Below the pieces are notes generated by a model that had not been told where the DNA came from, ran no database searches, and saw nothing but the letters and a program-made list of their open reading frames with translations. A program made the translations under genes and the position numbers. A stretch of 64,000 nt of DNA from Paludisphaera rhizosphaerae. GTDB taxonomy: Bacteria > Planctomycetota > Planctomycetia > Isosphaerales > Isosphaeraceae. The stretch lies in the NCBI RefSeq assembly GCF_011065895.1, contig NZ_JAALCR010000017.1, positions 62,001 to 126,000 on the forward strand, given 5' to 3'. Below are positions 1-64,000 of this stretch, in pieces. Every line of letters starts with the position of its first letter. The stretch's first letter is position 1.

Positions 1-519
1 GACCGCCGCGCTGCCTGTCCCGTACGTGGCGCTCTGGTAGAACGTCGTGTTGCCGAAGTTCGCCGCGTAGTTGTACGAGGGGATGTTGGCGAGCGGCTTG
101 GTGTTCTTGTCGGAGGGGCAGAGATAGACGGTGAACAGGTTCTGGGAGATCGTCGTGTTGGCCGCTCCACTGTAACGGAGCACCGTGTCGTTCGAACCGC
201 CCGGTTTGCCGGCAGCCGAGTTGTCGCCGTTGAAGTTCCAGCCGTTGAAGGCCGAGGTCTGCTCCATGTAGGGGAGGACGAAGACGACCCACGTTCCCCA
301 GCAGCAGCCCTTGATGCCGGCGGGGAGGCTCCCCATCGAGCTTTCGTAGTTGGCCATTCCCAGGCCGATCTGCTTGAGGTTGTTGTTGCACTGCATTCGG
401 CGGGCGGCTTCACGCGCGCTTTGAACGGCGGGAAGCAGCAAGGCGATCAACACAGCGATGATGGCGATGACGACCAGCAACTCGATCAGGGTGAAGCCTC
501 TGCGGCTCGGCTCGGACAT
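1..519 (-). CDS. DUF1559 domain-containing protein (partial)
   Basis: The protein starts [20 protein letters not shown], a type-IV-prepilin-like N terminus with a G-F-T-L-I-E processing site followed by one hydrophobic helix. Next comes the DUF1559 signature region ([17 protein letters not shown]) and an extracellular part with [16 protein letters not shown]1559 proteins are a greatly expanded planctomycete family, thought to be surface or pilus-like proteins cleaved by a prepilin peptidase; their role is not settled. The window holds about 173 N-terminal residues, and the C terminus with the usual H-x-G-G-x-N and D-G-S-V motifs lies beyond position 1. The gene at 573-1034 on the same strand encodes a small lipoprotein, a frequent neighbour of this family, so the two are probably co-transcribed. 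Confidence 0.9.
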
Positions 520-572
520 GACGCCTCCAGAAGGGTACGGAATGGGAGAGTTCATCGACGGCTGTAGCGGGT

Positions 573-1034
573 TCAACGCCGGCTGCGGCGGGAGGGCTTG
601 GTCGCCGTGATGTCGAAATCGAAATTGTTGGACTGAGCGGGGTTGACGGTCGCCTCCATGGGCGACTTCGAGGTGTAAACGACCGCCGGCGCATCCCCTT
701 CCGATGGTTCGCCGGGCACCTCATCGGACGCGCCGGCGGCGCCGGCGTCCGAGTCTGCCGGAATAATGGTGACGGTGTAGGGCCCCAGAGCCGGACCTTC
801 AGAGGCGGGTATCGTGTAGGAGCCGTCGACCACCTGGCCCCAGGAGGCCCCGCGCGAGTCCCCTTCCTTGGGGATGAACTGAATATGGCCCTTCGTTAGC
901 GGCTTGCCGTCGACCGACACCCTGCCTGAGACCGCCGCTCGTTCGAGTTCGTCGCTTTCGCCGCAACCGAATATCGTCAGGGCGATGGCCAGCCAGGGGG
1001 CCTTCACTCTCGATCGTTTGTCTGCAAAGCCCAC
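573..1034 (-). CDS. small lipoprotein of the type found beside DUF1559 genes
   Basis: This is an exported protein of about 153 residues. Starting at the GTG at 1034 it reads [18 protein letters not shown], then [11 protein letters not shown], a clear lipobox with Cys as the lipidated residue. I prefer this GTG because AGAGG lies 10 bases upstream and the basic stretch sits directly before the hydrophobic core; a TTG at 1073 would give a longer form. The mature part begins [21 protein letters not shown], typical of planctomycete carboxypeptidase-regulatory-like (transthyretin-like beta-sandwich) lipoproteins, and includes [12 protein letters not shown]. It lies 53 bases upstream of the DUF1559 gene on the same strand. 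The C terminus (TKPSRRSRR) is basic. The family function is unknown. Confidence 0.75.
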
Positions 1035-1257
1035 GTCGTCCGATCCTCTGCCTCGTTCTGAATCCTGGCGCAAGCGGTGAGACGAATGCGCACGTTAGGG
1101 GGGAGGACTTCGATTCTAGCGCGATGTGTGAAGGGCGAATGAAGTCGGAATACCGAATTCATTAATACTGGGTCGAGAGTTCGCCCCCTTACGGATGTGA
1201 TTCGATGGTTGTACGATGGGCCGCGGGATCGCGTTCGCTCGAACGAGGAGGTGACTC

Positions 1258-2841
1258 ATGAAGGGGACGTCATTAGTCTCGGCGATCGCTCTGCTTGGTC
1301 TGGTCTGTGCCGAGGCGTCGGCCGTTGAAGCGGAGAAGCGGCCGAACATCCTCTTCGCGATCGCCGACGATTGGAGCGTCCACGCGGGTTGTTACGGAAC
1401 GCCCTGGGTGAAGACGCCGGCCGTCGATCGGATCGCCCGCGAAGGGATTCGATTCACGAACGCCTTCACGCCGATGGCGAAGTGCGCTCCGTCGCGTGCG
1501 ATCGTCCTGACGGGTCGGCACCTCTGGCAGAACGGCGAGGCCGGCAACCATCAGGCGTACTTCCCGGCCGATCTGAAGGTCTGGCCGGAGGCGCTCGTCG
1601 AGGCCGGATGGCGGGTCGGCTTCACCGGCAAGGGCTGGGGGCCGGGGGTGGCGAACGACGCCTCGGGAAAGCCTCGGCGACTCACGGGGACGGCCCACCA
1701 GAAGCGCAAGAGCCCACCGCCCACGAAGGGGATCTCCGACCTCGACTACGCGGCGAACTTCTCCGATTTCCTCGACGCGACCCCCGCCGCCGGCAACCCC
1801 TGGTGTTTCTGGTACGGGGGCTTTGAGCCGCACCGTGGTTATGAGGCTGGCTCGGGGGCGTCGAAGGGGGGCAAGAAGCCGTCGGACGTCGACCACGTTC
1901 CAGGCTACCTGCCGGACTCGGACGTCGTCCGCGACGATCTGCTCGACTACGCCTACGAGGTCGAACACTTCGACGCCCACCTCGGACGCATGGTCGCCGA
2001 GTTGGAGAAACGCGGCCTGCTGGAGCGCACCCTCGTCGTCGTCACCAGCGATCACGGCATGCCGTTCCCCCATGTGAAGGGCTTCGCCTACCACGACTCG
2101 AACCATGTTCCGTTGTTGATCCGATGGCCCGCTGGCCTGAAGTCGCCGGGGCGGGTCGTGGAGGACTTCGTCGATTTCACCGACCTCGCGCCGACGTTCC
2201 TCGACTATGCGGGCGTCGACGTCGCGAAGGCCGGCATGAAGCCGATCACCGGCGATTCCCTGCGACCCATCCTGGAAGCCGACCACGGCGGCCGGATCGT
2301 CGCCGGCCGCGATCACGTCCTCGTGGGCAAGGAGCGGACGGACGTGGGCAGGCCGCACGACTGGGGATACCCGATCCGCGGGATCGCCGACGCCGATTTC
2401 CTCTACCTGCGCAATTACGAGCCCTCGCGATGGCCGGCGGGGAATCCCGAGACCGGCTACCTTGACGTCGACGGCGGTCCCAGCAAGAGCCTGATCCTCG
2501 AGCGTGGTCGGAAGGACCGATCCGACCTGTTCTGGCGGCTCTGTTTCGGTATGCTCCCCGCCGACGAACTCTACGACCTCCGCAACGACCCTGACTGCGT
2601 CCGCAACCTGGCCGCCGACCCAGCCCAGGCTGACCGCGTCCGCTCGTTGCGCGATCGGATGGAATCCGAGCTGCGAGCCCAGGGCGACCCCCGAATGCTC
2701 GGCCGCGGCCTCGTCTTCGACGAGTACAAGGCGACCAGCAACGCAGGGTTCTATGACGCTTACCTGCGCGGCGAGAAACTGAAGGCCGGATGGGTCACCC
2801 CGACCGACTTCGAGCCTGCGCCGATTACGCCGCGGCCCTGA
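1258..2841 (+). CDS. secreted arylsulfatase-family sulfatase
   Basis: This is a 527-residue type I sulfatase. A signal peptide ([22 protein letters not shown]) precedes the sulfatase fold starting at [12 protein letters not shown], where the Asp pair would bind the metal. The activation motif [11 protein letters not shown] is at residues 76-86, with Cys76 expected to become formylglycine. Later motifs include [14 protein letters not shown] (metal and substrate ligands) and a C-terminal [16 protein letters not shown] segment. The start is well set by GAGGAGGTG a few bases upstream of the ATG. Substrate cannot be told from sequence; planctomycete sulfatases of this class usually act on sulfated polysaccharides outside the cytoplasm. 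No glycosidase or anaerobic maturase gene sits beside it. Confidence 0.93.
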
Positions 2842-2853
2842 CGCTTCGCGGCA

Positions 2854-4875
2854 TCAGTCCTGCTCCGCCCACCGGAGCCAGGCGGAGGCGTCGGCGTCGC
2901 TGGGCATCCGCCAGTCGCCTCGCGGGGAGAGGCTTACGGTTCCGACCTTCGGGCCGTCGGGGACGCACGAACGCTTGTACTGCTGGGCGAAGAACCGGGT
3001 GATGAACGTCCGCAGGGTCTTCTCGACGAGGGCCGGAGGGTACGGCTTGGAGAAGTCGGCGAAACGGCTGAGGTAGAGGATCTTCTCCGGCGGGCAGCCC
3101 CAGCGGATTGCGTGGTAGAGGAAGAAGTCGTGCAGCTCGTACGGGCCCAGGGAGTCCTCGGTGGCCTGGAGGATCTCGCCTCGTTTGGAGGTCGGCAACA
3201 GCTCCGGGGAGATGGTCGTCTCGGCGATCGAGGTCAACGTGTCGCGGGTGGGGCCGGCAGGGAATTCGTGGTTCGCCGCATATAGGACGAGGAACCGGAC
3301 GAGCGTCTTGGGGATCGAGCAGTTGGGGTTGTACATGCTCATGTGATCGGCATTGTACGTCGACCACCCGAGCGCCATCTCGGACAGATCCCCGGTGCCG
3401 ACGACGAACCCGCGCGACATCAGGAGGAACGTCCGCAGCCGGGCCTGCACGTTCTCGAATGTCAGGTCCTTGCGGTTCTCCTCAGGGAGTTCGAGCAGCG
3501 CCGCTCGAAACGCCGAGAGATTCATGTGGCGGGCGTCGATACCGAACGGAGAATGGCCCAACTCGCGGAACGACTGGAAGGCCAGGCCGGAGATGTCGAT
3601 CGTCTCCGACGAGACTCCCAAATGCTCCATCAGGTCGACGGCGTTCGTCCGCGTGCGGTTCGTCGTGCCGAACCCCGGCATCGTCAGCCCGTGGAGGAGC
3701 TTCCGGTCCATTCCCAGGAGGTCGAGCGTCTTGACCGCCACCAGGAGCGCGAGCGTCGAATCGAGCCCGCCCGAGACCCCCATGTGCAGCGTCGTCCCTG
3801 CGGGGAGGCGTTCGACGCGCTTGGCCAGGCCGGCGACCTGGATCTCGAAGATCTCGGCGCAGCGGCGGTTCAACTCGGGGCCGTTCGCCGGGACGAAGGG
3901 CGCGGCGGGGACGAACCGCTTGAGGTCGGGACGCTCCGACAGCCCCAGGCCGACGCCGATGCGGCGAAACGGGCGGACTGGTCCGACGGGCCATTCAAAC
4001 GTCGCCGCCGACCGTCGCTCGAACGTTAGCCGGTCGACGTCCACGTCGGCCTCGATCCAGTACGATCCCCGTTCGATCGGCTGGCCGTCTCCCACGCGGC
4101 GGGACTCGGCGAGCATCCGGCCGTCCTCGGCGATCAGGCAGTGGCCGCCGAAGACGAGGTCGGTCGTCGACTCGGAGGGGCCTGATCCGCTGTAGGCGTA
4201 GGCCGCCATGCAACGCCCGGACTGACCGACGACGAGGTCGGTCCGATACGCGCTCTTGCCGATCGTCTCATTGCTGGCCGAGAGGTTCAGAAGGATCGTC
4301 GCCCCGGCCAGAGCCTGCGAGGCGCTCGGGGGGATGGGGAGCCAAAGGTCCTCGCAGATCTCCACGCCCAGGATCACGTCGCGGCCGGCGTCGCCCGCGC
4401 CCTCGACGGGGAAAAGCAGGTCGATGCCGAAGGGCGTCGGTCGGCCCAGCAGGTCGATCTCGGCCGGTTCCTCGCCCCGCGCCGGGTGGAACCAGCGGCG
4501 CTCGTAGAATTCCTTGTAGTTCGGCAGGTGTTGTTTGGGGACGAGCCCGCGCACGCCCGAACCGTCGATCACCGCCGCACAATTGTAAAGGTGTGGGCCG
4601 ACCCCCAGCGGCAGCCCGACGACAACGATCCGCGGCTGGCCCGTGTTGGCCTCGACGACCGCCGCCAGTGCGTCGACCGCGGCGTTCAGCAGGGTGGGCT
4701 GGTAAAAGAGGTCCGCACAGGTGTAGCCGGTGAGGCAAAGCTCCGGGAAGAGGACGACGTCGCAGCCCTCCGTCCGTTCCAGCACGCCGACGACCTCGCG
4801 GGCGTTGGCCGCCGGGTCGCCTACCGAAGTTCGAATCGTCGCCGAGGCGACGCGGACGATTCCGAATGCGTTCAT
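2854..4875 (-). CDS. nadE: glutamine-dependent NAD+ synthetase
   Basis: The 673-residue protein has two domains and catalyses the last step of NAD+ synthesis, amidating nicotinate adenine dinucleotide with ammonia from glutamine. The N-terminal nitrilase-type glutaminase carries the Glu-Lys-Cys triad: E45 in LFPELCLTG, K114 in LVPKQHLPNYKE and C174 in VEICEDLW. The C-terminal synthetase has the P-loop-like SGGLDST at 368-374, a GTGDLSEMALGWST segment and NPNCSIPKT. Length and order match the long class of NadE with a fused glutaminase domain. It converges on the sulfatase gene with only 12 bases between the stop codons. Confidence 0.96.
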   Translation of the reverse strand: MNAFGIVRVASATIRTSVGDPAANAREVVGVLERTEGCDVVLFPELCLTGYTCADLFYQPTLLNAAVDALAAVVEANTGQPRIVVVGLPLGVGPHLYNCAAVIDGSGVRGLVPKQHLPNYKEFYERRWFHPARGEEPAEIDLLGRPTPFGIDLLFPVEGAGDAGRDVILGVEICEDLWLPIPPSASQALAGATILLNLSASNETIGKSAYRTDLVVGQSGRCMAAYAYSGSGPSESTTDLVFGGHCLIAEDGRMLAESRRVGDGQPIERGSYWIEADVDVDRLTFERRSAATFEWPVGPVRPFRRIGVGLGLSERPDLKRFVPAAPFVPANGPELNRRCAEIFEIQVAGLAKRVERLPAGTTLHMGVSGGLDSTLALLVAVKTLDLLGMDRKLLHGLTMPGFGTTNRTRTNAVDLMEHLGVSSETIDISGLAFQSFRELGHSPFGIDARHMNLSAFRAALLELPEENRKDLTFENVQARLRTFLLMSRGFVVGTGDLSEMALGWSTYNADHMSMYNPNCSIPKTLVRFLVLYAANHEFPAGPTRDTLTSIAETTISPELLPTSKRGEILQATEDSLGPYELHDFFLYHAIRWGCPPEKILYLSRFADFSKPYPPALVEKTLRTFITRFFAQQYKRSCVPDGPKVGTVSLSPRGDWRMPSDADASAWLRWAEQD

Positions 4876-5032
4876 ATCATCCCCGGAGCATCATCGCCCG
4901 GTCGATTGACCGGAGCTTCTCATCGAGAGTAAAACAGGATGGGTTCGGCATCAATGCAGGTCATGCGCCGCAAGCCTCCCGCGTCATCCTCGACAGGCCC
5001 CCGCCGGGCCGGTTCGGAACGGAGCCCCGGCC

Positions 5033-5656
5033 ATGCAATCTGAGCCTTCAGGTTCCCCCTCGGAGTCCCCTGGCTCGGAATCGGCTCGGCCCTTCCGATT
5101 GAGCCACGCCATGGTTCTGACAGCCGCCGCCGGCCTAACCTTCGCCGCCTGGCCGCTCATGGATCGGATGATCCTGACCTCGCGCGAATTGAGCGGGCTC
5201 CCCCCCGAATGGCCGTCCCGATTTGTCCTCACGTTCTATTGTTGGTGCCCCTTCTTGGCCATCGCTCGCCTCATGGGGCCCCGGGAGCGAAGGCGGCAGG
5301 CGGCGCGGTCGTACGGGACGGCGGCCGTGGCCGCGGGGACGGCGGCGTTGGGCTTCGCTCTCATCTTGTCGCTGGCACAACTCCTCTTGCCTAAGTATGG
5401 GATTTACACGGCGTTCCTGCTGGAATCCGCGGCGTCGAAATCGCTAGCGATCGACCCTGAATACTGTGAACTCGTGGATGGTCTGGCCCGGAGCGGCCCC
5501 GCCGCGACGTGTGCGATCCTCGGAGCGTGGTCAACTCTCGCGCTGACGGGCGTGGGCCGACGTCCCGCGGGGTGGCTCGACTGGTTCTGCTTGACATCGT
5601 CGATCCTGCTCGTGCTCTGCGTCGCGTTCCATGACCTCGCGACGTGCTTGATCTAG
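5033..5656 (+). CDS. hypothetical membrane protein, first of a tandem family
   Basis: This 207-residue protein is of unknown function. A Ser/Pro/Glu-rich cytoplasmic-looking tail is followed by about four hydrophobic segments: near residues 27-45 (MVLTAAAGLTFAAWPL), 66-80 (FVLTFYCWCPFLAIA), 96-120 and two towards the end (CAILGAWSTLALTGVG, SSILLVLCVAF). A conserved R-R-x-x-A-R-S-Y-G-T-A motif joins the second and third segments. GGAG lies 8 bases upstream of the ATG. The two downstream genes share the layout and key motifs (CWCPFLAIARL, ARSYGTA, ALTGxGRRP), so the three arose by local duplication. Confidence 0.8.
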   Translation: MQSEPSGSPSESPGSESARPFRLSHAMVLTAAAGLTFAAWPLMDRMILTSRELSGLPPEWPSRFVLTFYCWCPFLAIARLMGPRERRRQAARSYGTAAVAAGTAALGFALILSLAQLLLPKYGIYTAFLLESAASKSLAIDPEYCELVDGLARSGPAATCAILGAWSTLALTGVGRRPAGWLDWFCLTSSILLVLCVAFHDLATCLI

Positions 5657-5673
5657 GTAACGGAGCTCCGGCT

Positions 5674-6315
5674 ATGCAGGCTGAACCTTCGGCATCACTG
5701 GCGGAGGTCTCCGATCTGGAAGCAGTCCAGCCGCTCCGGATCGTTCACATGATGGCGTTGACGGCTGGGGTCGCGGCAACTCTCGCGGCATGGCCGCTGA
5801 TGGACAGGATGATCTTGGACTCGATCGAGTTGGGTGGACTTCCCCCCAGGTGGTCTCCCAGAATCGTAGTCATGTTCTGTTGTTGGTGCCCCTTTCTGGC
5901 CATCGCTCGGCTCGCGAGGCCTCGGGATCGAAGGCGGTGGGCGGCGCGGTCGTACGGGACGGCGTCCGTCGCGGCGTCTTCGGCGGCGCTGGGGGCGGTG
6001 CTCATCGTTTCCTTGGGCGAATTCCGGCGACTGCGGGTCTCTCCCCTTTGGGACTGGTACGACCCGGCTCCCGACTTACGGGGGGCTTATCGCTCGATTT
6101 TTCTCAGCGAGTACAGCCCACTTGTGAATAGCCTGGGCGGCAGCGGGCGCGCCGTGGCCTGCGCGATCGTCGGAGCCTGGTTGACTCTCGCGTTGACGGG
6201 CGCTGGCCGACGGCCGACGGGATGGTTCGATTGGGTGTGTCTGGCATCGTCGGCGGCCTTTGTCTCCTTCGTCGCGTTTTATCCCTTCGCGGCGTTTGTA
6301 CGGAACTCCTGGTGA
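5674..6315 (+). CDS. hypothetical membrane protein, second of a tandem family
   Basis: This 213-residue protein is a close paralogue of the upstream gene. Shared stretches include AAWPLMDRMIL, CCWCPFLAIARL, RRWAARSYGTA and ALTGAGRRPTGW. The ATG at 5674 is chosen because the sequence around it (cggagctccggctATGcag) mirrors the start of the first copy, with GGAG at the same spacing. It begins 17 bases after the first gene stops, so translation from one mRNA is likely. The loop after the third helix (WDWYDPAPDLRGAY) is not conserved between the copies and may be the part that differs in function. Confidence 0.8.
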   Translation: MQAEPSASLAEVSDLEAVQPLRIVHMMALTAGVAATLAAWPLMDRMILDSIELGGLPPRWSPRIVVMFCCWCPFLAIARLARPRDRRRWAARSYGTASVAASSAALGAVLIVSLGEFRRLRVSPLWDWYDPAPDLRGAYRSIFLSEYSPLVNSLGGSGRAVACAIVGAWLTLALTGAGRRPTGWFDWVCLASSAAFVSFVAFYPFAAFVRNSW

Positions 6316-6353
6316 GAACCGACGGTAGGCTTTGGGGTCGAGGAGAAGCGTCC

Positions 6354-7049
6354 ATGCCGGAAGAGGCCCCGCAAGTCGGCGCCGCCAGACCCGTCGTTGG
6401 CCACCGACATCGTCTCCGCCGACGGCCTTATCGCTTGATCCACCTCATGGCGATCACGGCGGCGGTCGCCTTGACCATCGGCCTGCCGCCGACGCTCGTG
6501 ACGGTGCTCAAGAATCCGCGGGGGTACTGGTCGCCGCAGGATCGGGCGACGTACATCGTCGTGGCGGCCCTGGCTTTCTGGACGCCGGTCCTCGCTCTGA
6601 TCGCGATGGCGCGGGGACGCGTGGAACTGCGGCGTTCGGCGAGGTCGTACGGCGGGGCGAGCGTGCTCGCGGCGACGGCGGCGATGACTTTGCTCTGCAC
6701 TCGGGTCTTCCTGGCGACCTTGGCGTATGAGTTCCATCAACTCAACTGGTTCGGGCAGATTCCCGGCAAGAAAGCGACCCTCTGGCCGGGCTGGCCGCTT
6801 GAGAAGACGCTCGGCGCTCTGATCTTCTCGCATCCCGATTCGTACTTCAGCCCGCTCGCCTGGCGAGTCGTGGCCGAGGGAGCCGAGGGGATCGTCGCCG
6901 CGATTGTCGCTGTCTGGGTCGTGCTTGCACTTTCCGGCAAGGGGCGACGTCCAGTCCCTCTGTTTGACCAATGTTGTTTCTTCGTGGGCCTGGGCTGGGT
7001 GCTCTGGCTCCTTTGGCGTGACGTCGCCCCGCCGCTCCCCCTCTTCTGA
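6354..7049 (+). CDS. hypothetical membrane protein, third and most divergent of a tandem family
   Basis: This 231-residue protein shares the family plan: a basic N terminus (RHRLRRRPYRLIHLMAITAAV), a second helix around ALAFWTPVLALIAMARG, then RRSARSYGGASVLAATAA, and a late VWVVLALSGKGRRPVPLFDQ helix. It has a longer central loop (HQLNWFGQIPGKKATLWPGW). GAGGAGAAG precedes the ATG at 6354. It follows the second copy by 38 bases and precedes the aminopeptidase gene by 39 bases, so all four may form one transcript. The family is not one I can name. Confidence 0.75.
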   Translation: MPEEAPQVGAARPVVGHRHRLRRRPYRLIHLMAITAAVALTIGLPPTLVTVLKNPRGYWSPQDRATYIVVAALAFWTPVLALIAMARGRVELRRSARSYGGASVLAATAAMTLLCTRVFLATLAYEFHQLNWFGQIPGKKATLWPGWPLEKTLGALIFSHPDSYFSPLAWRVVAEGAEGIVAAIVAVWVVLALSGKGRRPVPLFDQCCFFVGLGWVLWLLWRDVAPPLPLF

Positions 7050-7088
7050 CGTCGGCGGACTTGCGACGATCCTCGATCGGATGGACTT

Positions 7089-9725
7089 ATGTTGTATCCC
7101 AAGCGTCGATTTCTCTTCACGGCCCTGCTGGCGGCGTTCGTCGCGACGGCCCGAGCCCAGGTTCCGACCTCGGCCGAGCCCGAGGAACATCCTGCGTTCG
7201 CGAAGCCGGGGACGCCCCGACGTTCCGAGCGGATCCGCTCGTTCGACGTCAAACACATCCGGGCCGACCTGAAGCTGGATCTGGAGGCCGGGACCATCGC
7301 GGGGACTGTCGCCCACACCATCGCCCCGCTGCACGCGCCTTTGTCTCGGCTGGAACTGGATTGCGGGGCGAAGCTCAAGGTCGGACGCGTCACGATCGGC
7401 GCGGCGGGCGTTGAGGCGCCCTTCGAGCACAAGGGGGACGTGCTCGCGATCACCCTCGACCCTCCTCGGCCGCCGGGCGAGAACTTCGTCGCGACGATCG
7501 CCTACTCGGGGAAGCCGGAGCAGGGCCTGCACTTCGTGCCGCCGGACGTCGCCCATCCCGATCGGCCCAGGGCTGCCTGGACCCAGGGCCAGGCCGAGGA
7601 GACCCGTTTCTGGCTCCCCTGCTACGACGCTCCCAACGACCCGGCGACCACCGAGATGGTCGTCGCCGTCGCGAAACCGTACTCGGTCGTCTCCAACGGC
7701 ACCCTCGTCGAGACGAAGGAGAACCCGGACGGGACGCGGATGTTCCACTGGAAGATGGAGCAGCCCCATTCGAGCTACCTCATCACCATCGCGGCGTCCG
7801 AATTCAACGCCTTCCGCGACACGCTCGGCTCGCTCCCCGTCGAGTACTACGTCCTGAAGAACGTCGACGAGGAGACCGCGCGGCGGTTCATGGGCAAGAC
7901 GCCCAAGATGATCGAGTATTTCAACAAGGCCACCGGCCAGACCTACCCATACCCGAAGTACGCCCAGGTGTGCCTGCCGGAGTTCTACGGCGGCATGGAG
8001 AACACCTCGGCGACCTCGATGCCCGACCTGTCGCTGCTCGACCGCCTGGAGGCCCAGGAACGCAGCCAGGAATACCTGGTGGCCCACGAATTGGCCCACC
8101 AGTGGTTCGGCGACCTGATGACGTGCAAGGACTGGTCCCACCTCTGGCTCAATGAGGGATTCGCGTCGTACTTCGCCCCCCTTTTCACCGAACAGGATCA
8201 AGGCGAGGACGAATTCCGGCTCCAGATGCTCGGCGAGCTGGAATCGTACCTGGCCGCCGATCGGACCTACCGCCGACCGATCGTCGAATACCGATACGAT
8301 AACGCAACGCAGCTCTTCGACGGCATGGCCTATTCCAAGGGCGCCTGGGTCCTTCACGCCCTCCGGGGCGTCCTGGGGGACGAGGCGTTCTGGAAGGGGA
8401 TCAAGCGGTACGTCGCCGTGAACAAGTTCCGGAACGTCGAGACCGAGGACCTGCAGAAGGCCTTCGAAACCGCCGCCGACAAGGAACTCGGCTGGTTCTT
8501 CGACCAGTGGCTCTACAAGGCCGGGCACCCGGAGATGAAGGCGTCCTGGCGGTACGAGCCCGACGATTCGACGGTCCGCGTGAAGGTGGAGCAGGTCCAA
8601 AAGATCGACGACGAGACCCCGATGTTCCGCCTGCCGACGACCGTGGAGATCGTTGAGGCGCCCGGGAAGTCGCGGTCGGCCCCGATCGTGATCGATGGGC
8701 CGATCCAGGAGTTCGTCCTCCCCGCGCCGGTTGAGCCCAAGGCCGTGCTCATCGACCCCAAGGGATGGATCCCCAAGACGATGGCCTTCGATCGTCCCCT
8801 GGCCGAACGGCTTTTCCTGCTGGAGCACGGGCCGAACATCATGGTGCGGCTGGAGGCGGCTGAATCGCTGGCCGACGAGACGATCGACTCGCCCGAAGTT
8901 CGGGAGGCTCGGGCTTCGGCCTGGAAGCGCGAGAAGTCGCCGTCGGCCGCCGTGAAGATGGTGGAGACGATCGCCCGGGGCGAGGAACCGTTCCGTGCGG
9001 CGCTGGTCGAGGCCGCCGCGGCCGCCGAGCCTCGCGTTCGGGTCGAGGCCGTGACCGGGCTTTCCAGGTTGTCCCGCGACGGGGCCTCGGAGGACCTCCT
9101 GCGCAAGATTTGGGCCGATCCCGAGGCCCCCTACGGCGCTCGCAAGGCAGCGCTCCGCGGTCTGACGGCCTGGAGAGTGGCCGACGCCGAGAAGATCCTG
9201 AACTCCGCGCTGACCATGACCGTCGGCCGGCACACGCTGGCTTCCACGGCCCTCAGCCTCTTGATGGATCGGCCCGGTTCGCAGGCTCGCGAAATGGCCG
9301 CGGCGTACCTGGCACCTGGCCAGCCGCCCCGGCTCCGTTACGCCGCCCTGCAAGCGCTTGAGAAACTGGCCGAGGACGACGCCGCGCTCCAGGATCTGAT
9401 CGTCCCCCTGGCCGAGGATGCCGACCGCAACGTCCGCACCCGCGCCTGGGAACTGATCCGAACTCACAGGATCAAGAAGGCGATCCCCGTGCTGGAGAAG
9501 CGGCTGCAAACCGAGGATTTCGGCTTCAACGCCGACGCGCGCGGCACGCTCGAGAACGCCCTGAAGGCCCTCAAGGAACCTGAATCGGCGCCCGAATCGG
9601 AAAAGCCGAAGGAGGACGACGCCCCGACCGTCGACCCGCTGTCCGACGTCCGGAAGCAACTCGACGCGATAGATCAGCAGATCCGAGAGATTCGCAAACG
9701 GCTCGACGAGCGCAAGCCCGAATGA
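7089..9725 (+). CDS. M1-family zinc aminopeptidase with C-terminal HEAT-like repeats
   Basis: The 878-residue exported metallopeptidase removes N-terminal residues from peptides, probably in the periplasm. A signal peptide (FLFTALLAAFVATARAQ) is followed by the M1 N-terminal beta domain. The exopeptidase motif GGMEN is at 301-305 and the zinc site HELAH at 333-337, with the third ligand E356 in WLNEGFAS. From about residue 570 the chain becomes an alpha-helical HEAT-like repeat region (LEAAESLADE, RVEAVTGLSRL, RYAALQALEKL), replacing the usual M1 C-terminal domain. It ends in a charged coiled coil (VRKQLDAIDQQIREIRKRLD). Confidence 0.93.
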   Translation: MLYPKRRFLFTALLAAFVATARAQVPTSAEPEEHPAFAKPGTPRRSERIRSFDVKHIRADLKLDLEAGTIAGTVAHTIAPLHAPLSRLELDCGAKLKVGRVTIGAAGVEAPFEHKGDVLAITLDPPRPPGENFVATIAYSGKPEQGLHFVPPDVAHPDRPRAAWTQGQAEETRFWLPCYDAPNDPATTEMVVAVAKPYSVVSNGTLVETKENPDGTRMFHWKMEQPHSSYLITIAASEFNAFRDTLGSLPVEYYVLKNVDEETARRFMGKTPKMIEYFNKATGQTYPYPKYAQVCLPEFYGGMENTSATSMPDLSLLDRLEAQERSQEYLVAHELAHQWFGDLMTCKDWSHLWLNEGFASYFAPLFTEQDQGEDEFRLQMLGELESYLAADRTYRRPIVEYRYDNATQLFDGMAYSKGAWVLHALRGVLGDEAFWKGIKRYVAVNKFRNVETEDLQKAFETAADKELGWFFDQWLYKAGHPEMKASWRYEPDDSTVRVKVEQVQKIDDETPMFRLPTTVEIVEAPGKSRSAPIVIDGPIQEFVLPAPVEPKAVLIDPKGWIPKTMAFDRPLAERLFLLEHGPNIMVRLEAAESLADETIDSPEVREARASAWKREKSPSAAVKMVETIARGEEPFRAALVEAAAAAEPRVRVEAVTGLSRLSRDGASEDLLRKIWADPEAPYGARKAALRGLTAWRVADAEKILNSALTMTVGRHTLASTALSLLMDRPGSQAREMAAAYLAPGQPPRLRYAALQALEKLAEDDAALQDLIVPLAEDADRNVRTRAWELIRTHRIKKAIPVLEKRLQTEDFGFNADARGTLENALKALKEPESAPESEKPKEDDAPTVDPLSDVRKQLDAIDQQIREIRKRLDERKPE

Positions 9726-9741
9726 TCATCCGATCGGTTCG

Positions 9742-9981
9742 TCACTCACCGCCGAGCGGCTGCAGCGGCGGCACCTGCACGTTGCCGCTTCTTACCGGCG
9801 GTGAGGGCGTTCCGACCGTCCCGACCTTGTCCGGATCGATGTTCAGCGGGCTTGGTTCCAGGGTCGGCGCCGTTGGCAGCCGAACCTCGCTGGCCCTACG
9901 GTCGAAATGGCGGGGGCCCGAGCAGCCCGAGGCCAGGGCGATTGCGCCCACCAGCGCTGTCGTGCGGAAGAACGACGTCAT
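9742..9981 (-). CDS. small predicted lipoprotein
   Basis: This is a 79-residue exported protein of unknown function. The ATG at 9981 has GGAGGAG 7 bases upstream. The protein starts MTSFFRTTALVGAIALASGC, an N-terminal hydrophobic segment ending in a lipobox-type ASGC. The mature part is proline-rich and low-complexity (LPTAPTLEPSPLN, VPPLQPLGGE). It converges on the aminopeptidase gene with 16 bases between stop codons, and it diverges from the gene at 10109. Confidence 0.65.
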   Translation of the reverse strand: MTSFFRTTALVGAIALASGCSGPRHFDRRASEVRLPTAPTLEPSPLNIDPDKVGTVGTPSPPVRSGNVQVPPLQPLGGE

Positions 9982-10108
9982 CCCGGTCTCCTCCGTGAGA
10001 AAAGCGGACGGCTTCTCGCCGACCGGACGGCCCAGAATACCGCCCTCGCCAAATCCGCCAAGGCGAAAATCTTTCAAGATCTTGCCTCGAACGGCCGAGG
10101 AGTCCCGT

Positions 10109-10417
10109 ATGAGCCTCACCAACGACCCCGATCAGTGGCCCTTCGACGACTCGCCCGACGAAGAGGTCGTCACGCTCGACCGGATCATCCGGGACGGCGC
10201 TCCCGTATTGCTGGTCGCTCATGACGACGACGGCTGGCAGTTCCTCGACGGCGAACACGTCTTCGAGGACGACGGCGTGGTCGTCTACCTGGGCGACATG
10301 ATCCAGATCGACCCGACCCTCGCCGATCTGTCTGCGCTCCCCATAGGCTGGCACGCCCGCCGCGCGACTGTCGCCGACGAATGGCAGATGGCCGAGGGCG
10401 AGCCCGAAGTCGACTGA
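10109..10417 (+). CDS. hypothetical acidic protein, DUF2185-like
   Basis: The 102-residue, strongly acidic soluble protein has no signal or membrane segment. It contains LLVAHDDDGWQFLDGEHVFE and LPIGWHARRA. The order 'vs/aHDDDGWqFL(D/S)G ... D ... lp.G..a.R' resembles DUF2185 proteins, a family often classed with SUKH-like or immunity-type proteins, but the match is only by eye. The ATG is supported by GAGGAG 6 bases upstream. The next gene on the opposite strand ends 6 bases after its stop. Confidence 0.7.
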   Translation: MSLTNDPDQWPFDDSPDEEVVTLDRIIRDGAPVLLVAHDDDGWQFLDGEHVFEDDGVVVYLGDMIQIDPTLADLSALPIGWHARRATVADEWQMAEGEPEVD

Positions 10418-10423
10418 ACCCTC

Positions 10424-10978
10424 TCAGGCCGGCGTCAGGTCTCCGCCGCTCAACGATCGAATCAAGTCCGCGGCGGCCTCGTGATCGGGGACGTTCGGCA
10501 GCGGGTGGAAGACGTGCCGCGATCTGCCGGAGGGGCCGGCGGGCTCCTCGACGATCAGGGTCAGCGTCGCCAGTCCGTCGGCACGCAGGATCGGGCCCGA
10601 CCACGATTGCACGCCGGCCGTCCGCGCCAGGGGAATCACGTCGACGGGGCGGGCGCGGCCGTCGCGGCGGACCTCCACGCGGTCGGGGAAGATCAGGTAC
10701 GACGTCCGCTCGCGCTGAGCGATCAGCTTCCAGTAGTGGAATGACCAGAGCGCGAGGAAGGCGACGCCGAAGGTCGTTGCCGCCCATGCCAGCGCGAAGG
10801 GGAGGTTGGCGTCCCCCCGGCCGCCGTTGAGGGCGTCGGCCCCGAGCTTCAGCGCGATCAGCGCGAAGAATCCCAGGAAGAGGGCGAAGCCCAGGCTGTG
10901 GATCGCCCCGATCAGGCCGAACTCCCTCGTCAGCGGGACGGGCCGCACCACGCGCAGGGGCTTCTCGTCGTCGGTCAT
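10424..10978 (-). CDS. membrane protein with PH-like cytoplasmic domain
   Basis: This 184-residue protein has two hydrophobic segments, near 24-46 ([21 protein letters not shown]) and 60-82 ([18 protein letters not shown]). A C-terminal domain rich in beta strands follows ([35 protein letters not shown]), which fits the bacterial PH-domain membrane proteins of unknown function. Its ATG overlaps the stop of the GNAT gene by 4 bases (10975-10978), so the two are translationally coupled, downstream one being GNAT's neighbour in transcription order GH32, GNAT, this gene only in reverse of the overlap noted; all three share one strand. Confidence 0.6.
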
Positions 10979-11400
10979 GACGGGTCGGGCCTCGGGCCGG
11001 CAGGGATGACCCAGCAGGAATCGTGCGCAGTCATGCCGATGTGTGGATAATAGGTTCGGGCCTTGGGGGCGGCCAGCAGGATGAGCGTCGTCTGTCGGCC
11101 GGCCGCCTCGTGAGTCAGTCGAATCAACTCACGGCCGATCCCCCGGCCCTGGTAGGCGACGTCCACCGCCAGGTCTGACAGGTATGTGCAAAATTGTCGG
11201 TCCGTCAATGCCCGCGAGACGCCCACCAATCGGCCGTCGTCGCGAGCCGTCAGGATCACGTCCGCGTTCTCCAGCATGGCGAGGATCGCCTCCGGCCGGT
11301 CGACGGGCCGGCGCTCGGCGAGCGTGGAGCGGACGAGAACGTCGACGAACTCCTCGGGCGTGAAGCTCGGGTAGGTCTCCACCTGGTACGTCAGGGCCAT
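10975..11400 (-). CDS. GNAT-family N-acetyltransferase
   Basis: The 141-residue protein transfers an acetyl group from acetyl-CoA to an unidentified amine. It shows the GNAT core: a beta strand LVGVSRAL, then [20 protein letters not shown], where Q-G-R-G-I-G is the pyrophosphate-binding loop (motif A), and a C-terminal [14 protein letters not shown] (motif B). The ATG at 11400 shares its A with the TGA of the upstream GH32-like gene (TGATG), and its own end overlaps the next gene's start. These overlaps indicate one coupled operon 13607 to 10424. Confidence 0.88.
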
Positions 11401-13607
11401 CAGTGCGCCCCCTTCTTGTCGACGAACACGGCCGGCGCCATCTCCCAGGCTTTGGTCGAAACCGTCACCGGGCCGCCCTTGGCGGACACCGTCACCCCGA
11501 GCGCGTCCTTGCTTTCCGGGAAGATCTGCTGGGTGAGGCACTGGCGGCCGTTGGCGAAGACTTCCAGCATCGGGCCGTCCAGGAAGATTCGCAGGGTCAG
11601 CGGCTCGCCTCGCTTCAATTCCAGCGGGGCTTCGAAGACGTTTCGCGGCTTGGCGTAGTCGGAGCCCCGCAGCAGGCCGCCGGTGTCGAGCGGGCCGTTC
11701 GTGTAGACGACGTCCTCGCGTTTCGTCGACTTCGAGCAATCGATGGCCAGCGTCTTCGAGCCGGGGCGGTGGATGATCGTCGTCTTCTCGGAGCCGTCGG
11801 GCGTGCTGCGGACGGAGACGGCGAACTCGTCGTACTCGGCGGGCTTCAACTGCATCTCGATCTCCAGCGAGTCGCCGCGAACGCCGGGGACGACGGTCTC
11901 ATCTCCGACCTTCAGGTCGGCGGGATGGACTTCATTCCGTCGCAGCCGTTCGAGTTCCGAGACGGGATTGATGGTCAGATTGCCTTCGGCGTCGAGGTCG
12001 ATGACGCGGGGGAGGCTCTGCACGCCGGAGCCCGTGGCCTTCTGAGTGAGCAAGGTGCGCGGGTCGGTCACCCAGGCCCAGATGATCCGACGACCCTTGA
12101 CGTCGCGCAGGCTCTCGGGGGCGAAGAACTGCCCGCCGGGCCAGTTCATCCGGACGTGCTTCTCCGGGAAGAAGTGCTCATTCTCGTAACGGCCGATGTA
12201 AAGCCGGCCGCCGACCTTGTGGCTGATGCACAGGAGCGCCCGCTTGTCGCCGATCCGGAAGAAGTCCGGGCACGAGCAATCCTCGCCGGTCGTCGTCCAG
12301 GAGAGATCGGGATGCTCGAAGAACGGTCCGATCGGCGTCCAGGAGGAGAGATCCTTCGACTTCATCGCATAAAGCGTGTCCTTGCCGTTGGGCAGCTTGT
12401 TGCCGCCCAGCAGGCAGAGGTAGTCGTTCCCTTCGAGCCAGAGGTAGGGATCCCAGACTGTGTAGACGCCGTGGCCGGGCTCGCCCGCCTTGGGCATGGG
12501 GATGATCGGGTTCTTGGGGTGTTTCTTCCAGCGAATGAGGTCGTCGTCCTCGGCGGTCGCCACGCAGACGCCGGCCTCGACGCCGAACCAGCAGAGCATG
12601 GGCACGCCGTCCTTGTTGACGAAGGCGTTGCCGCTGAAGATGCCGACGTCCTTGTCGCCGGGCTCGGGGACGAGGGCCGGCGGCAGGAAGGTCCAGTCGA
12701 CCAGATCCGTGCTGACGGCGTGGCCCCAGCAGTGGCCCCCCTTCGGGAGCTTCGGATCCTGGTAAATGTACATCAGATGATACTTGCCGCGCCAGTAGAT
12801 GCAGCCGTTGGCGTCGTACGGGCGGGCGAGCCCCTCGCCCGGCAGGGCTGTGATGTGGTACTTCGGCCAGCTTTCGGTCTCGCGAGTCCGCGTCGTCCCC
12901 AGGCCGCGACCGATCATCGCGAAGCCGCCGCCCAGGTGCAGCCGGCCCTCGTGGACGCCCGCCGGGCCCCAGAGGGATGCCGGCGGGAAAGTCCCCATCT
13001 GGTCCTCGGCCTTGCCGTCGGCGAACGTCCACCAGCCAATCGGTTTGGGGTCGGACGGCTGGTCGGGCTTCAACTTCGCAAGGGCCTCAGCGTCGAGCGC
13101 GACGGGGTAGATCCGCGCGTCCTCAATCCACCCCTGGAACGTCGTCCCGCCGCCCATCAACTCCAGATGCCGCAACCCCAGCAGCACGACGCTCGACGCA
13201 TCGAAGGTAGCCGGCTCGGCAGCCATGTCGTACTCGGCGTAGGGCTTGGCGTCGCGATAGATCGAGACGTGCTTGCCCTTGTACGCGATTGCAACCTGCA
13301 CGGCGACGTCCGGTCGGGTCACGGACTCGGGCCAGTTGGATTGGTTGGTCTGCGTGCGGCGGAAGTGCTCGCTGCCGGCCATCCAGCGAGATCGGGCGAT
13401 CTCGCCGTAGACGATCGCGTCGAAAGGACCGCCGGGTCGCTGGATCGCCAGCGGGGCCGCGCCGGGCTGTTCGGGCTTCGCGGGAGCCGCCCAGACGACC
13501 AGCGTCTTGTCGCGAATTTCTCCGTCGGCGGCCAGGGTGGGGATCGGGGCGCAAGACCCCAGGAGCACGAGGAGCGTTGCGGCCCATCGGCCAGGTCGGG
13601 AGATCAT
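11400..13607 (-). CDS. secreted GH32-like glycoside hydrolase with N-terminal lectin-like domain
   Basis: The 735-residue exported enzyme resembles the fructan/sucrose-cleaving GH32 group. A signal peptide ([22 protein letters not shown]) leads into a concanavalin-like region of about residues 40-235 ([37 protein letters not shown]). A five-bladed propeller follows: the nucleophile region R-P-Y-D-A-N-G (D265 probable), [12 protein letters not shown] at 385-387 (D386, transition-state stabiliser) and G-E-D-C at 441-444. A C-terminal beta-sandwich ends in [20 protein letters not shown], typical of GH32. The catalytic signatures differ from the textbook W-M-N-D-P-N-G and E-C, so the substrate may not be a fructan. 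I chose the ATG at 13607 because the signal peptide starts there. Confidence 0.85.
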
Positions 13608-13629
13608 CGCGGGTCGTCCTGTGCGGCGG

Positions 13630-16600
13630 TCAATTGGACGGGGAGAGGTCCAGCAGCGTGCGCTGACGACGACCCTTGCCTCCCTTGGCCGCGGCCTCGG
13701 CGGGTTCCGCATCCTGTTGCGTCGCGGAGTCGCCGGCCGAGAGCGGGATCGGGCGGAGCAGCGGGAAGACTTCGCGGCCAAGTTCGATCACGTGCGGGTG
13801 GCATGTGAGGAAGAGGACCTGGACCTTCCCAGAGATCTCGCCGAGCGCCCGCAGCGTGCGCCGGGAGCGGTCGTCGTCGAAGTTCGCGAGCACGTCGTCC
13901 ATCACGATAGGCAGCGACTCCGCGCGACCGCAATAGTGCAGGACGTAGGCCAGGCGGACGGCCAGGTAAAGTTGCTCGCGGGTTCCGGCGGAGAGTTGAC
14001 CGGGTTCCAGCACCTCGTCGTCGATGCGGCGGACCTGGAGAGGACCGTCGTCGTCGTCGGGCCGCTCAACGGCGACGTAGCGGTCGCCGGTCATCGTCTT
14101 GAAGATCCGCGAGGCGTCGCGGAGCATCTCCGGGCGGGCGTCCTGCTCGAAGCGGGCGACCGACTCCCTGAGCAGTTGCTGGGCGAATATCAGCGGAACG
14201 TAACGGTCGACGACGGCGGCCAGCCTGGCTCGCTGGGCGGAGACCTTCTCCTGGATTTCGGCCGCGTCGCCGCCGCCCCGTTCGTATTCGGAGAGGGCTC
14301 GACGCCGCGAGCCAACCTCCTGGTCCGCGGCCGATTTCTCGGCCTGAAGCTGGTTGTGACGTTTGCCGGCGCTGTCGCGATCGACCTGGAGGGCCGGCAG
14401 GTCGACCGTTTCGAGCCGGGCCTGGAAGGCGTCGAGCGACTCGGTTTCTCGGATGCGGTCGAGTTCCAGAGACTTGTCGCGAACGAGCTTTTCTAACTCG
14501 GCGATCCGCGCGGCTCGGTCGGCGACGGCGCGAAAGGCGTCGGCCGTTTCGACTTCGGCGACGGCGAAGAGGGCGTCGCGTTCGGCGGTCAGCCGGACCA
14601 GGATTTCGTCGAGCCTTGCGACCTCGGCGAGGGCCTCAGAGCGGGTGCGCTCCAGGTGCTCGCGGCGCTCGCGGGCCTGCATCGCCTGGGTCAGGCGGGC
14701 GTGCAGATCGGCGGCGGATTGCTCCGGCTCAGCGTCGGCCAACTCGGGGGCAAGCTCAGCGACGAGGGCCTGGACGCGCGGCTCGAACGCCGCCAACCGG
14801 GCTTCGTGGGCGGTGATCCTCGTCTCTCGGTCGTCGGCGGAGGCTAGCACGGAGGCCGCCTCGGCCAGGCCCTGGATCACCCGGCCAACCAGGGCGACGT
14901 CCCAATCGGCGGGGAGGCGGAGCCCGCTCAGCAACGCGGCCCGGCGGGCGTCCCAGGCGGGCGCTTCGGATCGACGGTTTTCAACGTCTTGATCGATGCG
15001 GTCGGCCTTCTCCCTGAGCCTGCGAACGGCCGTTTGGAGGTCGGCCCGCGTCTTCTCGACCTCGCGGATCGCGCGTTCACGCTCGCGGGCCGTCGCGAGC
15101 AGCAGGGACCCGGAGGCCTCGCGGCCCGTCTGTTCGGTCAGGCGGCGTTCGAAGGCGGCGATGCGGTCGGCGACGCAGCGGCCTTCCTGCTCGTTCTCAG
15201 CCAGCCGCGACTGGACGTCGCGGAGCTTGTCGAGCCGGTCGAGCCAGCCTTCCATCGCCTCGGGGGCGAGCGGGGCGAAACCACAGGCTGACCAGAGGGA
15301 CCGCCAGCGCACGTTCGACGCCTCGGCGTCGGCGGTCAGGTCGTCGAGCGCCGCCCGGTCTCGACGGATGCGGTCGCGGAGGGCCTGCAACTGCTCGCGG
15401 CGAGCGACGGCACCGGCGTGGCGGAAGAGGTCGTCGGCGTAGGCGTCGGCACGGGCGACGGTCTGCGGGAAGGCTTCCACCAGGTCGGCCGAGGAATCGA
15501 GCCCGTGATCGGCGAGCCACGCTCGGGCCTCACCCTCAACGTCGCCGCCTTCGATGAACTTGCGACGGACGAGGTCCCAGGCCGCGTCGCGGCCCTCGCG
15601 CATCGCCTGCAAGACCTCGCGGCTCGGGAGGTCGCCCTCGGAGCCAGCCAGGTCGGCGATGGCGCGCAGCAGGGCGTCGGCGTCGTCCTCATCCTTCCTC
15701 AGCGCGGACTCGGCAGCCTCGATTCGGGTCGCGATCCGCTGGAAGTCCTGCTTGAACCGGGCGACGGCCTCACGCGGGGGTGCCGGCAGTTTGGCCGCGT
15801 CGATGGTCGGCTCGGCGAGGGGCGGGGCGAGTCGGGGCAGGAGGTCTTCGGCCTCGCGCTGGAGCCTGCGATGCTCGCCCCGGCGACGCTGGCATTCCTG
15901 CACGTCTTGATGATAGGCGTCGGCCTCGTGGATCAAGGCGGCCCAGGGGGCGACGTCCTCGGGCTCGCCCAGGGAGGCCAGTTCGGCTTCCTTTTCGCTC
16001 AGCTCCTCGGCGATTCGGGCTCGATCGTTGCCCAGGGTTTCGAGGGCCTTCGTCCGCGCGCCGCGCTCGGCAACGAGGCGGTCGAAGCGGTCGCGCTGCT
16101 CGGCGGTGAGGCGGAAGGCCCGGAGATCGTCGAGCGTCCAGCCCGGTGCGATCTCGGCCAGTCGGTCGGCGGCGTCCCGAGCGGCGGCGTCGCGGGCGCG
16201 GCGGTCTTCGGGCAATTCGCGGCGAGCTTCCCGGACGGCCTCGATGGCTCGATACAGCTCCTCGACGACCGCCCGGCGCTCAATGGGGCGGGGGTCGAAC
16301 TGGAGGTCGGCAAGGGCCCGCGCGGCCTTCTCGGCGTCGTCGTGATCCTTGGTTCGCTGCTCGGTCAGGCGGGCGAAGTCGGCTTCCAGCTTGTCGAGTT
16401 GAGTGCGGCCGTCGGAGGGGAACCCCTCGGGGGCGGAGAGGCCTTCGCGCTCGCGGCGGGCGTCGGCCAGATCGCGCCAGGGGGCGTACGCGCGGACGAG
16501 CCTCTCGCGCAGGGCCAGGTCGCGGGCGGCCTCCAGCAGCTGCTCGCCGAGCGCCGCGGCTTCGGCTTCGGCCTCCTGCAGCTCGCGGCGACCCTGTTCG

Positions 16601-17220
16601 TAGGCCTCGCAGCGGATGCTCTTGCCTTTGACTTGCCGGCTCAACTCGGCCAGCTCGCCGAGGATCTTGTTGACCTCGCGGGTCCGGGCGGCGTCGGTGT
16701 AGAGATTCGACGCCTCCTTCTCGAGCGACTCCATGACCCGCTTGGGATCGGCCGCGCCGGCGGCCCCGGCGCTGAAGAGGACGGACTTCACGCTCTGGTC
16801 GGCCAACGACTTCTCGCCGGCGGCCAACTCCTCCAGGCCGAAGGCGAAGACGGAGCGGAAGAGGTTGGGCGAGGCGTTTCCCAGCAACACGCTGAACGAG
16901 GCGTCGTCCAACTCGCCGTCGCGGCCGGCGACCTGGCCGCTTACCGTCTTCTTGCGGCCCTTGCGACGGGACATCTCGACGAGCGAGCCGTCGTCCAGCG
17001 TGAGCGCGGCCGAGCCTTCCATGCGGCCGTTGGCGGCCGAACCGAAGGCGTAGGGCGTGCGCTCGGCGAAGCCGAACAGCAGCTCTCGGACGAACTCCAG
17101 CAGGGTGGTCTTTCCCGCCTCGTTGGGGCCCAGGATCATCTGGACGCCGGGGCCGGTCAGGTCGAGGTCGAGATCCTTGAAGCGGCCGTAGGCGCCGACG
17201 CGGAGCGAGCGGATCCTCAT
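13630..17220 (-). CDS. YhaN/SbcC-type AAA ATPase with long coiled coils
   Basis: The 1,196-residue SMC-like ATPase is the partner of the nuclease encoded upstream. The N terminus (MRIRSLRVGAYGRFKDLDLD) leads into Walker A G-P-N-E-A-G-K-T-T at 31-39. Some 900 residues of charged coiled coil fill the middle, with a central break near C-G-F rather than a clear zinc hook C-x-x-C. The C-terminal half-ATPase has the ABC signature region L-S-A-G-T-R-E-Q-L and Walker B L-P-I-V-M-D-D (D1108) followed by NFDDDRSRRTL. It is larger than the B. subtilis YhaN family norm but has the same start motif. It overlaps the nuclease gene by 4 bases (ATGA). A role in DNA end processing is inferred from this pairing. 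Confidence 0.88.
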   Translation of the reverse strand: MRIRSLRVGAYGRFKDLDLDLTGPGVQMILGPNEAGKTTLLEFVRELLFGFAERTPYAFGSAANGRMEGSAALTLDDGSLVEMSRRKGRKKTVSGQVAGRDGELDDASFSVLLGNASPNLFRSVFAFGLEELAAGEKSLADQSVKSVLFSAGAAGAADPKRVMESLEKEASNLYTDAARTREVNKILGELAELSRQVKGKSIRCEAYEQGRRELQEAEAEAAALGEQLLEAARDLALRERLVRAYAPWRDLADARREREGLSAPEGFPSDGRTQLDKLEADFARLTEQRTKDHDDAEKAARALADLQFDPRPIERRAVVEELYRAIEAVREARRELPEDRRARDAAARDAADRLAEIAPGWTLDDLRAFRLTAEQRDRFDRLVAERGARTKALETLGNDRARIAEELSEKEAELASLGEPEDVAPWAALIHEADAYHQDVQECQRRRGEHRRLQREAEDLLPRLAPPLAEPTIDAAKLPAPPREAVARFKQDFQRIATRIEAAESALRKDEDDADALLRAIADLAGSEGDLPSREVLQAMREGRDAAWDLVRRKFIEGGDVEGEARAWLADHGLDSSADLVEAFPQTVARADAYADDLFRHAGAVARREQLQALRDRIRRDRAALDDLTADAEASNVRWRSLWSACGFAPLAPEAMEGWLDRLDKLRDVQSRLAENEQEGRCVADRIAAFERRLTEQTGREASGSLLLATARERERAIREVEKTRADLQTAVRRLREKADRIDQDVENRRSEAPAWDARRAALLSGLRLPADWDVALVGRVIQGLAEAASVLASADDRETRITAHEARLAAFEPRVQALVAELAPELADAEPEQSAADLHARLTQAMQARERREHLERTRSEALAEVARLDEILVRLTAERDALFAVAEVETADAFRAVADRAARIAELEKLVRDKSLELDRIRETESLDAFQARLETVDLPALQVDRDSAGKRHNQLQAEKSAADQEVGSRRRALSEYERGGGDAAEIQEKVSAQRARLAAVVDRYVPLIFAQQLLRESVARFEQDARPEMLRDASRIFKTMTGDRYVAVERPDDDDGPLQVRRIDDEVLEPGQLSAGTREQLYLAVRLAYVLHYCGRAESLPIVMDDVLANFDDDRSRRTLRALGEISGKVQVLFLTCHPHVIELGREVFPLLRPIPLSAGDSATQQDAEPAEAAAKGGKGRRQRTLLDLSPSN

Positions 17221-18476
17221 GCGTGCGCCTCCGTCGTCAGGCGGTTCAGCAGCTCGTCCTCGGCAATCCGGAGCCAGCGCGCGAGGTGCGCCGGATCGTC
17301 GAAATCGATTTCGGCGTCGTCCTTCAACTCCAGCGCGACCTTGTTCGCCAGCTTGCGGACGTGCCCACCCAGCGTGGCCAGCGCCTCAGGGTCGGATCGA
17401 ACCACGTCGATGGATCGGAGCAGGTCGCCGACGACGTCCTTCCCCAGGCGGAGGCGGTTGCGGTCGAGCGGGTGGTCGGTCTCCAGCTTGATCTTCTCGA
17501 CCCAGAGGTCGTCGGCGACCTCGCCGGGAAGGGCGCGAAGCTGGGCGATGGTCTCAAGCCGTTTCGTCTCGTCGCTGAGCGTCCGGTGGGCGCGGCAGCG
17601 ACCCTTGAACTCCAGCCGGACGGCGGCGAGTCGGCCGTTGGAGTCCTCGGCCACCTGATGCAGCCGGACCCGCGCGGCGTCCACCAGTTCATCGACGCCG
17701 TCCTCGGGCGCGAGCGTGATCGCCTCGCGACGCCAGCGCAGGACGTCAGTCGATCGGAAGGCCACGGAGGCGACGGACCCGTCCTGGATCGTCGCGACCA
17801 TGCACCCCTTCGCTCCCGTCTCGCGGACGTGGCGGCCCTGGGTGTTGCCGGGATAGACGATGAACGGCCCCTCGTTGAGGATCTCGCGCTTGTGGATGTG
17901 GCCCAGGCCCCAGTAGTCGTAACCCTTGGCGGTCAACTCGCCCACGGAGCAGGGAGCGTAGCTGTCGTGGTCGAGCGAGCCGGTGGCGTTGGTGTGCAGC
18001 AGGCCGATGTTCACCAGGCCCTTGATCGGCTTCGGGTAGCGCGGGACCAGGTTCTCGGTCAGCTCGCGTTTGGGGAAGCTCATGCCATGGACGGCGACTC
18101 CCAGGTCCTCCAGGACGACGGTCTCCGGCTGCTTGCAGTCGAGCAGGTGGAGGTTCTCCGGCCAGGGGACGCGGTAGCTCATCTCGTCGCGCGAGTCGTG
18201 ATTGCCCCGGATGACGTAGACGCGAATCCCGTGCTTGTGAAGCACCCGCATCTGGGCGGCGGCGAACAGGGCCGTGTTGAAGTCGTTCCAGTCGCCGTCG
18301 AAGAGGTCGCCGGAGACGATCAGGAACTTCGCCTCTTCCTCGACGCAGACGCGGACGAGGTTCGCCAACGCGGCGCGAGTGGCGAGCCGAACGCGCTCGA
18401 CGGGGGCGCCCGCGTAGTGCTCCAGCCCGCGGAGAGGGCTGTCGACGTGGAGGTCGGCGGCGTGGACGAACTTCAT
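17217..18476 (-). CDS. SbcD/YhaO-type metallophosphoesterase nuclease
   Basis: The 419-residue protein is a calcineurin-like DNA nuclease. Metal-binding motifs appear in order: HAADLHVDSPL (D8 and H10), SGDLFDGDWN, IRGNHDSRDE, LLHTNATGS and GLGHIHKREI. A C-terminal helical region (from about residue 300) would contact the ATPase, as in SbcCD/Mre11-Rad50. The stop codon overlaps the ATPase start by 4 bases, so the subunits are made together. There is no recognisable promoter in the 164 bases upstream that I can defend. The pair fits DNA repair or processing of hairpin-containing ends. Confidence 0.92.
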   Translation of the reverse strand: MKFVHAADLHVDSPLRGLEHYAGAPVERVRLATRAALANLVRVCVEEEAKFLIVSGDLFDGDWNDFNTALFAAAQMRVLHKHGIRVYVIRGNHDSRDEMSYRVPWPENLHLLDCKQPETVVLEDLGVAVHGMSFPKRELTENLVPRYPKPIKGLVNIGLLHTNATGSLDHDSYAPCSVGELTAKGYDYWGLGHIHKREILNEGPFIVYPGNTQGRHVRETGAKGCMVATIQDGSVASVAFRSTDVLRWRREAITLAPEDGVDELVDAARVRLHQVAEDSNGRLAAVRLEFKGRCRAHRTLSDETKRLETIAQLRALPGEVADDLWVEKIKLETDHPLDRNRLRLGKDVVGDLLRSIDVVRSDPEALATLGGHVRKLANKVALELKDDAEIDFDDPAHLARWLRIAEDELLNRLTTEAHA

Positions 18477-18640
18477 GACGCGACGATCCCTCGATCCCTG
18501 ACAACCTATTCCGGGCGCGACGGAGCCGTGCCGCTCCTCGGCGGCCTCCTCAGTCGATATTGTACTTTTGTCCCCCGCGAGGGGAGGTCAATCGGCGCGG
18601 ATTTCGAGGCGTCGTCGTCGTTGCGACCGTTGCGAGCGGA

Positions 18641-19957
18641 TCAAGGGGCGGGGTCGCGAAGTGGTTCGTTTCGCTTGTAGAGGTCGAGCCGGGAGCGGGC
18701 TCGGGAGCGGGAATCGGGGTCGCGTAGAAGTTCCAGGGCCTTGGTCTGGTGGGCGACGGCGTCCTCGAACCGGCCGAGTTCGGCCTCGGCGGCGGCGAGG
18801 GCGGCGAGGGCGTGGGGCTCGACGTCCCTGGTCAGTTCCCGGGCGTGGTCGGCCAGGGTGCGGGCGCGGGCGCCGTCGCGGAGCTTGGCGTCAGGAGCGG
18901 CGGCCAGCAGCCGGGCTCGGTGCGTGGCGGCCACGGCATCGTCGGGGTCGACTCCCAGGGCGGCGTCGAGGTCGGCGGCGGCGGCGGCGTACCGCTCCTG
19001 GAACAGTCGGACGATGCCTCGGCCGGTGTGGGCCGAGGGGTAGCCGGGATCCTCCTGCAGAACCTCGTCGTAGTCGGCGGCGGCGGCGATGAGGTCCCCT
19101 TTCTGGGCGAGGGCGCGGGCGCGGCCGTAGCGGGCCTCGATGAGCCGGGGGTCGATCTCAAGGGCTCGACCGTAATCCTCGGCCGAGAGGGCGTACTCAT
19201 GCAGCTCGAACAGGCAGGTGGCCCGGCCGAGATGGGCCGAGGCGTCGTTCGGGGCCACATCCAGGGCCTTGTTGAAGTCGCCGAGCGCGTCCAGGTGGCG
19301 CCCTTGGTCGAAGGCGACGGCGGCGCGAGCGTCGTAGGCGTCGGCCAGACGGGGGTCGAGGCGGATGGCGCGGCTGAAGTCGTCGGTCGCCGCGGCGGAC
19401 TCGCCCCGGGCGCGGCGGAGGTCGCCTCGACTGAGGTAGAACAGGGCGCTGGAGGGGTCCAACGCCAGCGCCTGGTTGTAATCGGACAGGGCGGCGTCGT
19501 ACTCGCGACTTCTGGCTCGGGCCTGGGCGCGGGCGAAGTAGGCCAGTGAGTCCTTGGGGTCGGCGGCGACGGCGCGGTCGTAGTCGGCCAGGGCCTCGGT
19601 CGGCTCGCCTCGGACGGCGTGCAGGCGGCCCCGGCCGATGTAGGCGGCGGCCAGCTTGGGGTCGAGCGCCAGGGCCCGGTCGAAGTCGGCCAGCGCTCGC
19701 TCGCGGTCGGGGATTTCGGCCCAGGCGGAGGCGCGGTCGAAGTACGCCAGGGGGTCTTTGGGGTCCAGGCGGATCGCCTCGGTAAACGCCTGGACGGCCA
19801 GGGCGTATTCCTTGCGGACGTGCAGCGACACGCCCCGATTTCGTTCAGCGCGAGCCTTCGCCGCATCGTCCCCGGCCCGCGTCGGCGGCGCGAAGGCCGC
19901 CGCGGCGAGCAGGACGAACGACGGGAGGAGTCCTCGGGATCGGGGGCGCCTGGGCAT
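18641..19957 (-). CDS. exported tetratricopeptide-repeat protein
   Basis: This 438-residue protein has a signal peptide (RGLLPSFVLLAAAAFAPPTRA) and then about ten tandem 34-residue TPR units, starting near residue 35 (ERNRGVSLHVRKEYALAVQAFTEAIRLDP in two pieces). Each unit ends in a variant of A-L-x-L-D-P. TPR arrays are protein-binding scaffolds, so the partner is extracytoplasmic, but nothing in the neighbourhood identifies it. The repeats continue to about residue 395, where ELTRDVEPHALAALAAAEAE begins a less regular tail. It sits 32 bases downstream of galE on the same strand. Confidence 0.9.
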   Translation of the reverse strand: MPRRPRSRGLLPSFVLLAAAAFAPPTRAGDDAAKARAERNRGVSLHVRKEYALAVQAFTEAIRLDPKDPLAYFDRASAWAEIPDRERALADFDRALALDPKLAAAYIGRGRLHAVRGEPTEALADYDRAVAADPKDSLAYFARAQARARSREYDAALSDYNQALALDPSSALFYLSRGDLRRARGESAAATDDFSRAIRLDPRLADAYDARAAVAFDQGRHLDALGDFNKALDVAPNDASAHLGRATCLFELHEYALSAEDYGRALEIDPRLIEARYGRARALAQKGDLIAAAADYDEVLQEDPGYPSAHTGRGIVRLFQERYAAAAADLDAALGVDPDDAVAATHRARLLAAAPDAKLRDGARARTLADHARELTRDVEPHALAALAAAEAELGRFEDAVAHQTKALELLRDPDSRSRARSRLDLYKRNEPLRDPAP

Positions 19958-19989
19958 GGTCGACGTCCGTTTCGGGGTTCTCGATGGTG

Positions 19990-20973
19990 TCAGTCGCCGT
20001 AGCCGTTGGGGTGGCTTTCATGCCACTTCCAGGCTGATTCGACGATCGGGCGGATGCTGGTGAAGCGGGGGACCCAGCCCAATTCGCGGCGGGCCAGCGA
20101 GGCGTCGGCGATCAGCGCGGGGGGGTCGCCGGCTCGAGGAGGGGCGACGACGGCCGGGATCGGCCGGCCGGTGACCTCGCGGCAGGCGTCGATCACCTCC
20201 TTCACGCTGGTTCCGTGGCCGGTTCCCAGGTTGCAGCGGAACTCGGTTCCCGGCCCGAGCTTCTCAAGAGCCGAGATGTGCGCCGAGGCCAGGTCGTCGA
20301 CGTGGATATAGTCGCGAATGCAGGTGCCGTCGGGAGTGGGGAGCTTGTCGCCGAAGATCGTGATCTTCTCCCGTTGGCCGAGGGCCACCTGGAGGACCAG
20401 CGGGATCAGGTGCGTCTCGGGGTCGTGGTCCTCGCCGAGGTCGCCGTCGGCCGAGGCCCCCGCGGCGTTGAAATACCGCAACGCGGCGTAGCCCCAGCCG
20501 TACGCCTTGGCGTAGTCGGACAGCGCGCGCTCGATCACGAGCTTCGTGTAGCCGTACGGGTTGATGGGGTTCTGGGGCTGGGTTTCGCGGATCGGGACCT
20601 CCTGCGGCTCGCCGTAGGTTGCGCAGGTGCTGGAGAAGACGATCTTGGAGACGCCGGCCTCGCGCATGGCCTCCATCAGGCTGAGCGTGCCGACGATATT
20701 GTTACCATAGTACTTGGCCGGGTCGGTGACCGATTCTCCGACGTAAGCGAAGGCGGCGAAGTGCATGACCGCGTCGATCGACTTCTCGCGGAGGACGGCG
20801 ACGACCTTGTCCCTGTCCAGCAGGTCCCCCTCGATCAACCGCCCGGGGGCGACGGCCCCGCGATGGCCGAAGACCAGGTTGTCGTACACCCAGACTTCAT
20901 GGCCGGCCTTCGACAGCATCCGGGCCGCATGCGACCCGACGTAACCAGCCCCCCCCGACACGAGCACGTTCAT
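19990..20973 (-). CDS. galE: UDP-glucose 4-epimerase
   Basis: The 327-residue extended short-chain dehydrogenase interconverts UDP-glucose and UDP-galactose with bound NAD+. It begins MNVLVSGGAGYVGSHAARML, giving the Rossmann G-x-x-G-x-x-G at residues 7-13. The catalytic set is S-S-T in FSSTCATYGEP and Y140-x-x-x-K144 in PYGYTKLV. GalE-specific segments include LRYFNAAGA and GDKLPTPDGTCIRDYIHVDD. I start at the ATG at 20973 because the Rossmann strand begins there; an upstream ATG would add eight residues without any fold. Galactose units would feed cell-surface polysaccharides. Confidence 0.96.
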   Translation of the reverse strand: MNVLVSGGAGYVGSHAARMLSKAGHEVWVYDNLVFGHRGAVAPGRLIEGDLLDRDKVVAVLREKSIDAVMHFAAFAYVGESVTDPAKYYGNNIVGTLSLMEAMREAGVSKIVFSSTCATYGEPQEVPIRETQPQNPINPYGYTKLVIERALSDYAKAYGWGYAALRYFNAAGASADGDLGEDHDPETHLIPLVLQVALGQREKITIFGDKLPTPDGTCIRDYIHVDDLASAHISALEKLGPGTEFRCNLGTGHGTSVKEVIDACREVTGRPIPAVVAPPRAGDPPALIADASLARRELGWVPRFTSIRPIVESAWKWHESHPNGYGD

Positions 20974-21173
20974 CGTCTGACACTCCGTTCCATCCAAGAC
21001 CCAAGTCCCGAGCCTCTGAGTTTACCCGAATTCCCCTCGCGCCGCCGCATTCGGGAGCCAGCCCCCAGGCGGCTCCATGACGTGATGCCGAAATGAAACG
21101 CAAACGCCGCCCGGCCGGCGAGCGGCAGGCGGCGTCATGGTGGGAGCTTCGGAAGGCCGGCGACGTGTCGGCG

Positions 21174-22214
21174 TCAGGGGAGCGGGGGCGTCTTCGCGTC
21201 GTCGCGGACTTCGAGCGGTTCGGGGAGGCTTCTGACCTCGCCGATCGGACTATTGGAGTAGATCGCGAAGATCGTGGAGGGGACCACGAGGGGGACCGGA
21301 TTGATGGTCGTTCGCAGCCGCCACCCGTCGAAGGAGTTGGTCCCGGCGCCAGCCCGGGCCTGGCCGATCGAGAGGGGAGTCGTACTCCCCGGGACGTTGC
21401 CGAAGACCTGGATCCGCTGTTGCGAGCCCGCGGGGATCGGCGCTCTCCCCGTGAAGACTCCTCCCCGGATCTCGAAATCGATCGCCCCCCCTCCAATCCG
21501 AGCCTGAGCCCGTGTGACGCCGACTTGCGGATTGATGGTATCGACGAGGATTCCCGGAGACGGAGAGTCCGCCACGATCTTGAAGCCGATGAAGCGCTTG
21601 GCGCCCCCGACGACGCCGGGATAGCCGTCGATGCTGATCGGTGTGTCGACGGGAACATTCGCCAGATTCACTGGGATGCCGAACTCGTTCGTCGGTGTCC
21701 AGGGGATGAGCCGCGGGTCGTTCGAGTCGTTCGGAAGGGGGATGGCAGGGACGCCGTTGACGGTCAACACTCCGTTCGCAAAAGGCGCCGTCAGAGGCCC
21801 CAGCAGCAGGCTTTCGGGAGGTCCCACCTCCAGGAACGGATGGTATTCGAATGGGAGGCCGAGGGCCGGGTCGGGGATGCCGGTCGTCGGATAATCCACG
21901 ACGAGCGAGTTGACGTCCGGGTTCCCGGCCTGATCGGCGCCGTAGACGTAGTTGCCCACCACGATCGCGGTGGCGCCCTTGAAGCCGGCCTGACCGAGGC
22001 CGAAGAGAGAGGGCGGCAGCGGCGGCTGCCTCGTCGCCGTCAATTCCGCGAGCGACAGATTTCTCTGAAGGGTCGGCGTGCGGAGGCGTCCACTGGTCGC
22101 GGCCCGTGGCTTGACCACCACCTTGACCCCCAGAACGTGGAAGACCGCGTCCCCGTTCACGATTGTGGGGTCATCTTCGATCTCGCCTTCAAGTTGGGCC
22201 AGGATTATGGGCAT
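21174..22214 (-). CDS. protein of unknown function, last gene of the copper/heme operon
   Basis: I do not recognise this 346-residue protein. It starts MPIILAQLEGEIEDDPTIVN with no signal peptide, then FHVLGVKVVVKPRAATSG. The remainder is rich in Gly, Pro, Val and Ile with predicted short strands (GATAIVVGNYVYGADQAG, KRFIGFKIVADSP, QQRIQVFGNVPG, FDGWRLRTTINPVPLVVP). This suggests two or three OB-like or beta-barrel domains, possibly repeated. There are no cysteines and few histidines, so it is unlikely to bind heme or copper itself. It starts 52 bases after the stop of the di-heme protein gene and is on the same strand, which ties it to that operon. Confidence 0.7.
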   Translation of the reverse strand: MPIILAQLEGEIEDDPTIVNGDAVFHVLGVKVVVKPRAATSGRLRTPTLQRNLSLAELTATRQPPLPPSLFGLGQAGFKGATAIVVGNYVYGADQAGNPDVNSLVVDYPTTGIPDPALGLPFEYHPFLEVGPPESLLLGPLTAPFANGVLTVNGVPAIPLPNDSNDPRLIPWTPTNEFGIPVNLANVPVDTPISIDGYPGVVGGAKRFIGFKIVADSPSPGILVDTINPQVGVTRAQARIGGGAIDFEIRGGVFTGRAPIPAGSQQRIQVFGNVPGSTTPLSIGQARAGAGTNSFDGWRLRTTINPVPLVVPSTIFAIYSNSPIGEVRSLPEPLEVRDDAKTPPLP

Positions 22215-22266
22215 GCGACGTCTCCTCTGACGAACGGGCGGACGCGGAATTCCGGGGGGTGAGCGG

Positions 22267-25200
22267 TCAAGGCTGCGGCGGCGCGGACATCTCGGGCTCG
22301 GTGTGGTCGGGGAAGCCCTTCGGCGAGGACTCGGCGCCGCCGGCGCCGACGGCGTTCACGAGGATGATGCGCTCGCTGAACTGGTCGTCGTAGCCGTTGA
22401 CGACCCGGATTGAGGGATGGTCGAACGGGGCCTTCTCGTGCTCGACGCGGCAGTCGGTCAGGCACATCAGGAAGAAGACCAGGGCCAGCTTTTCTTCCTC
22501 GTCCATGTGCAGGCGGAGCATGGCCGGGGCGAGGTCGGGGTTGTGGACGGGGTCGGCGGGGACGTCGCCGCCGCAGTCGTAGAAGTCGACGACGTCGACC
22601 AACGACTGGAGCCGGCCGTTGTGCATGTAGGGGGCGGTCAGCGACACGTTGCGGAGCGTGGGGGTCTTGAACGATCCCCAGAAGGCCAGCTCGTTGTCGT
22701 GAAGGAGCGGCTTGCGACGACCCTCGGAAGACTCGTCCTGGACCATTGCGCGGGAGCGGGCGAAGAAGTGGACGTCGGCGCGACGGGCGTCGACCGAGTC
22801 AAAGGCTTCGCCTTCCGGTTGATTGGGTTCCTTGGGCGTGGCTGGCTTGAGCAACGGAGAGTTGTTCCAGTTCGGTAGATTGCGGTGCCACGAGAGATCC
22901 CGAGGGTTGGAGGCGCGGGAGTCGGCGTCGGCGTCGAGGGGGTTCTTCCAGGGCCCTTCGCCGATCCTTCGCGGCTGGTCGAGGAACATTTGGCTGGACC
23001 TCGACCGCCCTTTCCTCATCTGATAAGCAACCCCCGGGGCGCCTGCGGAGGAGTACTTGGGAGCCGGGCCGAAAGCGACTTGCGCCTTCGCATCGTCGGC
23101 CAGTTTTTGTTTAGACGAGTCGATCCGAGCCTCGGCCATCGTCCGGGTCATGGAGCGGACCTGATCCTGGAGCTTGGCGACCTTCTCCTGTGAATCCCTC
23201 TCATTGGGCTTGGTCATGGCCATGACGGCTTCTCGGGTCCGGCGGGGCGCGACGACGCCGAACCTGGAGCGACTCATGCGATCGAACGCCTCCAGTTCGC
23301 CCTCAACGATCCGCTCGAGTTCGGCCTGCGAAATCCCCGGGGCGCGATTTCGTTGGTCGGCGATGAGAGGCGGGAGTTTATCCAGGAGGTTCTGGAAGGC
23401 CTCGAGCAACTCATAAGGGTAGTTCGGCTCCGGCGCGTTCAGCTCAGTCCATTCGCCGCCGCCGCGGTCGTAGCGGGGGAGGCCGGCGCCGATGACGTAA
23501 TTGGAGACGTCGTAGAAGGCGTAGGATCCTCGGGCGAGCGGGCCGCTGATCGGCAGTCGGGGGCGGATCGCGGCAAGCGTCTGCGGGATGGGCATGAGCT
23601 CGACCATCACCGGGACGCCGATCAGGCCGGCCCGCGCCACGCGCTCGTCCTCGCGGAAGAAGTGACGGTTCCCGAGCCGTTCGACGAACGTCTTCTCGAA
23701 CGTCGTCCACTCCTTCGCGACCAGTTTCGCCAACTCCAGGCAATGGCCGGGCTCGTCGGTCGGGTGGGTCGTTTGGCGGGCGGTCCGGAACGGCTTGAGC
23801 AGGTCGTTGACGGACCGGGCCAGGGCCGCTTCGTCGCCGCCGTCGCGTTCGCAGACGTCGATGAAATCCAACAGTTCGCGATCCAGGAGCGGCTTGCCGC
23901 CGTCGGCGAGGGTGGAGCCGATCCGCTCGAGGACGCGCTCGCGGGCGCCGACGTACTTGAAGGCGAGAGCGTCGCCCCGCGAGTCGGGCAGGAGAGCGTT
24001 GGAGACCAGGCGGCCGATCGGGAGGGGCTTCAGGGGCTCATTCTCTCCTTGATCGCCGCGGAGATAGACCTCGCTGAACAGCGGGCCGTCGTGGCAGTCG
24101 ACGCATCCCCGCGACAGGAACGACCGCAGCCCGCGCTGAAAGACCTCGGGCCCAGAGTTAAACGCGAACCGCGGCGTGGCCGGCGGCGGCTTCGGGTTTG
24201 TCGTCGACGCGACGACGGGGGGCGTCTCTCCGGGGATGCAGTTCTCGGGTGAACGGGCGAGGCTGTGGACGCGGTCGATGTAGATGGGTTCCAGCTGGCT
24301 GCGCTTCTGCCGCCAGAGGTTTTCCACCTCATCGCCGGAGCCTCGGAGCATCCGGTCGTAGGGGGATTCGTTGGAGATCAACGTCGACTGGTAGAGCATC
24401 AGGCTCAGACCCCAGTAGAGCGAGAAGTCGGCCTGCATCAAGGTGCCGGTCACAGGCGTTTCGCCGGCGTCGTGGACGGCCAGCAACAGGGGGACCTTGA
24501 AAGCGGTCCTGGTCTCGGACGATGCGTCGATCTCGTCGCACCATTCGGGGCGGAAGGCTTCCTGGATGAGTTCGCGGTAGGTCTTCCCCAGCCCCGGCTT
24601 GTCCTTGGACCAACCAGCTCCGCGATGTCGACTGAAGACCGAATCGTCCTCCGAAACCATCTGGAAGCCGAGCACCTCGGCGTCGAGGAGCTTGTACGCG
24701 AGGTCGTGGAACGTCCGGCCGACGTACGACATTTCCACGTCGTTGACGATCGGGCCCACCGCCTGCGACGCCAGCGCGGCGCGAGGGATGGCGATCCTCG
24801 ACTTCATGGGCGCCTGGAGTCGGCCCTGGGCGTCGACCCTGCGGACGTAGAGGACTTCGCTCTCGTCGAAGTCGCCGAAGATCGAGAAGCCGTTGAAGGT
24901 GGACTCGGCGCGGGAGTCGTGGAAGAGGCGGTCCGCGAACGTCGCATTCATGACGCTGGGCGCGTTGCGGGTGGTGATCTGCCGGAAGGCGCGCGACTGG
25001 CCGGGCCTCTTGTCGACGAACATCGACCATTGAGGGGGACGCCGGAATCCATGGGGAGAGCGAAGGACGGATTCCTCCCGCCACCAGGTTCCTTCGGGTG
25101 ACTTCTCCTCGACAAGCCTCGTAAAGACGCGGGGCTCAACCCCCTGGGAACCGACGATCAGCGACAGCGGCGTCTTGCGGCGGTCCTCGTCGCAGTCCTC

Positions 25201-25995
25201 CGCTTCGTCTTCCTCGTCGTCGGCGTCGAGGCCCGGAGGGCGGCGGCGGACGTGGGGAGGGAAGCCGCGAGGTACGGGATTCTTGAGGTCGCTGGGGTGG
25301 TCGATGCGCAGGGTCGCCACGCCGGCGGCGTCCTCGGGGGCAGGCGGCGGGGCGGGGGCGTCCGTCAACCGGCGCGACTCCTGGTTGGCCCGGATCATCT
25401 TCGCGAGGCCGTCGACGGGCTGTTGCTTCTCGCCGAAGCCGAGATCCTTGTGGTCCTTGTCGAGACAGTATTCCTTCCAGCCGACGTAGGGGATGCGGGC
25501 GGTGTTCGTATCGCGGGGGTCGGCGCCGAACCGGTAGTGGCACGAGGCGCAGGCGGTGCCGACGAACTTCCCGTCGCCGATCCGGCGGAAATCGCTGCCG
25601 GCCTGCATCTCCCAGAAGAACGCCTTGCCCAGCGCGACGGCGGCGTCGGCGTCCTTGATGAACTGGGCCAGATCCGGGCGCTTGACGACCCACTTCGTCG
25701 GCCGGCTCTTGTCGTCGCGCTGGACGGCCTCGACGTAGGGGCTGACGAGCTTTCGCGGGTCGAAGTCGTCGATCAACTCCTGGATGCGTCGCAGCAGTTC
25801 CGCCTCCTCATGGCCGACGAGGTGGCCGCCAGTGGGGGCCGATTCGCGGGCGCCGGCCCTGGGCTGGGGCGACGGCGTGGTTTTGCTACTCGACGCCGGC
25901 TGTTCAGACGGCGTCTGGGCCGGGACCCGGGCGACGGCGAGGGCGGCGATTGCAGCGAGGGCCAGGCCCGCCGCGGCGCGGCTGCGAAGGTTCAT
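22267..25995 (-). CDS. very large di-heme cytochrome c peroxidase/MauG-like protein
   Basis: The 1,242-residue exported protein has a signal peptide (RAAAGLALAAIAALAVARV) and two c-type heme attachment sites: C149-A-S-C-H153 and C631-V-D-C-H635. Peroxidase-family features are MNATFADRLFHDSRAESTF in the middle and FKTPTLRNVSLTAPYMHNG near the C terminus. That last segment contains the T-P-x-L-R-N and M-H-x-G motifs of the di-heme peroxidase/MauG superfamily. Standard members have 330-480 residues, so about 800 residues are extra, including an acidic insert (DADDEEDEAEDCDEDRRK). A peroxide-reducing or protein-oxidising role in the periplasm is inferred. It lies 55 bases downstream of the SCO-like gene. 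Confidence 0.88.
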   Translation of the reverse strand: MNLRSRAAAGLALAAIAALAVARVPAQTPSEQPASSSKTTPSPQPRAGARESAPTGGHLVGHEEAELLRRIQELIDDFDPRKLVSPYVEAVQRDDKSRPTKWVVKRPDLAQFIKDADAAVALGKAFFWEMQAGSDFRRIGDGKFVGTACASCHYRFGADPRDTNTARIPYVGWKEYCLDKDHKDLGFGEKQQPVDGLAKMIRANQESRRLTDAPAPPPAPEDAAGVATLRIDHPSDLKNPVPRGFPPHVRRRPPGLDADDEEDEAEDCDEDRRKTPLSLIVGSQGVEPRVFTRLVEEKSPEGTWWREESVLRSPHGFRRPPQWSMFVDKRPGQSRAFRQITTRNAPSVMNATFADRLFHDSRAESTFNGFSIFGDFDESEVLYVRRVDAQGRLQAPMKSRIAIPRAALASQAVGPIVNDVEMSYVGRTFHDLAYKLLDAEVLGFQMVSEDDSVFSRHRGAGWSKDKPGLGKTYRELIQEAFRPEWCDEIDASSETRTAFKVPLLLAVHDAGETPVTGTLMQADFSLYWGLSLMLYQSTLISNESPYDRMLRGSGDEVENLWRQKRSQLEPIYIDRVHSLARSPENCIPGETPPVVASTTNPKPPPATPRFAFNSGPEVFQRGLRSFLSRGCVDCHDGPLFSEVYLRGDQGENEPLKPLPIGRLVSNALLPDSRGDALAFKYVGARERVLERIGSTLADGGKPLLDRELLDFIDVCERDGGDEAALARSVNDLLKPFRTARQTTHPTDEPGHCLELAKLVAKEWTTFEKTFVERLGNRHFFREDERVARAGLIGVPVMVELMPIPQTLAAIRPRLPISGPLARGSYAFYDVSNYVIGAGLPRYDRGGGEWTELNAPEPNYPYELLEAFQNLLDKLPPLIADQRNRAPGISQAELERIVEGELEAFDRMSRSRFGVVAPRRTREAVMAMTKPNERDSQEKVAKLQDQVRSMTRTMAEARIDSSKQKLADDAKAQVAFGPAPKYSSAGAPGVAYQMRKGRSRSSQMFLDQPRRIGEGPWKNPLDADADSRASNPRDLSWHRNLPNWNNSPLLKPATPKEPNQPEGEAFDSVDARRADVHFFARSRAMVQDESSEGRRKPLLHDNELAFWGSFKTPTLRNVSLTAPYMHNGRLQSLVDVVDFYDCGGDVPADPVHNPDLAPAMLRLHMDEEEKLALVFFLMCLTDCRVEHEKAPFDHPSIRVVNGYDDQFSERIILVNAVGAGGAESSPKGFPDHTEPEMSAPPQP

Positions 25996-26050
25996 GGTCG
26001 GTCGGCTCCGGCCGGAGGATGCGGTCGAGATGACATGAAGGATGGGGAGG

Positions 26051-26671
26051 TCAGCCCGGGATTCCGTATTTCTGCTCGAAGGTGAAGCCCGCCACGCGAC
26101 GGATCGCTTCGATCAGCAGCGGTTCGCGCTGCTCGGCGGGCATCGCCGCCCAGCGGTCGCTCGTCGAATTGCCGAAGAGCAAGGTGGAGGCGTGCCTCGT
26201 CGGATCGGCGTCGACCGCCGGGTCGAGGTCGTAGAAGTCCAGGCTGCGGCGCAGGCGGTCCACGTCGGCCGGCTCGCCGGTGACGAACCGCCAGTCGCAG
26301 AGGCCGGACTGATGGCGGTCGGCGCCGTAGATCGAGGCGAACATCCGCAGCGACCGGGGGTCGTCGCGCTCGGGGTCGATCGAGAGCGAGACGATGGTCA
26401 GCCGATCGCCGAAGACCGGCGAGAGCTTCTCGCGCAAACCCTTGAGCGTCTGGCTCGTTCCCGGGCAGGTCCCCCGGCAGACGGTGTACATCGTGTTGAC
26501 GATCAGAGCCCGGCCGTCGACGAACGCCTCGCGGAACCGCAGGCGGCGGCCGAACTGGTCGACCAGCGGGACGTCCGCGAAGCGATCGCAGCGCCGGGGG
26601 GGACGCGGGAGGGGATCGGGACTGGGATCGTCGCCCAGCGTCGTCAGCAGGTTCCAGAGCCATCCGGCCAT
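26051..26671 (-). CDS. SCO1/SenC-family copper chaperone-like protein
   Basis: The 206-residue thioredoxin-fold protein has the copper-binding C65-x-x-x-C69 (in MYTVCRGTCPGT) and the distal ligand H160 (in RHASTLLFGN), the three residues that bind copper in SCO proteins. VPLVDQFGRRLRFREAF and VSLSIDPERDDP complete the family pattern. SCO proteins deliver copper or adjust thiols for cytochrome oxidase, but here the gene lies between a multicopper oxidase (37 bases away) and the di-heme protein, with no cox genes nearby. A clear signal peptide is not visible: the N terminus MAGWLWNLLTTLG is short and only weakly hydrophobic. Confidence 0.88.
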   Translation of the reverse strand: MAGWLWNLLTTLGDDPSPDPLPRPPRRCDRFADVPLVDQFGRRLRFREAFVDGRALIVNTMYTVCRGTCPGTSQTLKGLREKLSPVFGDRLTIVSLSIDPERDDPRSLRMFASIYGADRHQSGLCDWRFVTGEPADVDRLRRSLDFYDLDPAVDADPTRHASTLLFGNSTSDRWAAMPAEQREPLLIEAIRRVAGFTFEQKYGIPG

Positions 26672-26708
26672 CGGAGCGTTCCTCTTGAGGTGGGGCGTGT
26701 GGGCCGGT

Positions 26709-29300
26709 TCAACCCTTGGACTCAGGTTTGGGAGCGGCGGCCTTGGTCTCGGCGTCGCGTCTCTTGCGGTCGTGGATCAGGTCGTCGACGTCGCGGGCCG
26801 GTGTGCCGGGGACCGGCGGATACTCCCAGGGAGGCTCGCCCACGCGGAGGTGGTCGGGGTCGGGCTGGTGCGTCAGGTCGTCGCCGTGGGTGCGAGAGTC
26901 GGGAGCGACGTTCGCCCTGAGACGGTGGTCGAGTTCGCGGTCCGCGGCGGTCAGGTCGCCGTGGATCGGGTCCGCGTAGTCGCGGTCGACGGGCTCGAAG
27001 TTAAACATCATCCGCATGTCTTCGTGGTCCACGTTATGGCAGTGGAAGACGAAGGGGCCGTTCCAGGTGCGGAACCGCATGCGGATCCGGGCGATCGTAT
27101 TGGGGCCGAGGACCTGGGTGTCGTGCAGGCCGATCTGGTCCCCCGCGTCCATCATCTCCAGGATGTCGACGAGGTTGCCGAGCCGAGGGATGTTGGGCGG
27201 GTCGCGGAGGTCGACCACGTCGTCGGCGGCGAAGTCCTTCTGGTAGCTGACGAGTTGGTGGCTTTCCAGGTGGATGTGGATCGGGTGCCACCAGCCGCCG
27301 CCCCCGTTGCGGAGGACCCACTCCTCGACCGAGTTGCTGGAGGGAGTGGCGTTGGCGATCGTCGGGTCGTAGAACCGGCCGTTGATCCGCCAGGCGCCCT
27401 TGCCGCGTTCGAAGATGAACTGGCGGACCACCTGGACTTCCTCGTCCTTGATCGGCTCGTGAGGGTTCAGGCAGGTGCCGTGCTTGATGGAGGCGTCTTC
27501 CTTCTCATCGAGCGGGGCGCCCCGGACGATGATCTTCATGAGCGCGACGGGCCGGTTCGACTCGGCGAGCTTCCCGGGGCGGACGAGCGGATTGGCGCCG
27601 GGGGCGACGTCGAACGGGACCGGAAGCACGCGGGGATCGCCGGGGTCGTCGAGCTTCACCCGGGGGCCGCGGCCGTCGGTCTGGGCCATCGTGTTGACCA
27701 GATAGAAGACCGCCTCGTCGTCCTTCCCGAGATTCAGGTCCTTCGTGAGTTCCTTGAAGTCGACCACCAGGTCGGCCCGGTTGGCCATCGGCAGCAGGAG
27801 GCTCGTGGCGGTCCGCGCCTTGGGCCAGAGCCACGAATCCTTGCCGATCCGGAGGAACGGCTTGGCGACGCTCTCGAAGTCGCCGCCGCCAGCCGCGGCG
27901 GCCGCGCATTCGGCGTCCGCGGCTTCAGCCGGCGCGGGGTCGTCGCCCCGGCGGAGGGCGTCGTAGTCGGCCTCGGAGAGGAACCGCAGGCGGTAGATCC
28001 GGGCGTTCGAGCCGTTGAGGAACCGGAATCGGTACTTGCGGTTCTCCACGCAGAGTTTGGGCCAGGGCGTGCCGTTGAGCAGGAACGTGTCGCCGAGGTA
28101 GCCGTTGTGGGCGTTCGTGTCGAAGGCGATCTGCCCCGTGTTGTAGTCGATCACCTTGTCCTGGATGACGATGGGGATGTCGTACGGATTGTGGTAGGGC
28201 TCCTTGCCGCGCAGGTAGAAGCCGGGGCGTTTGGGGTCTTCCAGGTCGGCCACTTCCTTCGGGTCGGTCTTCAGGCCGTACAACTCGGGGTCCTGGCATG
28301 ACTTCTCGCGCTCGCCGGGAAGGACGCCGGAGGCGATGAGTTCCAGCTCACGCTCGCTGAAGACCATGACGAAGCCGGCCAGACCCTTGGAGACGTTGTA
28401 CGCGGTGCAGTCCATGCCGTGGTCGTGGTACCAGCAGGTCGACTGCGCCTCGGCGACGTCGGGGATGTAGCCGCCGCTGTTCGAGGAAAGGACGGCGTCG
28501 CCGGGCTTCGGTTCGGTCTCGGGCTTCTCCTTGTCGCGTTCGATCATCGGGGCGATGTTGGGATAGAAGTAATCCCGCGACTTCCCCTGAAGGACGTAGA
28601 ACGTGGGGAAGCCGTCGCTGTGCGAGGGGTTGTGGCCGCCGTGGAAGTGGATGGAAGTCTCCGTCTCCAGGTGGTTGTGGAACCGGACGACCGTCGGCTG
28701 GCCGATCCGCATCCGAAGCGTCGGCCCCGGAACCATCCCCGCGTAGGTGTAGAAGAGAGTGGGAAATGGTAGAGGGTCGATGGGAACCCGGGCCTCCTGG
28801 ATCGGGATCTTGAAGCACTTGACCGGGAAGCCGCCCCAGTTGTCGACGTCTTGCCGCGGATTCCCGTCCTTGTCGACGAGATGCCGATGGCCGATGATCT
28901 TGCCGAAGTGATCTCGCTTGTCGTACCACGCCTTGACGTGGTCCTGCTCGTTCGGGTTGCAGTCGTAGAGCTTCCAGAACGGAGGGGTCATGGCCCACTC
29001 GCGGGCGACCCCGTGGAAGCAGTCGCCGATCGGGAAGGCGTCGGTCGGGCCGAAGGCGGGAACCTTCGGCGAAGGGCCTTCCAGGTCCTCGCGAGCGGCG
29101 ACCGCCGTGGGGCGGGGCGTGGGGGGGATCTGCAAGGGCGTGCGGAAGGCCCAGTTCGGCGGCTCGTCCGCCTTGGCCTTGTCGAACCGGACGGTCGGGT
29201 CGTCGAACGGCCCCGGAGGATCCTGCGCCCCGGCGTTGGAGGCGGACGCGCCGGCGGCAGCCGCGGCGGCCGCCCGGATCAGGTCGCGACGGTTCAGCAT
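26709..29300 (-). CDS. multicopper oxidase, Tat-type export signal
   Basis: The 863-residue enzyme couples one-electron substrate oxidations to reduction of oxygen to water. The N terminus (MLNRRDLIRAAAAAAAGAS) has a twin-arginine-like R-R-D-L-I, fitting export of a folded protein. All four copper-site segments are present: H218-F-H220 (HFHGGH), H292-D-H294 in CWYHDHG, H672-P-I-H-I-H677, and H753-C754-H755 followed by NVDHEDM. C754 would bind type 1 copper. Length exceeds a usual three-domain laccase (about 500), because of N-terminal and interdomain insertions. It is the first gene of the four-gene unit. The substrate could be a metal ion or an organic molecule; the sequence does not say. 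Confidence 0.94.
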   Translation of the reverse strand: MLNRRDLIRAAAAAAAGASASNAGAQDPPGPFDDPTVRFDKAKADEPPNWAFRTPLQIPPTPRPTAVAAREDLEGPSPKVPAFGPTDAFPIGDCFHGVAREWAMTPPFWKLYDCNPNEQDHVKAWYDKRDHFGKIIGHRHLVDKDGNPRQDVDNWGGFPVKCFKIPIQEARVPIDPLPFPTLFYTYAGMVPGPTLRMRIGQPTVVRFHNHLETETSIHFHGGHNPSHSDGFPTFYVLQGKSRDYFYPNIAPMIERDKEKPETEPKPGDAVLSSNSGGYIPDVAEAQSTCWYHDHGMDCTAYNVSKGLAGFVMVFSERELELIASGVLPGEREKSCQDPELYGLKTDPKEVADLEDPKRPGFYLRGKEPYHNPYDIPIVIQDKVIDYNTGQIAFDTNAHNGYLGDTFLLNGTPWPKLCVENRKYRFRFLNGSNARIYRLRFLSEADYDALRRGDDPAPAEAADAECAAAAAGGGDFESVAKPFLRIGKDSWLWPKARTATSLLLPMANRADLVVDFKELTKDLNLGKDDEAVFYLVNTMAQTDGRGPRVKLDDPGDPRVLPVPFDVAPGANPLVRPGKLAESNRPVALMKIIVRGAPLDEKEDASIKHGTCLNPHEPIKDEEVQVVRQFIFERGKGAWRINGRFYDPTIANATPSSNSVEEWVLRNGGGGWWHPIHIHLESHQLVSYQKDFAADDVVDLRDPPNIPRLGNLVDILEMMDAGDQIGLHDTQVLGPNTIARIRMRFRTWNGPFVFHCHNVDHEDMRMMFNFEPVDRDYADPIHGDLTAADRELDHRLRANVAPDSRTHGDDLTHQPDPDHLRVGEPPWEYPPVPGTPARDVDDLIHDRKRRDAETKAAAPKPESKG

Positions 29301-29640
29301 CGATTCCTCTCCCGACTCAGACCGTTGATTCGACGCCGCCGTCTTTCAGCCCTTCGAGAGGGCCGTTTCCGGGGTGGCTTGACGTGATGAGACACCCGTT
29401 TCGGCCTGCGGCGAAGCGATCATTATGATTCTTAACGTATCATGCCAGTGTTTTCTTACGCATGAATGTTTTTTATTGAAGCACGGTGTGGATCGATTCC
29501 GTGTAAGGGTGGCCAAAACTTGCACGGCGATTTCGATCAATCATAAAGTAAGGCTAGCCAAAACCGCGATTAAGGCGGAGTCGCGACCGGCTCGACGTCT
29601 TCGTCGAGGGCTGATGGGAGACCGGAGGGCCGCTGTCCGG
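29301..29640. other. A/T-rich intergenic region upstream of the copper/heme operon
   Basis: No gene is seen. The stretch 29410-29570 has clearly lower G+C than its surroundings (for example gtattatttt-like runs near 29430-29480) and probably holds the promoter of the minus-strand oxidase operon. The two direct repeats described separately lie in its distal half. The ExbD-like gene ends at 29641 on the same strand, so this is not a divergent promoter. Confidence 0.5.
29504..29564. promoter_or_regulatory. pair of direct repeats upstream of the multicopper oxidase gene
   Basis: Two 16-base repeats, taagggtggccaaaac (29504-29519) and taaggctagccaaaac (29549-29564), match at 14 of 16 positions with starts 45 bases apart. 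Their inner part (aaggctagcc) is nearly symmetric and recalls DtxR/IdeR-type metal-responsive boxes, though the match is loose. They lie about 200-260 bases upstream of the oxidase ATG at 29300, in unusually A/T-rich DNA for this genome. An operator or activator site for the copper/heme operon is inferred. Confidence 0.35.
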
Positions 29641-30795
29641 TTAAGCCCCCGCCTTCTTCGGCGCGTCGGCCGGGCGGAGGGCCGGGGGAGGGCCGGCGGG
29701 AGGGGCCGGCTTGGCGATCGCGATGCTCAGGCCGATCTCGTTGGCGGCGTCGTAGGCGAGCACGGCGCTTCGGTGGCGGGTGGTGAAGTCGGCCGAGAGC
29801 AGCATGGCCTTGCGGTCGGTCTTGTCGCGGGCCTCGCGCAGTCGCTGGACGAGGGCTTCCACCTGGGCGGGGACCGGCTCCTGGTCGATCTTCACGTTCC
29901 CCTCGGCGTCGATCTCCACCAGGATGTAGTCGTTCTTCAGGTCGTCGAGCGTTCGGTTGCGGGCCTGGGCGACGGCCTCCGGCGGAGCCTCGGCGGAGGG
30001 CTTGGGGATCTCCAGGGTCTTGTAGAGGACCGTCGTGGCCGTGACCAGGAAGAAGAGGACGAGCTGGAACGCCACGTCCACCATCGCCGCCAGGTCCAGT
30101 TCCTCGACCTTCTGCGGGCCGGCTCGACGAAGCGAGACCAGGCCCTCGTCTTCCTCATCCTCGTCGCCCTGGCGTTCGTCGTAGTCTCGCGAGCGAGCCG
30201 TGGGGAGCGCGACCCGGCTGCTCGACGATCCGGTCGAGGTCAGCCGGTCGGGATGCAGGTCGTCCGGGCCCAGGTCGGCCTCGGAGACGGGGACGGGCTC
30301 GGGGATGATAGAGGCGGTCGCTTGCCGGGGGACCGGTTCGTAGGCGATGTCCTCCTCGTCCTCGTCCTCCTCGTAGCCTTCTTCCAGATCCTCGGCGAGT
30401 TCCTCCTCGTCGTCCCACTCCCAGTCGGCGGGCGGGGGAGCGTCGTCGCGGACGACCGGGAACGAGAGGTCGCCGCTCTCGACGGGCTCTGGCCGATCCT
30501 CGACGGGTGGGACGCGGCGAGCCGGCTCCACCGGAGGTTCGGGCTCAGGCTCGGGTTCGGGCTCGACCTCGTAGACGTCCTTGGTCGGTGCGGCCGGTGG
30601 GGGAGGGGCGGCGGCGGGCGGGGCCGCCAGTTCGGGGACGTCGGCGACGCGAGCCCACGCGACGGACGTGCCCGAGGGGCGCACCAGGTCGTCCTCGCGG
30701 ATGGAGCCCGCGGCCAGGCCGGCGCGGATCTCCTCGGCGGTCAGGCCGCGGGCGAGCTCCAGGCGGTCGGAGTAGAAGACGTCCCAGGACGGCAT
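29641..30795 (-). CDS. ExbD/TolR-like protein with N-terminal GYF-like domain
   Basis: This 384-residue protein has an unusual architecture. Residues 1-55 (MPSWDVFYSDRLELARGL, then TAEEIRAGLAAGSIREDDLV) match the GYF_2-type W-x-x-x-F ... G-x-I-x-x-D-D-L-V pattern. A Pro/Glu-rich acidic linker of about 170 residues follows (EVEPEPEPEPEPP, EEGYEEDEDEED). Then comes the ExbD core: a single membrane helix preceded by the conserved Asp (ELDLAAMVDVAFQLVLFF) and a small periplasmic domain (VEIDAEGNVKIDQEPV). In ExbB-ExbD/TolQ-TolR complexes that Asp carries protons. The ATG at 30795 begins the GYF-like strand. It follows the second exbD gene by 52 bases. Confidence 0.85.
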   Translation of the reverse strand: MPSWDVFYSDRLELARGLTAEEIRAGLAAGSIREDDLVRPSGTSVAWARVADVPELAAPPAAAPPPPAAPTKDVYEVEPEPEPEPEPPVEPARRVPPVEDRPEPVESGDLSFPVVRDDAPPPADWEWDDEEELAEDLEEGYEEDEDEEDIAYEPVPRQATASIIPEPVPVSEADLGPDDLHPDRLTSTGSSSSRVALPTARSRDYDERQGDEDEEDEGLVSLRRAGPQKVEELDLAAMVDVAFQLVLFFLVTATTVLYKTLEIPKPSAEAPPEAVAQARNRTLDDLKNDYILVEIDAEGNVKIDQEPVPAQVEALVQRLREARDKTDRKAMLLSADFTTRHRSAVLAYDAANEIGLSIAIAKPAPPAGPPPALRPADAPKKAGA

Positions 30796-30847
30796 AGGGT
30801 CAACCAATCAGGATGCGATTTCGTGTTCATGACGGCCGGCGTTCGCG

Positions 30848-31285
30848 CTAAGGCGTCGCGCTCGCTTCCTGGACGCCGACGTGAACGGTGACCCCTTCGA
30901 CCTGGCTGACCGCCGCGGCGACCTCCAGGACCTTGCCGTGGGGGACGTCGCCGTCGGCCTGAAGGACGACCTTGCGGACCCCCTTGCGGACGGCGTCGTC
31001 GACGGCCTTGCGGGCCTGATCGAGCGTCGCGACCGGGCCCTCGCCGTGGCCGAGGAGCAGGTCGGAGTCGCCGCCGGGGACCTTCGGCTTGGCCAGGGTC
31101 AGGAAGGTCGCCGCCGATTCCTCCACGCCCACTCCGTGCCGCGCGGGGGGGACGTCCACCTTCTCGCCGCCGGTCATCTGGGTGGAGAAGAGCATGAACG
31201 TCATGAGCTGGAAGACGACGTCGACCATCGGCGTCATGTCGATGTGTTCGTCGCGTTCCTCGGTCTCGTCGCGTCGCAGCAGCAT
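30848..31285 (-). CDS. exbD: ExbD/TolR-family biopolymer transport protein
   Basis: The 145-residue protein has the normal ExbD layout: a short cytoplasmic N terminus (RRDETEERDEHIDMTPM), one transmembrane helix with the proton-carrying Asp (MVDVVFQLMTFMLFSTQM) and a periplasmic alpha/beta domain (KVVLQADGDVPHGKVLEVAAA). With the ExbB-like protein encoded just upstream it would form the proton-driven motor that energises outer-membrane transport or stability. The gene begins 41 bases after exbB stops. No TonB gene is present in the window. Confidence 0.9.
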   Translation of the reverse strand: MLLRRDETEERDEHIDMTPMVDVVFQLMTFMLFSTQMTGGEKVDVPPARHGVGVEESAATFLTLAKPKVPGGDSDLLLGHGEGPVATLDQARKAVDDAVRKGVRKVVLQADGDVPHGKVLEVAAAVSQVEGVTVHVGVQEASATP

Positions 31286-31326
31286 GGTCGGAACCTGTCG
31301 CCGGGGGAGGGGACTTCAGGAACGCC

Positions 31327-32013
31327 TCAGCGCGAGGCTGCCGGCCGGGCGGGTCTCTCGGCGGCCGGGGAGGCGGCCTTGCCGGGTTCGGTCGTCTCCA
31401 TCACGTCGAGCACGTCCTGGAGCTGCCGCTCGGTCCGGTCGCGGAGGCGTCGGAGCCGGGCGTGGAAGTCGTTGCCGATCAGCATCATCGGGTTGGCGAT
31501 CAGCAGGCCGGCCCCGGTGGCCCAGAGCGCCAGGCTGATGTCGGAGGCCAAGGCGTTGGGACTGACCTTCTCCGAGCTGCCGATCCGGCCGAACGCCCCG
31601 ATCATCGACGCGACGGTCCCCAGCAGTCCGAGCAACGGGCCCATCCGGACGATCGTCGAGACCGACCCCAGCCGATTCTCCATCTCGGCGACGACCTCGG
31701 TGTGGAACTCGCTGACCAAGAGCTGCTTGATCTTGGCCAGCCCTTTGTCACGATTCTTGAGGGCGACCGCCATCAACTGCGCGAGCGCCGTGTGCCAGTA
31801 GGCGGGGCTCTGGCAGACGTTCATCGCGGCGTCGTACTTGCCGGCCCTGCAAAGCTCCTGGACCTGCGTCACCAGGGTCTCGGGGTCGCGGATCGTCTTC
31901 TTGCGGAGCGTTCGGTAGAGGAGGATCGCGTTGTACGCCCCCCAAACGGCCAGGAACGCCAGGGCGGCGTAAATGATGTAGCCGGACGCGTCGATGATCC
32001 GCGTGACGTTCAT
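31327..32013 (-). CDS. exbB: MotA/TolQ/ExbB-family proton channel protein
   Basis: The 228-residue inner-membrane protein has three hydrophobic segments: near 12-30 (YIIYAALAFLAVWGAY), 120-150 (VSTIVRMGPLLGLLGTVASM, IGAFG) and 165-190 (SDISLALWATGAGLLIANPM). The G-P-L-L-G-L-L-G-T-V core is the family signature. A cytoplasmic domain lies between helices 1 and 2. The ATG at 32013 is chosen because GGAG lies 8 bases upstream and the first helix follows directly. It heads the ExbB-ExbD-ExbD-like set. Confidence 0.9.
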   Translation of the reverse strand: MNVTRIIDASGYIIYAALAFLAVWGAYNAILLYRTLRKKTIRDPETLVTQVQELCRAGKYDAAMNVCQSPAYWHTALAQLMAVALKNRDKGLAKIKQLLVSEFHTEVVAEMENRLGSVSTIVRMGPLLGLLGTVASMIGAFGRIGSSEKVSPNALASDISLALWATGAGLLIANPMMLIGNDFHARLRRLRDRTERQLQDVLDVMETTEPGKAASPAAERPARPAASR

Positions 32014-32830
32014 GCCGGTCGCTCCGCCTCTCCCGATCCCACTGCCGCGACCCGTTTTCCGAGCCGAGCCCGCCCCGACCCTCGAGACGCCCCGACTATT
32101 CTCACCGAATTCCTCCATGCTCGGCAAGCGACCCGCGACGGTTGTCGATCGGCGGCCTCCTCGGCGGGTTCAATTGGGTCCGTTTGCAGCCGTCGATTGT
32201 GTTGTGGACAGCGTGGAAATTGTTGACTGAAAAGGCTTTGCGGTTGATGCGGGCTTGGCTTCGATTGGCTCGTTCTCAATCCTTCTCGACGCGGTTTCTC
32301 CTCAAACGAGGGTATCTCAACTTCCATGCCCGCCACGATCGGCGGACCAAGTTCGGCCTCCGAACCTCTTCGATCCGACGAATTGAGAAAGAGCCGGGCG
32401 GACTCTGTCCTTAACTTCAGTATGGGCTCCGATGGTCGATTTCGGCGAAGTACAGGGGATTTCTAGGGAGTTGCACACGACCCGTGTTCAGACCTCCCTT
32501 CTCCAACAAGGCAGAGGCGTGACAACAACGCGTCGACTTGAAATTTTGGAAGGCTGGGAACCAAATCCTTGGGACGAGCGAGCTTGCCCAGGTCCCCTCT
32601 CCCCTCGCGAGAGGGTGGCCCGAAGGGCCGGGTGAGGGTCGTCGGACCTGTAGGCATGGCCTGGATTGATTGTTTGACGGAACCGTCACGCCCTCCGAAA
32701 TCCCACGACCCTCACCCGCCGCTGCGCGGCTGCCCTCTCCCGGGGGGAGAGGGGATAAAAGGGGAGCTGACGCCTTCAATCGAATCGGCGGTCTGGACGG
32801 CTCGCCCGGGCACCGTGGATGGCGACTCGA
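32014..32830. other. 817-base intergenic region between uvrB and exbB
   Basis: No gene can be supported here. Positions 32200-32540 are less G+C-rich than coding DNA and may carry the exbB promoter; short open frames on both strands have no coding character. The part closest to uvrB (32593-32755) holds the inverted repeat pair listed separately. Confidence 0.5.
32593..32755. repeat. inverted pair of REP/MITE-like elements
   Basis: A left element near 32593-32642 (cccctctcccctcgcgagag, then ggtggcccgaagggccgggt, then gagggtcgt) is repeated in inverse orientation at 32704-32755. The outer ends both read cccctctcccc and the inner ends gggtgagggtcgt, while the centres differ but keep internal symmetry (gcccgaagggc in one, gccgctgcgcggc in the other). 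Each arm can fold on itself. The roughly 60 bases between them contain tgacggaaccgtca. Such elements are usually multicopy; only one pair is seen here. Confidence 0.6.
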
Positions 32831-34891
32831 TCACCCCCGCTTCTTGCCCGAACGCGCCTTGGCCTTCGCCTTGGCCCGGGCGCTCTGGCCTTGCGGGCTG
32901 GGAACTGGGCGCGCGGGCCCTCCCTCCTGGGAGGAGCGGAGCTGCTGGATCTTGTCGCGGAGGGAGGCGGCGCGTTCGAACTCCAGCTTCTCGGCGGCGT
33001 CGAGCATCTCGACCTCCAGCGCCTGGAGGTATTCCTCGCTGGCGTCGGTGGCCTCGTCGCGGTGGATGGCCTGGCGGGCGGTGGTCCGGGCTTGGATCTC
33101 TTCCTCGATCCCCTTGCGGATCGCCTTGACGACCGACTCCGGCGTGATGCCGTGCTCCTCGTTGTAGGCGAGCTGGAGCTGCCGCCGACGCTCGGTCTCG
33201 TCCATGGCCCGCTGCATCGAGGGCGTGATCTTGTCGGCGTACATGACGACCTCGGCGTTGACGTGGCGGGCCGACCGGCCGATCGTCTGGATCAACGAGG
33301 TCTCGCTGCGGAGGAAGCCCTCCTTGTCGGCGTCGAGGATGCAGACCATCGACACCTCGGGCAGGTCCAACCCCTCGCGCAACAGGTTCACGCCGACGAG
33401 CGCGTCGAAGGCCCCCTCGCGAAGCTCGCGGAGGATCGTCACCCGCTCGATCGCGTCCAGCTCGGAGTGGAGCCACTTGCAGCGCAGGCCCTGCTCCTTG
33501 ATGTACCGCGAGAGGTCCTCGGCCAGCCGCTTCGTGAGCGTGGTGATGAGCACGCGCTCGTTCTTGGCGGCCCGCTTCCGGACCTCTTCCAGCAGCGCCG
33601 GCACCTGGCCGCGGGCGGGCTCGATGCGGACGACAGGGTCGATCAGCCCGGTGGGGCGGATGACCTGCTCGACGACCTCGCCGGCGGATGCCGCGATCTC
33701 GTAGTCGGCCGGCGTGGCCGAGACGAACATCCGGAGCGACGGCTTGGACTCCCACTCGTCGATCCGCAGCGGCCGGTTGTCGAGTGCGCTGGGGAGTCGG
33801 AAGCCGTGGTCGACGAGCGTCAGCTTGCGGCTGTGGTCGCCGGCGAACATGCCCCGGATCTGCGGCAGCGTGACGTGCGACTCGTCCAGGATGAACAGGC
33901 TGTCGGGCGGGAAGAAGTCCAGGAGGGTATTCGGCGTCTCGCCCGGCTTGCGGCCGGAGAGGTGCCGCGAGTAGTTCTCGATCCCCGAGCAGTAGCCGAC
34001 CTCCAGCAGCATCTCCATGTCGTACCGCGTCCGCGCGGAGAGACGCTGGGCTTCCAGCAGCTTGCCCTGTTCCTTGAGCTGTTGGAGCCGCTCCTCCAAC
34101 TCCTTGCCGATCGCGTCGACGGCCCCCTGGATGCGTTCCTCGGGGAGGACGAAGTGTTTAGCGGGATAGATATAAAGGTCGTCGTGCGTCTGCACGGCCT
34201 GGCCGGTGAGGGCGTCGATCGTCGCCAGCCGCTCGACCTCGTCGCCGAACAGCTCGATGCGGTAGCCGAACTCCTCGTACGCCGGCCAAAGCTCGATGAC
34301 GTCGCCCCGGACGCGGAACTTGCCGCGCTCGAAGGAGATGTCGTTACGGTCGTACTGGATGTCCACGAACTTCAGCAGGAGTTCGTCGCGGTCGACGATG
34401 TCGCCGAGCTTCAGCCGGACCATCATCTTGCGGTAGTCGTCCGGCGAGCCCAAGCCGTAGATGCACGAGACGCTGGCGACGACGATCGTATCCGGCCGGC
34501 TGACGAGCGCGGACGTCGAGGCCAGGCGGAGGCGCTCGATCTCCTCGTTGATGGAGGCGTCTTTCTCGATGTAGATGTCGCGCTGGGGGATGTAGGCTTC
34601 GGGCTGATAGTAGTCGTAATAGCTGACGAAGTAGCGGACGGCGTTGTGGGGGAAGAACTCCTTGAACTCGCCGTAGAGCTGGGCCGCCAGCGTCTTGTTG
34701 TGCGACATCACCAGCGCCGGCCGGCCGTACTGGGCGATGACGTTGGCCATCGTGAAGGTCTTGCCCGACCCGGTGACCCCCAGCAGCGTCTGCGCCCCCT
34801 TCCTCTCACGCAGCCCGGCCACCAGCTTCTCGATCGCCTGGGGCTGATCCCCCGCCGGCTTGTAAGGGCTGACAAGCTGATAATCGCTCAT
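32831..34891 (-). CDS. uvrB: excinuclease ABC subunit B
   Basis: The 686-residue protein is the UvrB DNA-damage verification helicase of nucleotide excision repair. It begins [20 protein letters not shown], with Walker A G-V-T-G-S-G-K-T at 38-45. The beta-hairpin region is [20 protein letters not shown]. Further motifs are [13 protein letters not shown] (DEAD-type II), [20 protein letters not shown], the C-terminal helicase motif [14 protein letters not shown] and [15 protein letters not shown] domain for UvrA/UvrC contact is near the end ([19 protein letters not shown]). A lysine-rich low-complexity tail ([14 protein letters not shown]) follows. I start at the ATG at 34891, which places the conserved N terminus. 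Confidence 0.97.
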
Positions 34892-35307
34892 CGCGTCGGG
34901 CCTCGTCGCGGCTAGGAGACGTCCTGATCCAATCTGGTGAACCTCGGTCCAGGCGTCCAAGTATACCGATGCAGGAGGCGAAAGTCTCGCCGGGCCGGAG
35001 TTGAAACTCACCGTGAAGGGTCTCGCCTCCCTTTTCCGCGAAGGTTTTCGGGGAGGAGCGGGAACCGTCGGCGTCTGGGCCGTGTCTTCGTGCTACAACG
35101 GTCGCCTCAGGGTTGCAGACGGTTGAGGTCGGTGGCCCGGGCTGGGTGCCGGACGTCTTCGCCAACCCAGGGCTGCGACGCTCGGGCCGTTCATTGAACC
35201 GCCCCACCGTACATACCATTCCAGAGCCGACCGTTGAAACTCAGGGCTGTTGCATCGAAGGCCGATCGCCCGTGAGGGCGGCGCGACGAGGTTCGGAGAG
35301 ACTGCTG
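34892..35307. other. divergent promoter region between uvrB and an MFS transporter
   Basis: No gene is seen in these 416 bases, which separate divergent starts. No clear LexA-type dyad (GAAC-N-GTTC or CTGT-N8-ACAG) was found upstream of uvrB, so SOS control cannot be claimed from sequence. Confidence 0.4.
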
Positions 35308-36543
35308 ATGGCGACGACCGGGGAAGGAACCTTGACCCACCAGGCCGCGAGGACCGCGGAGGGGACGGCCGGGGCCGTGCTGGCGGCTTTGAGCGTTTCC
35401 CACATGCTGAACGACGCCATGCAGTCGCTCGTCACGGCCGTTTACCCGCTCTTGAAGACAAGTTATGGCCTGAAGTTCTGGCAGATCGGGCTGATCACGT
35501 TCACGTTCCAGGCGACGGCGTCGCTGCTGCAGCCGGTCGTCGGGATGGCGACCGACCGCCGGCCCCGGCCGTTCTCGCTCTCCTGCGGGATGGTCTTCAC
35601 CTTCGTCGGCCTGCTCTTGCTCGCGGCGGCCGACCGCTTCGGCCTGATTCTGCTCGCCGCCGGGATGGTGGGGGTGGGCTCGTCGGTCTTCCATCCGGAG
35701 GCCTCGCGAGTGGCCCGGCTGGCGTCGGGAGGGCGGCACGGTTTCGCCCAGTCGTTCTTTCAGGTCGGCGGCAATTTCGGGACGGCCCTGGGGCCGCTGC
35801 TGGCCGCATTCCTGGTCGTCCCGTTCGGGCAGGCGAGCATCGCCTGGTGCTCGGCCGGGGCGCTCACGGCCATCGCGATCCTCTACGCAGTGGGCCGATG
35901 GTACGAGGGTCGACTGGCCACGCTCCGAGCCAAGCCCCGCCCCGCGGTCGCCGCGACGCACGACGGCCCATCCTCGGCGCGGGTGCGGGCGGCCATCGTG
36001 ATCCTGCTGGTGCTGATCTTCTCCAAGTACTTCTACATGGCGAGCTTCAGCAGCTATTACACGTTCTACCTGATCCATCACTTCGGGGTCTCGGTCGAGC
36101 ATTCGCAGATCTTGCTGTTCGTCTTCCTGGGAGCGGTGGCCGCCGGGACGCTCGCCGGCGGGCCCATCGGCGACCGGATCGGCTTCAAGGCGGTGATCTG
36201 GGCCTCGATCCTGGGCGTGCTGCCGTTCACGCTGATCCTCCCCTACGCCAACCTCTTCTGGACGGCGGCGCTCACCGTGCCGATCGGCATGATCCTGGCC
36301 TCGGCCTTCTCCGCGATCATCGTCTACGCCCAGGAACTGCTCCCCAGCCGAGTCGGCACCGTCGCCGGCCTCTTCTTCGGCTTCGCCTTCGGCATGGGCG
36401 GCCTGGGCGCTGCGGTCCTCGGGGTCCTGGCCGACCGGACGAGCATCGAGTTCGTCTACCAGGTCTGCTCCTACCTCCCCCTCCTCGGCATCCTGACCGC
36501 CTTCCTCCCCAACCTCCGCCGCTCCCACGCCCGACCAGCCTGA
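35308..36543 (+). CDS. MFS transporter, fosmidomycin-resistance (Fsr)-like
   Basis: This 411-residue protein has twelve predicted helices. The N-terminal LSVSHMLNDAMQSLVTAVYP and KFWQIGLITFTFQATASLLQ segments match the Fsr family of efflux pumps. GVGSSVFHPEASRVARLASG and GFAQSFFQVGGNFGTALGPL are the family's most conserved loops. The cytoplasmic loop (YEGRLATLRAKPRPAVAATH) lies mid-chain. The ATG at 35308 has GGAGAG upstream; an earlier in-frame start would add a non-hydrophobic leader. Substrates of planctomycete members are unknown. Confidence 0.88.
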   Translation: MATTGEGTLTHQAARTAEGTAGAVLAALSVSHMLNDAMQSLVTAVYPLLKTSYGLKFWQIGLITFTFQATASLLQPVVGMATDRRPRPFSLSCGMVFTFVGLLLLAAADRFGLILLAAGMVGVGSSVFHPEASRVARLASGGRHGFAQSFFQVGGNFGTALGPLLAAFLVVPFGQASIAWCSAGALTAIAILYAVGRWYEGRLATLRAKPRPAVAATHDGPSSARVRAAIVILLVLIFSKYFYMASFSSYYTFYLIHHFGVSVEHSQILLFVFLGAVAAGTLAGGPIGDRIGFKAVIWASILGVLPFTLILPYANLFWTAALTVPIGMILASAFSAIIVYAQELLPSRVGTVAGLFFGFAFGMGGLGAAVLGVLADRTSIEFVYQVCSYLPLLGILTAFLPNLRRSHARPA

Positions 36544-36573
36544 GCCGCTCGCGACCCCGGTCAAACCGGCTCC

Positions 36574-36613
36574 GATTGGGTTCCTTCGCGACAGGATGCG
36601 ACGGAACCCAATC
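36574..36613 (+). terminator. hairpin downstream of the Fsr-like transporter gene
   Basis: Arms gattgggttcc (36574-36584) and ggaacccaatc (36603-36613) are perfect complements around an 18-base loop that itself contains a short cgc/gcg pairing. It begins 31 bases after the transporter stop. There is no T run, so it would be a structure-based or Rho-assisted end. Confidence 0.5.
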
Positions 36614-37044
36614 GACGCAACATGCGTTTCCGATTCACGTTGGGCCCGCTCACTCAGCTCGATTACGACGGCTTCGTTCGACCACATTTCACCATTGCCC
36701 GCACGTCGCCGTCCCACCGACTTTGCTTCGATCGCCGGATTGTCAAAGAGCTCGCTCTACTAACATGATGGCGCAGGATAACGCTGAGCGGACGACCATT
36801 CTCGCGAGAATCGGAATAAATCGTCGTTGTAGACGCCTCAGCCCCAAGAAGTGACACCAAGTCGCATGGCATGGGCTGTGTGAATGGATGATTGGAGTCG
36901 CGCGTGGTGTCAGGCGGATAGGCGGCACGAACCGACTAACAAATAGGCGATTAGTTCATTTTGGAGTGTTTCCGCTGCCGATCCGCAGAATCAGCATTGT
37001 CGTTGAAATCGGTGTTGTCGGAGTTGGGTTCGGGGGGGGGCGGA
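36614..37044. other. intergenic region upstream of a large exported protein gene
   Basis: No gene can be supported. The stretch 36750-36990 is less G+C-rich than neighbours and likely contains the promoter for the gene at 37045. A run of nine G residues with one interruption lies just before its start codon and probably serves as, or obscures, the ribosome binding site. Confidence 0.4.
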
Positions 37045-40000
37045 ATGAAGAAGTCGTCGTGTCGAAAGTTAGGGCTGGCGCTGACGCTCGGAACGACCCT
37101 AACCGTCGCCGCCCCACGGGCTGATGCTCAGGGCTTGAAGGAACATCTGTTCGGCGTGGGCCACGAACTCGCCTGTGAGGACATCCGGACAGTCGAAGAA
37201 CTGGCGGCCCTCATCGATCGCCTCGATAAGGAGTTGTTCAAGCACGGCAAGATCGCGGTCAAGTCCCCCGACGTCTGGGGGCAGAACCGGATGACGAAGT
37301 TCCGGACTGAGTACGAAGATGAAATGAAGGCCGAGGTCCGCAAGTTTCGGCTCATGTTGCAGGCCTATCAACGCCGGGCCGATACGGCCGCCCTGACGTC
37401 GGCGACCACAATCGCGGCGGCCATCCAGCCGACCCCGGCGCGAGGCAGGAGCGGGAGAGGCGACACGACGAACCAGAACGTCACCAACGTCGAGATCCCG
37501 GATACGCCGGACATTCCCTCGGGTCTCGTCGCGAACGCGAACACGTTGATCGGCACGATGACGCCCGTCCTGGGCAACCCGGGCGACGTCGCCCGGCTGA
37601 TGCTGGCGAACAACTCGGATAACGCCGAGGGGTTCGGCCTGGAACCGACGATCGCCCTCGATCAGAAAGCTCGCTACCTGGAACACCTGGCGACCTTGCG
37701 GCGGAACAACCTCGGCGACGACACGACCGACCTGCCCGGATATGGCCTCTACCTGATGCGAATGCCCATCTCCCTGCTCCCCGGCGCGGAGTCGCAGAAG
37801 GGGAAGGGGGCGTCGGTCACGATCGAAGCGAAGTTCGACCCCACCCCCGATCTCCTGCCGGTCACCTTCCGCAGCGTCGTCGTCCTCGACGCCTCGTATC
37901 AGCTCAAGGACGTCCTCAACCGGGCGTTGCACGGATCCATCGTCCTGACCCAAACCAACCCGTCGGATGCGAACGCTGCGACGGCCAGGAACCTGCCGCC
38001 GGGAGCCACAATAACCACGAGGTCCCTCGTTCCCACCTCCTCGCCCAACCCTTCCCAGGCCACGCTCTCACCTGTGGAACTGCTCGACGTTTACGGCGGG
38101 GCGAACCTGCAGGCCCTGGCGGATGAGCTCAAGGAGGATGAGAAGGACTGGTACCATCACGATCCCAGCATCCTGAGCTGGCTGCTTACCCAGCACTCCA
38201 ATGCCTACAACTTCTACCGCGACGGAGCCAGACGCGGCGATCCGCTGTTCAGCGTCGAGCAGGTCAACCGGCTGGGCGAACTGGCCTTCCAGCGGCGCTA
38301 CGGGGAGCTCAAGGCGGCGAGGGCGGAGTTCCTGGGGGCTTTGATCGAGCGTCGAACCGGCATCCCCGTCGACCCGAAGGGGCTGTCGTCGACATGGTCT
38401 CCCGGGGATCTCGAGGACGCCGCAGACTTCCGCGATCGGATCGATTCGATCGACATCCTCACGTACGGCCTGATGGTCCAGATGTACTACTTGGATCGTC
38501 AGATCAAGTTCGACATGGAAGTGGTCTCCCGCCGGAAGGGGTGCGCCTGCGGCGATCCCTGGGGGCTCGCACTTTTCGAGGCCGATCCGTCCGAGGAGGC
38601 GCGAGCCGCGTTTGGATCGTACGTGGCGTGCAAGTGGCCGATCCACGTCTTCTCGCTCGACCCGGCCGTCGACCAGCAGAACCAGCTCGACCTGTTCAGC
38701 CGACGAAGCGAGCTGCAACTGGCGCTGGCCGCCGCCGTGGCCAGTGGCGAGGTCAATTTCCGGAACGCGACGACCTACGCTCGCCGGCTTGAGACCGACC
38801 TGGCCACGATCGACCTGAACCGCACAGCCGTTGGCTTCGGCGCCGGAGATACCACGTTCGGCTGGCGGTTCCAGCCCAGGATCCAGACGCCTCCCACGCA
38901 GAACAACCTCCGCCGCGCCGTGGGGCTGGTCTGGCGGGGCGGACCCGATATCGCCTACGACATCGCGAACCGGCGGATCGAGCCGGGCCCGCGCGAGTGC
39001 GTGGCCTGCATCGTGGCCCCCAACTTCGTCCCCCAGCTTCGCCTGACCTCGGTGGCCAACTGGTATGACCTCCAGGGCCACCACATGAACCAGACGATGG
39101 AGACGACGGACATGGTCCGGATGGGCGCCAAGCTCCAGGGCGCCCGGGCGGCCCTGGAACGGATCTGCGACGCCCACTCTTATCCGCCGGACCAACTCCA
39201 GATGCTCTCGGACCGACTCGACCAGCTCCAGGCGCTGCTGCCGATGAAGGCGCATCGGGTCACTCTCCCATTCGAGGGCGACTTGACGGGTTCGGAGATC
39301 TTCAGCTCCTCGAACGCCGGCCTGGCCCCCAAACTGTTGACGTGGTACGGCGAGCCCCAGAAGAACGGCGGCCCCTCGTCGATCTTCATCCTGGGGACCG
39401 GATTCAGCATCCACGAGCTGAAGGCAGTGGCCGGCGGCGTCCTCGTCGGCGACATCGAGCTGATGAGCCGCAACGTCCTGCGGATCGCCATCCCGCAGGA
39501 GGCCCGGATCATTGAGACGAACGCCAAGGTCGACGGCAAGCCGCGACGCGTGATCGACGTTCACGTCGCCACCCCCAACGGCGTTTCCAACCATCTGCTC
39601 GTCGAGGCCGACCCCGCGGACTCCGCCAAGTCGGCCGACGAGGCCGTCGCGCGAAAGTCGGCCTACGCGGTCAACGACAAGACCAAGACCCTGGGCATCG
39701 ACTACAACCTGATCAAGCTGAATGACGGCAGCGGGCGATTTCGGGCGTCCAACGGCCGGCCGAACGGCACGACGCCGTCGGTCAAAATCAACTGGAGCGC
39801 TCCGACGGGGACGGCTCCGAAGCAGCTCCTGGTCACCCTGTACGGCGAGTACAAGGGGGGCCGCCTCATGATCCCGCTCGCTTCGCCCCTAGTCCTCTCG
39901 GCGGCCAACGGTGTTTACACGATGACCTCGGACCACGAGAAGGCGATCGCCAACGCGTACGTCGATCAGTTGGAAGGATATGCTTACTTCTCGCAGGACG

Positions 40001-40458
40001 AACCGCTTCCCGCCCTTAAGATGACCTCGATTCGGGTCAAGCCCGTGGCGACCGACCGCCCTTTCGACGACGTGGTTGAGGTCGAGGCGGACAACGATCT
40101 GACGATCCAGCCGAGGCTGGTCCCAGTTCTTCAGGAATCGGCCGTAGGAGCGAGCCAGAACGAGCAGGCGCCGCCACTTCCGCCCTCCCCTGGAATCGCC
40201 CCGCGTCTCGAGGACGCCAAACAGCCGGATGTCCCGTCGCCCAACACCCCGCCGTCGGCCGGGCGGGCGGGCGAGGAGCCGCCGACGACGCTGGAGGCTA
40301 TCGCTCCGTCGGCGTCCGTCCGGCCGAAATCTGTGATCCCTCCCCCGATCACGGCCGCTGCGCGTCGTGATGCCGCGGTCAAGCCGACGGCCGCCCCGGC
40401 TCCTATCAAAGAGAATCGCGAATCCATCTTGTCCCGCTTCGGGGTACTGCGGCGCTGA
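37045..40458 (+). CDS. large exported protein with IPT/TIG-like domain, function unknown
   Basis: This 1,137-residue protein has a signal peptide (MKKSSCRKLGLALTLGTTLT, then VAAPRADAQG). Its N-terminal part is helical (ELAALIDRLDKELFKHGKIA, MKAEVRKFRLMLQAYQRRAD). The middle holds a Cys-containing segment (RKGCACGDPWGLA) and long helical stretches such as QLQMLSDRLDQLQALLP. Near residues 775-860, KLLTWYGEPQKNGG, SIFILGTGFSIHELKAVAGG and VIDVHVATPNGVSNHLLV have the strand order of an IPT/TIG immunoglobulin-like domain. A Pro-rich tail (QEQAPPLPPSPGIAPR) leads to the end. The start is the ATG at 37045, where the signal peptide begins. I do not recognise the whole protein; a surface-structure role is only a guess. 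Confidence 0.8.
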   Translation: MKKSSCRKLGLALTLGTTLTVAAPRADAQGLKEHLFGVGHELACEDIRTVEELAALIDRLDKELFKHGKIAVKSPDVWGQNRMTKFRTEYEDEMKAEVRKFRLMLQAYQRRADTAALTSATTIAAAIQPTPARGRSGRGDTTNQNVTNVEIPDTPDIPSGLVANANTLIGTMTPVLGNPGDVARLMLANNSDNAEGFGLEPTIALDQKARYLEHLATLRRNNLGDDTTDLPGYGLYLMRMPISLLPGAESQKGKGASVTIEAKFDPTPDLLPVTFRSVVVLDASYQLKDVLNRALHGSIVLTQTNPSDANAATARNLPPGATITTRSLVPTSSPNPSQATLSPVELLDVYGGANLQALADELKEDEKDWYHHDPSILSWLLTQHSNAYNFYRDGARRGDPLFSVEQVNRLGELAFQRRYGELKAARAEFLGALIERRTGIPVDPKGLSSTWSPGDLEDAADFRDRIDSIDILTYGLMVQMYYLDRQIKFDMEVVSRRKGCACGDPWGLALFEADPSEEARAAFGSYVACKWPIHVFSLDPAVDQQNQLDLFSRRSELQLALAAAVASGEVNFRNATTYARRLETDLATIDLNRTAVGFGAGDTTFGWRFQPRIQTPPTQNNLRRAVGLVWRGGPDIAYDIANRRIEPGPRECVACIVAPNFVPQLRLTSVANWYDLQGHHMNQTMETTDMVRMGAKLQGARAALERICDAHSYPPDQLQMLSDRLDQLQALLPMKAHRVTLPFEGDLTGSEIFSSSNAGLAPKLLTWYGEPQKNGGPSSIFILGTGFSIHELKAVAGGVLVGDIELMSRNVLRIAIPQEARIIETNAKVDGKPRRVIDVHVATPNGVSNHLLVEADPADSAKSADEAVARKSAYAVNDKTKTLGIDYNLIKLNDGSGRFRASNGRPNGTTPSVKINWSAPTGTAPKQLLVTLYGEYKGGRLMIPLASPLVLSAANGVYTMTSDHEKAIANAYVDQLEGYAYFSQDEPLPALKMTSIRVKPVATDRPFDDVVEVEADNDLTIQPRLVPVLQESAVGASQNEQAPPLPPSPGIAPRLEDAKQPDVPSPNTPPSAGRAGEEPPTTLEAIAPSASVRPKSVIPPPITAAARRDAAVKPTAAPAPIKENRESILSRFGVLRR

Positions 40459-40489
40459 GCCGAGGACGGATTCATCGGCCGATCGAATC

Positions 40490-40526
40490 GGCGACGCCCC
40501 ACCCCGGTCAAGGGGGGGACGTCGCC
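40490..40526. terminator. strong G/C hairpin after the large exported protein gene
   Basis: Left arm ggcgacgccccacccc (40490-40505) pairs with gggggggacgtcgcc (40512-40526): seven perfect outer pairs (ggcgacg/cgtcgcc) and a C/G inner run. It lies 31 bases after the stop codon at 40458 and would also serve the minus-strand genes that approach from the other side. Confidence 0.55.
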
Positions 40527-40917
40527 TTCGTTCGTAACGAGCGGCCTGGCGGCCCGGCGGGCCTCCGTCTCGCGGTGGACTTCGTGGACGACCTCGCGAA
40601 AGTAGAGGGCGCCGTTCACGGTGGAGAGCCTCGCACGTTGATCGACCGCTGGATGCGAGCATTCGCCCGGATGCGGTCGTTCAGGTAGGTACGCGTCAGA
40701 TCACCGCCGAATTTGGGATCGATGAAGAGCTCCGCACTTTCTCGTTCACGAGGCGTTCGCCGTTGCCGCCGAGGTCTTCGTCGAAGAGGTCAGTCATCAA
40801 CCCGACGCCGTAGGCCGAGGACGCGTGACAGAACTCGTGTTTCGCGAGTCAACGAACGGGTCCGCCGCTGCAATCGAACCAGCCTCAAGGAGGCGAGCCT
40901 GGCCAGCGACGATCATG
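40527..40917 (-). pseudogene. frameshifted gene remnant with an H-E-F-C-H motif
   Basis: Read on the minus strand, this stretch gives protein-like sequence that jumps frame three times. It starts at an ATG at 40917: MIVAGQARLLEAGSIAAADP, then FVDSR. A frame change leads to KHEFCHASSAYGVGLMTDLF, DEDLGGNGERLVNEKV. A second change leads to AELFIDPKFGGDLTRTYLND, RIRANARIQRSINV, and a third to NGALYFREVVHEVHRETEAR, RAARPLVTNEGDVPP. Each piece has good coding composition and they follow without gaps. H-E-F-C-H fits the zinc-protease H-E-x-x-H pattern, but I cannot name a family. It lies 5 bases downstream of the LolA-like gene. It is either a decaying gene or an intact gene broken by base-call errors. 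Confidence 0.5.
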
Positions 40918-40922
40918 AAAGA

Positions 40923-41918
40923 TCACCGACGGATTTTGAGGGCAAGTCCCGCGGCCAGGAGGGCTACTCCAAGTCCCCAACAGGAGTACACGAGCACCGG
41001 ATCCCAGCCGACAGGCGGCTCGGCGACTTCGACTACCCCTGTGGCTTCAGAGGTCTTGGGGACCGCTTCGGGGGCTTTGGGGACAGCGTCAGCCTCTTTG
41101 CGAGCGGGGGTGAGAATCTTGCCGGTGGCGGCGTCGCTGACTTCCACATTGGGTGAGATGCTCGGCCGGAAGGTCTCGCTTCCGACCTTCTCATTGAAGG
41201 CGACGTGCGTGACTTCCGAGTGCGTCGTCATCCGAACGTCGCCGTCGCGGTTGAACTGGGTCAACTCCGACTTCACGACGAATGGGTGCCCCTGCACGAC
41301 GTCGACCTTCTGCGACTCCCAGATCCAAAGCCTGTGAGCCGTGGCTGGGTCGGGCCCGTCGTACGATTCGACCCGGACGGGGAGTGCGTCGTCCCGGCGC
41401 AGGAAGTACAGCAAGTTCTGTCGCACCTGCCCGAGAAGGACGTCATTGAACATGAACTTGTCGCACGGCTTGGCGTCGATCTCGGCCTCTCCCAGGTCCT
41501 GGGCTTTCTCCAAAGCCTCATGCAACGGGATATTGCCGACGTATTGATACTTCAACGGAATCGGCCGATCCGCGCCGGGGATCGACGCCTCCGACCCGAA
41601 CGTCTTGCCGGTCCTGGCGGCCGTCTGCTTCTCCGGGTGATCCTTGTCGTACTGGATCGTCGTGCCTTTGCGGCCGTCGAAATACTGCTCCTTTCGACTG
41701 ACGGTGCCGTCGACAAGCGTCATGACCAGGGAGAGGCGACGTTCTCCAGCCGCCGTCTCCGTGTAATGATAGTCCGTTTGCTTGGCGAGCGTCACGCCCG
41801 CGAATTTGTCGAGCGACGCCGATGAACGCTCGATCGTCTGGGTGACATCAACCCGGATCGTCTTCCACCAATGCATCTCTTCGGCGGACTTGGCAATGAT
41901 CGCCGGGCGGTCGCTCAT
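40923..41918 (-). CDS. LolA-like protein with C-terminal membrane anchor
   Basis: The 331-residue protein resembles planctomycete proteins with a LolA/DUF1571-type half-barrel, judged by strand pattern: WWKTIRVDVTQTIERSSASL, YHYTETAAGERRLSLVMTLV, GRKGTTIQYDKD, PVRVESYDGPDP and VVQGHPFVVKSELTQFN. The domain is followed by an Ala/Pro/Glu-rich spacer (KAPEAVPKTSEATGV). One helix (VLVYSCWGLGVALLAAGLAL) and a basic KIRR end finish the chain, so it is tail-anchored. There is no N-terminal signal peptide. GGGGAGGA lies just upstream, and the start ATG overlaps the stop of the small disrupted gene (ATGA), indicating coupling. Function is unknown. Confidence 0.7.
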   Translation of the reverse strand: MSDRPAIIAKSAEEMHWWKTIRVDVTQTIERSSASLDKFAGVTLAKQTDYHYTETAAGERRLSLVMTLVDGTVSRKEQYFDGRKGTTIQYDKDHPEKQTAARTGKTFGSEASIPGADRPIPLKYQYVGNIPLHEALEKAQDLGEAEIDAKPCDKFMFNDVLLGQVRQNLLYFLRRDDALPVRVESYDGPDPATAHRLWIWESQKVDVVQGHPFVVKSELTQFNRDGDVRMTTHSEVTHVAFNEKVGSETFRPSISPNVEVSDAATGKILTPARKEADAVPKAPEAVPKTSEATGVVEVAEPPVGWDPVLVYSCWGLGVALLAAGLALKIRR

Positions 41919-42164
41919 TCATCGTCCTCCCCAAGCGAGACAGGTTTGCGCAGTGCATGTCGGGCCAGACCAGGGAACCGACGACATCGGAGTTCCACGA
42001 TCTCAACTCCAGCCTCAATGACGGCGATATTCTCTGGACTTGCAGACGGCCGTTGGTCCGAGATTGCTTCACGCCAGGAGAGCGGGGGGATAGTCGCCGG
42101 CTCATTTCAGGGCAAGCCGCTGTCGAGTGCCTTCAGGGTTATGAGGCGACTCCGGAACAAGCAT
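41915..42164 (-). pseudogene. small gene with an apparent single frameshift, coupled to the LolA-like gene
   Basis: Beginning at an ATG at 42164, seven bases after the DUF1559 stop, the minus strand reads MLVPESPHNPEGTRQRLALK and then meets a stop. One frame over, the sequence continues NEPATIPPLSWREAISDQRP, SASPENIAVIEAGVEIVELR, CRRFPGLARHALRKPVSLGE, DDE and stops at 41915, overlapping the next gene's ATG (ATGA). The two halves together would give about 83 residues. Position between two intact genes and the exact overlap argue for a true gene that has lost or gained one base near 42100, or a sequencing error there. Confidence 0.4.
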
Positions 42165-42170
42165 CGGCGA

Positions 42171-43181
42171 TCATCGCGGATCGACGATTTCTCCACCCGC
42201 GCGGCTGCCCATGGCCCTCCATGCGGCGAGGTTGATGCTGGATTCACACCATCGGACGGAACCGTCCGCCATCGCGGCGTTCACACCTCCAGGGTGGTAG
42301 CTCCTGGCGCTGAACAGCCCCGTTCCGACAAAGGACATCTTCCCACAATCGGGAATCGGGTCGTTCGGCGGCCCTGCCACGAAAAACGCTGTGTAAATGG
42401 CGCCGCCCAGCAACCATGACCCGCCTCCGTCCGTGGCCCAAACCCTCCTGGCGGAACGCTGAGCCGCGCATGCCGATCTCCACGCGTCCGCCGGGTCTTT
42501 CCTCTCCAGGAGGCCTTCGTACATCGCCCAGTCGCGGAAAGCTGAACTCGCGGATCGACCCGAGCCGATCGGCTTCTCCGAGAACGCCAGGGTGTTGGAC
42601 GTGCCATCCGCGTACTCGGCGAATCGCGTCGCACGAAAGGACACGAACGCCCCCGTCCTGGTATCGGGGCAATCCGAACAAGGACCCACGTTGATGCGAT
42701 AGCTGACGGCGCCTCCGTTCGCATCCGCAGCGGGGTCGCTCGGGCAGAGGAACGTCGCGATCTTGATGTCCAGGACGGAAGCGTTGCCTGGCGCGATCAT
42801 CGGCAGCGTGACCCCCGGGAGGCCGAAATTGATGCTGGCGTAGAGAGGCTGAAGGTCAAGGTATGGCAACAAGCGGCAATGCAGGGAGAAACTGTTGCCT
42901 ATCCCTCGGGCCAGTTGTCCGCCCGTCAAGCTCGGCGGCATGCCGTCCCAGGTCGCGGCGTATGCGTGGGCGGCGAGCATGAGCTGCCGGAGGTTGTGCA
43001 CGCAGGCGGCCCGGCGCGACGCCTCGCGCGCGGCCTGCACCGCGGGCAGGATCAGGCCCACAAGGAGGGAGATGATCCCGACGGTCACAAGCAACTCCAC
43101 GAGGGTCACGCCGTCGCGGCGATCGTTGCGACCTCTCTGTCCCCTCGGCCGAACCGTCCCGAGAGAGATGAGGGCGTTCAT
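42171..43181 (-). CDS. DUF1559 domain-containing protein
   Basis: The 336-residue protein has the pilin-like N terminus GVTLVELLVTVGIISLLVGL after a 23-residue basic leader (longer than usual; class III-like leader peptides are shorter). AREASRRAACVHNLRQLMLA follows. The DUF1559 body contains YLDLQPLYASINF, TFLCPSDPAADANG, FAEYADGTSNTLAFSE, the H-P-G-G-V-N-A-A-M-A-D-G-S-V-R motif and the terminal SRAGGEIV. All hallmark motifs are present, so it is complete. The ATG at 43181 is the only one close to the leader. The small disrupted gene and the LolA-like gene follow on the same strand. Confidence 0.92.
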   Translation of the reverse strand: MNALISLGTVRPRGQRGRNDRRDGVTLVELLVTVGIISLLVGLILPAVQAAREASRRAACVHNLRQLMLAAHAYAATWDGMPPSLTGGQLARGIGNSFSLHCRLLPYLDLQPLYASINFGLPGVTLPMIAPGNASVLDIKIATFLCPSDPAADANGGAVSYRINVGPCSDCPDTRTGAFVSFRATRFAEYADGTSNTLAFSEKPIGSGRSASSAFRDWAMYEGLLERKDPADAWRSACAAQRSARRVWATDGGGSWLLGGAIYTAFFVAGPPNDPIPDCGKMSFVGTGLFSARSYHPGGVNAAMADGSVRWCESSINLAAWRAMGSRAGGEIVDPR

Positions 43182-43836
43182 CGTTCGGTTTCCGTCTTGA
43201 CCATGACCACGGCCTCGACTTTCTCGCCCTTTCGGTCCTTCACTCAGCTTCGGCGCCCGCCATTGACGATGTCCCGGTCGGCTCTCGGCCGCCGGCTGGC
43301 CCAGGAAGATCTTGATCGACGCAATGAGATGCAAAAGTGTTGAAATTAGAGACGCCAGTATCACAGATGACTTGAACGTCATAAGAGGTCAAGAGAAAAC
43401 TCGACCTACGATGTGTTCCGTCAGTCGAAGCGTGCGTGGGGACCTGGAAGCGGTGGACGTGATGATTCCCCAGGGCGGCCCTGGGGACAGTCTCGGACGC
43501 CCCCGCGGTCGGAGGCTGAATGTCAGTGGGACGAGCCCGGCAGGTTGCCTGGTTCAGGACGCGGTCCCGTCGGACGGATGCGGCCGGGCGGGAGGCGGAT
43601 GGCGGCCAACTTGGCTTTGGCCATCAGGGGATCGAGGAACGCTGCCGCCGACCGGAGCGTCGGGGATTCGCCCAGAGCCAAAGGTCTTACGGCTCCTTAC
43701 GGGCGAGCGCCTGCCCTCAGCAAGTTCCTGAGACTTCCTCGATCCCAGGCTTGTGGCAAATTGTGCACGCGTGGACATTCATGTGGTAGACTTCCGGCTG
43801 GCCGACGAATCGGATCGAGGGCCGGGGGGCCTGGGC
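43182..43836. other. intergenic region between DUF1559 gene and dinB
   Basis: No gene is supported in these 655 bases between divergent genes. It contains a symmetric dyad near 43467-43487 (listed separately) and a less G+C-rich patch at 43310-43420 that may hold the DUF1559 promoter. No SOS-type box is evident upstream of dinB. Confidence 0.4.
43467..43487. promoter_or_regulatory. 21-base perfect dyad, possible operator or hairpin
   Basis: Arms tccccaggg and ccctgggga are perfect complements separated by cgg. The short spacer favours a protein-binding dyad over an RNA hairpin. It lies about 350 bases upstream of the dinB start and 285 bases upstream of the DUF1559 start. Confidence 0.35.
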
Positions 43837-44910
43837 GTGGCCGAGCGGAAGATCATCCACGTCGATATGGACGCCTTTTATGCGTCCGTCGAGCAGCGCG
43901 ACAATCCGGACCTGCGCGGCAAGCCGATCGCGGTCGGCGGGTCGCGCGAGCGGGGGGTTGTGGCGGCGGCGAGCTATGAGGCTCGTAAGTTCGGCGTCCG
44001 GTCGGCCATGGCCTCGGTGACGGCGAAGCGGAAGTGCGCCGGCCTGATCTTCGTGAAGCCTCGGTTCGACGTTTATCGGGCGATATCCCAGCAGATCCGG
44101 GCGATCTTCGCCGAGTACACGCCGCTCATCGAGCCGCTCTCGCTCGACGAGGCGTATCTCGACGTCACCGGGAACCTGAAGGGGATCGCGTCGGCCACGG
44201 TGATCGCGGAGGAGATTCGCGCGAGGATTCGATCCGAGACGAGCCTGACGGCTTCGGCCGGGGTCTCCTACAACAAGTTCCTGGCCAAGATGGCCTCCGA
44301 CGAGAACAAGCCCGACGGCCTGTTCGTCATCAAGCCGAAGGCGGGACCCTCGTATGTGGAAGCCCTGCCGGTGGGGAAGTTCCACGGGATCGGGCCCGCG
44401 ACGCAGGCGAAGATGGAGAGCCTGGGGATCCGCAACGGCGCCGACCTCAGGGCCCAGTCGCTGGAGTTCCTCCGAGAGCACTTCGGCAAGGTCGGCCCGT
44501 ATTACTTTTCGCTGGCCCGAGGGATCGACGAACGGCCCGTCTGCTCCGATCGCGTCCGCAAATCAGTCGGCGCGGAGACGACCTTCCACGCCGACCTCTT
44601 CACCGCCGAGGAGGCCCGAACCGCTCTGGAGCCGCTCATCGCCAAGGTCTGGTCCTCCTGCGAAAGGTCGACGCTCAAGAGCCGGACGGTGACGCTCAAG
44701 GCCAAGTACGCCGACTTCCAGCAGATCACCCGCAGCCGGACCCTCGATTCGCCGATCGCCTCCCGCGCCGAGATCGAGGATGTCGTCTCCTTGCTCCTCC
44801 AACCGCTCTTCCCCGTCAGCAAGGGGATCAGGCTCCTCGGCGTGACCCTCTCCTCGCTCGACAACGGCCCGGAGAACCGCATCGGCCAGCAGCTCCTGCT
44901 GCCGCTCTGA
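43837..44910 (+). CDS. dinB: DNA polymerase IV (Y-family)
   Basis: The 357-residue translesion polymerase has palm residues in IIHVDMDAFYASVEQRD and PLSLDEAYLDVTG (the D-E pair binding Mg2+), and the finger segment ASYEARKFGVRSAMAS. The helix-hairpin-helix thumb region is LPVGKFHGIGPATQAKME. A little-finger domain follows (SVGAETTFHADLF, KSRTVTLKAKYADFQQITRS) and the end is IGQQLLLPL. I start at the GTG at 43837 because MAERKIIHVDMDAFYAS is the normal family N terminus; a GTG at 43753 would add 28 residues of no recognisable fold. Its expected length is about 350. Confidence 0.95.
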   Translation: MAERKIIHVDMDAFYASVEQRDNPDLRGKPIAVGGSRERGVVAAASYEARKFGVRSAMASVTAKRKCAGLIFVKPRFDVYRAISQQIRAIFAEYTPLIEPLSLDEAYLDVTGNLKGIASATVIAEEIRARIRSETSLTASAGVSYNKFLAKMASDENKPDGLFVIKPKAGPSYVEALPVGKFHGIGPATQAKMESLGIRNGADLRAQSLEFLREHFGKVGPYYFSLARGIDERPVCSDRVRKSVGAETTFHADLFTAEEARTALEPLIAKVWSSCERSTLKSRTVTLKAKYADFQQITRSRTLDSPIASRAEIEDVVSLLLQPLFPVSKGIRLLGVTLSSLDNGPENRIGQQLLLPL

Positions 44911-44913
44911 ACG

Positions 44914-44933
44914 GTCGCGGGGATTCTCGCGAC
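44914..44933. terminator. short hairpin between convergent dinB and desaturase genes
   Basis: gtcgcg (44914-44919) and cgcgac (44928-44933) flank an 8-base loop in the 36-base gap between the two stop codons. It could end transcription from both sides, but the stem is short and lacks a T run. Confidence 0.3.
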
Positions 44934-44946
44934 GGCGACGCCTCGA

Positions 44947-45768
44947 TCACGGCACCCGACGAGGCTCCACCCCGGCCTCTCGCAGGAGCGGATCAAGCCG
45001 TCGCGACAACTCCGCCAGGTTGTGGCTGGGGACCTCCGGGTAGAGGTGGTGCTCAAGGTGGTAGGTCAACTCCAGGAACAACGCCGGAACGATCCGCCCT
45101 CTGAGGGTGTGGGTCTGCGACAGGCGGGTCTCGCCGTAGTCCCGGTGCGGAAGGTGCACCGTCAGGAGGGGGTAGACCCAACTGCCGATCACCACGAGCG
45201 ACGTGTAGAGCAGCACGGCAGGCGTCCGGCGGTAGAGGCAGACGCCGGCGATCGCCACGGCGAGGGCGAATCCAGCCTCGACGACCAGCCATCGCCGCTC
45301 CGCCCCGCCTCGCTTGCTTCGTGAATAGGCCCACAGCCACAGGCGAGGAAGGAAAAATGGTCCCCAAGCCACGGCCTTGAGCAAGCTCATCCGGGCCGGA
45401 TCGCCCTCGGGATCGTCCGGCCCCGGGAAGGCGCGATGGTGCCTCAGGTGAGTGGCCCGGTAGGCGTGGCCGCTCTCCAGCAAAACCGCCCCCGTGGCGA
45501 AGAGCGCCCAGTCGGTCTGGCGTCGCGAGAGACCCAGCGACCCGTGGACGACGTCGTGCGTGACCGCGACGACGGATACGAAAATCAAGAACACCACGGC
45601 CGGCGCGAGCCACCAAAGGCCCGAATAGGCCACGAGCGCATACACGATCACCCCCACGAACGGCCTGGCCAACGCGAGCCGCCGCTGGCAGCAGGTCGTC
45701 GACAGGAGGTCCCCGCCGATGGTCCGCAACGGAGGCAACGCGGGCTCAATGCACGTGGCAGGCTGCAT
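44947..45768 (-). CDS. membrane fatty acid desaturase/hydroxylase
   Basis: The 273-residue di-iron membrane enzyme has three histidine boxes: H71-D-V-V-H75, H107-L-R-H-H111 and H-L-E-H-H in YHLEHHLYPEVPSHNL near the C terminus. Helices flank them (VGVIVYALVAYSGLWWLAPA, VVFLIFVSVVAVT). Members insert a double bond or hydroxyl group into acyl chains or carotenoids; the short size and H-x-x-x-H spacing resemble beta-carotene hydroxylase/ketolase-like and small desaturases alike. GGAG lies 7 bases before the ATG. The A/T-rich region just upstream (45790-45850) likely holds the promoter. Confidence 0.88.
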   Translation of the reverse strand: MQPATCIEPALPPLRTIGGDLLSTTCCQRRLALARPFVGVIVYALVAYSGLWWLAPAVVFLIFVSVVAVTHDVVHGSLGLSRRQTDWALFATGAVLLESGHAYRATHLRHHRAFPGPDDPEGDPARMSLLKAVAWGPFFLPRLWLWAYSRSKRGGAERRWLVVEAGFALAVAIAGVCLYRRTPAVLLYTSLVVIGSWVYPLLTVHLPHRDYGETRLSQTHTLRGRIVPALFLELTYHLEHHLYPEVPSHNLAELSRRLDPLLREAGVEPRRVP

Positions 45769-46280
45769 GTCATGCTCCGAAGTCGTTCACTCAATGGTTT
45801 TGGCGGTTGTTTCGATATTATCAGAAAGTTCGGCTAAAACAAGATTTTTGAGCGGACGTGCGATTCTGCCCCATCTTTCGTGTCGCTGTGGGGAAAGGGA
45901 GCAGCGAGCCATCACGAGTCTGCCTGTCCCGAGATGACGAGCCGGGAGCGACGAAAAGATCGGTCGAGCCGACCGGGTTCAGAACGCGCAACCGGAGACC
46001 AACTCGCCGGGCGCGCCCTGAGTGTCGATGAGACGCATCCCCGAGACGTCTCGCGGGCGGCTGGCTTGTAACGATCCAGGTCCCACCAGGTCGCCTCGTG
46101 GGTGGATCGCGCGACGTATCCTCCTGGCTTGTTTCCCTCCGCCTGGGGTGATCGCGGTTCTTTTCGCGAATCCTGAAATCCGGCCGGCCGTCGTGCTGAT
46201 CGTGTGGATGCCGGGACGATCCGAGCCGCATCGGATGGGACGTCTCGGTCGATCGTCCCCCTCACGCTGGAGAAGCAACC
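45769..46280. other. intergenic region with a gene relic and A/T-rich promoter-like stretch
   Basis: No intact gene is seen. An A/T-rich patch at 45790-45850 contains gttttggc (45797-45804) and gctaaaac (45833-45840), imperfect inverted arms upstream of the desaturase gene. Positions 45979-46028 carry a relic of the thioredoxin-like gene's 3' end. The last 20 bases hold the ribosome binding site (ggagaag) of the gene at 46281. Confidence 0.45.
45979..46028 (-). pseudogene. relic of the 3' end of the thioredoxin-like gene
   Basis: The minus strand encodes DTQGAPGELVSGCAF followed by a stop. This matches DTRGAPEELVSGCAF, the C terminus of the intact gene at 46786-47394, with about 44 of 50 bases identical and the same orientation. 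The bases further upstream show no similarity to the rest of that gene. So this is a fragment left by a local duplication and decay, not an independent gene. An intervening gene (46281-46640) separates the two copies. Confidence 0.65.
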
Positions 46281-46640
46281 ATGCCAGCCTATTTCGCATA
46301 TCCCGTCCCGCTCACGTTCCCCGTCGTGGGGCAGGTGGGTTACTGCTTCGAATACTACTCCGTCGACGACAATGGGAACATCAATCCAACCGCCTGGTAC
46401 GATTGGACGACGGGGACGCAGGTGAAGACCTGGGACGTCGCAAAGACCCTGCGGCCCATCTATCGCCGAACCACGGACACCACCTCCGCCGACTCGAAGA
46501 TCGCCATGATGGCCATCCCGCAGAAGGTGCTCGCGTACCCCAACGTCATGGCACTGGTCTACACCGTGGCCGACAACGACAAACGCGACCTCCTCACCAC
46601 GTACGACCGCGCGACACTCCTGCGCATCGTCGGCGGTTGA
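46281..46640 (+). CDS. small protein of unknown function
   Basis: The 119-residue soluble protein begins MPAYFAYPVPLTFPVVGQVG and contains CFEYYSVDDNGNINPTAWYD, KTWDVAKTLRPIYRRTTDTT and MAIPQKVLAYPNVMALVYTV. Ggagaag lies 6 bases upstream of the ATG, and codon use matches neighbouring genes, so it is probably real. There is no signal peptide, membrane helix or catalytic motif I can identify. It lies inside the segment between the duplicated thioredoxin-gene ends, so it may have been carried there by the same event. I cannot assign a function. Confidence 0.65.
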   Translation: MPAYFAYPVPLTFPVVGQVGYCFEYYSVDDNGNINPTAWYDWTTGTQVKTWDVAKTLRPIYRRTTDTTSADSKIAMMAIPQKVLAYPNVMALVYTVADNDKRDLLTTYDRATLLRIVGG

Positions 46641-46680
46641 GGATGAATCCGCTTCCTTGACCTTCGCATTCCCGCGCCAA

Positions 46681-46742
46681 GGGCTGACCGGGGCGGCTCC
46701 TCCGCTCGAACGCCGATCAGGAGGATTCGGTCCGGTCAGCCC
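46681..46742. terminator. long-loop perfect inverted repeat between convergent genes
   Basis: gggctgaccgg (46681-46691) and ccggtcagccc (46732-46742) are perfect 11-base complements 40 bases apart in the 145-base gap between the stop codons of two convergent genes. A bidirectional terminator is likely, though the long loop is unusual. Confidence 0.4.
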
Positions 46743-46785
46743 GGCGGCGCGCCTCGTTGGCGACCTCGGCGCGGATCGACCTCTC

Positions 46786-47394
46786 TCAGAACGCGCAGCC
46801 GGAGACCAACTCTTCGGGCGCGCCCCGTGTATCGACAGGGGTTTCGGTGCGTCCGGTCAAGCGGGCGAGGCGGGAGCCGAGATCAGTCAGCATGTCGGCC
46901 GAGTAGCCGGGCCAGAGGGCCTCGACGGCTCCGCCCGGGGCGACGAGCATCACGTAGACTGAGCGCTCCGCCTGGCAAGCCTTGATCAGGCGATGGTCGG
47001 GGTCGGCCAGGATGGGGAAGGGGGACTGGTGGCTTTCGGCCCAGTCGCGAGCCACGGCCTGGTCGCCGTCGATGACGCCCAGGAAGGAGGCGCTTTCGCC
47101 GTAGGCGGCGTGAAGGCTGCGGAAGTAGGGGGCGGCCGCCTCGCTGCAGGGGCAGCCGTCCTGGATGAAGAACAGGACGACCGGCCGTTGCTCCGACTCC
47201 TTCGCCGGCGAGTACGCGCGGCCGGAGGCATCGGTCGCGGTCGCGTCCGGGGCGCGTCGGCCCGCCATGGCGCCGGCGGCCTCGGTCATGGTCGGCGTCA
47301 CGGGATGGTAGCTCGCCGGCGACTTCAGCGCCGCGAAGGCCAGCACCGAGACGCCGACGGCGAAGAGTAAGCCCGTGATGCGATTGGTGGTCAT
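46786..47394 (-). CDS. membrane-anchored thioredoxin-fold protein with C-P-C motif
   Basis: The 202-residue protein has an N-terminal hydrophobic anchor (RITGLLFAVGVSVLAFAAL) and an extracytoplasmic thioredoxin/peroxiredoxin-like domain. Its active-site region reads VVLFFIQDGCPCSEAAAPYF, giving C-P-C in place of C-x-x-C. LGVIDGDQAVARDWAES, FPILADPDHRLIKACQAERS and YVMLVAPGGAVEALWPGYSA follow the fold. A C-terminal tail ends in EELVSGCAF, adding one more cysteine. A role in thiol-disulfide exchange or peroxide reduction is inferred. It lies 28 bases downstream of the MFS gene on the same strand. Confidence 0.8.
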   Translation of the reverse strand: MTTNRITGLLFAVGVSVLAFAALKSPASYHPVTPTMTEAAGAMAGRRAPDATATDASGRAYSPAKESEQRPVVLFFIQDGCPCSEAAAPYFRSLHAAYGESASFLGVIDGDQAVARDWAESHQSPFPILADPDHRLIKACQAERSVYVMLVAPGGAVEALWPGYSADMLTDLGSRLARLTGRTETPVDTRGAPEELVSGCAF

Positions 47395-47422
47395 GACGAC
47401 CGCGTCCTTTCCTGGGTCGGGC

Positions 47423-48733
47423 TTAGCCGAGCGCTGCTTCCGCCATGGCCTCGACGGATTCGGATTCGGCCTTGTGAGGACGCGACCGGCCGATCTGGAG
47501 GACGAAGCCGGCGGTGATCAGGCAGAGAGCGCCCGAGGTCAGGAACGCCCGCTCGTAGTCGCCGGTCCACGACCGGATCGTCCCCGCGCCAAGGGCGGCT
47601 GTCGCCGCGCCGAGCTGGTGGGCCGCAACGATCCAGCCGAACATCACGCCCGAGCGTTCGCGGCCGAAGGCGTCCGAGGTCAGGCGCACCGTCGGCGGGA
47701 CCGTGGCGATCCAGTCCAGACCGTAGATCAGGGCGAAGATCGGCAGCCCCCACGAGGCGGAGCCCAGGCACATCGGCAAGACGATCAGGGCCAGCCCGCG
47801 GAGCCCGTAATACCAGCTCAGCAGCACGCGGTTGTCCAGCCGATCGGACAGCCAGCCGGAGCCGGTCGTCCCCACGAGGTCGAAGAGCCCCATCAACGCC
47901 AGCAGCGACGCCGCCTGAACCTCGGGGATCCCGAAGTCCATGCAGGCCGGGATCAGGTGCGTGCCGATCAGGCCGTTGGTGCTGGCCCCGCAGACGAAGA
48001 AGCTCCCCGCCAGCAGCCAGAAATCGCGAGAACGCAGCCCGCTGCGAAGGGCGTCGATCGCGACCAGGGCCGGGTTCCCCGCGACGGGCCGGATCTCGGC
48101 CGCATCGGGTTGCTCGCCGTAGCGGCCCAGGCCCAGGTCGGAGGGGCGTTCGCGGAGCAGGAAGGCCACGAGCGGGATCACCGCGGCGGCCGCCCCCGCG
48201 ACGAGCAACGCGGCCGGACGCCAGCCGTACCGCGTGACGATCGACGCAAGCAGCGGCAGGAACACCAACTGCCCCGTCGCCGTGCTCGCCGTCAGCACGC
48301 CCAGGACGAGTCCCCGACGCTCCGCGAACCAACGATCGACGACCGTCGCGCCGAGGACCATCGCCGTCATCCCCGTGCCGCTTCCCACCACCACGCCCCA
48401 GAGCAACACAAGCTGCCAGGGAGTCGACATCAACGGCGTCAGCGCCACGCCGCTCGCGACGATCGCCAGCGACATGAGCACCGTGTTGCGGACGCCGATC
48501 CGGCTCATCAAGGCCGCGGCGAACGGCCCGATCAACCCGTAGAGTACCAGGTTGACGGAGACCGCCGACGAGATCGTCGCCCGGCTCCAGCCGAACTCCT
48601 TCTCCAGCGGGACGATCAGGACGCCGGGCGTCGATCGGACCCCGGCCGTCGCCAGCAGGATGCAGAACGTGACGCCGGCCACGACCCAGGCGTAATGCAG
48701 GGAACGACGAGGCTGCAAGTCCGGCGGCGACAT
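47423..48733 (-). CDS. MFS transporter, oxalate/formate or monocarboxylate-antiporter-like
   Basis: The 436-residue protein has twelve predicted helices. It begins with YAWVVAGVTFCILLATAGVR and GVLIVPLEKEFGWSRATISS, the latter typical of the OFA/monocarboxylate porter-like MFS subgroup. ATVVDRWFAERRGLVLGVLT carries the conserved loop between helices 4 and 5. The second half includes GLFDLVGTTGSGWLSDRLDN (loop 8-9 signature). The substrate is not defined. A TetR-type regulator gene begins 51 bases away on the other strand, which suggests that the transporter is inducible by a ligand of that regulator. Confidence 0.87.
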   Translation of the reverse strand: MSPPDLQPRRSLHYAWVVAGVTFCILLATAGVRSTPGVLIVPLEKEFGWSRATISSAVSVNLVLYGLIGPFAAALMSRIGVRNTVLMSLAIVASGVALTPLMSTPWQLVLLWGVVVGSGTGMTAMVLGATVVDRWFAERRGLVLGVLTASTATGQLVFLPLLASIVTRYGWRPAALLVAGAAAAVIPLVAFLLRERPSDLGLGRYGEQPDAAEIRPVAGNPALVAIDALRSGLRSRDFWLLAGSFFVCGASTNGLIGTHLIPACMDFGIPEVQAASLLALMGLFDLVGTTGSGWLSDRLDNRVLLSWYYGLRGLALIVLPMCLGSASWGLPIFALIYGLDWIATVPPTVRLTSDAFGRERSGVMFGWIVAAHQLGAATAALGAGTIRSWTGDYERAFLTSGALCLITAGFVLQIGRSRPHKAESESVEAMAEAALG

Positions 48734-48784
48734 GACGACGAATCTCCAGGCGTGCTCTTGATCTCGACGGACAGGTCGACGAGG

Positions 48785-49411
48785 ATGTTACGGACGGTTC
48801 TGTCTCATGTCAACCCGCGCACCGAGCGAGCCCCTGCCTTGAACCCCTCGAAGACGGCCCGAGAGCGAGTGCTGGAGACGGCCGAAGACCTCTTCTATCG
48901 CGAAGGCGTCCGCGCCGTGGGGATTGACACGATCATCGCTCGTTCGGGCGTCGCGAAGATGAGCCTCTATCGGAACTTCCCCTCAAAGGACGACCTGGTC
49001 GTCGCCTATCTGGAGGCGCGGAATCGCCGTTTCTTCGCGAACTGGGATCGGGCGGTCGGGTCTGAAGACGCCGCCCCCCGCGCACGGCTGCGAGGGCTGA
49101 TCGAAGCGACCCTGAAGCGAGTCAGCCAGGCTGGATATCGCGGCTGCCCGTTCTTGAATTCGGCCGCGGAGTTCCCCGCCCCGGACCACCCGGCGCGGGC
49201 GGTGATCTCCGAGCACAAGCGCGAGGTCCGGGCGCGTCTCCTGGGCCTCTGCCGCGACCTGAAAGCGCGAAACCCTGAGACCCTGACTGCGCAGTTGATT
49301 GTCCTGCTGGACGGAGTCTACGCATCGGCCGGCTCGCTCACCGCCTCGGAACGCGCCGCCGTCCTCAAAGGGGCCGAAGCGATGATCGACGCCTCGGTCA
49401 ATTGTCCTTGA
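48785..49411 (+). CDS. TetR-family transcriptional regulator
   Basis: The 208-residue protein has an N-terminal helix-turn-helix: ARERVLETAEDLFYREGVRA then VGIDTIIARSGVAKMSLYRN, FPSKDDLVVAYLEARN. The C-terminal domain is the ligand-binding part (GCPFLNSAAEFPAPDHPARA). It is divergent from the MFS gene and probably represses it together with itself. A weak dyad, gacggttctgtc at 48794-48805, lies just inside the ATG used here. If it is the operator, translation may instead start at the TTG at 48839 (MNPSKTARERVLETAEDL), so the true start is uncertain. Confidence 0.88.
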   Translation: MLRTVLSHVNPRTERAPALNPSKTARERVLETAEDLFYREGVRAVGIDTIIARSGVAKMSLYRNFPSKDDLVVAYLEARNRRFFANWDRAVGSEDAAPRARLRGLIEATLKRVSQAGYRGCPFLNSAAEFPAPDHPARAVISEHKREVRARLLGLCRDLKARNPETLTAQLIVLLDGVYASAGSLTASERAAVLKGAEAMIDASVNCP

Positions 49412-49494
49412 AGCGGCGTCGTCTTCCAACTACACTTGTCGTTACGCGGTGACGAGGCGTCGCCGGGCGGGAGACGAATGAGCGAGCGATCGCC

Positions 49495-50793
49495 ATGGGC
49501 GTGACGATCCTGGTCTGTTCTTGCGGACGGCGGTTGAAGACGGCGGGGATGGCTCCCGGCAAGAGCGGGCGCTGTCCGGGCTGCGGTCGAACGCTCCGAA
49601 CGCCCGAGGCGGCGTTGGACGAGCCCGCAACTGCCCCGGCGGTCGAAGAGGATGAATGGAACTGGCAGGGGACCTACGACCTCACCCCGGCCGAGCCGCC
49701 TCGCCTCATGCCTTCTACGATCGACCGAACGGCCGTGGACGGGCCCCTCGGACCCTGGCCTGACGATCCCGAGGCCCTCGACGAGCCGGCGGCGTCCGCC
49801 GAGACGGCCGACAGCGAGTGGGACTGGCAGGGGACCTATGAACTGGGCGCAGACCGGCCCGCGCCGGTGTTGGTGCAGATCCCCGAGGAGCCTCCAGGGA
49901 CTGTCGAAGACGCCGAGGCTCAGCCGTCGCTCGCTCCTCGCGGTCGGAACAGGCGGAGGGATTCGGACGAAGCCGAGCCGCAGCGTTTAGACCCGTGGTG
50001 GCCGCCGCGCCTCCTGTACCCGTCGCGGGGCGTTGAGGGCCTGGCGATGGTCGCGGCGATCGGGGTCGCGGCCTGGGTTATGGGGACGCTGGCTCCGGAG
50101 TATTGCCTGGCCCTTCTCGCCGACGGCGAACTGCTGGGGACGCCCACGATGGGCCGCTTGATCGCTCTGATCTCGTCCTTGCCCGTGCTGATCCTGACCC
50201 CCCTGGTCATCATTTACGACCTTCAGTACCTTTCTCGGGTGCTGGAGGCCTCGAGCGAGGGCGAGCCGCTGCCGCCTCGCCCGCCCGACCGCAACGCCGA
50301 CGGCCTTCTTGACAGTGTGGGCTCCTGGCTCCTCTGGCTTGTGCTCGGGGCGGGCGTCGGCCTGCTGCCGCTGGCGGCCTACCAACTAACGGCGGCTTCC
50401 TCGGCCGGGTCGTGGGGCACTGGCATGGCCATGGCCCTCGGGTTGGCGGGGCTCCCTTACGCCCTGATGGCGCTGATGCTGACGTTCCTGCACGACGACG
50501 CCCTGGCGGCCCGGCCGTGGGCGGTCATTGGCACGATCATGCGGCTTGGCCCGTCATTCATTGGGCTCAGCCTGACGGTCGCGGCCCTCTTCACCGTCGT
50601 CGGGCTCGCCTTCGCAGCCGCGCTGGCCTTGCGCGACCGCGCCTTCTGGGTCTACATCCTGGCGAGCCTGATCTGCTGGTTGCTCGCGGTGTGGATTCCG
50701 ATCGTCGCCATGCACACCGTGGGGTCGTACTACGCCCCGCGCAAGGGTCGCCTCAAGTGGCGGCGGAAGCGGCGCCGGTGGGGCGTGAGTTGA
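49495..50793 (+). CDS. membrane protein with N-terminal zinc-ribbon-like motif
   Basis: The 432-residue protein starts MGVTILVCSCGRRLKTAGMA and then PGKSGRCPGCGRTLRTPEAA, giving cysteines at 8, 10, 27 and 30 that could bind zinc. Two copies of a short motif, EWNWQGTYDL and EWDWQGTYEL, follow about 55 residues apart in a Pro/Glu-rich linker. The C-terminal half has six hydrophobic segments from about residue 180 (AMVAAIGVAAWVMGTLAPEY through ILASLICWLLAVWIPIVAMH) and ends in a basic KGRLKWRRKRRRWGVS. Function is unknown. Confidence 0.75.
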   Translation: MGVTILVCSCGRRLKTAGMAPGKSGRCPGCGRTLRTPEAALDEPATAPAVEEDEWNWQGTYDLTPAEPPRLMPSTIDRTAVDGPLGPWPDDPEALDEPAASAETADSEWDWQGTYELGADRPAPVLVQIPEEPPGTVEDAEAQPSLAPRGRNRRRDSDEAEPQRLDPWWPPRLLYPSRGVEGLAMVAAIGVAAWVMGTLAPEYCLALLADGELLGTPTMGRLIALISSLPVLILTPLVIIYDLQYLSRVLEASSEGEPLPPRPPDRNADGLLDSVGSWLLWLVLGAGVGLLPLAAYQLTAASSAGSWGTGMAMALGLAGLPYALMALMLTFLHDDALAARPWAVIGTIMRLGPSFIGLSLTVAALFTVVGLAFAAALALRDRAFWVYILASLICWLLAVWIPIVAMHTVGSYYAPRKGRLKWRRKRRRWGVS

Positions 50794-50863
50794 GGGTTGC
50801 CCGGCCCGCGACGGGTTGTTGCGTCACGGGCCGGGCGAGGGAGGAGAAAGGGGGCGACCGCGA

Positions 50864-51745
50864 TCAGGCGGTGGGAGGGGCGCCGCCGGGGGGGAAGCCA
50901 TCGGGAGGCGTGCCGCCATCGGGAGGCGTGCCGCCGTCGGGAGGCATGCCGCCGTCGCCTCCGGGGGGCGTACCGCCGACGTCGCCCTGATCGCCGTTGC
51001 TCAGTTCGGGGTCGTTCAGGTCGAGGTAGATGTTGTACGTCCCGAGGGCGTATTCCTGCTTGGCCGACAGGGTCAGCAGGAGCTGCGAGCCGTCCTCGGC
51101 GCCGTCGTCGTCGGAGTCGGCCATGTAGATGTCGTCGGTGTTGTTGAAGGTGTCGCGGCCCGGGTGCTCATTGTAGGGAGCGGTCAGATAGACCTGCTCG
51201 GACGTCCGATCGTTGAAGAAGAATTGAGCGACCTGGTTGTAGGTCACCACGTCGTTTTCGGCGTCGTACACGCGGACCCGGTAGTGGATGTGGACGGTCC
51301 GGCCGCTGTACCAGCCGGGGTAGATCGTCGTGAACTTGACGATCCCCCGGGCGTTCGTCACCTGGTAGCCGCGGAGGAACTTCATGCCGACGGTGTTCTG
51401 CGCCTCGACGTCCGAGTAGACGCCGACCGCATTGCAGTGCCAGATATCCACAAAGGCCCCGGGAAGCGGCGTGGGCGTGCCGTTGGCGTCGAGCTGCGAG
51501 ACGCAGATCGTCAGTCGGAGCGGGAAGCCCAGCGCGACCTGGCCGGTCGCCGGGTCGGTGGTGACGTCCGAGCGGTTGAGCATCTCGTCGACCCAGTACG
51601 GCCCCTGGGTCATGCCCGGCGTGGGCTCCTCGGCGAGCGCCTTCGCCATCCCCATCCCCGAGACGATCGCCGCGCCGGCGACGCTGCGCTGCAAGACCGT
51701 TCGTCGGTTCAGCTTCGTCGCGCGATCGGAAAATTCCATCGACAT
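50864..51745 (-). CDS. intradiol ring-cleavage dioxygenase, Tat-exported, with repeat tail
   Basis: The 293-residue protein belongs to the catechol/protocatechuate dioxygenase fold. Fe(III) ligands Tyr-Tyr-His-His appear plausible in TQGPYWVD, GVYSD, YPGWYSGRTVHIHYRV. The DIWHCNAVGVYSD stretch is the family signature. The N terminus LNRRTVLQRSVAGAAIVSGM resembles a twin-arginine signal. Unlike cytoplasmic enzymes of this class it is exported and has no partner pathway genes nearby. A tail of about 40 residues repeats GG(T/M)PPDG (residues 255-292). I use the ATG at 51745 because AAGGA lies 8 bases upstream of it. Confidence 0.87.
   Translation of the reverse strand: MSMEFSDRATKLNRRTVLQRSVAGAAIVSGMGMAKALAEEPTPGMTQGPYWVDEMLNRSDVTTDPATGQVALGFPLRLTICVSQLDANGTPTPLPGAFVDIWHCNAVGVYSDVEAQNTVGMKFLRGYQVTNARGIVKFTTIYPGWYSGRTVHIHYRVRVYDAENDVVTYNQVAQFFFNDRTSEQVYLTAPYNEHPGRDTFNNTDDIYMADSDDDGAEDGSQLLLTLSAKQEYALGTYNIYLDLNDPELSNGDQGDVGGTPPGGDGGMPPDGGTPPDGGTPPDGFPPGGAPPTA
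50901..50954. repeat. three 18-base tandem repeats inside the dioxygenase gene
   Basis: Units tcgggaggcgtgccgcca (50901-50918), tcgggaggcgtgccgccg (50919-50936) and tcgggaggcatgccgccg (50937-50954) are nearly identical, with degenerate copies on both sides. They encode the repeated G-G-x-P-P-D tail of the dioxygenase and are expected to change in copy number by slippage. Confidence 0.85.
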
Positions 51746-51787
51746 GAATCGCATCCTTGATAGAACAATCGTGAGGGTCGAGTGGAT

Positions 51788-52423
51788 TCAGGCCCGGCGG
51801 CGGGCGCGACGGAGGACCGGGACGACGCAAACGGCTCCCAGCGCGGCCAGGGCGATCGAGCCGGGCTCGGGGACGGCCGCGGCGGTCACGCTCATCTGGT
51901 AGGGGTACGAATCGGCCGTGAACCACGTCGAGCCGGCGTCGTCGCTCATCGCCGTCGTGGTCGAGAAACCGACGCCCGAGCCGAGGTTCGAGGAAGCCCA
52001 CGACCATTCGAATTCGCCGGTGACGGCCCGCAGGACGACCCAGTAAGTCGTGTTCGCGGACAGGATCATGTCGTAGATCGAGAACACGATCGGCGAGGCC
52101 GTCGTCGAGATGCTGGAGTCGGCCGAATACGTGGCCAGGAGCGAGCCCGGCTCCAGGTCCCCGTCGGTGTAAAGGTCGACGACGACCGAGCCGCCGATCG
52201 ACGTCCGGGCCAGATCCAGCGTCAGGCTGGAGAGCGAGTAGGCCGAGCCGTCGGTCTGGAAACTGGCGGCCAGCCAGCTCGCACCCGTCACGGCGTCGGC
52301 GCCGCCGGTGGTTTGCGAGAGGTTGTCCGCGAGGATGATGTCGGCCTGCGCCGCCGACGAGAGGCCGAGCAGAACGAAGGCCAACAGCGCCCCCGCTCCA
52401 CAGCAACGGCTGGGAGAAACCAT
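51788..52423 (-). CDS. exported protein with PEP-CTERM sorting signal
   Basis: The 211-residue protein has an N-terminal signal peptide (CCGAGALLAFVLLGLSSAAQA), a beta-rich mature part with many Ser/Thr residues (VVVDLYTDGDLEPGSLLATY), and a C-terminal V-P-E-P followed by a hydrophobic helix and R-R-A-R-R-R. This is the PEP-CTERM signal recognised by exosortase. The mature part (FQTDGSAYSLSSLTLDLART) resembles the family with choice-of-anchor domains found in the same clade. AGGAG precedes the ATG at 52423. No exosortase gene is in the window. Confidence 0.88.
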   Translation of the reverse strand: MVSPSRCCGAGALLAFVLLGLSSAAQADIILADNLSQTTGGADAVTGASWLAASFQTDGSAYSLSSLTLDLARTSIGGSVVVDLYTDGDLEPGSLLATYSADSSISTTASPIVFSIYDMILSANTTYWVVLRAVTGEFEWSWASSNLGSGVGFSTTTAMSDDAGSTWFTADSYPYQMSVTAAAVPEPGSIALAALGAVCVVPVLRRARRRA

Positions 52424-52672
52424 CAACGAACTCCTGGAAGCGAGACAAGGATTTCGACGTGGGCCTGGTCGCCCCCGTCGCGCCGGCAAGTCGTGCGGAG
52501 ATCCACCCGCGACCGCCGGACAGGTACCTCATCGCGACGCGTCGGAGAAAGCGTGCGCAAGATTGAGCGATTCTCGGGGGCCGAGTTCTGGACGTGGATT
52601 GCGCCGAGACATAAAAGAAGGGGGACCGCGATCTTCACGACCCAGTCCCACATCCTGAAGGAGCCTCCTCTC

Positions 52673-53212
52673 ATGCGTTCACTGGTTCCGGTCGCCGTTC
52701 TCGGCGTCGCCATGGCTGGTTATCAAGTCGCTCGATCGCAGCAGCCTGCGGCGCCTTCGGCGCACGAGGCCGCGGCCCAGGTGGCCGCTTCGACCTACGA
52801 ACATCTCGCCTCCGCGATCATCGAGATCGAGGCGACCGAGGACGAGCTGGTCAAAAGCGTCCTGATCGGCTACCAGAGCGCGGCGCAGGGACACCTGCGG
52901 GCCGCCGCGCGCGACGCCGAGGGGCGTGTGGGCCACCTGGAAGCCGCCGCCGCCGAGATTACGAACATCGCCAACGAAGGCGACAAGCGGATCCAGGCCG
53001 TCCGCCAGCGGCTCGCCAAGGCCGGCCACACCCACAACACCGACGCCGAGACCAAGTCCGACTACATCTGGATCACCAACCGCGAGAAGAAGGCGCTGCT
53101 CGACCTCGCCGCCAAGGTCGCCCGCGCCGGCGCCAACGCCACCGCCGGCGAGCTTGACGCCCTCCGCAACGACCTGATCAAGCTGTTCGACTCGGCGATT
53201 ACGCCGGAGTGA
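52673..53212 (+). CDS. exported helical protein of unknown function
   Basis: The 179-residue protein has a signal peptide-like start (RSLVPVAVLGVAMAGYQVAR) and a mature part that is almost entirely predicted helix: EHLASAIIEIEATEDELVKS, ARDAEGRVGHLEAAAAEITN, DKRIQAVRQRLAKAGH and EKKALLDLAAKVARAGANAT. AAGGAG lies 9 bases upstream of the ATG. The pattern fits a small antiparallel coiled-coil bundle; no family is recognised. It is followed by the palindromic repeat region. Confidence 0.65.
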   Translation: MRSLVPVAVLGVAMAGYQVARSQQPAAPSAHEAAAQVAASTYEHLASAIIEIEATEDELVKSVLIGYQSAAQGHLRAAARDAEGRVGHLEAAAAEITNIANEGDKRIQAVRQRLAKAGHTHNTDAETKSDYIWITNREKKALLDLAAKVARAGANATAGELDALRNDLIKLFDSAITPE

Positions 53213-53264
53213 GCGGCCCCGCTTGGAGGGCCGGTGCTTGTTGTTGATATGGAGTGTTGTCCCT

Positions 53265-53360
53265 GGGTGCCATGGCCACGCGAGCGTGGCCATGGACCGG
53301 CGCGGGGCGGCTGCACGACCGTCGCCGATCGCATGGCCACCCAAAGGTGACCATGGCACT
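53265..53360. repeat. two palindromic hairpins forming an inverted repeat element
   Basis: The first hairpin, ccatggccacgc (53270-53281) with gcgtggccatgg (53284-53295), is perfect. A second one, catggccacc (53332-53341) with ggtgaccatg (53346-53355), has one mismatch. The outer ends (gggtgccatggccac on the left, tgccatggtcacc on the right strand) mirror each other, so the whole 96-base unit behaves like an inverted-repeat element. It lies between two plus-strand genes and may also stop transcription. Confidence 0.6.
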
Positions 53361-53408
53361 CAAGATTCGTGCATTCTCCGGTAGTGTTGAGTAAGGAGTC
53401 TCGGCTTG

Positions 53409-55139
53409 ATGCCCTTCTCGCGCAGGCTGCTGGCGGCTTCGACCGTACTGGCCCTGATCCCCGCGTGCGGCGATCCCCGGCCGGTTGAGCCGTCGGTTCC
53501 TGCGGCGAAGGTTGAGAAGCCTGCGGCGCCGCCGGCCCCGCCTGGCCCTCGTTTCGTGGAGGTCGCCAGGTCGGCCGGGCTGACGACGATGATCCACGCC
53601 GGGGGACCGGACAAGGATCACATTTTGGAGTCCACCGGCACCGGCTGCGCGTTCGTCGACTACGACGGCGACGGCCGGCTCGACGTCTTCCTCGTCAACT
53701 CGTGGGCGCTCGACGAGAATCCCTCTCAGGTACGCGCCAGGGGGCGGAACGCCCTCTACCGCAACAAGGGGGACGGAACCTTCGAGGACGTCTCGGCGAA
53801 GGCCGGCGTCGACGACGATTCCTGGGGTTGCGGCGTTTCTGCGGGCGACTACGACGGCGACGGCCTCGTCGATCTCTACGTCACCAACTTCGGCCCCAAC
53901 CGCCTGTATCGCAACAAGGGGGACGGGACTTTCGAGGAGGTCGCCGCGAGGGCGGGCGTCGCCGATGCGGGTTGGGGCGCGGGCTCGGCCTTCTTCGACG
54001 CCGACGGCGACGGCGACCTTGATTTGTACGTTGCTAACTATATTGAAGCGACGATGGATGAGGTCCTCGCCGCCCGTCGAACCACCGCCTGGCGCGACAT
54101 GGTGAAGGTCCTCGCCGGACCGTTCGGCCTTCGCGGCGGCCGCGACCGCTTCTATCGCAACAACGGCGACGGGACCTTTCGGGACGCCACCGAGGAGGCC
54201 GGTATGACCGACACAGCCGAGTCCTACGGACTGGGCGTGCTGGCCTCCGACCTCGACAACGACGGCGACGTCGACGTCTTCGTCGCCAACGACTCCAACC
54301 CCAACTTCCTCTACCGCAACGACGGCCACGGCAAGTTCACGGAGATCGGCGCATGGAGCGGGGCTGGTGTGAACGCCGGGGGCGTCGCCCAGGCCGGCAT
54401 GGGCGTCGACGCCGCCGACTTCGACGGCGACGGCCTTCAGGACATCCTCCTCACGACGTTCGCCCAGGACTCCGCCACCCTCTTCCACAACGACGGCGAG
54501 CTGGCCTTTCAGGACGTCTCCGTTGCGGTGGGCCTCAAGGCCATCACCTACCGAGCCTTGAAATGGGGATGTGGGTTCTTCGACTTCGACCACGACGGCG
54601 ACGTGGACGTCGTCATCGCCAACGGCCACATCTATCCTCAAGTCGACCTCTCGCCCGAGCTGAATGAGAACTATCGCCAGCTTCCGTTCCTGCTCCGCAA
54701 CGACCGGGCGAAGCTCGTCGACGTCTCGCGCGAGGCCGGCCCCGGCTTCCAGGTCGCCGCCTCGGCGCGGGGCCTGGCTCTGGGCGACTACGACGACGAC
54801 GGCGACCTGGACCTGCTCATGACGGCGATGGACTCCCCGCCGCTCCTCCTCCGCAACGAGGCTCCGATCGCCGGCCACTGGCTGAAGCTGCGCCTGTTGA
54901 CGGCTCGCGGCGGCCCGGCGCTAAACGCGCGGGCCGTCGTCACGCTGGGCGGCAAGGCGCAGCTCCGCGAGCTGCGCAGCGGGTCGTCCCACCAGTCGCA
55001 GAACGCCCTTGAACTCCACTTCGGCCTGGGCGCGGCCGCCGTCGTCGACCGCCTCGAAATCACATGGCCCGGCGGTGGCAAGACCGTGATGGAGCACGTC
55101 GAGGCCGACCGCACGCTGACGCTTCGCCAGCCGAAATGA
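53409..55139 (+). CDS. exported FG-GAP/ASPIC-UnbV repeat protein (CRTAC1-like)
   Basis: The 576-residue protein starts MPFSRRLLAASTVLALIPAC, a lipoprotein-type signal ending in the lipobox Cys. At least six FG-GAP/VCBS-like repeats follow, each with a Ca2+-binding D-x-D-x-D-G pattern, for example DYDGDGRLDVFLVN, DYDGDGLVDLYVTN, DADGDGDLDLYVAN, DLDNDGDVDVFVAN and DFDGDGLQDILLTT. The C-terminal ASPIC/UnbV domain is HWLKLRLLTARGGPALNARA with VDRLEITWPGGG. A seven-bladed propeller that binds cell-surface ligands is expected. AAGGAG lies 10 bases upstream of the ATG; a TTG three bases earlier is an alternative. Confidence 0.92.
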   Translation: MPFSRRLLAASTVLALIPACGDPRPVEPSVPAAKVEKPAAPPAPPGPRFVEVARSAGLTTMIHAGGPDKDHILESTGTGCAFVDYDGDGRLDVFLVNSWALDENPSQVRARGRNALYRNKGDGTFEDVSAKAGVDDDSWGCGVSAGDYDGDGLVDLYVTNFGPNRLYRNKGDGTFEEVAARAGVADAGWGAGSAFFDADGDGDLDLYVANYIEATMDEVLAARRTTAWRDMVKVLAGPFGLRGGRDRFYRNNGDGTFRDATEEAGMTDTAESYGLGVLASDLDNDGDVDVFVANDSNPNFLYRNDGHGKFTEIGAWSGAGVNAGGVAQAGMGVDAADFDGDGLQDILLTTFAQDSATLFHNDGELAFQDVSVAVGLKAITYRALKWGCGFFDFDHDGDVDVVIANGHIYPQVDLSPELNENYRQLPFLLRNDRAKLVDVSREAGPGFQVAASARGLALGDYDDDGDLDLLMTAMDSPPLLLRNEAPIAGHWLKLRLLTARGGPALNARAVVTLGGKAQLRELRSGSSHQSQNALELHFGLGAAAVVDRLEITWPGGGKTVMEHVEADRTLTLRQPK

Positions 55140-55296
55140 GTCAAGGGGCCTTGAGGTGGGGGCCAGATGATCGTCTATGCGCTGCCGCAGTCGAGGATTG
55201 TCTGAGCGGTCAACAGAGGGTTAGACTGTCATGACATGAAGCGATTTTTATGACGAGTGGCTGTCGCACGACCCCCTCAAGGCCGGAGGACGTCCT

Positions 55297-55971
55297 GTGT
55301 CGCAAGGGATCGAACTGGACGCTGGAGAGACTGCGAAGCGGCCCATCGACGCCAATCGCTACTGGAAGTTCAAGGACGCGGACGCCTACACCGGGTCGGC
55401 CGACGACCTCCGAGGTATTGACGCCGCCCCGACCGAGGCGGCTCTTCGGGCGGTCGGGATGGTGTGTTACTTCTCCGGGGTGGGTTGGTTTGTGCATGTC
55501 GTCTGGTGTTCGATGATCGCCGTGCGACATAGCCAGGGAAGGCTGCTGGCGCCCTGGAGCGTTCACCCTCTTTACCTGGCGATGGATGGGACCCTGCTGG
55601 TGGCCTCCATCGCCGGCCTTGTCACGGGCTACGGCCTGCGTCGGCTCCGCTCCTGGAGTCGGCGATCGGCGGCGGTCATGGTCGCGGCTTTCTTCACCTT
55701 CATCGCATTGAATTTGGCCTGGTCGAGCCGCAAGGGGATCGTATTGGCCGATCTCACGGTCGACGTCTGCGCCTGCACCATCCTCGTGCTCCCGATGTTG
55801 GCTCTGCTCCTGGAGGGAGTGGGGCCACTCCTGACGTCAGCCTACGCTGAGACGGTCCGGCGGACACCGCATATCAAGGTCCGGTCGCGATTTCCCACGG
55901 AGATCCGCTGGGCATTCTGGGGGCTCATCCTGCTCTGCATCCTTCTGACCCCACTCCTACCCGATCCCTGA
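55297..55971 (+). CDS. hypothetical membrane protein
   Basis: The 224-residue protein starts at a GTG with GGAGG about 9 bases upstream. A polar N-terminal part of about 55 residues (KFKDADAYTGSADDLRGIDA) precedes four or five hydrophobic segments (AVGMVCYFSGVGWFVHVVWC, PLYLAMDGTLLVASIAGLVT, SAAVMVAAFFTFIALNLAWS, ACTILVLPMLALLLEGVG, and RWAFWGLILLCILLTPLLP at the end). It is followed by a strong hairpin. There are no recognisable catalytic motifs; function unknown. Confidence 0.7.
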   Translation: MSQGIELDAGETAKRPIDANRYWKFKDADAYTGSADDLRGIDAAPTEAALRAVGMVCYFSGVGWFVHVVWCSMIAVRHSQGRLLAPWSVHPLYLAMDGTLLVASIAGLVTGYGLRRLRSWSRRSAAVMVAAFFTFIALNLAWSSRKGIVLADLTVDVCACTILVLPMLALLLEGVGPLLTSAYAETVRRTPHIKVRSRFPTEIRWAFWGLILLCILLTPLLPDP

Positions 55972-55980
55972 GCGTCCCAA

Positions 55981-56008
55981 CGGTCGACGGCCAATGAGCC
56001 GTCGACCG
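55981..56008 (+). terminator. strong hairpin after the membrane protein gene
   Basis: cggtcgacggc (55981-55991) and gccgtcgaccg (55998-56008) are perfect 11-base complements with a 6-base loop, starting 9 bases after the stop codon at 55971. There is no long T run. Confidence 0.6.
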
Positions 56009-56111
56009 CATTACGGTTACGAACCATCCCATAACAGGCCGCCTCCGCGTAGAGTGGCTGACTGCCATGGGATGGACTGCAATCGGAACGCGCGACGATG
56101 AATTGAATCGA

Positions 56112-57548
56112 TCAACGGAAGGGCTTGCCGGCGACGCTGGGGCCGGCGACGCCCGTTCGGCTAATCGGGGTGACGACGACGGCGTCGCATCCCATCAGGG
56201 TTGAATAGAGGTTTGGGCTGTAGACGACCTCGGTGGTCCACACGTCACCCTTGCGGCGCTGGATCAGCCAACTTGCGGCGGGTTCTCCGGCGGCGGTCGA
56301 AGCCGAAAGACCGCCTTCGCTCGTCGTGATGAGACCGCCGTTGACTTGCGGTGCTTTATCGCCGAGCCACGGCGAGGCCGGCACCAGCGCGGGCTCGCGG
56401 AAGAGGCCTTCGGCGAGGCTTGTGGCCAGGTTGCGGCGGTCCTTGAGGATCGTCTTCATGCTGAACATGGCGACGCCGTCGTCGCCGGGGGCTTCGCGGA
56501 CGAGCTTGATCTGGTTGACGATCTCCTCGACCTCATACTTGCTGGCGTAGAGGCCCGGCCAGACGTGTCGGCCCTTCTTGTTGATCTCGATCCAGTAGTT
56601 CAGCAGCGGGCCGAACGGCTGGCCCGGCGAGTCGATCTTCCAGTAGAGCTGAGGCGTCCAGTAGTCGAGCCAGCCGGAGGTCAGCCAGGTTTCGGTGTCG
56701 GCGTAGAGCTTGGCGTACTGGTCGAATCCCACCACGCCGGCCGGTTTGCCGGGGCGAGGGACGCCGAACGGGCTGATGCCGAAAAGGACGTGCGGCTTGG
56801 CCTGCTTGATCGCTTCGTACAGCGTGTGGACCATCGTGCTCATGTTGGCTCGCCGCCAATCGGCGCGAGCAGCGGGGTCGTTCCCCTTGTTTTCACGTGA
56901 CCACGTGGCGTCGTCGGGGAAGTCGATCTCGACCTTGGTCTGGGGATCGCTTTCGGGATAGGGGTAGAAGTAATCGTCGATATGGACGCCGTCGACGTCG
57001 TAGCGGCGGACGACGTCCATCACGACGTCGAGAGTCTGCTTCCGCGCCTCGGGATCGCCGGGATCCATCCAGAGGAGCTTGCCGTACCGGCGAACGCGCT
57101 CAGGATGGGCCTTTGACACGTGGCTCGCGGCGTGCTCGTGCTTCGCGCCTCCCTGGCGGGCGCGGAAGGGGTTGAACCAGGCGTGGAGCTGAATGCCCCG
57201 CGCGTGGGCCTCGTCGATCCAGAACTTCAGCGGGTCGTAGCCCGGTTCGGGGGCCTTCCCCTCGGTCCCCGTCAGGTAGTACGACCAGGGCTCCAGCTCC
57301 GACGGATAAAGGGCGTCGGTCGCGGGGCGAACCTGAAGGATGGCCGCGTTGAAGTTCGACGCCTTCAACCGATCCAGGATCGCCCGCGCCTCGTTCTGCT
57401 GCTGGTCGGCCGGCAGTCCCGGTTTGCTGGGCCAATCGATGTTGTCGACCGTCGCGATCCACGCGGAGCGGAACTCACGGGGGATCGGCGGCGGCTCCGG
57501 CGGGGCGGCGATGATGTTGGCGCAAACGGCGAGCATCGTGGCGAGCAC
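56112..57548 (-). CDS. GHL10-type glycoside hydrolase-like protein (exported)
   Basis: The 478-residue protein has the DUF187/GHL10 (beta/alpha)8 fold: FRSAWIATVDNIDWPSKPGL, ASNFNAAILQVRPATDALYP, EPWSYYLTGTEGKAPEPGYD, LHAWFNPFRARQGG, and YDVDGVHIDDYFYPYPESDP with the conserved acidic pair. GISPFGVPRPGKPAG and LDYWTPQLYWKIDSPGQPFG complete the barrel. Members cleave bacterial polysaccharides or are amidase-linked. The GTG at 57548 is preferred: GGAG lies 8 bases upstream and the signal peptide MLATMLAVCANIIAA starts there. The end after about residue 390 is a beta-sandwich-like extension. Confidence 0.87.
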   Translation of the reverse strand: MLATMLAVCANIIAAPPEPPPIPREFRSAWIATVDNIDWPSKPGLPADQQQNEARAILDRLKASNFNAAILQVRPATDALYPSELEPWSYYLTGTEGKAPEPGYDPLKFWIDEAHARGIQLHAWFNPFRARQGGAKHEHAASHVSKAHPERVRRYGKLLWMDPGDPEARKQTLDVVMDVVRRYDVDGVHIDDYFYPYPESDPQTKVEIDFPDDATWSRENKGNDPAARADWRRANMSTMVHTLYEAIKQAKPHVLFGISPFGVPRPGKPAGVVGFDQYAKLYADTETWLTSGWLDYWTPQLYWKIDSPGQPFGPLLNYWIEINKKGRHVWPGLYASKYEVEEIVNQIKLVREAPGDDGVAMFSMKTILKDRRNLATSLAEGLFREPALVPASPWLGDKAPQVNGGLITTSEGGLSASTAAGEPAASWLIQRRKGDVWTTEVVYSPNLYSTLMGCDAVVVTPISRTGVAGPSVAGKPFR

Positions 57549-57629
57549 GGGCGGGGCTCCTGTTCCAGGCGGGAGTATCTGAGGAGCCTCCATACTACCG
57601 CGCGGACGCCGCGTTCCGCCGCGTCGAAC

Positions 57630-58109
57630 TCAGGCCCGCTCGTCGGGCTCGGAGACGTCCGGGACGTCGACGCCCAGGGCGGTGGCCAGGTCGATCTGGT
57701 GCTCCTGCTCCTGCACCAGGATCGAGCGCAGCTCTTCGGCGAGAGCGTACTCGCCGAGGGCCTCGCACTGGCGGACGCGCCTGCGGTAGTTGCGGATCGT
57801 CTCGTTCTCGTTGTCGAGATCGAACCGGAGCATGTCCTCGGCCTTGTCTGAGGTTTTCACCGGCTTCGGCGTGACGCTGGGCATGCCGCCGAGGTAGTCG
57901 ATCTGCTTGGCGATGCGGATGGCGTGATCCAACTCCTCGCCGGCGTGGACTTCCAGCTCGGCGGCGATCGCCATGTACTGAGCGCCCTTGAGCACCTGCG
58001 AGTAGTTCACATAAGCGATGATCGCCTGATATTCGCGGGAGAGGTCCTCGTTGAGCAGGTCGATAAGCTGCTTGCGGGTGATCTTTTCGGCGGTGTTTTC
58101 CTGGGGCAT
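57630..58109 (-). CDS. ferritin-like domain protein (bacterioferritin-related)
   Basis: The 159-residue protein is a four-helix bundle with plausible di-iron residues: EYQAIIAYVNYSQVLKGAQY, E-L-E-V-H-A-G-E-E-L-D-H (E-x-x-H type), LDNENETIRNYRRRVRQCEA and ILVQEQEHQIDLATAL. The E and E-x-x-H pattern fits bacterioferritin/DPS-like ferritin-like proteins that oxidise and store iron or protect from peroxide. There is no Met heme ligand that I can place with certainty. It starts at an ATG at 58109; upstream is 138 bases of noncoding DNA. Confidence 0.85.
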   Translation of the reverse strand: MPQENTAEKITRKQLIDLLNEDLSREYQAIIAYVNYSQVLKGAQYMAIAAELEVHAGEELDHAIRIAKQIDYLGGMPSVTPKPVKTSDKAEDMLRFDLDNENETIRNYRRRVRQCEALGEYALAEELRSILVQEQEHQIDLATALGVDVPDVSEPDERA

Positions 58110-58247
58110 GATGGCTCTCGCGTCGTCTCGTCGGGTCCGCCTCGGGTCCGTGCCAGGCCCGACACGCGCCGCAGGCGGGGCGACGATCGGGCGATTCACG
58201 AATCTTCAGAAGCGAATTCCGGGCCGAATCGAACGCGTTCGGGGGGC

Positions 58248-59102
58248 TCAGTAGTCTCGGAGGCCGAAGACCTTGGCGTAGACGTCGATCTTCTCAGTGA
58301 GCGAGGGATGGCGCGGGCCGTCGCCATTCTGGCGCCAGGCGACGAGGGTGAGGTCGTCGTCGGCCTCGCCGCCTCCTCGGTGGTCGGCCACGGCTTGCAG
58401 CAGGTCGCGACCGATGGTGAACTCGCGCGGGTCGTCGCGGACGGTGAGCCCTCGGGCCAGGCCGATCAGGCCGTCCTCGCCGAGTTGCCGGCCCGACGGG
58501 TCGGCCGCCTCGACCAGGGCGTCGGTGTAGAAGAGGACCACGTCGTCTCGTTCAAGCGAGACCGAGAACTGGTGGTACGCCGTCTCTTCGTCGAGTCCCC
58601 ACGGAAGGTTGCCAGGGCTCTCAACGGGCCTGTCGAGGACTTCCCACGTCTTCGTCGAGGCTCGATACAAAAACGGGCGCGGGTGGCCGGCGTTGGAGAT
58701 CGTCAGGCTTCGGTCAGTGGCCAGGTACGTCGCCACAACGGCCGTCGCGAACCAGCTCAACCGGGCGACCTCCGCGAACTGACGGTTCAGGTCGCGGACG
58801 AGCCTTCCCTGCTTCTTGACGTTGATGTTCTTCCGAATCAACTTGCGGAGCGAAGCGCCGACCTCGGAAACCGCCGAGCCGTGCCCGGAGACGTCGGCGA
58901 GAATCAGGCGCGAGATGATCCCCCCGCCGCAGAGCGAGAAGTAGTGCACATCGCCGCCGCTCTCGGCCGACTCGTACGGCCGGCTGTAGACCCACTGGTC
59001 GAGTCCCGGCGCTTCGAACGACTCCTCGACGGCCAGGTTGCCGCCCCGGATCTCCATGCACTTCATCGATCCCGGCCCGGAGTCGTGCGCGCGCTTCGAC
59101 AT
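58248..59102 (-). CDS. SpoIIE-type PP2C-family serine phosphatase
   Basis: The 284-residue protein has the PP2C/SpoIIE fold: YFSLCGGGIISRLILADVSG H-G-S-A-V-S-E, WFATAVVATYLATDRSLTIS N-A-G-H-P-R-P and FYTDALVEAADPSGRQLGED, then GGGEADDDLTLVAWR. The Asp residues in these segments coordinate Mn2+/Mg2+. There is no N-terminal sensor such as PAS or GAF, so it is a stand-alone catalytic domain, perhaps acting on an anti-sigma antagonist. It starts 10 bases after the stop of the DD-carboxypeptidase gene. Confidence 0.9.
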   Translation of the reverse strand: MSKRAHDSGPGSMKCMEIRGGNLAVEESFEAPGLDQWVYSRPYESAESGGDVHYFSLCGGGIISRLILADVSGHGSAVSEVGASLRKLIRKNINVKKQGRLVRDLNRQFAEVARLSWFATAVVATYLATDRSLTISNAGHPRPFLYRASTKTWEVLDRPVESPGNLPWGLDEETAYHQFSVSLERDDVVLFYTDALVEAADPSGRQLGEDGLIGLARGLTVRDDPREFTIGRDLLQAVADHRGGGEADDDLTLVAWRQNGDGPRHPSLTEKIDVYAKVFGLRDY

Positions 59103-59112
59103 CGCCGCTTCC

Positions 59113-60858
59113 TCACTTGCCGCCGACCGGGCGGTCGGCGGCGGTGGTCGCGGTAGGGATGGGGCCGTCGCCGAGGTAGAAAGCCTCGCAGAGCTTGCCC
59201 AGCACCTTGCCGGCCTCCGACGTGGTGGGGACGGGGGCCTTGCCGTCGGGCGAGTCAAGCACGACGCCGTTGATGAAGAAGGCGATGACCAGGGGGCGGC
59301 CGGTGGCCGTCTCCATGTAGCCGGCCAGGGCCTTGCTGGTGAGCAGCCGGCGGCCAATGAGAGCGTCGTTGACGAACATGGTTCCCGTCTTGGCCCGCGC
59401 GTGGCCCCGCGCGGGGCTGTCCTCGCCGACCGCCTTGGCCAGCGTGCCGTCGCGGCCGAGGATCGGTAGGGCGGCGTCGTAGGCGATGAAGTCGGGACGG
59501 GCGGCCATCGCGCGGAGCAGGGTCGTCGCGGCGCGGGGGGTGACCATGTCGGCCCACTCGCCGCCGGCGCCGCCGCCGAACGAGATCGTCAGTGGGTCGA
59601 GCCCCAGCCCCTTGAGGATCTCCCCCTGGCGCTTCAGGCCGGCGGGGAGAGTGCGTTCCCCCTTCTTCACGGCCAAAAGCAGCGGCAGGGTGCTGGCGTG
59701 GAGGTTGTGGCTCACCTTGAGAATCACTCGGGCGAACTCGCGGAACGGCGGCGAGGTGTACTCGGCCACCTTGGGGAGGCTGGCCACGGCCGCGGAGGGG
59801 GGCAGGTCGGCCTCGGGATTGTCGGCCAGCGGCGAGGCCGCGACCTGCACGCCGCGACGGCGGAGGGCCTCGATCAGCAGCGAGCGCGCGAACGACGCCG
59901 GGTCCTCGACCTCGATCGTGTCCACCAGCGGCTCGGGCCCGGCCGGAACGCGACCCCGGACGGAGATCCGCCGGGGGCCGACGAAGGCGATGCGGATGCG
60001 GGCGTCCTCGCCGGACGTCGTGTCGACCTGGGCGTCGACCGCGATCGACTGGGTGGCCGGGACGACGGCCACGGAAGCCGGCTCGCCGGCCGTCTTGGCG
60101 GGAGTGACGACGACGTCGATCAGGTTGTCGTTGATCATGATCGGCGAGACCTTCTCCGGCCCGCTGCCGGAGCTCTTGGCCCGCTCGAAGAGCCGGTCGT
60201 CGACGATCACCTCGCCGGTGATCTTCTTGATCCCCGCCGCCTGGATCTCACGGGCCAGGTGTTCCAGCCCGGCCAGGGGGTCGCCCTTCACCAGGACCTC
60301 GGACGCCTTGCCGGCGGAGGCGTAGATGTGGTCCTCGTCGGTGAACAGCAGCTTGCCGTCGGGGCCGGTTCGCCCCCCCATCGCCGGGTCCCCCTTGGCG
60401 ATCAGGATCAGGTCGCCGTTGAGCGTCCCGTCCTGGTCGACGCTCCCGCGCCGGAGGATGGGCGTCTGGAAGCGGTAGTCGGCGCCCAACTCGACCATCG
60501 CCGCGGCCGTGGAGAAGAGCTTGGCGACCGAGGCCGTGCCGAACATCTCGTCGGCGTTCTTCTCGTAGACCGTTTCCCCCGTCTTGGCGTCGACAGCGAG
60601 GACGCCCCAGTGGGCGTGCTTGAACGCGGGGGTCGCCAGCACCGCCTTGACCCGCTCCTCCAACGTGGTGGGAGCAGGGGGGGCCGCTGGAGGCGAGGGG
60701 GGCTTGATCGGTTCCTGAGCCCGAACGCTGGGAACGAGCCCGATCAGCGCGAGAATTGTGACGATGGACTTGAGGCGGCTTTCGCCCTTCGGGCCGGCCT
60801 CAACCGACCGCCCCGCCCACGATATCCGTTCCATCGTCCCGATCTCGGCTCGCGTCAT
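59113..60858 (-). CDS. dacB: D-alanyl-D-alanine carboxypeptidase/endopeptidase, PBP4 family (S13)
   Basis: The 581-residue exported enzyme trims or cuts peptidoglycan cross-links. Penicillin-binding motifs are present: S-x-x-K in TASVAKLFSTAAAMVELGAD, S-x-N in KVSHNLHASTLPLL and K-T-G in ARAKTGTMFVNDAL. A large insertion between S-x-x-K and S-x-N (about 230 residues) is normal for the S13 family. The export signal is LKSIVTILALIGLVPSVRAQ followed by a Pro-rich linker (PPSPPAAPPAPTT). I use the ATG at 60858; one at 60834 would shorten the leader by eight residues. Planctomycetes keep a thin peptidoglycan layer, so this gene is relevant. Confidence 0.93.
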   Translation of the reverse strand: MTRAEIGTMERISWAGRSVEAGPKGESRLKSIVTILALIGLVPSVRAQEPIKPPSPPAAPPAPTTLEERVKAVLATPAFKHAHWGVLAVDAKTGETVYEKNADEMFGTASVAKLFSTAAAMVELGADYRFQTPILRRGSVDQDGTLNGDLILIAKGDPAMGGRTGPDGKLLFTDEDHIYASAGKASEVLVKGDPLAGLEHLAREIQAAGIKKITGEVIVDDRLFERAKSSGSGPEKVSPIMINDNLIDVVVTPAKTAGEPASVAVVPATQSIAVDAQVDTTSGEDARIRIAFVGPRRISVRGRVPAGPEPLVDTIEVEDPASFARSLLIEALRRRGVQVAASPLADNPEADLPPSAAVASLPKVAEYTSPPFREFARVILKVSHNLHASTLPLLLAVKKGERTLPAGLKRQGEILKGLGLDPLTISFGGGAGGEWADMVTPRAATTLLRAMAARPDFIAYDAALPILGRDGTLAKAVGEDSPARGHARAKTGTMFVNDALIGRRLLTSKALAGYMETATGRPLVIAFFINGVVLDSPDGKAPVPTTSEAGKVLGKLCEAFYLGDGPIPTATTAADRPVGGK

Positions 60859-60907
60859 CGCTTGTCCCCCGTCCGTCGCGACGTCGTTTCCCTCGTGTGG
60901 AAACAGT

Positions 60908-60989
60908 ATAACGGAACTGTCCCTCCGCTTCTCGGCCGGAGGAATCGTTTTGCCCGATCGCGCTGGGACGCCTATACCCATAACGGAAC
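60908..60989. promoter_or_regulatory. repeated ataacggaac motif in divergent promoter region
   Basis: The decamer ataacggaac occurs at 60908-60917 and 60980-60989, 72 bases apart, between the divergently transcribed dacB and thioredoxin-like genes. GGAAC is the usual -35 core of ECF sigma promoters, but no matching -10 was placed with confidence. Confidence 0.25.
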
Positions 60990-61030
60990 GACATTCGTCC
61001 AGGCGGAAACCCTCGAACGGAGGCGGCTCG

Positions 61031-62380
61031 ATGAAGACGGGGATGGCGACGGCGGTGTTCGCGGCGGTCCTGGCCACGACGTCGGCGGCGGCCGATTTGC
61101 CGCGATATCGACTGGAGCCGGGGATGGTGCTGACCTACAAGGGGCTGAGCCGGTCGAACTACGGCGCGATGATCATGACCAGCGAGACTCAGACGACGGT
61201 CTGGGTCGTCGGGCGCAACCCAGACGGCAGCGCGCGGGTCGTCGTTCGGCAGGGGCGCCGCAACGCCTCGGCGAAGGAGGGCGTGGAACTGAAGGGGATG
61301 GACAAGCAGCCGATGGAGTTCTCCCTCGCCCGCCTCGACCTCTTCCCCGACGGCCGGATCGCCCCGGACTCCGAGGTCGGCTCCGGAATCAGTCCTCAGA
61401 CGATCTTCCCCCAACTCCCGGCCGACGAGGCCGAGGCGAAGGCCGGCTGGACCGTCCGCGAGCCGAACGACCCGGACGAGAGGCGCTGCGATCAATTCCA
61501 GACCGAGCCGGGCGGCTGGAGCTTCCGCACCCAGTCCGCTGGGCCTGAGAACGCGATCTACGAATCCCTGAGCAGTTCGACGGTCCATTTCGACGCGGCT
61601 CGCGGGATCGTCAAACGCACGGAGACCGACCACTCCCAGAACTACGGGTTCCAGACCAAGGGGACGGCCACCCGAGAGCTGGTCTCATTGGAGACTCTTG
61701 AGCCTGAGAAGCTCGCCGCCTTCGCGAATGCGGCCGACGCATACTTCGCCGGCGAAAAGGCGTACGTCGAAGCGAGGCGGGGCCGGGAGAGAGACCCCGC
61801 GAAACTGGAATCCGTCCTCGCCGAGGCGAAATCGGCCCTGGAAAAGGTCCGGGACGCGACGACCGAACCGACCTTCCGCGAGCGGCTCGACGCCCGGCTC
61901 AAGGCTCACGACTCTCTGGTCAAGTATTCAGTCGACGGCGCGAAACGGCTCGCGGAGGTGATTGGCAAGCCGGCTCCCGACTGGAAGGCCGTGGGGCTGG
62001 ACGGTAAGGAGCACGCCCTGGCCGATTACCGTGGCAAGGTGGTGGTCCTCGACTTCTGGTATCGCGGCTGCGGCTGGTGCATCAAGGCCATGCCCCAGAT
62101 GAACGCCGTCGCCGAGCACTTCGCCGGCCAACCCGTCGCGCTGCTGGGGATGAACACCGATCCGGTCGAGGCCGACGCCAAACTCGTCGCCGACGTGATG
62201 AGCCTGAAGTACGGCACCATCCGGATCGACAAGGATCTGCCCGGCAAGTACGGCGTCCACGGATTCCCGACGCTCATCGTCATCGGCCCCGACGGCCAGG
62301 TGCGCGACGTTCACGTGGGATACTCGAAGAACCTTCAGCAAACGCTGACGAAGTCCATCGAAGCTCTGCTGCCGCACTAA
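61031..62380 (+). CDS. TlpA-type thioredoxin-like protein with N-terminal unknown domain
   Basis: The 449-residue exported protein has a signal peptide (KTGMATAVFAAVLATTSAAA) and an N-terminal beta-rich domain (LPRYRLEPGMVLTYKGLSRS) of about 230 residues. A helical linker (KLAAFANAADAYFAGEKAYV, AKLESVLAEAKSALEKVRDA) leads to the C-terminal thioredoxin domain from about 310. The active site is C347-G-W-C350 in DFWYRGCGWCIKAMPQM, with FPTLIVIGPDG as the cis-Pro strand. Such proteins reduce or shuffle disulfides in the periplasm. Ggagg lies 8 bases upstream of the ATG. It is divergent from the DD-peptidase gene. Confidence 0.88.
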   Translation: MKTGMATAVFAAVLATTSAAADLPRYRLEPGMVLTYKGLSRSNYGAMIMTSETQTTVWVVGRNPDGSARVVVRQGRRNASAKEGVELKGMDKQPMEFSLARLDLFPDGRIAPDSEVGSGISPQTIFPQLPADEAEAKAGWTVREPNDPDERRCDQFQTEPGGWSFRTQSAGPENAIYESLSSSTVHFDAARGIVKRTETDHSQNYGFQTKGTATRELVSLETLEPEKLAAFANAADAYFAGEKAYVEARRGRERDPAKLESVLAEAKSALEKVRDATTEPTFRERLDARLKAHDSLVKYSVDGAKRLAEVIGKPAPDWKAVGLDGKEHALADYRGKVVVLDFWYRGCGWCIKAMPQMNAVAEHFAGQPVALLGMNTDPVEADAKLVADVMSLKYGTIRIDKDLPGKYGVHGFPTLIVIGPDGQVRDVHVGYSKNLQQTLTKSIEALLPH

Positions 62381-62393
62381 GCGCGGGATTCAC

Positions 62394-62419
62394 GCGGGCT
62401 GGATTTCGATCCAGCTCGC
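62394..62419 (+). terminator. UUCG-loop hairpin after the thioredoxin-like gene
   Basis: gcgggctggat (62394-62404), loop ttcg, atccagctcgc (62409-62419): an 11-base stem with one G-U pair and a stable tetraloop, 13 bases after the stop codon at 62380. No T run follows. Confidence 0.6.
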
Positions 62420-62533
62420 GGACCGACTCGCAACACCCACCGGACGGCCGTGGTGGATGAGAGGATCGTCACACACCCCTTGGCGACGGGCCGGCACGCC
62501 GGACCTCGTCGTCCTGGCGGAGAAGGGGGGGGC

Positions 62534-62806
62534 TTACCGGACGAGCTGAAGGTGCGTCGCCGAGATGAAGCCGTTGAGCATCCGCCGGCCGAAGGCGCGA
62601 ACCGGGCTGCCGTGGCAGGTGTTCTCGCTGAGATCCTCAAGCCAGCCGTCGTCGGGGACCAACGACGCTTCGGCTTCCACGAAGATCAGGTCGCGAGGGC
62701 GTCCCTTGGGGGCGACCTGGAGGACCACACGGGTTCCGTCTTCCTGGCCGCAGGGCTCCACCCAGGAGTCGATAATCGCCCCGCTGACCTCGAGATCGGA
62801 TTCCAT
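62534..62806 (-). CDS. small protein of unknown function
   Basis: The 90-residue soluble protein starts at an ATG at 62806 with GAGGAGGAGC close upstream. It reads MESDLEVSGAIIDSWVEPCG, RVVLQVAPKGRPRDLIFVEA and SLVPDDGWLEDLSENTCHGS, and ends in RMLNGFISATHLQLVR. It has no signal peptide or helix. I do not recognise it. It converges with the thioredoxin-like gene beyond the hairpin. Confidence 0.65.
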   Translation of the reverse strand: MESDLEVSGAIIDSWVEPCGQEDGTRVVLQVAPKGRPRDLIFVEAEASLVPDDGWLEDLSENTCHGSPVRAFGRRMLNGFISATHLQLVR

Positions 62807-63582
62807 TCGAAGCTCCTCCTCAAGATGGATCGGCACCGCCCCGTCTCGCTTTACGACGGTGTGATCGCCATCAGCGCTCTCTTGCCTTACACCATCCATC
62901 ATAGCAGGTCGCCTTGGTTCGTCAACAGCGGCTCGACGCGATCGCGAGCCGGCGTCGGTTGGAACATGGCGTTTGTTCTTGCTAGACAACAATCCGGTCT
63001 CCCTCCGGGGGAAATGTCGTCGCCGAGCATCCACTTAGTAAGAGGAAATCGACAGGCCGGCGTACCACGATCGATGGCACGCCAGGGATTCAAACACAGG
63101 CTATACCAAGGGAATGCGGATGCAAAGCCCGCAATCATGATGCCAGGGTGGGGCGAAGGCCATAAGATTAACAAGTTTTCGCCAAAAGCTGGCGAAAGCG
63201 AGCCTTCCCGAATCATCACAGGAAGGTTGGAAACGATGGCCTGCATCCATTCGATCGAGCTGGGTCCTTAGAGAACATGTGTAGCATCCCAATTTCGGAA
63301 AGGCAAATACATTCTCTGGCGTCTTTTGGGGTTTCCTGTAGATAACCTGCCTTTCAATGCGCCGCGACGGAACCGTCGCATTCCGTGCACATGAGCCGTC
63401 AGCCATCTCGACCGGATCGTTTTTCTCTTGGCTGACGCAGCGGGGCGCGGCACGATCGCGAGGTCGGCTGCTGCGAGCTGCGCGAAAGATTTCCCGGGAT
63501 CGCGGCGGTTCGGGCACATTTTTTAACGGCGACGGCTTTTCGACGCCGGGCGGGTCGGGGTCTAACGACCGAGGAGGGTGGC
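62807..63582. other. 776-base intergenic region before the aldose epimerase gene
   Basis: No gene is seen. Positions 63010-63340 are clearly less G+C-rich than the rest of the window, with many stops in all frames, and could be a horizontally acquired scrap or a promoter zone. A hairpin with arms tttcgcca (63177-63184) and tggcgaaa (63190-63197) and a 5-base loop lies inside. The dyad gcgacgg-aa-ccgtcgc (63364-63379) lies 204 bases before the epimerase start. Confidence 0.45.
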
Positions 63583-64000
63583 GTGGGTTTTCGCGTCGAC
63601 GTGGAGAAGAAGGGCGATCGGGACGTTTACATTTTGCGCGACGAGTCGACGGGGGCGTCGGCCTCGGTCCTGCCGTCGTACGGGTTCAACCTGTTCGACC
63701 TTCGGCTGCCGGCCGCCGGGGAGGTCCGGCCGATCGTGGTGTCCGACCCCGACTTCGCCTCAGCTCCGAGCAAGCCGGGGGGGAACGGAACGCCGATCCT
63801 CTTCCCATTCCCCAACCGGATTCGCGGCGGGGAGTTCACCTTTGAGGGGAAGAGTTACGCGATCCCGACGAACAAGGGGGCGAACGCCATCCACGGCTTC
63901 GCCATCGACGTCCCCTGGGACGTGGTCGAGCACAAGGCGACGGCCGACGCGGCCGTGATCGAGGGGCGGTTCCAGCTCTCGGTCCATGCGCCTCAGCACG
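63583..64000 (+). CDS. aldose 1-epimerase family protein (partial)
   Basis: The first 139 residues, starting at a GTG with GAGGAGGG just upstream, show the galactose-mutarotase fold: DESTGASASVLPSYGFNLFD, NGTPILFPFPNRIRGGEFTF and the NAIHGFAIDVPWDVVEHKAT segment. The H in NAIHGF is the usual catalytic residue region. The enzyme interconverts alpha and beta anomers of a free sugar. The C-terminal part lies beyond the window. This family includes true mutarotases and related proteins acting on other sugars. Confidence 0.9.
   Translation, partial: MGFRVDVEKKGDRDVYILRDESTGASASVLPSYGFNLFDLRLPAAGEVRPIVVSDPDFASAPSKPGGNGTPILFPFPNRIRGGEFTFEGKSYAIPTNKGANAIHGFAIDVPWDVVEHKATADAAVIEGRFQLSVHAPQH

Follow-up and report, generated by a model that had tools for sequence, protein, structure and literature searches.

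Why do a multicopper oxidase, a copper chaperone, a di-heme protein and a protein of no recognized family lie together in a planctomycete genome, and do they act together? These four genes (MCO, SCO, DIH and G4; Table 1) are found in the window, i.e., the whole 64,000-nucleotide stretch of Paludisphaera rhizosphaerae DNA analyzed here, all on the minus strand and with intergenic gaps of 37, 55 and 52 bases; the ORF coordinates confirm the positions, strand and gaps given in an earlier, sequence-only reading. That reading had taken the genes for one unit, which conserved neighborhood and co-occurrence now support, and had considered the combination undescribed; likewise, it did not appear in the paper listings that we searched. 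We propose, with roughly half of our confidence, that the multicopper oxidase is accompanied by its own copper loader and by a MauG-type protein-oxidizing maturase, forming a dedicated oxidase-and-maturation module.

Table 1. Features of the four-gene cluster (positions in the window)
Feature	Description	Position	Strand
MCO	Long multicopper oxidase, 863 aa, Tat-type N-terminus NRRDLIR, nearest bilirubin oxidase/CotA	26709..29300	-
MCO motif	HCHNVDHEDMRM, residues 753-764	27009..27044	-
SCO	SCO1/SenC-type copper chaperone, 206 aa, no clear signal peptide	26051..26671	-
SCO copper motif	CXXXC, C65-C69	26465..26479	-
SCO third ligand	H160	26192-26194	-
DIH	Di-heme MauG/CCP-family protein, 1242 aa, Sec-like N-terminus, long insertions	22267..25995	-
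DIH first heme motif	CASCH, residues 149-153	25537..25551	-
DIH second heme motif	CVDCH, residues 631-635	24091..24105	-
DIH Tyr1139	Aligned with MauG Tyr294 (ligand of heme 2)	22579..22581	-
G4	All-beta protein, 346 aa, DUF5666-like N-terminal part and Ig-like C-terminal domain (both predicted), no clear signal peptide	21174..22214	-

Results

Our survey of 45 genomes of the host family, its own genome included, revealed a long MCO and a long DIH in the same five genomes: MCO was present in 5/5 genomes with a long DIH and in 0/40 of the others (p = 8e-7 assuming independent genomes, which they are not), and G4 in four of these five and in no other of the 45. The search of other planctomycete genomes suggested by the sequence-only reading recovered the order MCO-SCO-DIH-G4 in four of the five genomes with MCO and DIH, the fifth having transposase remnants after DIH; G4 homologs, looked for across genomes, do co-occur with the other three genes. 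Related sets, which often but not always include G4, were found in other Planctomycetota and in Verrucomicrobiaceae, where a G4-profile search gave matches in 9/68 genomes; in five of these nine MCO and SCO adjoin G4, with DIH also present in four, whereas in the fifth the contig ends. The four genes thus form a real module, and its recurrence in two bacterial phyla makes it probable that they are a working unit. Scans of the cluster itself found one promoter-like site (mean of 0.4 in shuffles), along with two overlapping terminator-like sites directly 3' of G4 (shuffle mean of 6.3), neither being significant. Recent transfer, judged by composition, was rejected, as there was no signal of it (GC 0.671 in the cluster, 0.668 in the window).

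No G4 lies beside six of the 17 trio sets in the available stretch (L015, L018, L019, L020, L023 and L028; those of L019 and L023 stop within 1.5 kb of DIH), and G4 occurs without the trio at L149 and, within available stretches of which several reach contig ends, at L129, L130, L150, L151 and L152. Pairwise distances among MCO, SCO and DIH are correlated (r 0.81 to 0.95, 12-13 loci), as shared descent alone may explain; G4 distances compared with those of the trio gave r of -0.004 to 0.229 (8 loci), at low identities for which saturation is possible. Together, these observations weaken a strict four-gene unit, and both the trio sets lacking G4 and the G4 distances that do not follow the trio speak against the maturation module. 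Of the 71 named loci that a DIH scan yielded, nine contain MCO, SCO and DIH; no full trio was seen in the other 62, although several of them are short, so DIH-like enzymes also work without the trio, which likewise counts against the module.

Pfam searches of the window proteins identified Cu-oxidase_3 and Cu-oxidase_2 in MCO, SCO1-SenC in SCO and CCP_MauG in DIH. MCO carries the four copper motifs (10 His and 1 Cys) of three-domain multicopper oxidases, with Pfam scores above cut-off, and 12/12 aligned sequences (the partial MCO of L018 omitted) share H218, H220, H292, H294, H672, H675, H677, H753, C754, H755, H759 and the axial M764. An RR motif near the N-terminus is likewise present in 12/12, so that the copper ligands and the NRRDLIR N-terminus bear out the earlier description of a Tat-type multicopper oxidase. 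The best PDB match is bilirubin oxidase, and none of the curated NCBIfam scores was reached (CueO, 119.4 vs 525; PhsA, 117.5 vs 950; CopA, 34.2 vs 478.95 bits).

SCO matched PF02630 (50.2 bits, cut-off 22.8) as well as SCO structures. Its CXXXC cysteines C65 and C69 and the distal H160, which together mark SCO1/SenC proteins, are invariant in 13/13 aligned homologs, in agreement with the three copper ligands assigned earlier. Members of this family are usually exported or membrane-anchored. Inspection by eye and by hydropathy found no clear signal peptide in the SCO of the window and its near relatives, either in the ORF or in the upstream codons, which sits poorly with extracytoplasmic copper loading and hence with the maturation module; a signal-like N-terminus is present in the distant homologs at L028, L030 and L057. 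The host genome has three COX1 loci, on contigs C1, C5 and C26; COX1 is absent from the window contig (C17), as the sequence-only reading had stated for cytochrome oxidase genes near the cluster. Two of the COX1 genes have an SCO paralog in their vicinity, at ~3.9 kb and ~1.4 kb, and no SCO was found within 200 kb of the third, on C5. Because a separate SCO thus accompanies two of the three COX1 loci, the window SCO is probably dedicated to MCO, as had been suggested, and a role for a respiratory oxidase is less likely; the protein may still serve the C5 COX1, whose lack of a near SCO is a further point against the module.

Two CXXCH motifs, as in MauG-type proteins, are present in 13/13 DIH sequences. 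Y1139 of DIH, in place of a peroxidase methionine, falls on residue 294 of the MauG chains (residue counted by hand), and a tyrosine occupies this position in 13/13 aligned loci and throughout a separate 14-row alignment. According to the available part of the source, Tyr294 is conserved in MauGs, with Met or His instead in CCPs (PMC7567364). Hence, the two hemes of the previously proposed di-heme peroxidase-like protein stand, but DIH is better read as MauG-type, because a tyrosine takes the second-heme ligand position. DIH scores below the curated threshold of the MauG TTQ biosynthesis equivalog (TIGR03791, 47.1 vs 443.85 bits), which also speaks against the module; its best NCBIfam match is the MbnH-family model (64.8, cut-off 362.85). 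The best PDB match, 6e1c, is listed as a di-heme enzyme and is, we assume, MbnH. DIH has 1242 residues in the window and at least 887 in nine other planctomycete copies (the smaller copy of L028 and that of L023, whose start was set by hand, being omitted), compared with 373 in the solved MauG chains, and clear similarity to MauG lies in the C-terminal heme part. A structure model of DIH was unusable (pLDDT 46.3). DIH matched 48 plasmid records, none over 80% of its length, and among the ten matches listed four are annotated as cytochrome c peroxidase. Three plasmid neighborhoods were taken and judged by annotation alone; the third is unannotated, and in the other two most proteins are annotated as hypothetical and none as MCO or SCO, so that plasmid carriage of the set was rejected.

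Window G4 had no Pfam match, including to DUF5666 (PF18914), and in this sense is unrecognized, as described before; however, two of seven G4 homologs match DUF5666 below the cut-off of 27 (L030, 22.9 bits; L057, 15.6 bits). In the structure model (pLDDT 73.9), residues 228-336 gave the best fold comparison, which is Ig-like (Z 7.5, in the tool's middling range; rmsd 3.2; 90 aligned residues), and Foldseek ranked immunoglobulin-type domains best, at low TM scores and again in the C-terminal part; the N-terminal part, where a known fold is still possible, had nothing among the matches listed. G4 may thus consist of a DUF5666-like part and an Ig-like domain. Apart from the start Met, no Cys, His or Met is common to at least six of the eight G4 homologs, and G4 was rejected as a copper carrier, with no conserved Cys or His in the eight. 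A contig scan with the G4 sequence alone found no relative in 42 stretches. As for SCO, no clear signal peptide was found, by eye or hydropathy, in the ORF or upstream codons of G4 in the window and its nearest relatives; distant homologs do show one. MCO and DIH look exported; the extracytoplasmic location earlier assigned to all four proteins is not supported for SCO and G4.

Discussion

The module that we favor builds on the conserved neighborhood, the co-occurrence, the invariant metal sites, the MauG-type tyrosine and the SCO copies near two cytochrome oxidases. Beyond these observations, we infer a scheme in which the genes would be co-transcribed and MCO would be the working enzyme, an exported three-domain protein of the laccase/bilirubin-oxidase type that reduces O2 while oxidizing its presumed substrate. 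SCO would load or redox-prepare copper for MCO. MauG-type enzymes oxidize a protein side chain via a bis-Fe(IV) state; DIH, as a MauG/MbnH-type di-heme oxidant, may similarly modify a side chain, most likely on MCO or G4, leading to maturation of the complex. G4, which lies beside most but not all trio copies, may have an accessory role as an all-beta protein for binding or scaffolding.

It is possible, although we consider it doubtful, that DIH is a second catalyst and not a maturase. In that case, which is the proposal of the sequence-only reading, MCO and DIH would share a small or polymeric substrate (phenols, metal ions or polymers) and act on it one after the other or side by side. Both proteins look exported, the long insertions of DIH, which is far larger than MauG, could form a substrate site, and the peroxidase annotation of four of the ten listed plasmid relatives points the same way; however, the MauG-type tyrosine is invariant, and SCO is kept with the MCO-DIH pair, as in the available description of the mtoX operon (see below). 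We regard as unlikely a copper homeostasis or tolerance operon, in which MCO would act as a Cu(I) oxidase like CueO, with copper being handled by SCO and G4. An HMA-domain protein does occur within a Verrucomicrobiaceae set (L057, 17465-17782), MCO matches the CueO model, albeit far under cut-off, and copper-binding proteins of methanotrophs occur together with MauG-like proteins of the CorB type, as the available part of PMC3912023 describes; against this, the residue pattern of G4 makes it an unlikely copper carrier, and 40/45 family genomes lack the set. That the genes are merely unrelated same-strand neighbors is a negligible prospect. In its favor, short gaps on a single strand are common in bacteria and the promoter and terminator scans showed no clear excess, but neighborhoods conserved in two phyla and co-occurrence across 45 genomes contradict chance adjacency.

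Returning to the oxidase-and-maturation module, SCO and G4 apparently no longer have signal peptides in the window clade, the start of G4 corresponding to the expected start of the mature exported homolog, while MCO keeps its twin-arginine signal. Because of this difference we also raise a bolder version, rather unlikely in our own estimation, in which SCO and G4 assemble on MCO in the cytoplasm, load copper there and exit folded as passengers of the MCO Tat signal, and the Sec-exported MauG-type enzyme completes MCO outside. The multicopper oxidase would then be exported as a pre-loaded complex.

To our knowledge, multicopper oxidases are not thought to need heme-dependent protein modification. 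With this module, the pattern of a copper enzyme with SCO and a MauG-type oxidant, seen for methanethiol oxidase, would also apply to multicopper oxidases; if this is true, some laccase-like enzymes bear an unrecognized protein-derived modification, and their expression without the partners would yield an incomplete enzyme. Since the full set is present in Singulisphaera acidiphila DSM 18658, these predictions are testable in a named strain.

Like CotA, bilirubin oxidase and CueO, the window MCO has all four copper motifs; unlike them, it is extended at both the N- and the C-terminus, to 863 aa, and falls far under the NCBIfam equivalog cut-offs. DIH resembles MauG of methylamine dehydrogenase maturation in its two CXXCH hemes and tyrosine ligand position but differs in size (1242 vs 373 aa), the clear similarity lying in the C-terminal heme part. 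MbnH and CorB are also MauG-like di-heme proteins beside a copper protein (CorA/CorB, available part of PMC3912023), whereas DIH is partnered by SCO and a multicopper oxidase instead of a CorA/MbnP-type protein. The closest precedent, as far as the available part of the source describes it, is the mtoX-SCO1/senC-mauG operon, for which a role of SCO and MauG in maturing a copper enzyme, methanethiol oxidase (SBP56; PMC5739008), has been proposed. Both sets are operon-like units in which a copper enzyme is joined by an SCO1/SenC protein and a di-heme protein of the MauG type; compared with that description, the window set has a three-domain multicopper oxidase in place of SBP56, a DIH of about three times the MauG length and an added fourth gene.

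The gene set and its copper chaperone

The sequence-only reading was borne out for all four ORFs in the window, which share one strand and are separated by 37, 55 and 52 bases. The multicopper oxidase (MCO) matches Cu-oxidase_3 and Cu-oxidase_2 (Pfam); its scores against the NCBIfam models are far below their cut-offs, and its closest solved structure is bilirubin oxidase. The second protein (SCO) is assigned to SCO1/SenC by a Pfam match and by SCO structures. In the third, the long di-heme protein (DIH), the middle part matches CCP_MauG, and the last 150 residues match the MbnH-family and MauG models. A group of ExbB/ExbD-like genes precedes MCO on that strand, at a distance of 340 bases (see table).

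The own genome holds five SCO1/SenC and three COX1 loci. Since separate SCO genes lie near two of the latter (at ~3.9 kb on contig C1 and ~1.4 kb on C26) and C17, the contig of the window, carries no COX1, we read the window's SCO as a dedicated chaperone, a role that these observations fit rather than prove. No SCO lies near the third COX1.

Coordinates of the genes and loci discussed (L, loci; G, genomes; C, contigs)
Location	Position	Strand	Feature
Window	29641-32127	-	One ExbB-like and two ExbD-like genes
Own genome, C1	574103		SCO1/SenC
Own genome, C1	568773-570218		COX1
Own genome, C26	54298-54705		SCO1/SenC
Own genome, C26	56085		COX1
Own genome, C5	99709-101043		COX1
L015 (G039)	6581-8923		Transposase fragments directly after DIH, at the expected G4 place
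L016 (G029, C1)	298000-316000		Second, broken module copy
L057 (G443)	17465-17782, 17804-18601, 19561-20637	+	HMA-domain protein; two others match PEP-CTERM below the cut-off
L129 (G439, C40)	9968-11050, 11413-12399	-	Tandem G4-like genes
L131	8478-10439	-	Repeat protein adjoining G4 or a G4 paralogue
L148 (G514)	9730-10584		Nearer G4, overlapped by a longer antisense ORF

Conservation within the Isosphaeraceae

Among 45 family genomes searched, own included, a long DIH is present in five (the own genome G000, G011, G029, G037 and G039); the other DIH matches are short, covering the C-terminal heme part, except for a broken second copy in G029. MCO adjoins the long DIH in 5/5 (window MCO as query, the own copy being the query itself), and a profile built from these five genomes found no MCO in the other 40 (E 1e-30). 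The window's fourth protein (G4) as single query matched in G000, G011 and G037; a G4 profile with four sequences from the family among its members matched in these and G029, and in none of the other 41. Co-occurrence with the long DIH has chance values of 8e-7 for MCO and 3e-5 for G4 if genomes are assumed independent, which family genomes are not. The order MCO-SCO-DIH-G4, which the sequence-only reading proposed to seek in relatives, recurs in G037, G011 and G029 (loci L012, L013 and L014) as in G000, and the co-occurrence of the fourth gene with the other three holds in 4/5 long-DIH genomes. The G4 profile found none in G039, where transposase fragments follow DIH. The same four genes stand in L017 (NC_019892.1, Singulisphaera acidiphila DSM 18658).

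MCO and long DIH are missing from four congeners of the source genome, and the MCO of G029 is 50-54% identical to the window's, below the copies of three other genera (58-63%). Hence, the module is patchily distributed, which may reflect loss, transfer or both. In the broken copy of G029, SCO is present, MCO is split over two frames with an internal stop, and only residues 51-225 of DIH were found; the main pieces of its MCO and SCO are 60% and 66% identical to the window's, compared with 50-54% and 55% for the intact copies.

Distribution beyond the family

Searching the species-genome collection with a DIH alignment yielded 71 loci, nine of which carry the complete trio of MCO, SCO and DIH by profiles (L017-L021, L023, L028, L030 and L057). 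G4 shares the trio's strand in L017, L030 and L057 and adjoins MCO divergently in L021; in L028, SCO and MCO lie on the strand opposite DIH with a secretin gene in between. Among the other 62, SCO matched in four (L022, L024, L026, L034) and MCO, more weakly, in four (L052, L073, L081, L082); 54 matched neither, an absence that is not firm as a number of loci are short. In an even sample of 392 phylum genomes, where scoring, as for all samples of this size, was confined to the top 2 or 6 candidates of each genome, MCO (E 1e-60) and G4 were each found in the own genome alone, and DIH-family matches (E 1e-20) in 42, all partial except the own. Among 21 genomes behind DIH loci, G4 occurs in five, all with trio loci (G436, G438, G439, G441, G443); the 16 without it comprise three with the trio (G435, G437, G440), four with DIH and a distant MCO, two with DIH and an SCO match, and seven with DIH only.

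In the Verrucomicrobiaceae, the family of G443, G4 was found in 9/68 genomes. G443 carries two sets, one of which (L132) reads DIH-MCO-SCO-small ORF-G4 in a row; all four genes occur in G495, G514 and G508, and the row MCO-MCO-SCO-G4 stands at the beginning of a contig in G496. G4 stands alone in G467, and G511, G470 and the second copy of G495 show a G4 paralogue only, near contig ends. The short contig of G506 opens within an ORF that the profile did not flag, although by eye it is similar to the last part of the G496 SCO. Thus, G4 has MCO and SCO beside it, with or without DIH, in 5/9 genomes, G443 among them being known beforehand; overall, it lies beside 11/17 trio sets within the locus stretches examined. 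The repeat protein of L131, which has a signal-like N-terminus, many copies of a DVRQGRGADDAVTATP-like motif and no Pfam match, has counterparts beside G4 or its paralogue in L147, L148, L150, L152 and L154. Such a protein resembles a repetitive substrate or precursor in the vicinity of a MauG-type enzyme. L057 holds an HMA-domain gene and two further genes (see table).

Metal sites and cellular location

Invariance was assessed in 13 loci with start codons set by hand, leaving aside the partial MCO of L018, the broken L016, L022, L028 and the later loci L146-L154. The eleven copper-ligand residues and axial methionine of MCO, and an RR motif near its N-terminus, are invariant in 12/12, and both cysteines and the histidine of SCO in 13/13. 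In DIH, both CXXCH motifs and Tyr1139 are invariant in 13/13; the tyrosine (Y1090 in A6 numbering) is also invariant in the 14 rows of alignment A6, where L022 and L028 are added and L132 is absent. Tyr1139 aligns with residue 294 of MauG chains (position counted by hand), and, according to the excerpted text of PMC7567364, MauGs conserve Tyr294 and CCPs carry Met or His in its place. On this criterion, DIH would belong with the protein-oxidising branch, although its score falls short of the curated MauG cut-off (NCBIfam).

All four products had been proposed to be extracytoplasmic, which suits MCO and DIH, with N-termini that by eye are Tat-type and Sec-type, but not clearly SCO and G4. The latter two show no clear signal stretch at their start in the window, the family relatives or L021 (by eye and hydropathy), and in the window the codons preceding either gene supply none. 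Since Tat-type MCO starts range from 0.66 to 1.29 and the least clear case, the SCO of G011, reaches 0.90, hydropathy alone cannot sort such cases. The G4 peaks from residue 17 onward are read as a strand common to signal-bearing homologues. SCO and G4 have signal-like N-termini in L030, L057 and L132, and in alignment A5 the window G4 begins, by eye, at the expected cleavage point of the L030 protein. We suggest that SCO and G4 of the window clade either turned cytoplasmic or exit together with MCO.

The fourth gene

The window G4, earlier termed unrecognised, indeed has no Pfam or NCBIfam match, but DUF5666 appears below the Pfam cut-off in 2/7 homologues. Its AlphaFold model (7 sequences; pLDDT 73.9) is mostly beta, and its C-terminal domain resembles immunoglobulin-like domains at a middling value (Z 7.5, rmsd 3.2, 90 residues). 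No Cys or His is conserved across 8 homologues, and G4 pairwise distances do not track those of the trio. G4 may have an accessory role in binding or as a scaffold, or could be a target of DIH. The stretch examined around the tandem G4-like pair of L129 holds no MCO, SCO or DIH.

Comparison with described systems

In keeping with the view that the combination is new, no MCO-SCO-MauG-like set appeared in titles or abstract openings among the open-licence matches listed. Another MauG-like protein stands beside a copper protein in CorA/CorB (excerpt of PMC3912023). The nearest described arrangement that we found is mtoX-SCO1/senC-mauG, which, in the excerpted text of PMC5739008, joins a copper enzyme, an SCO and a MauG in an operon-like unit, the SCO and MauG proteins being proposed to mature the copper enzyme.
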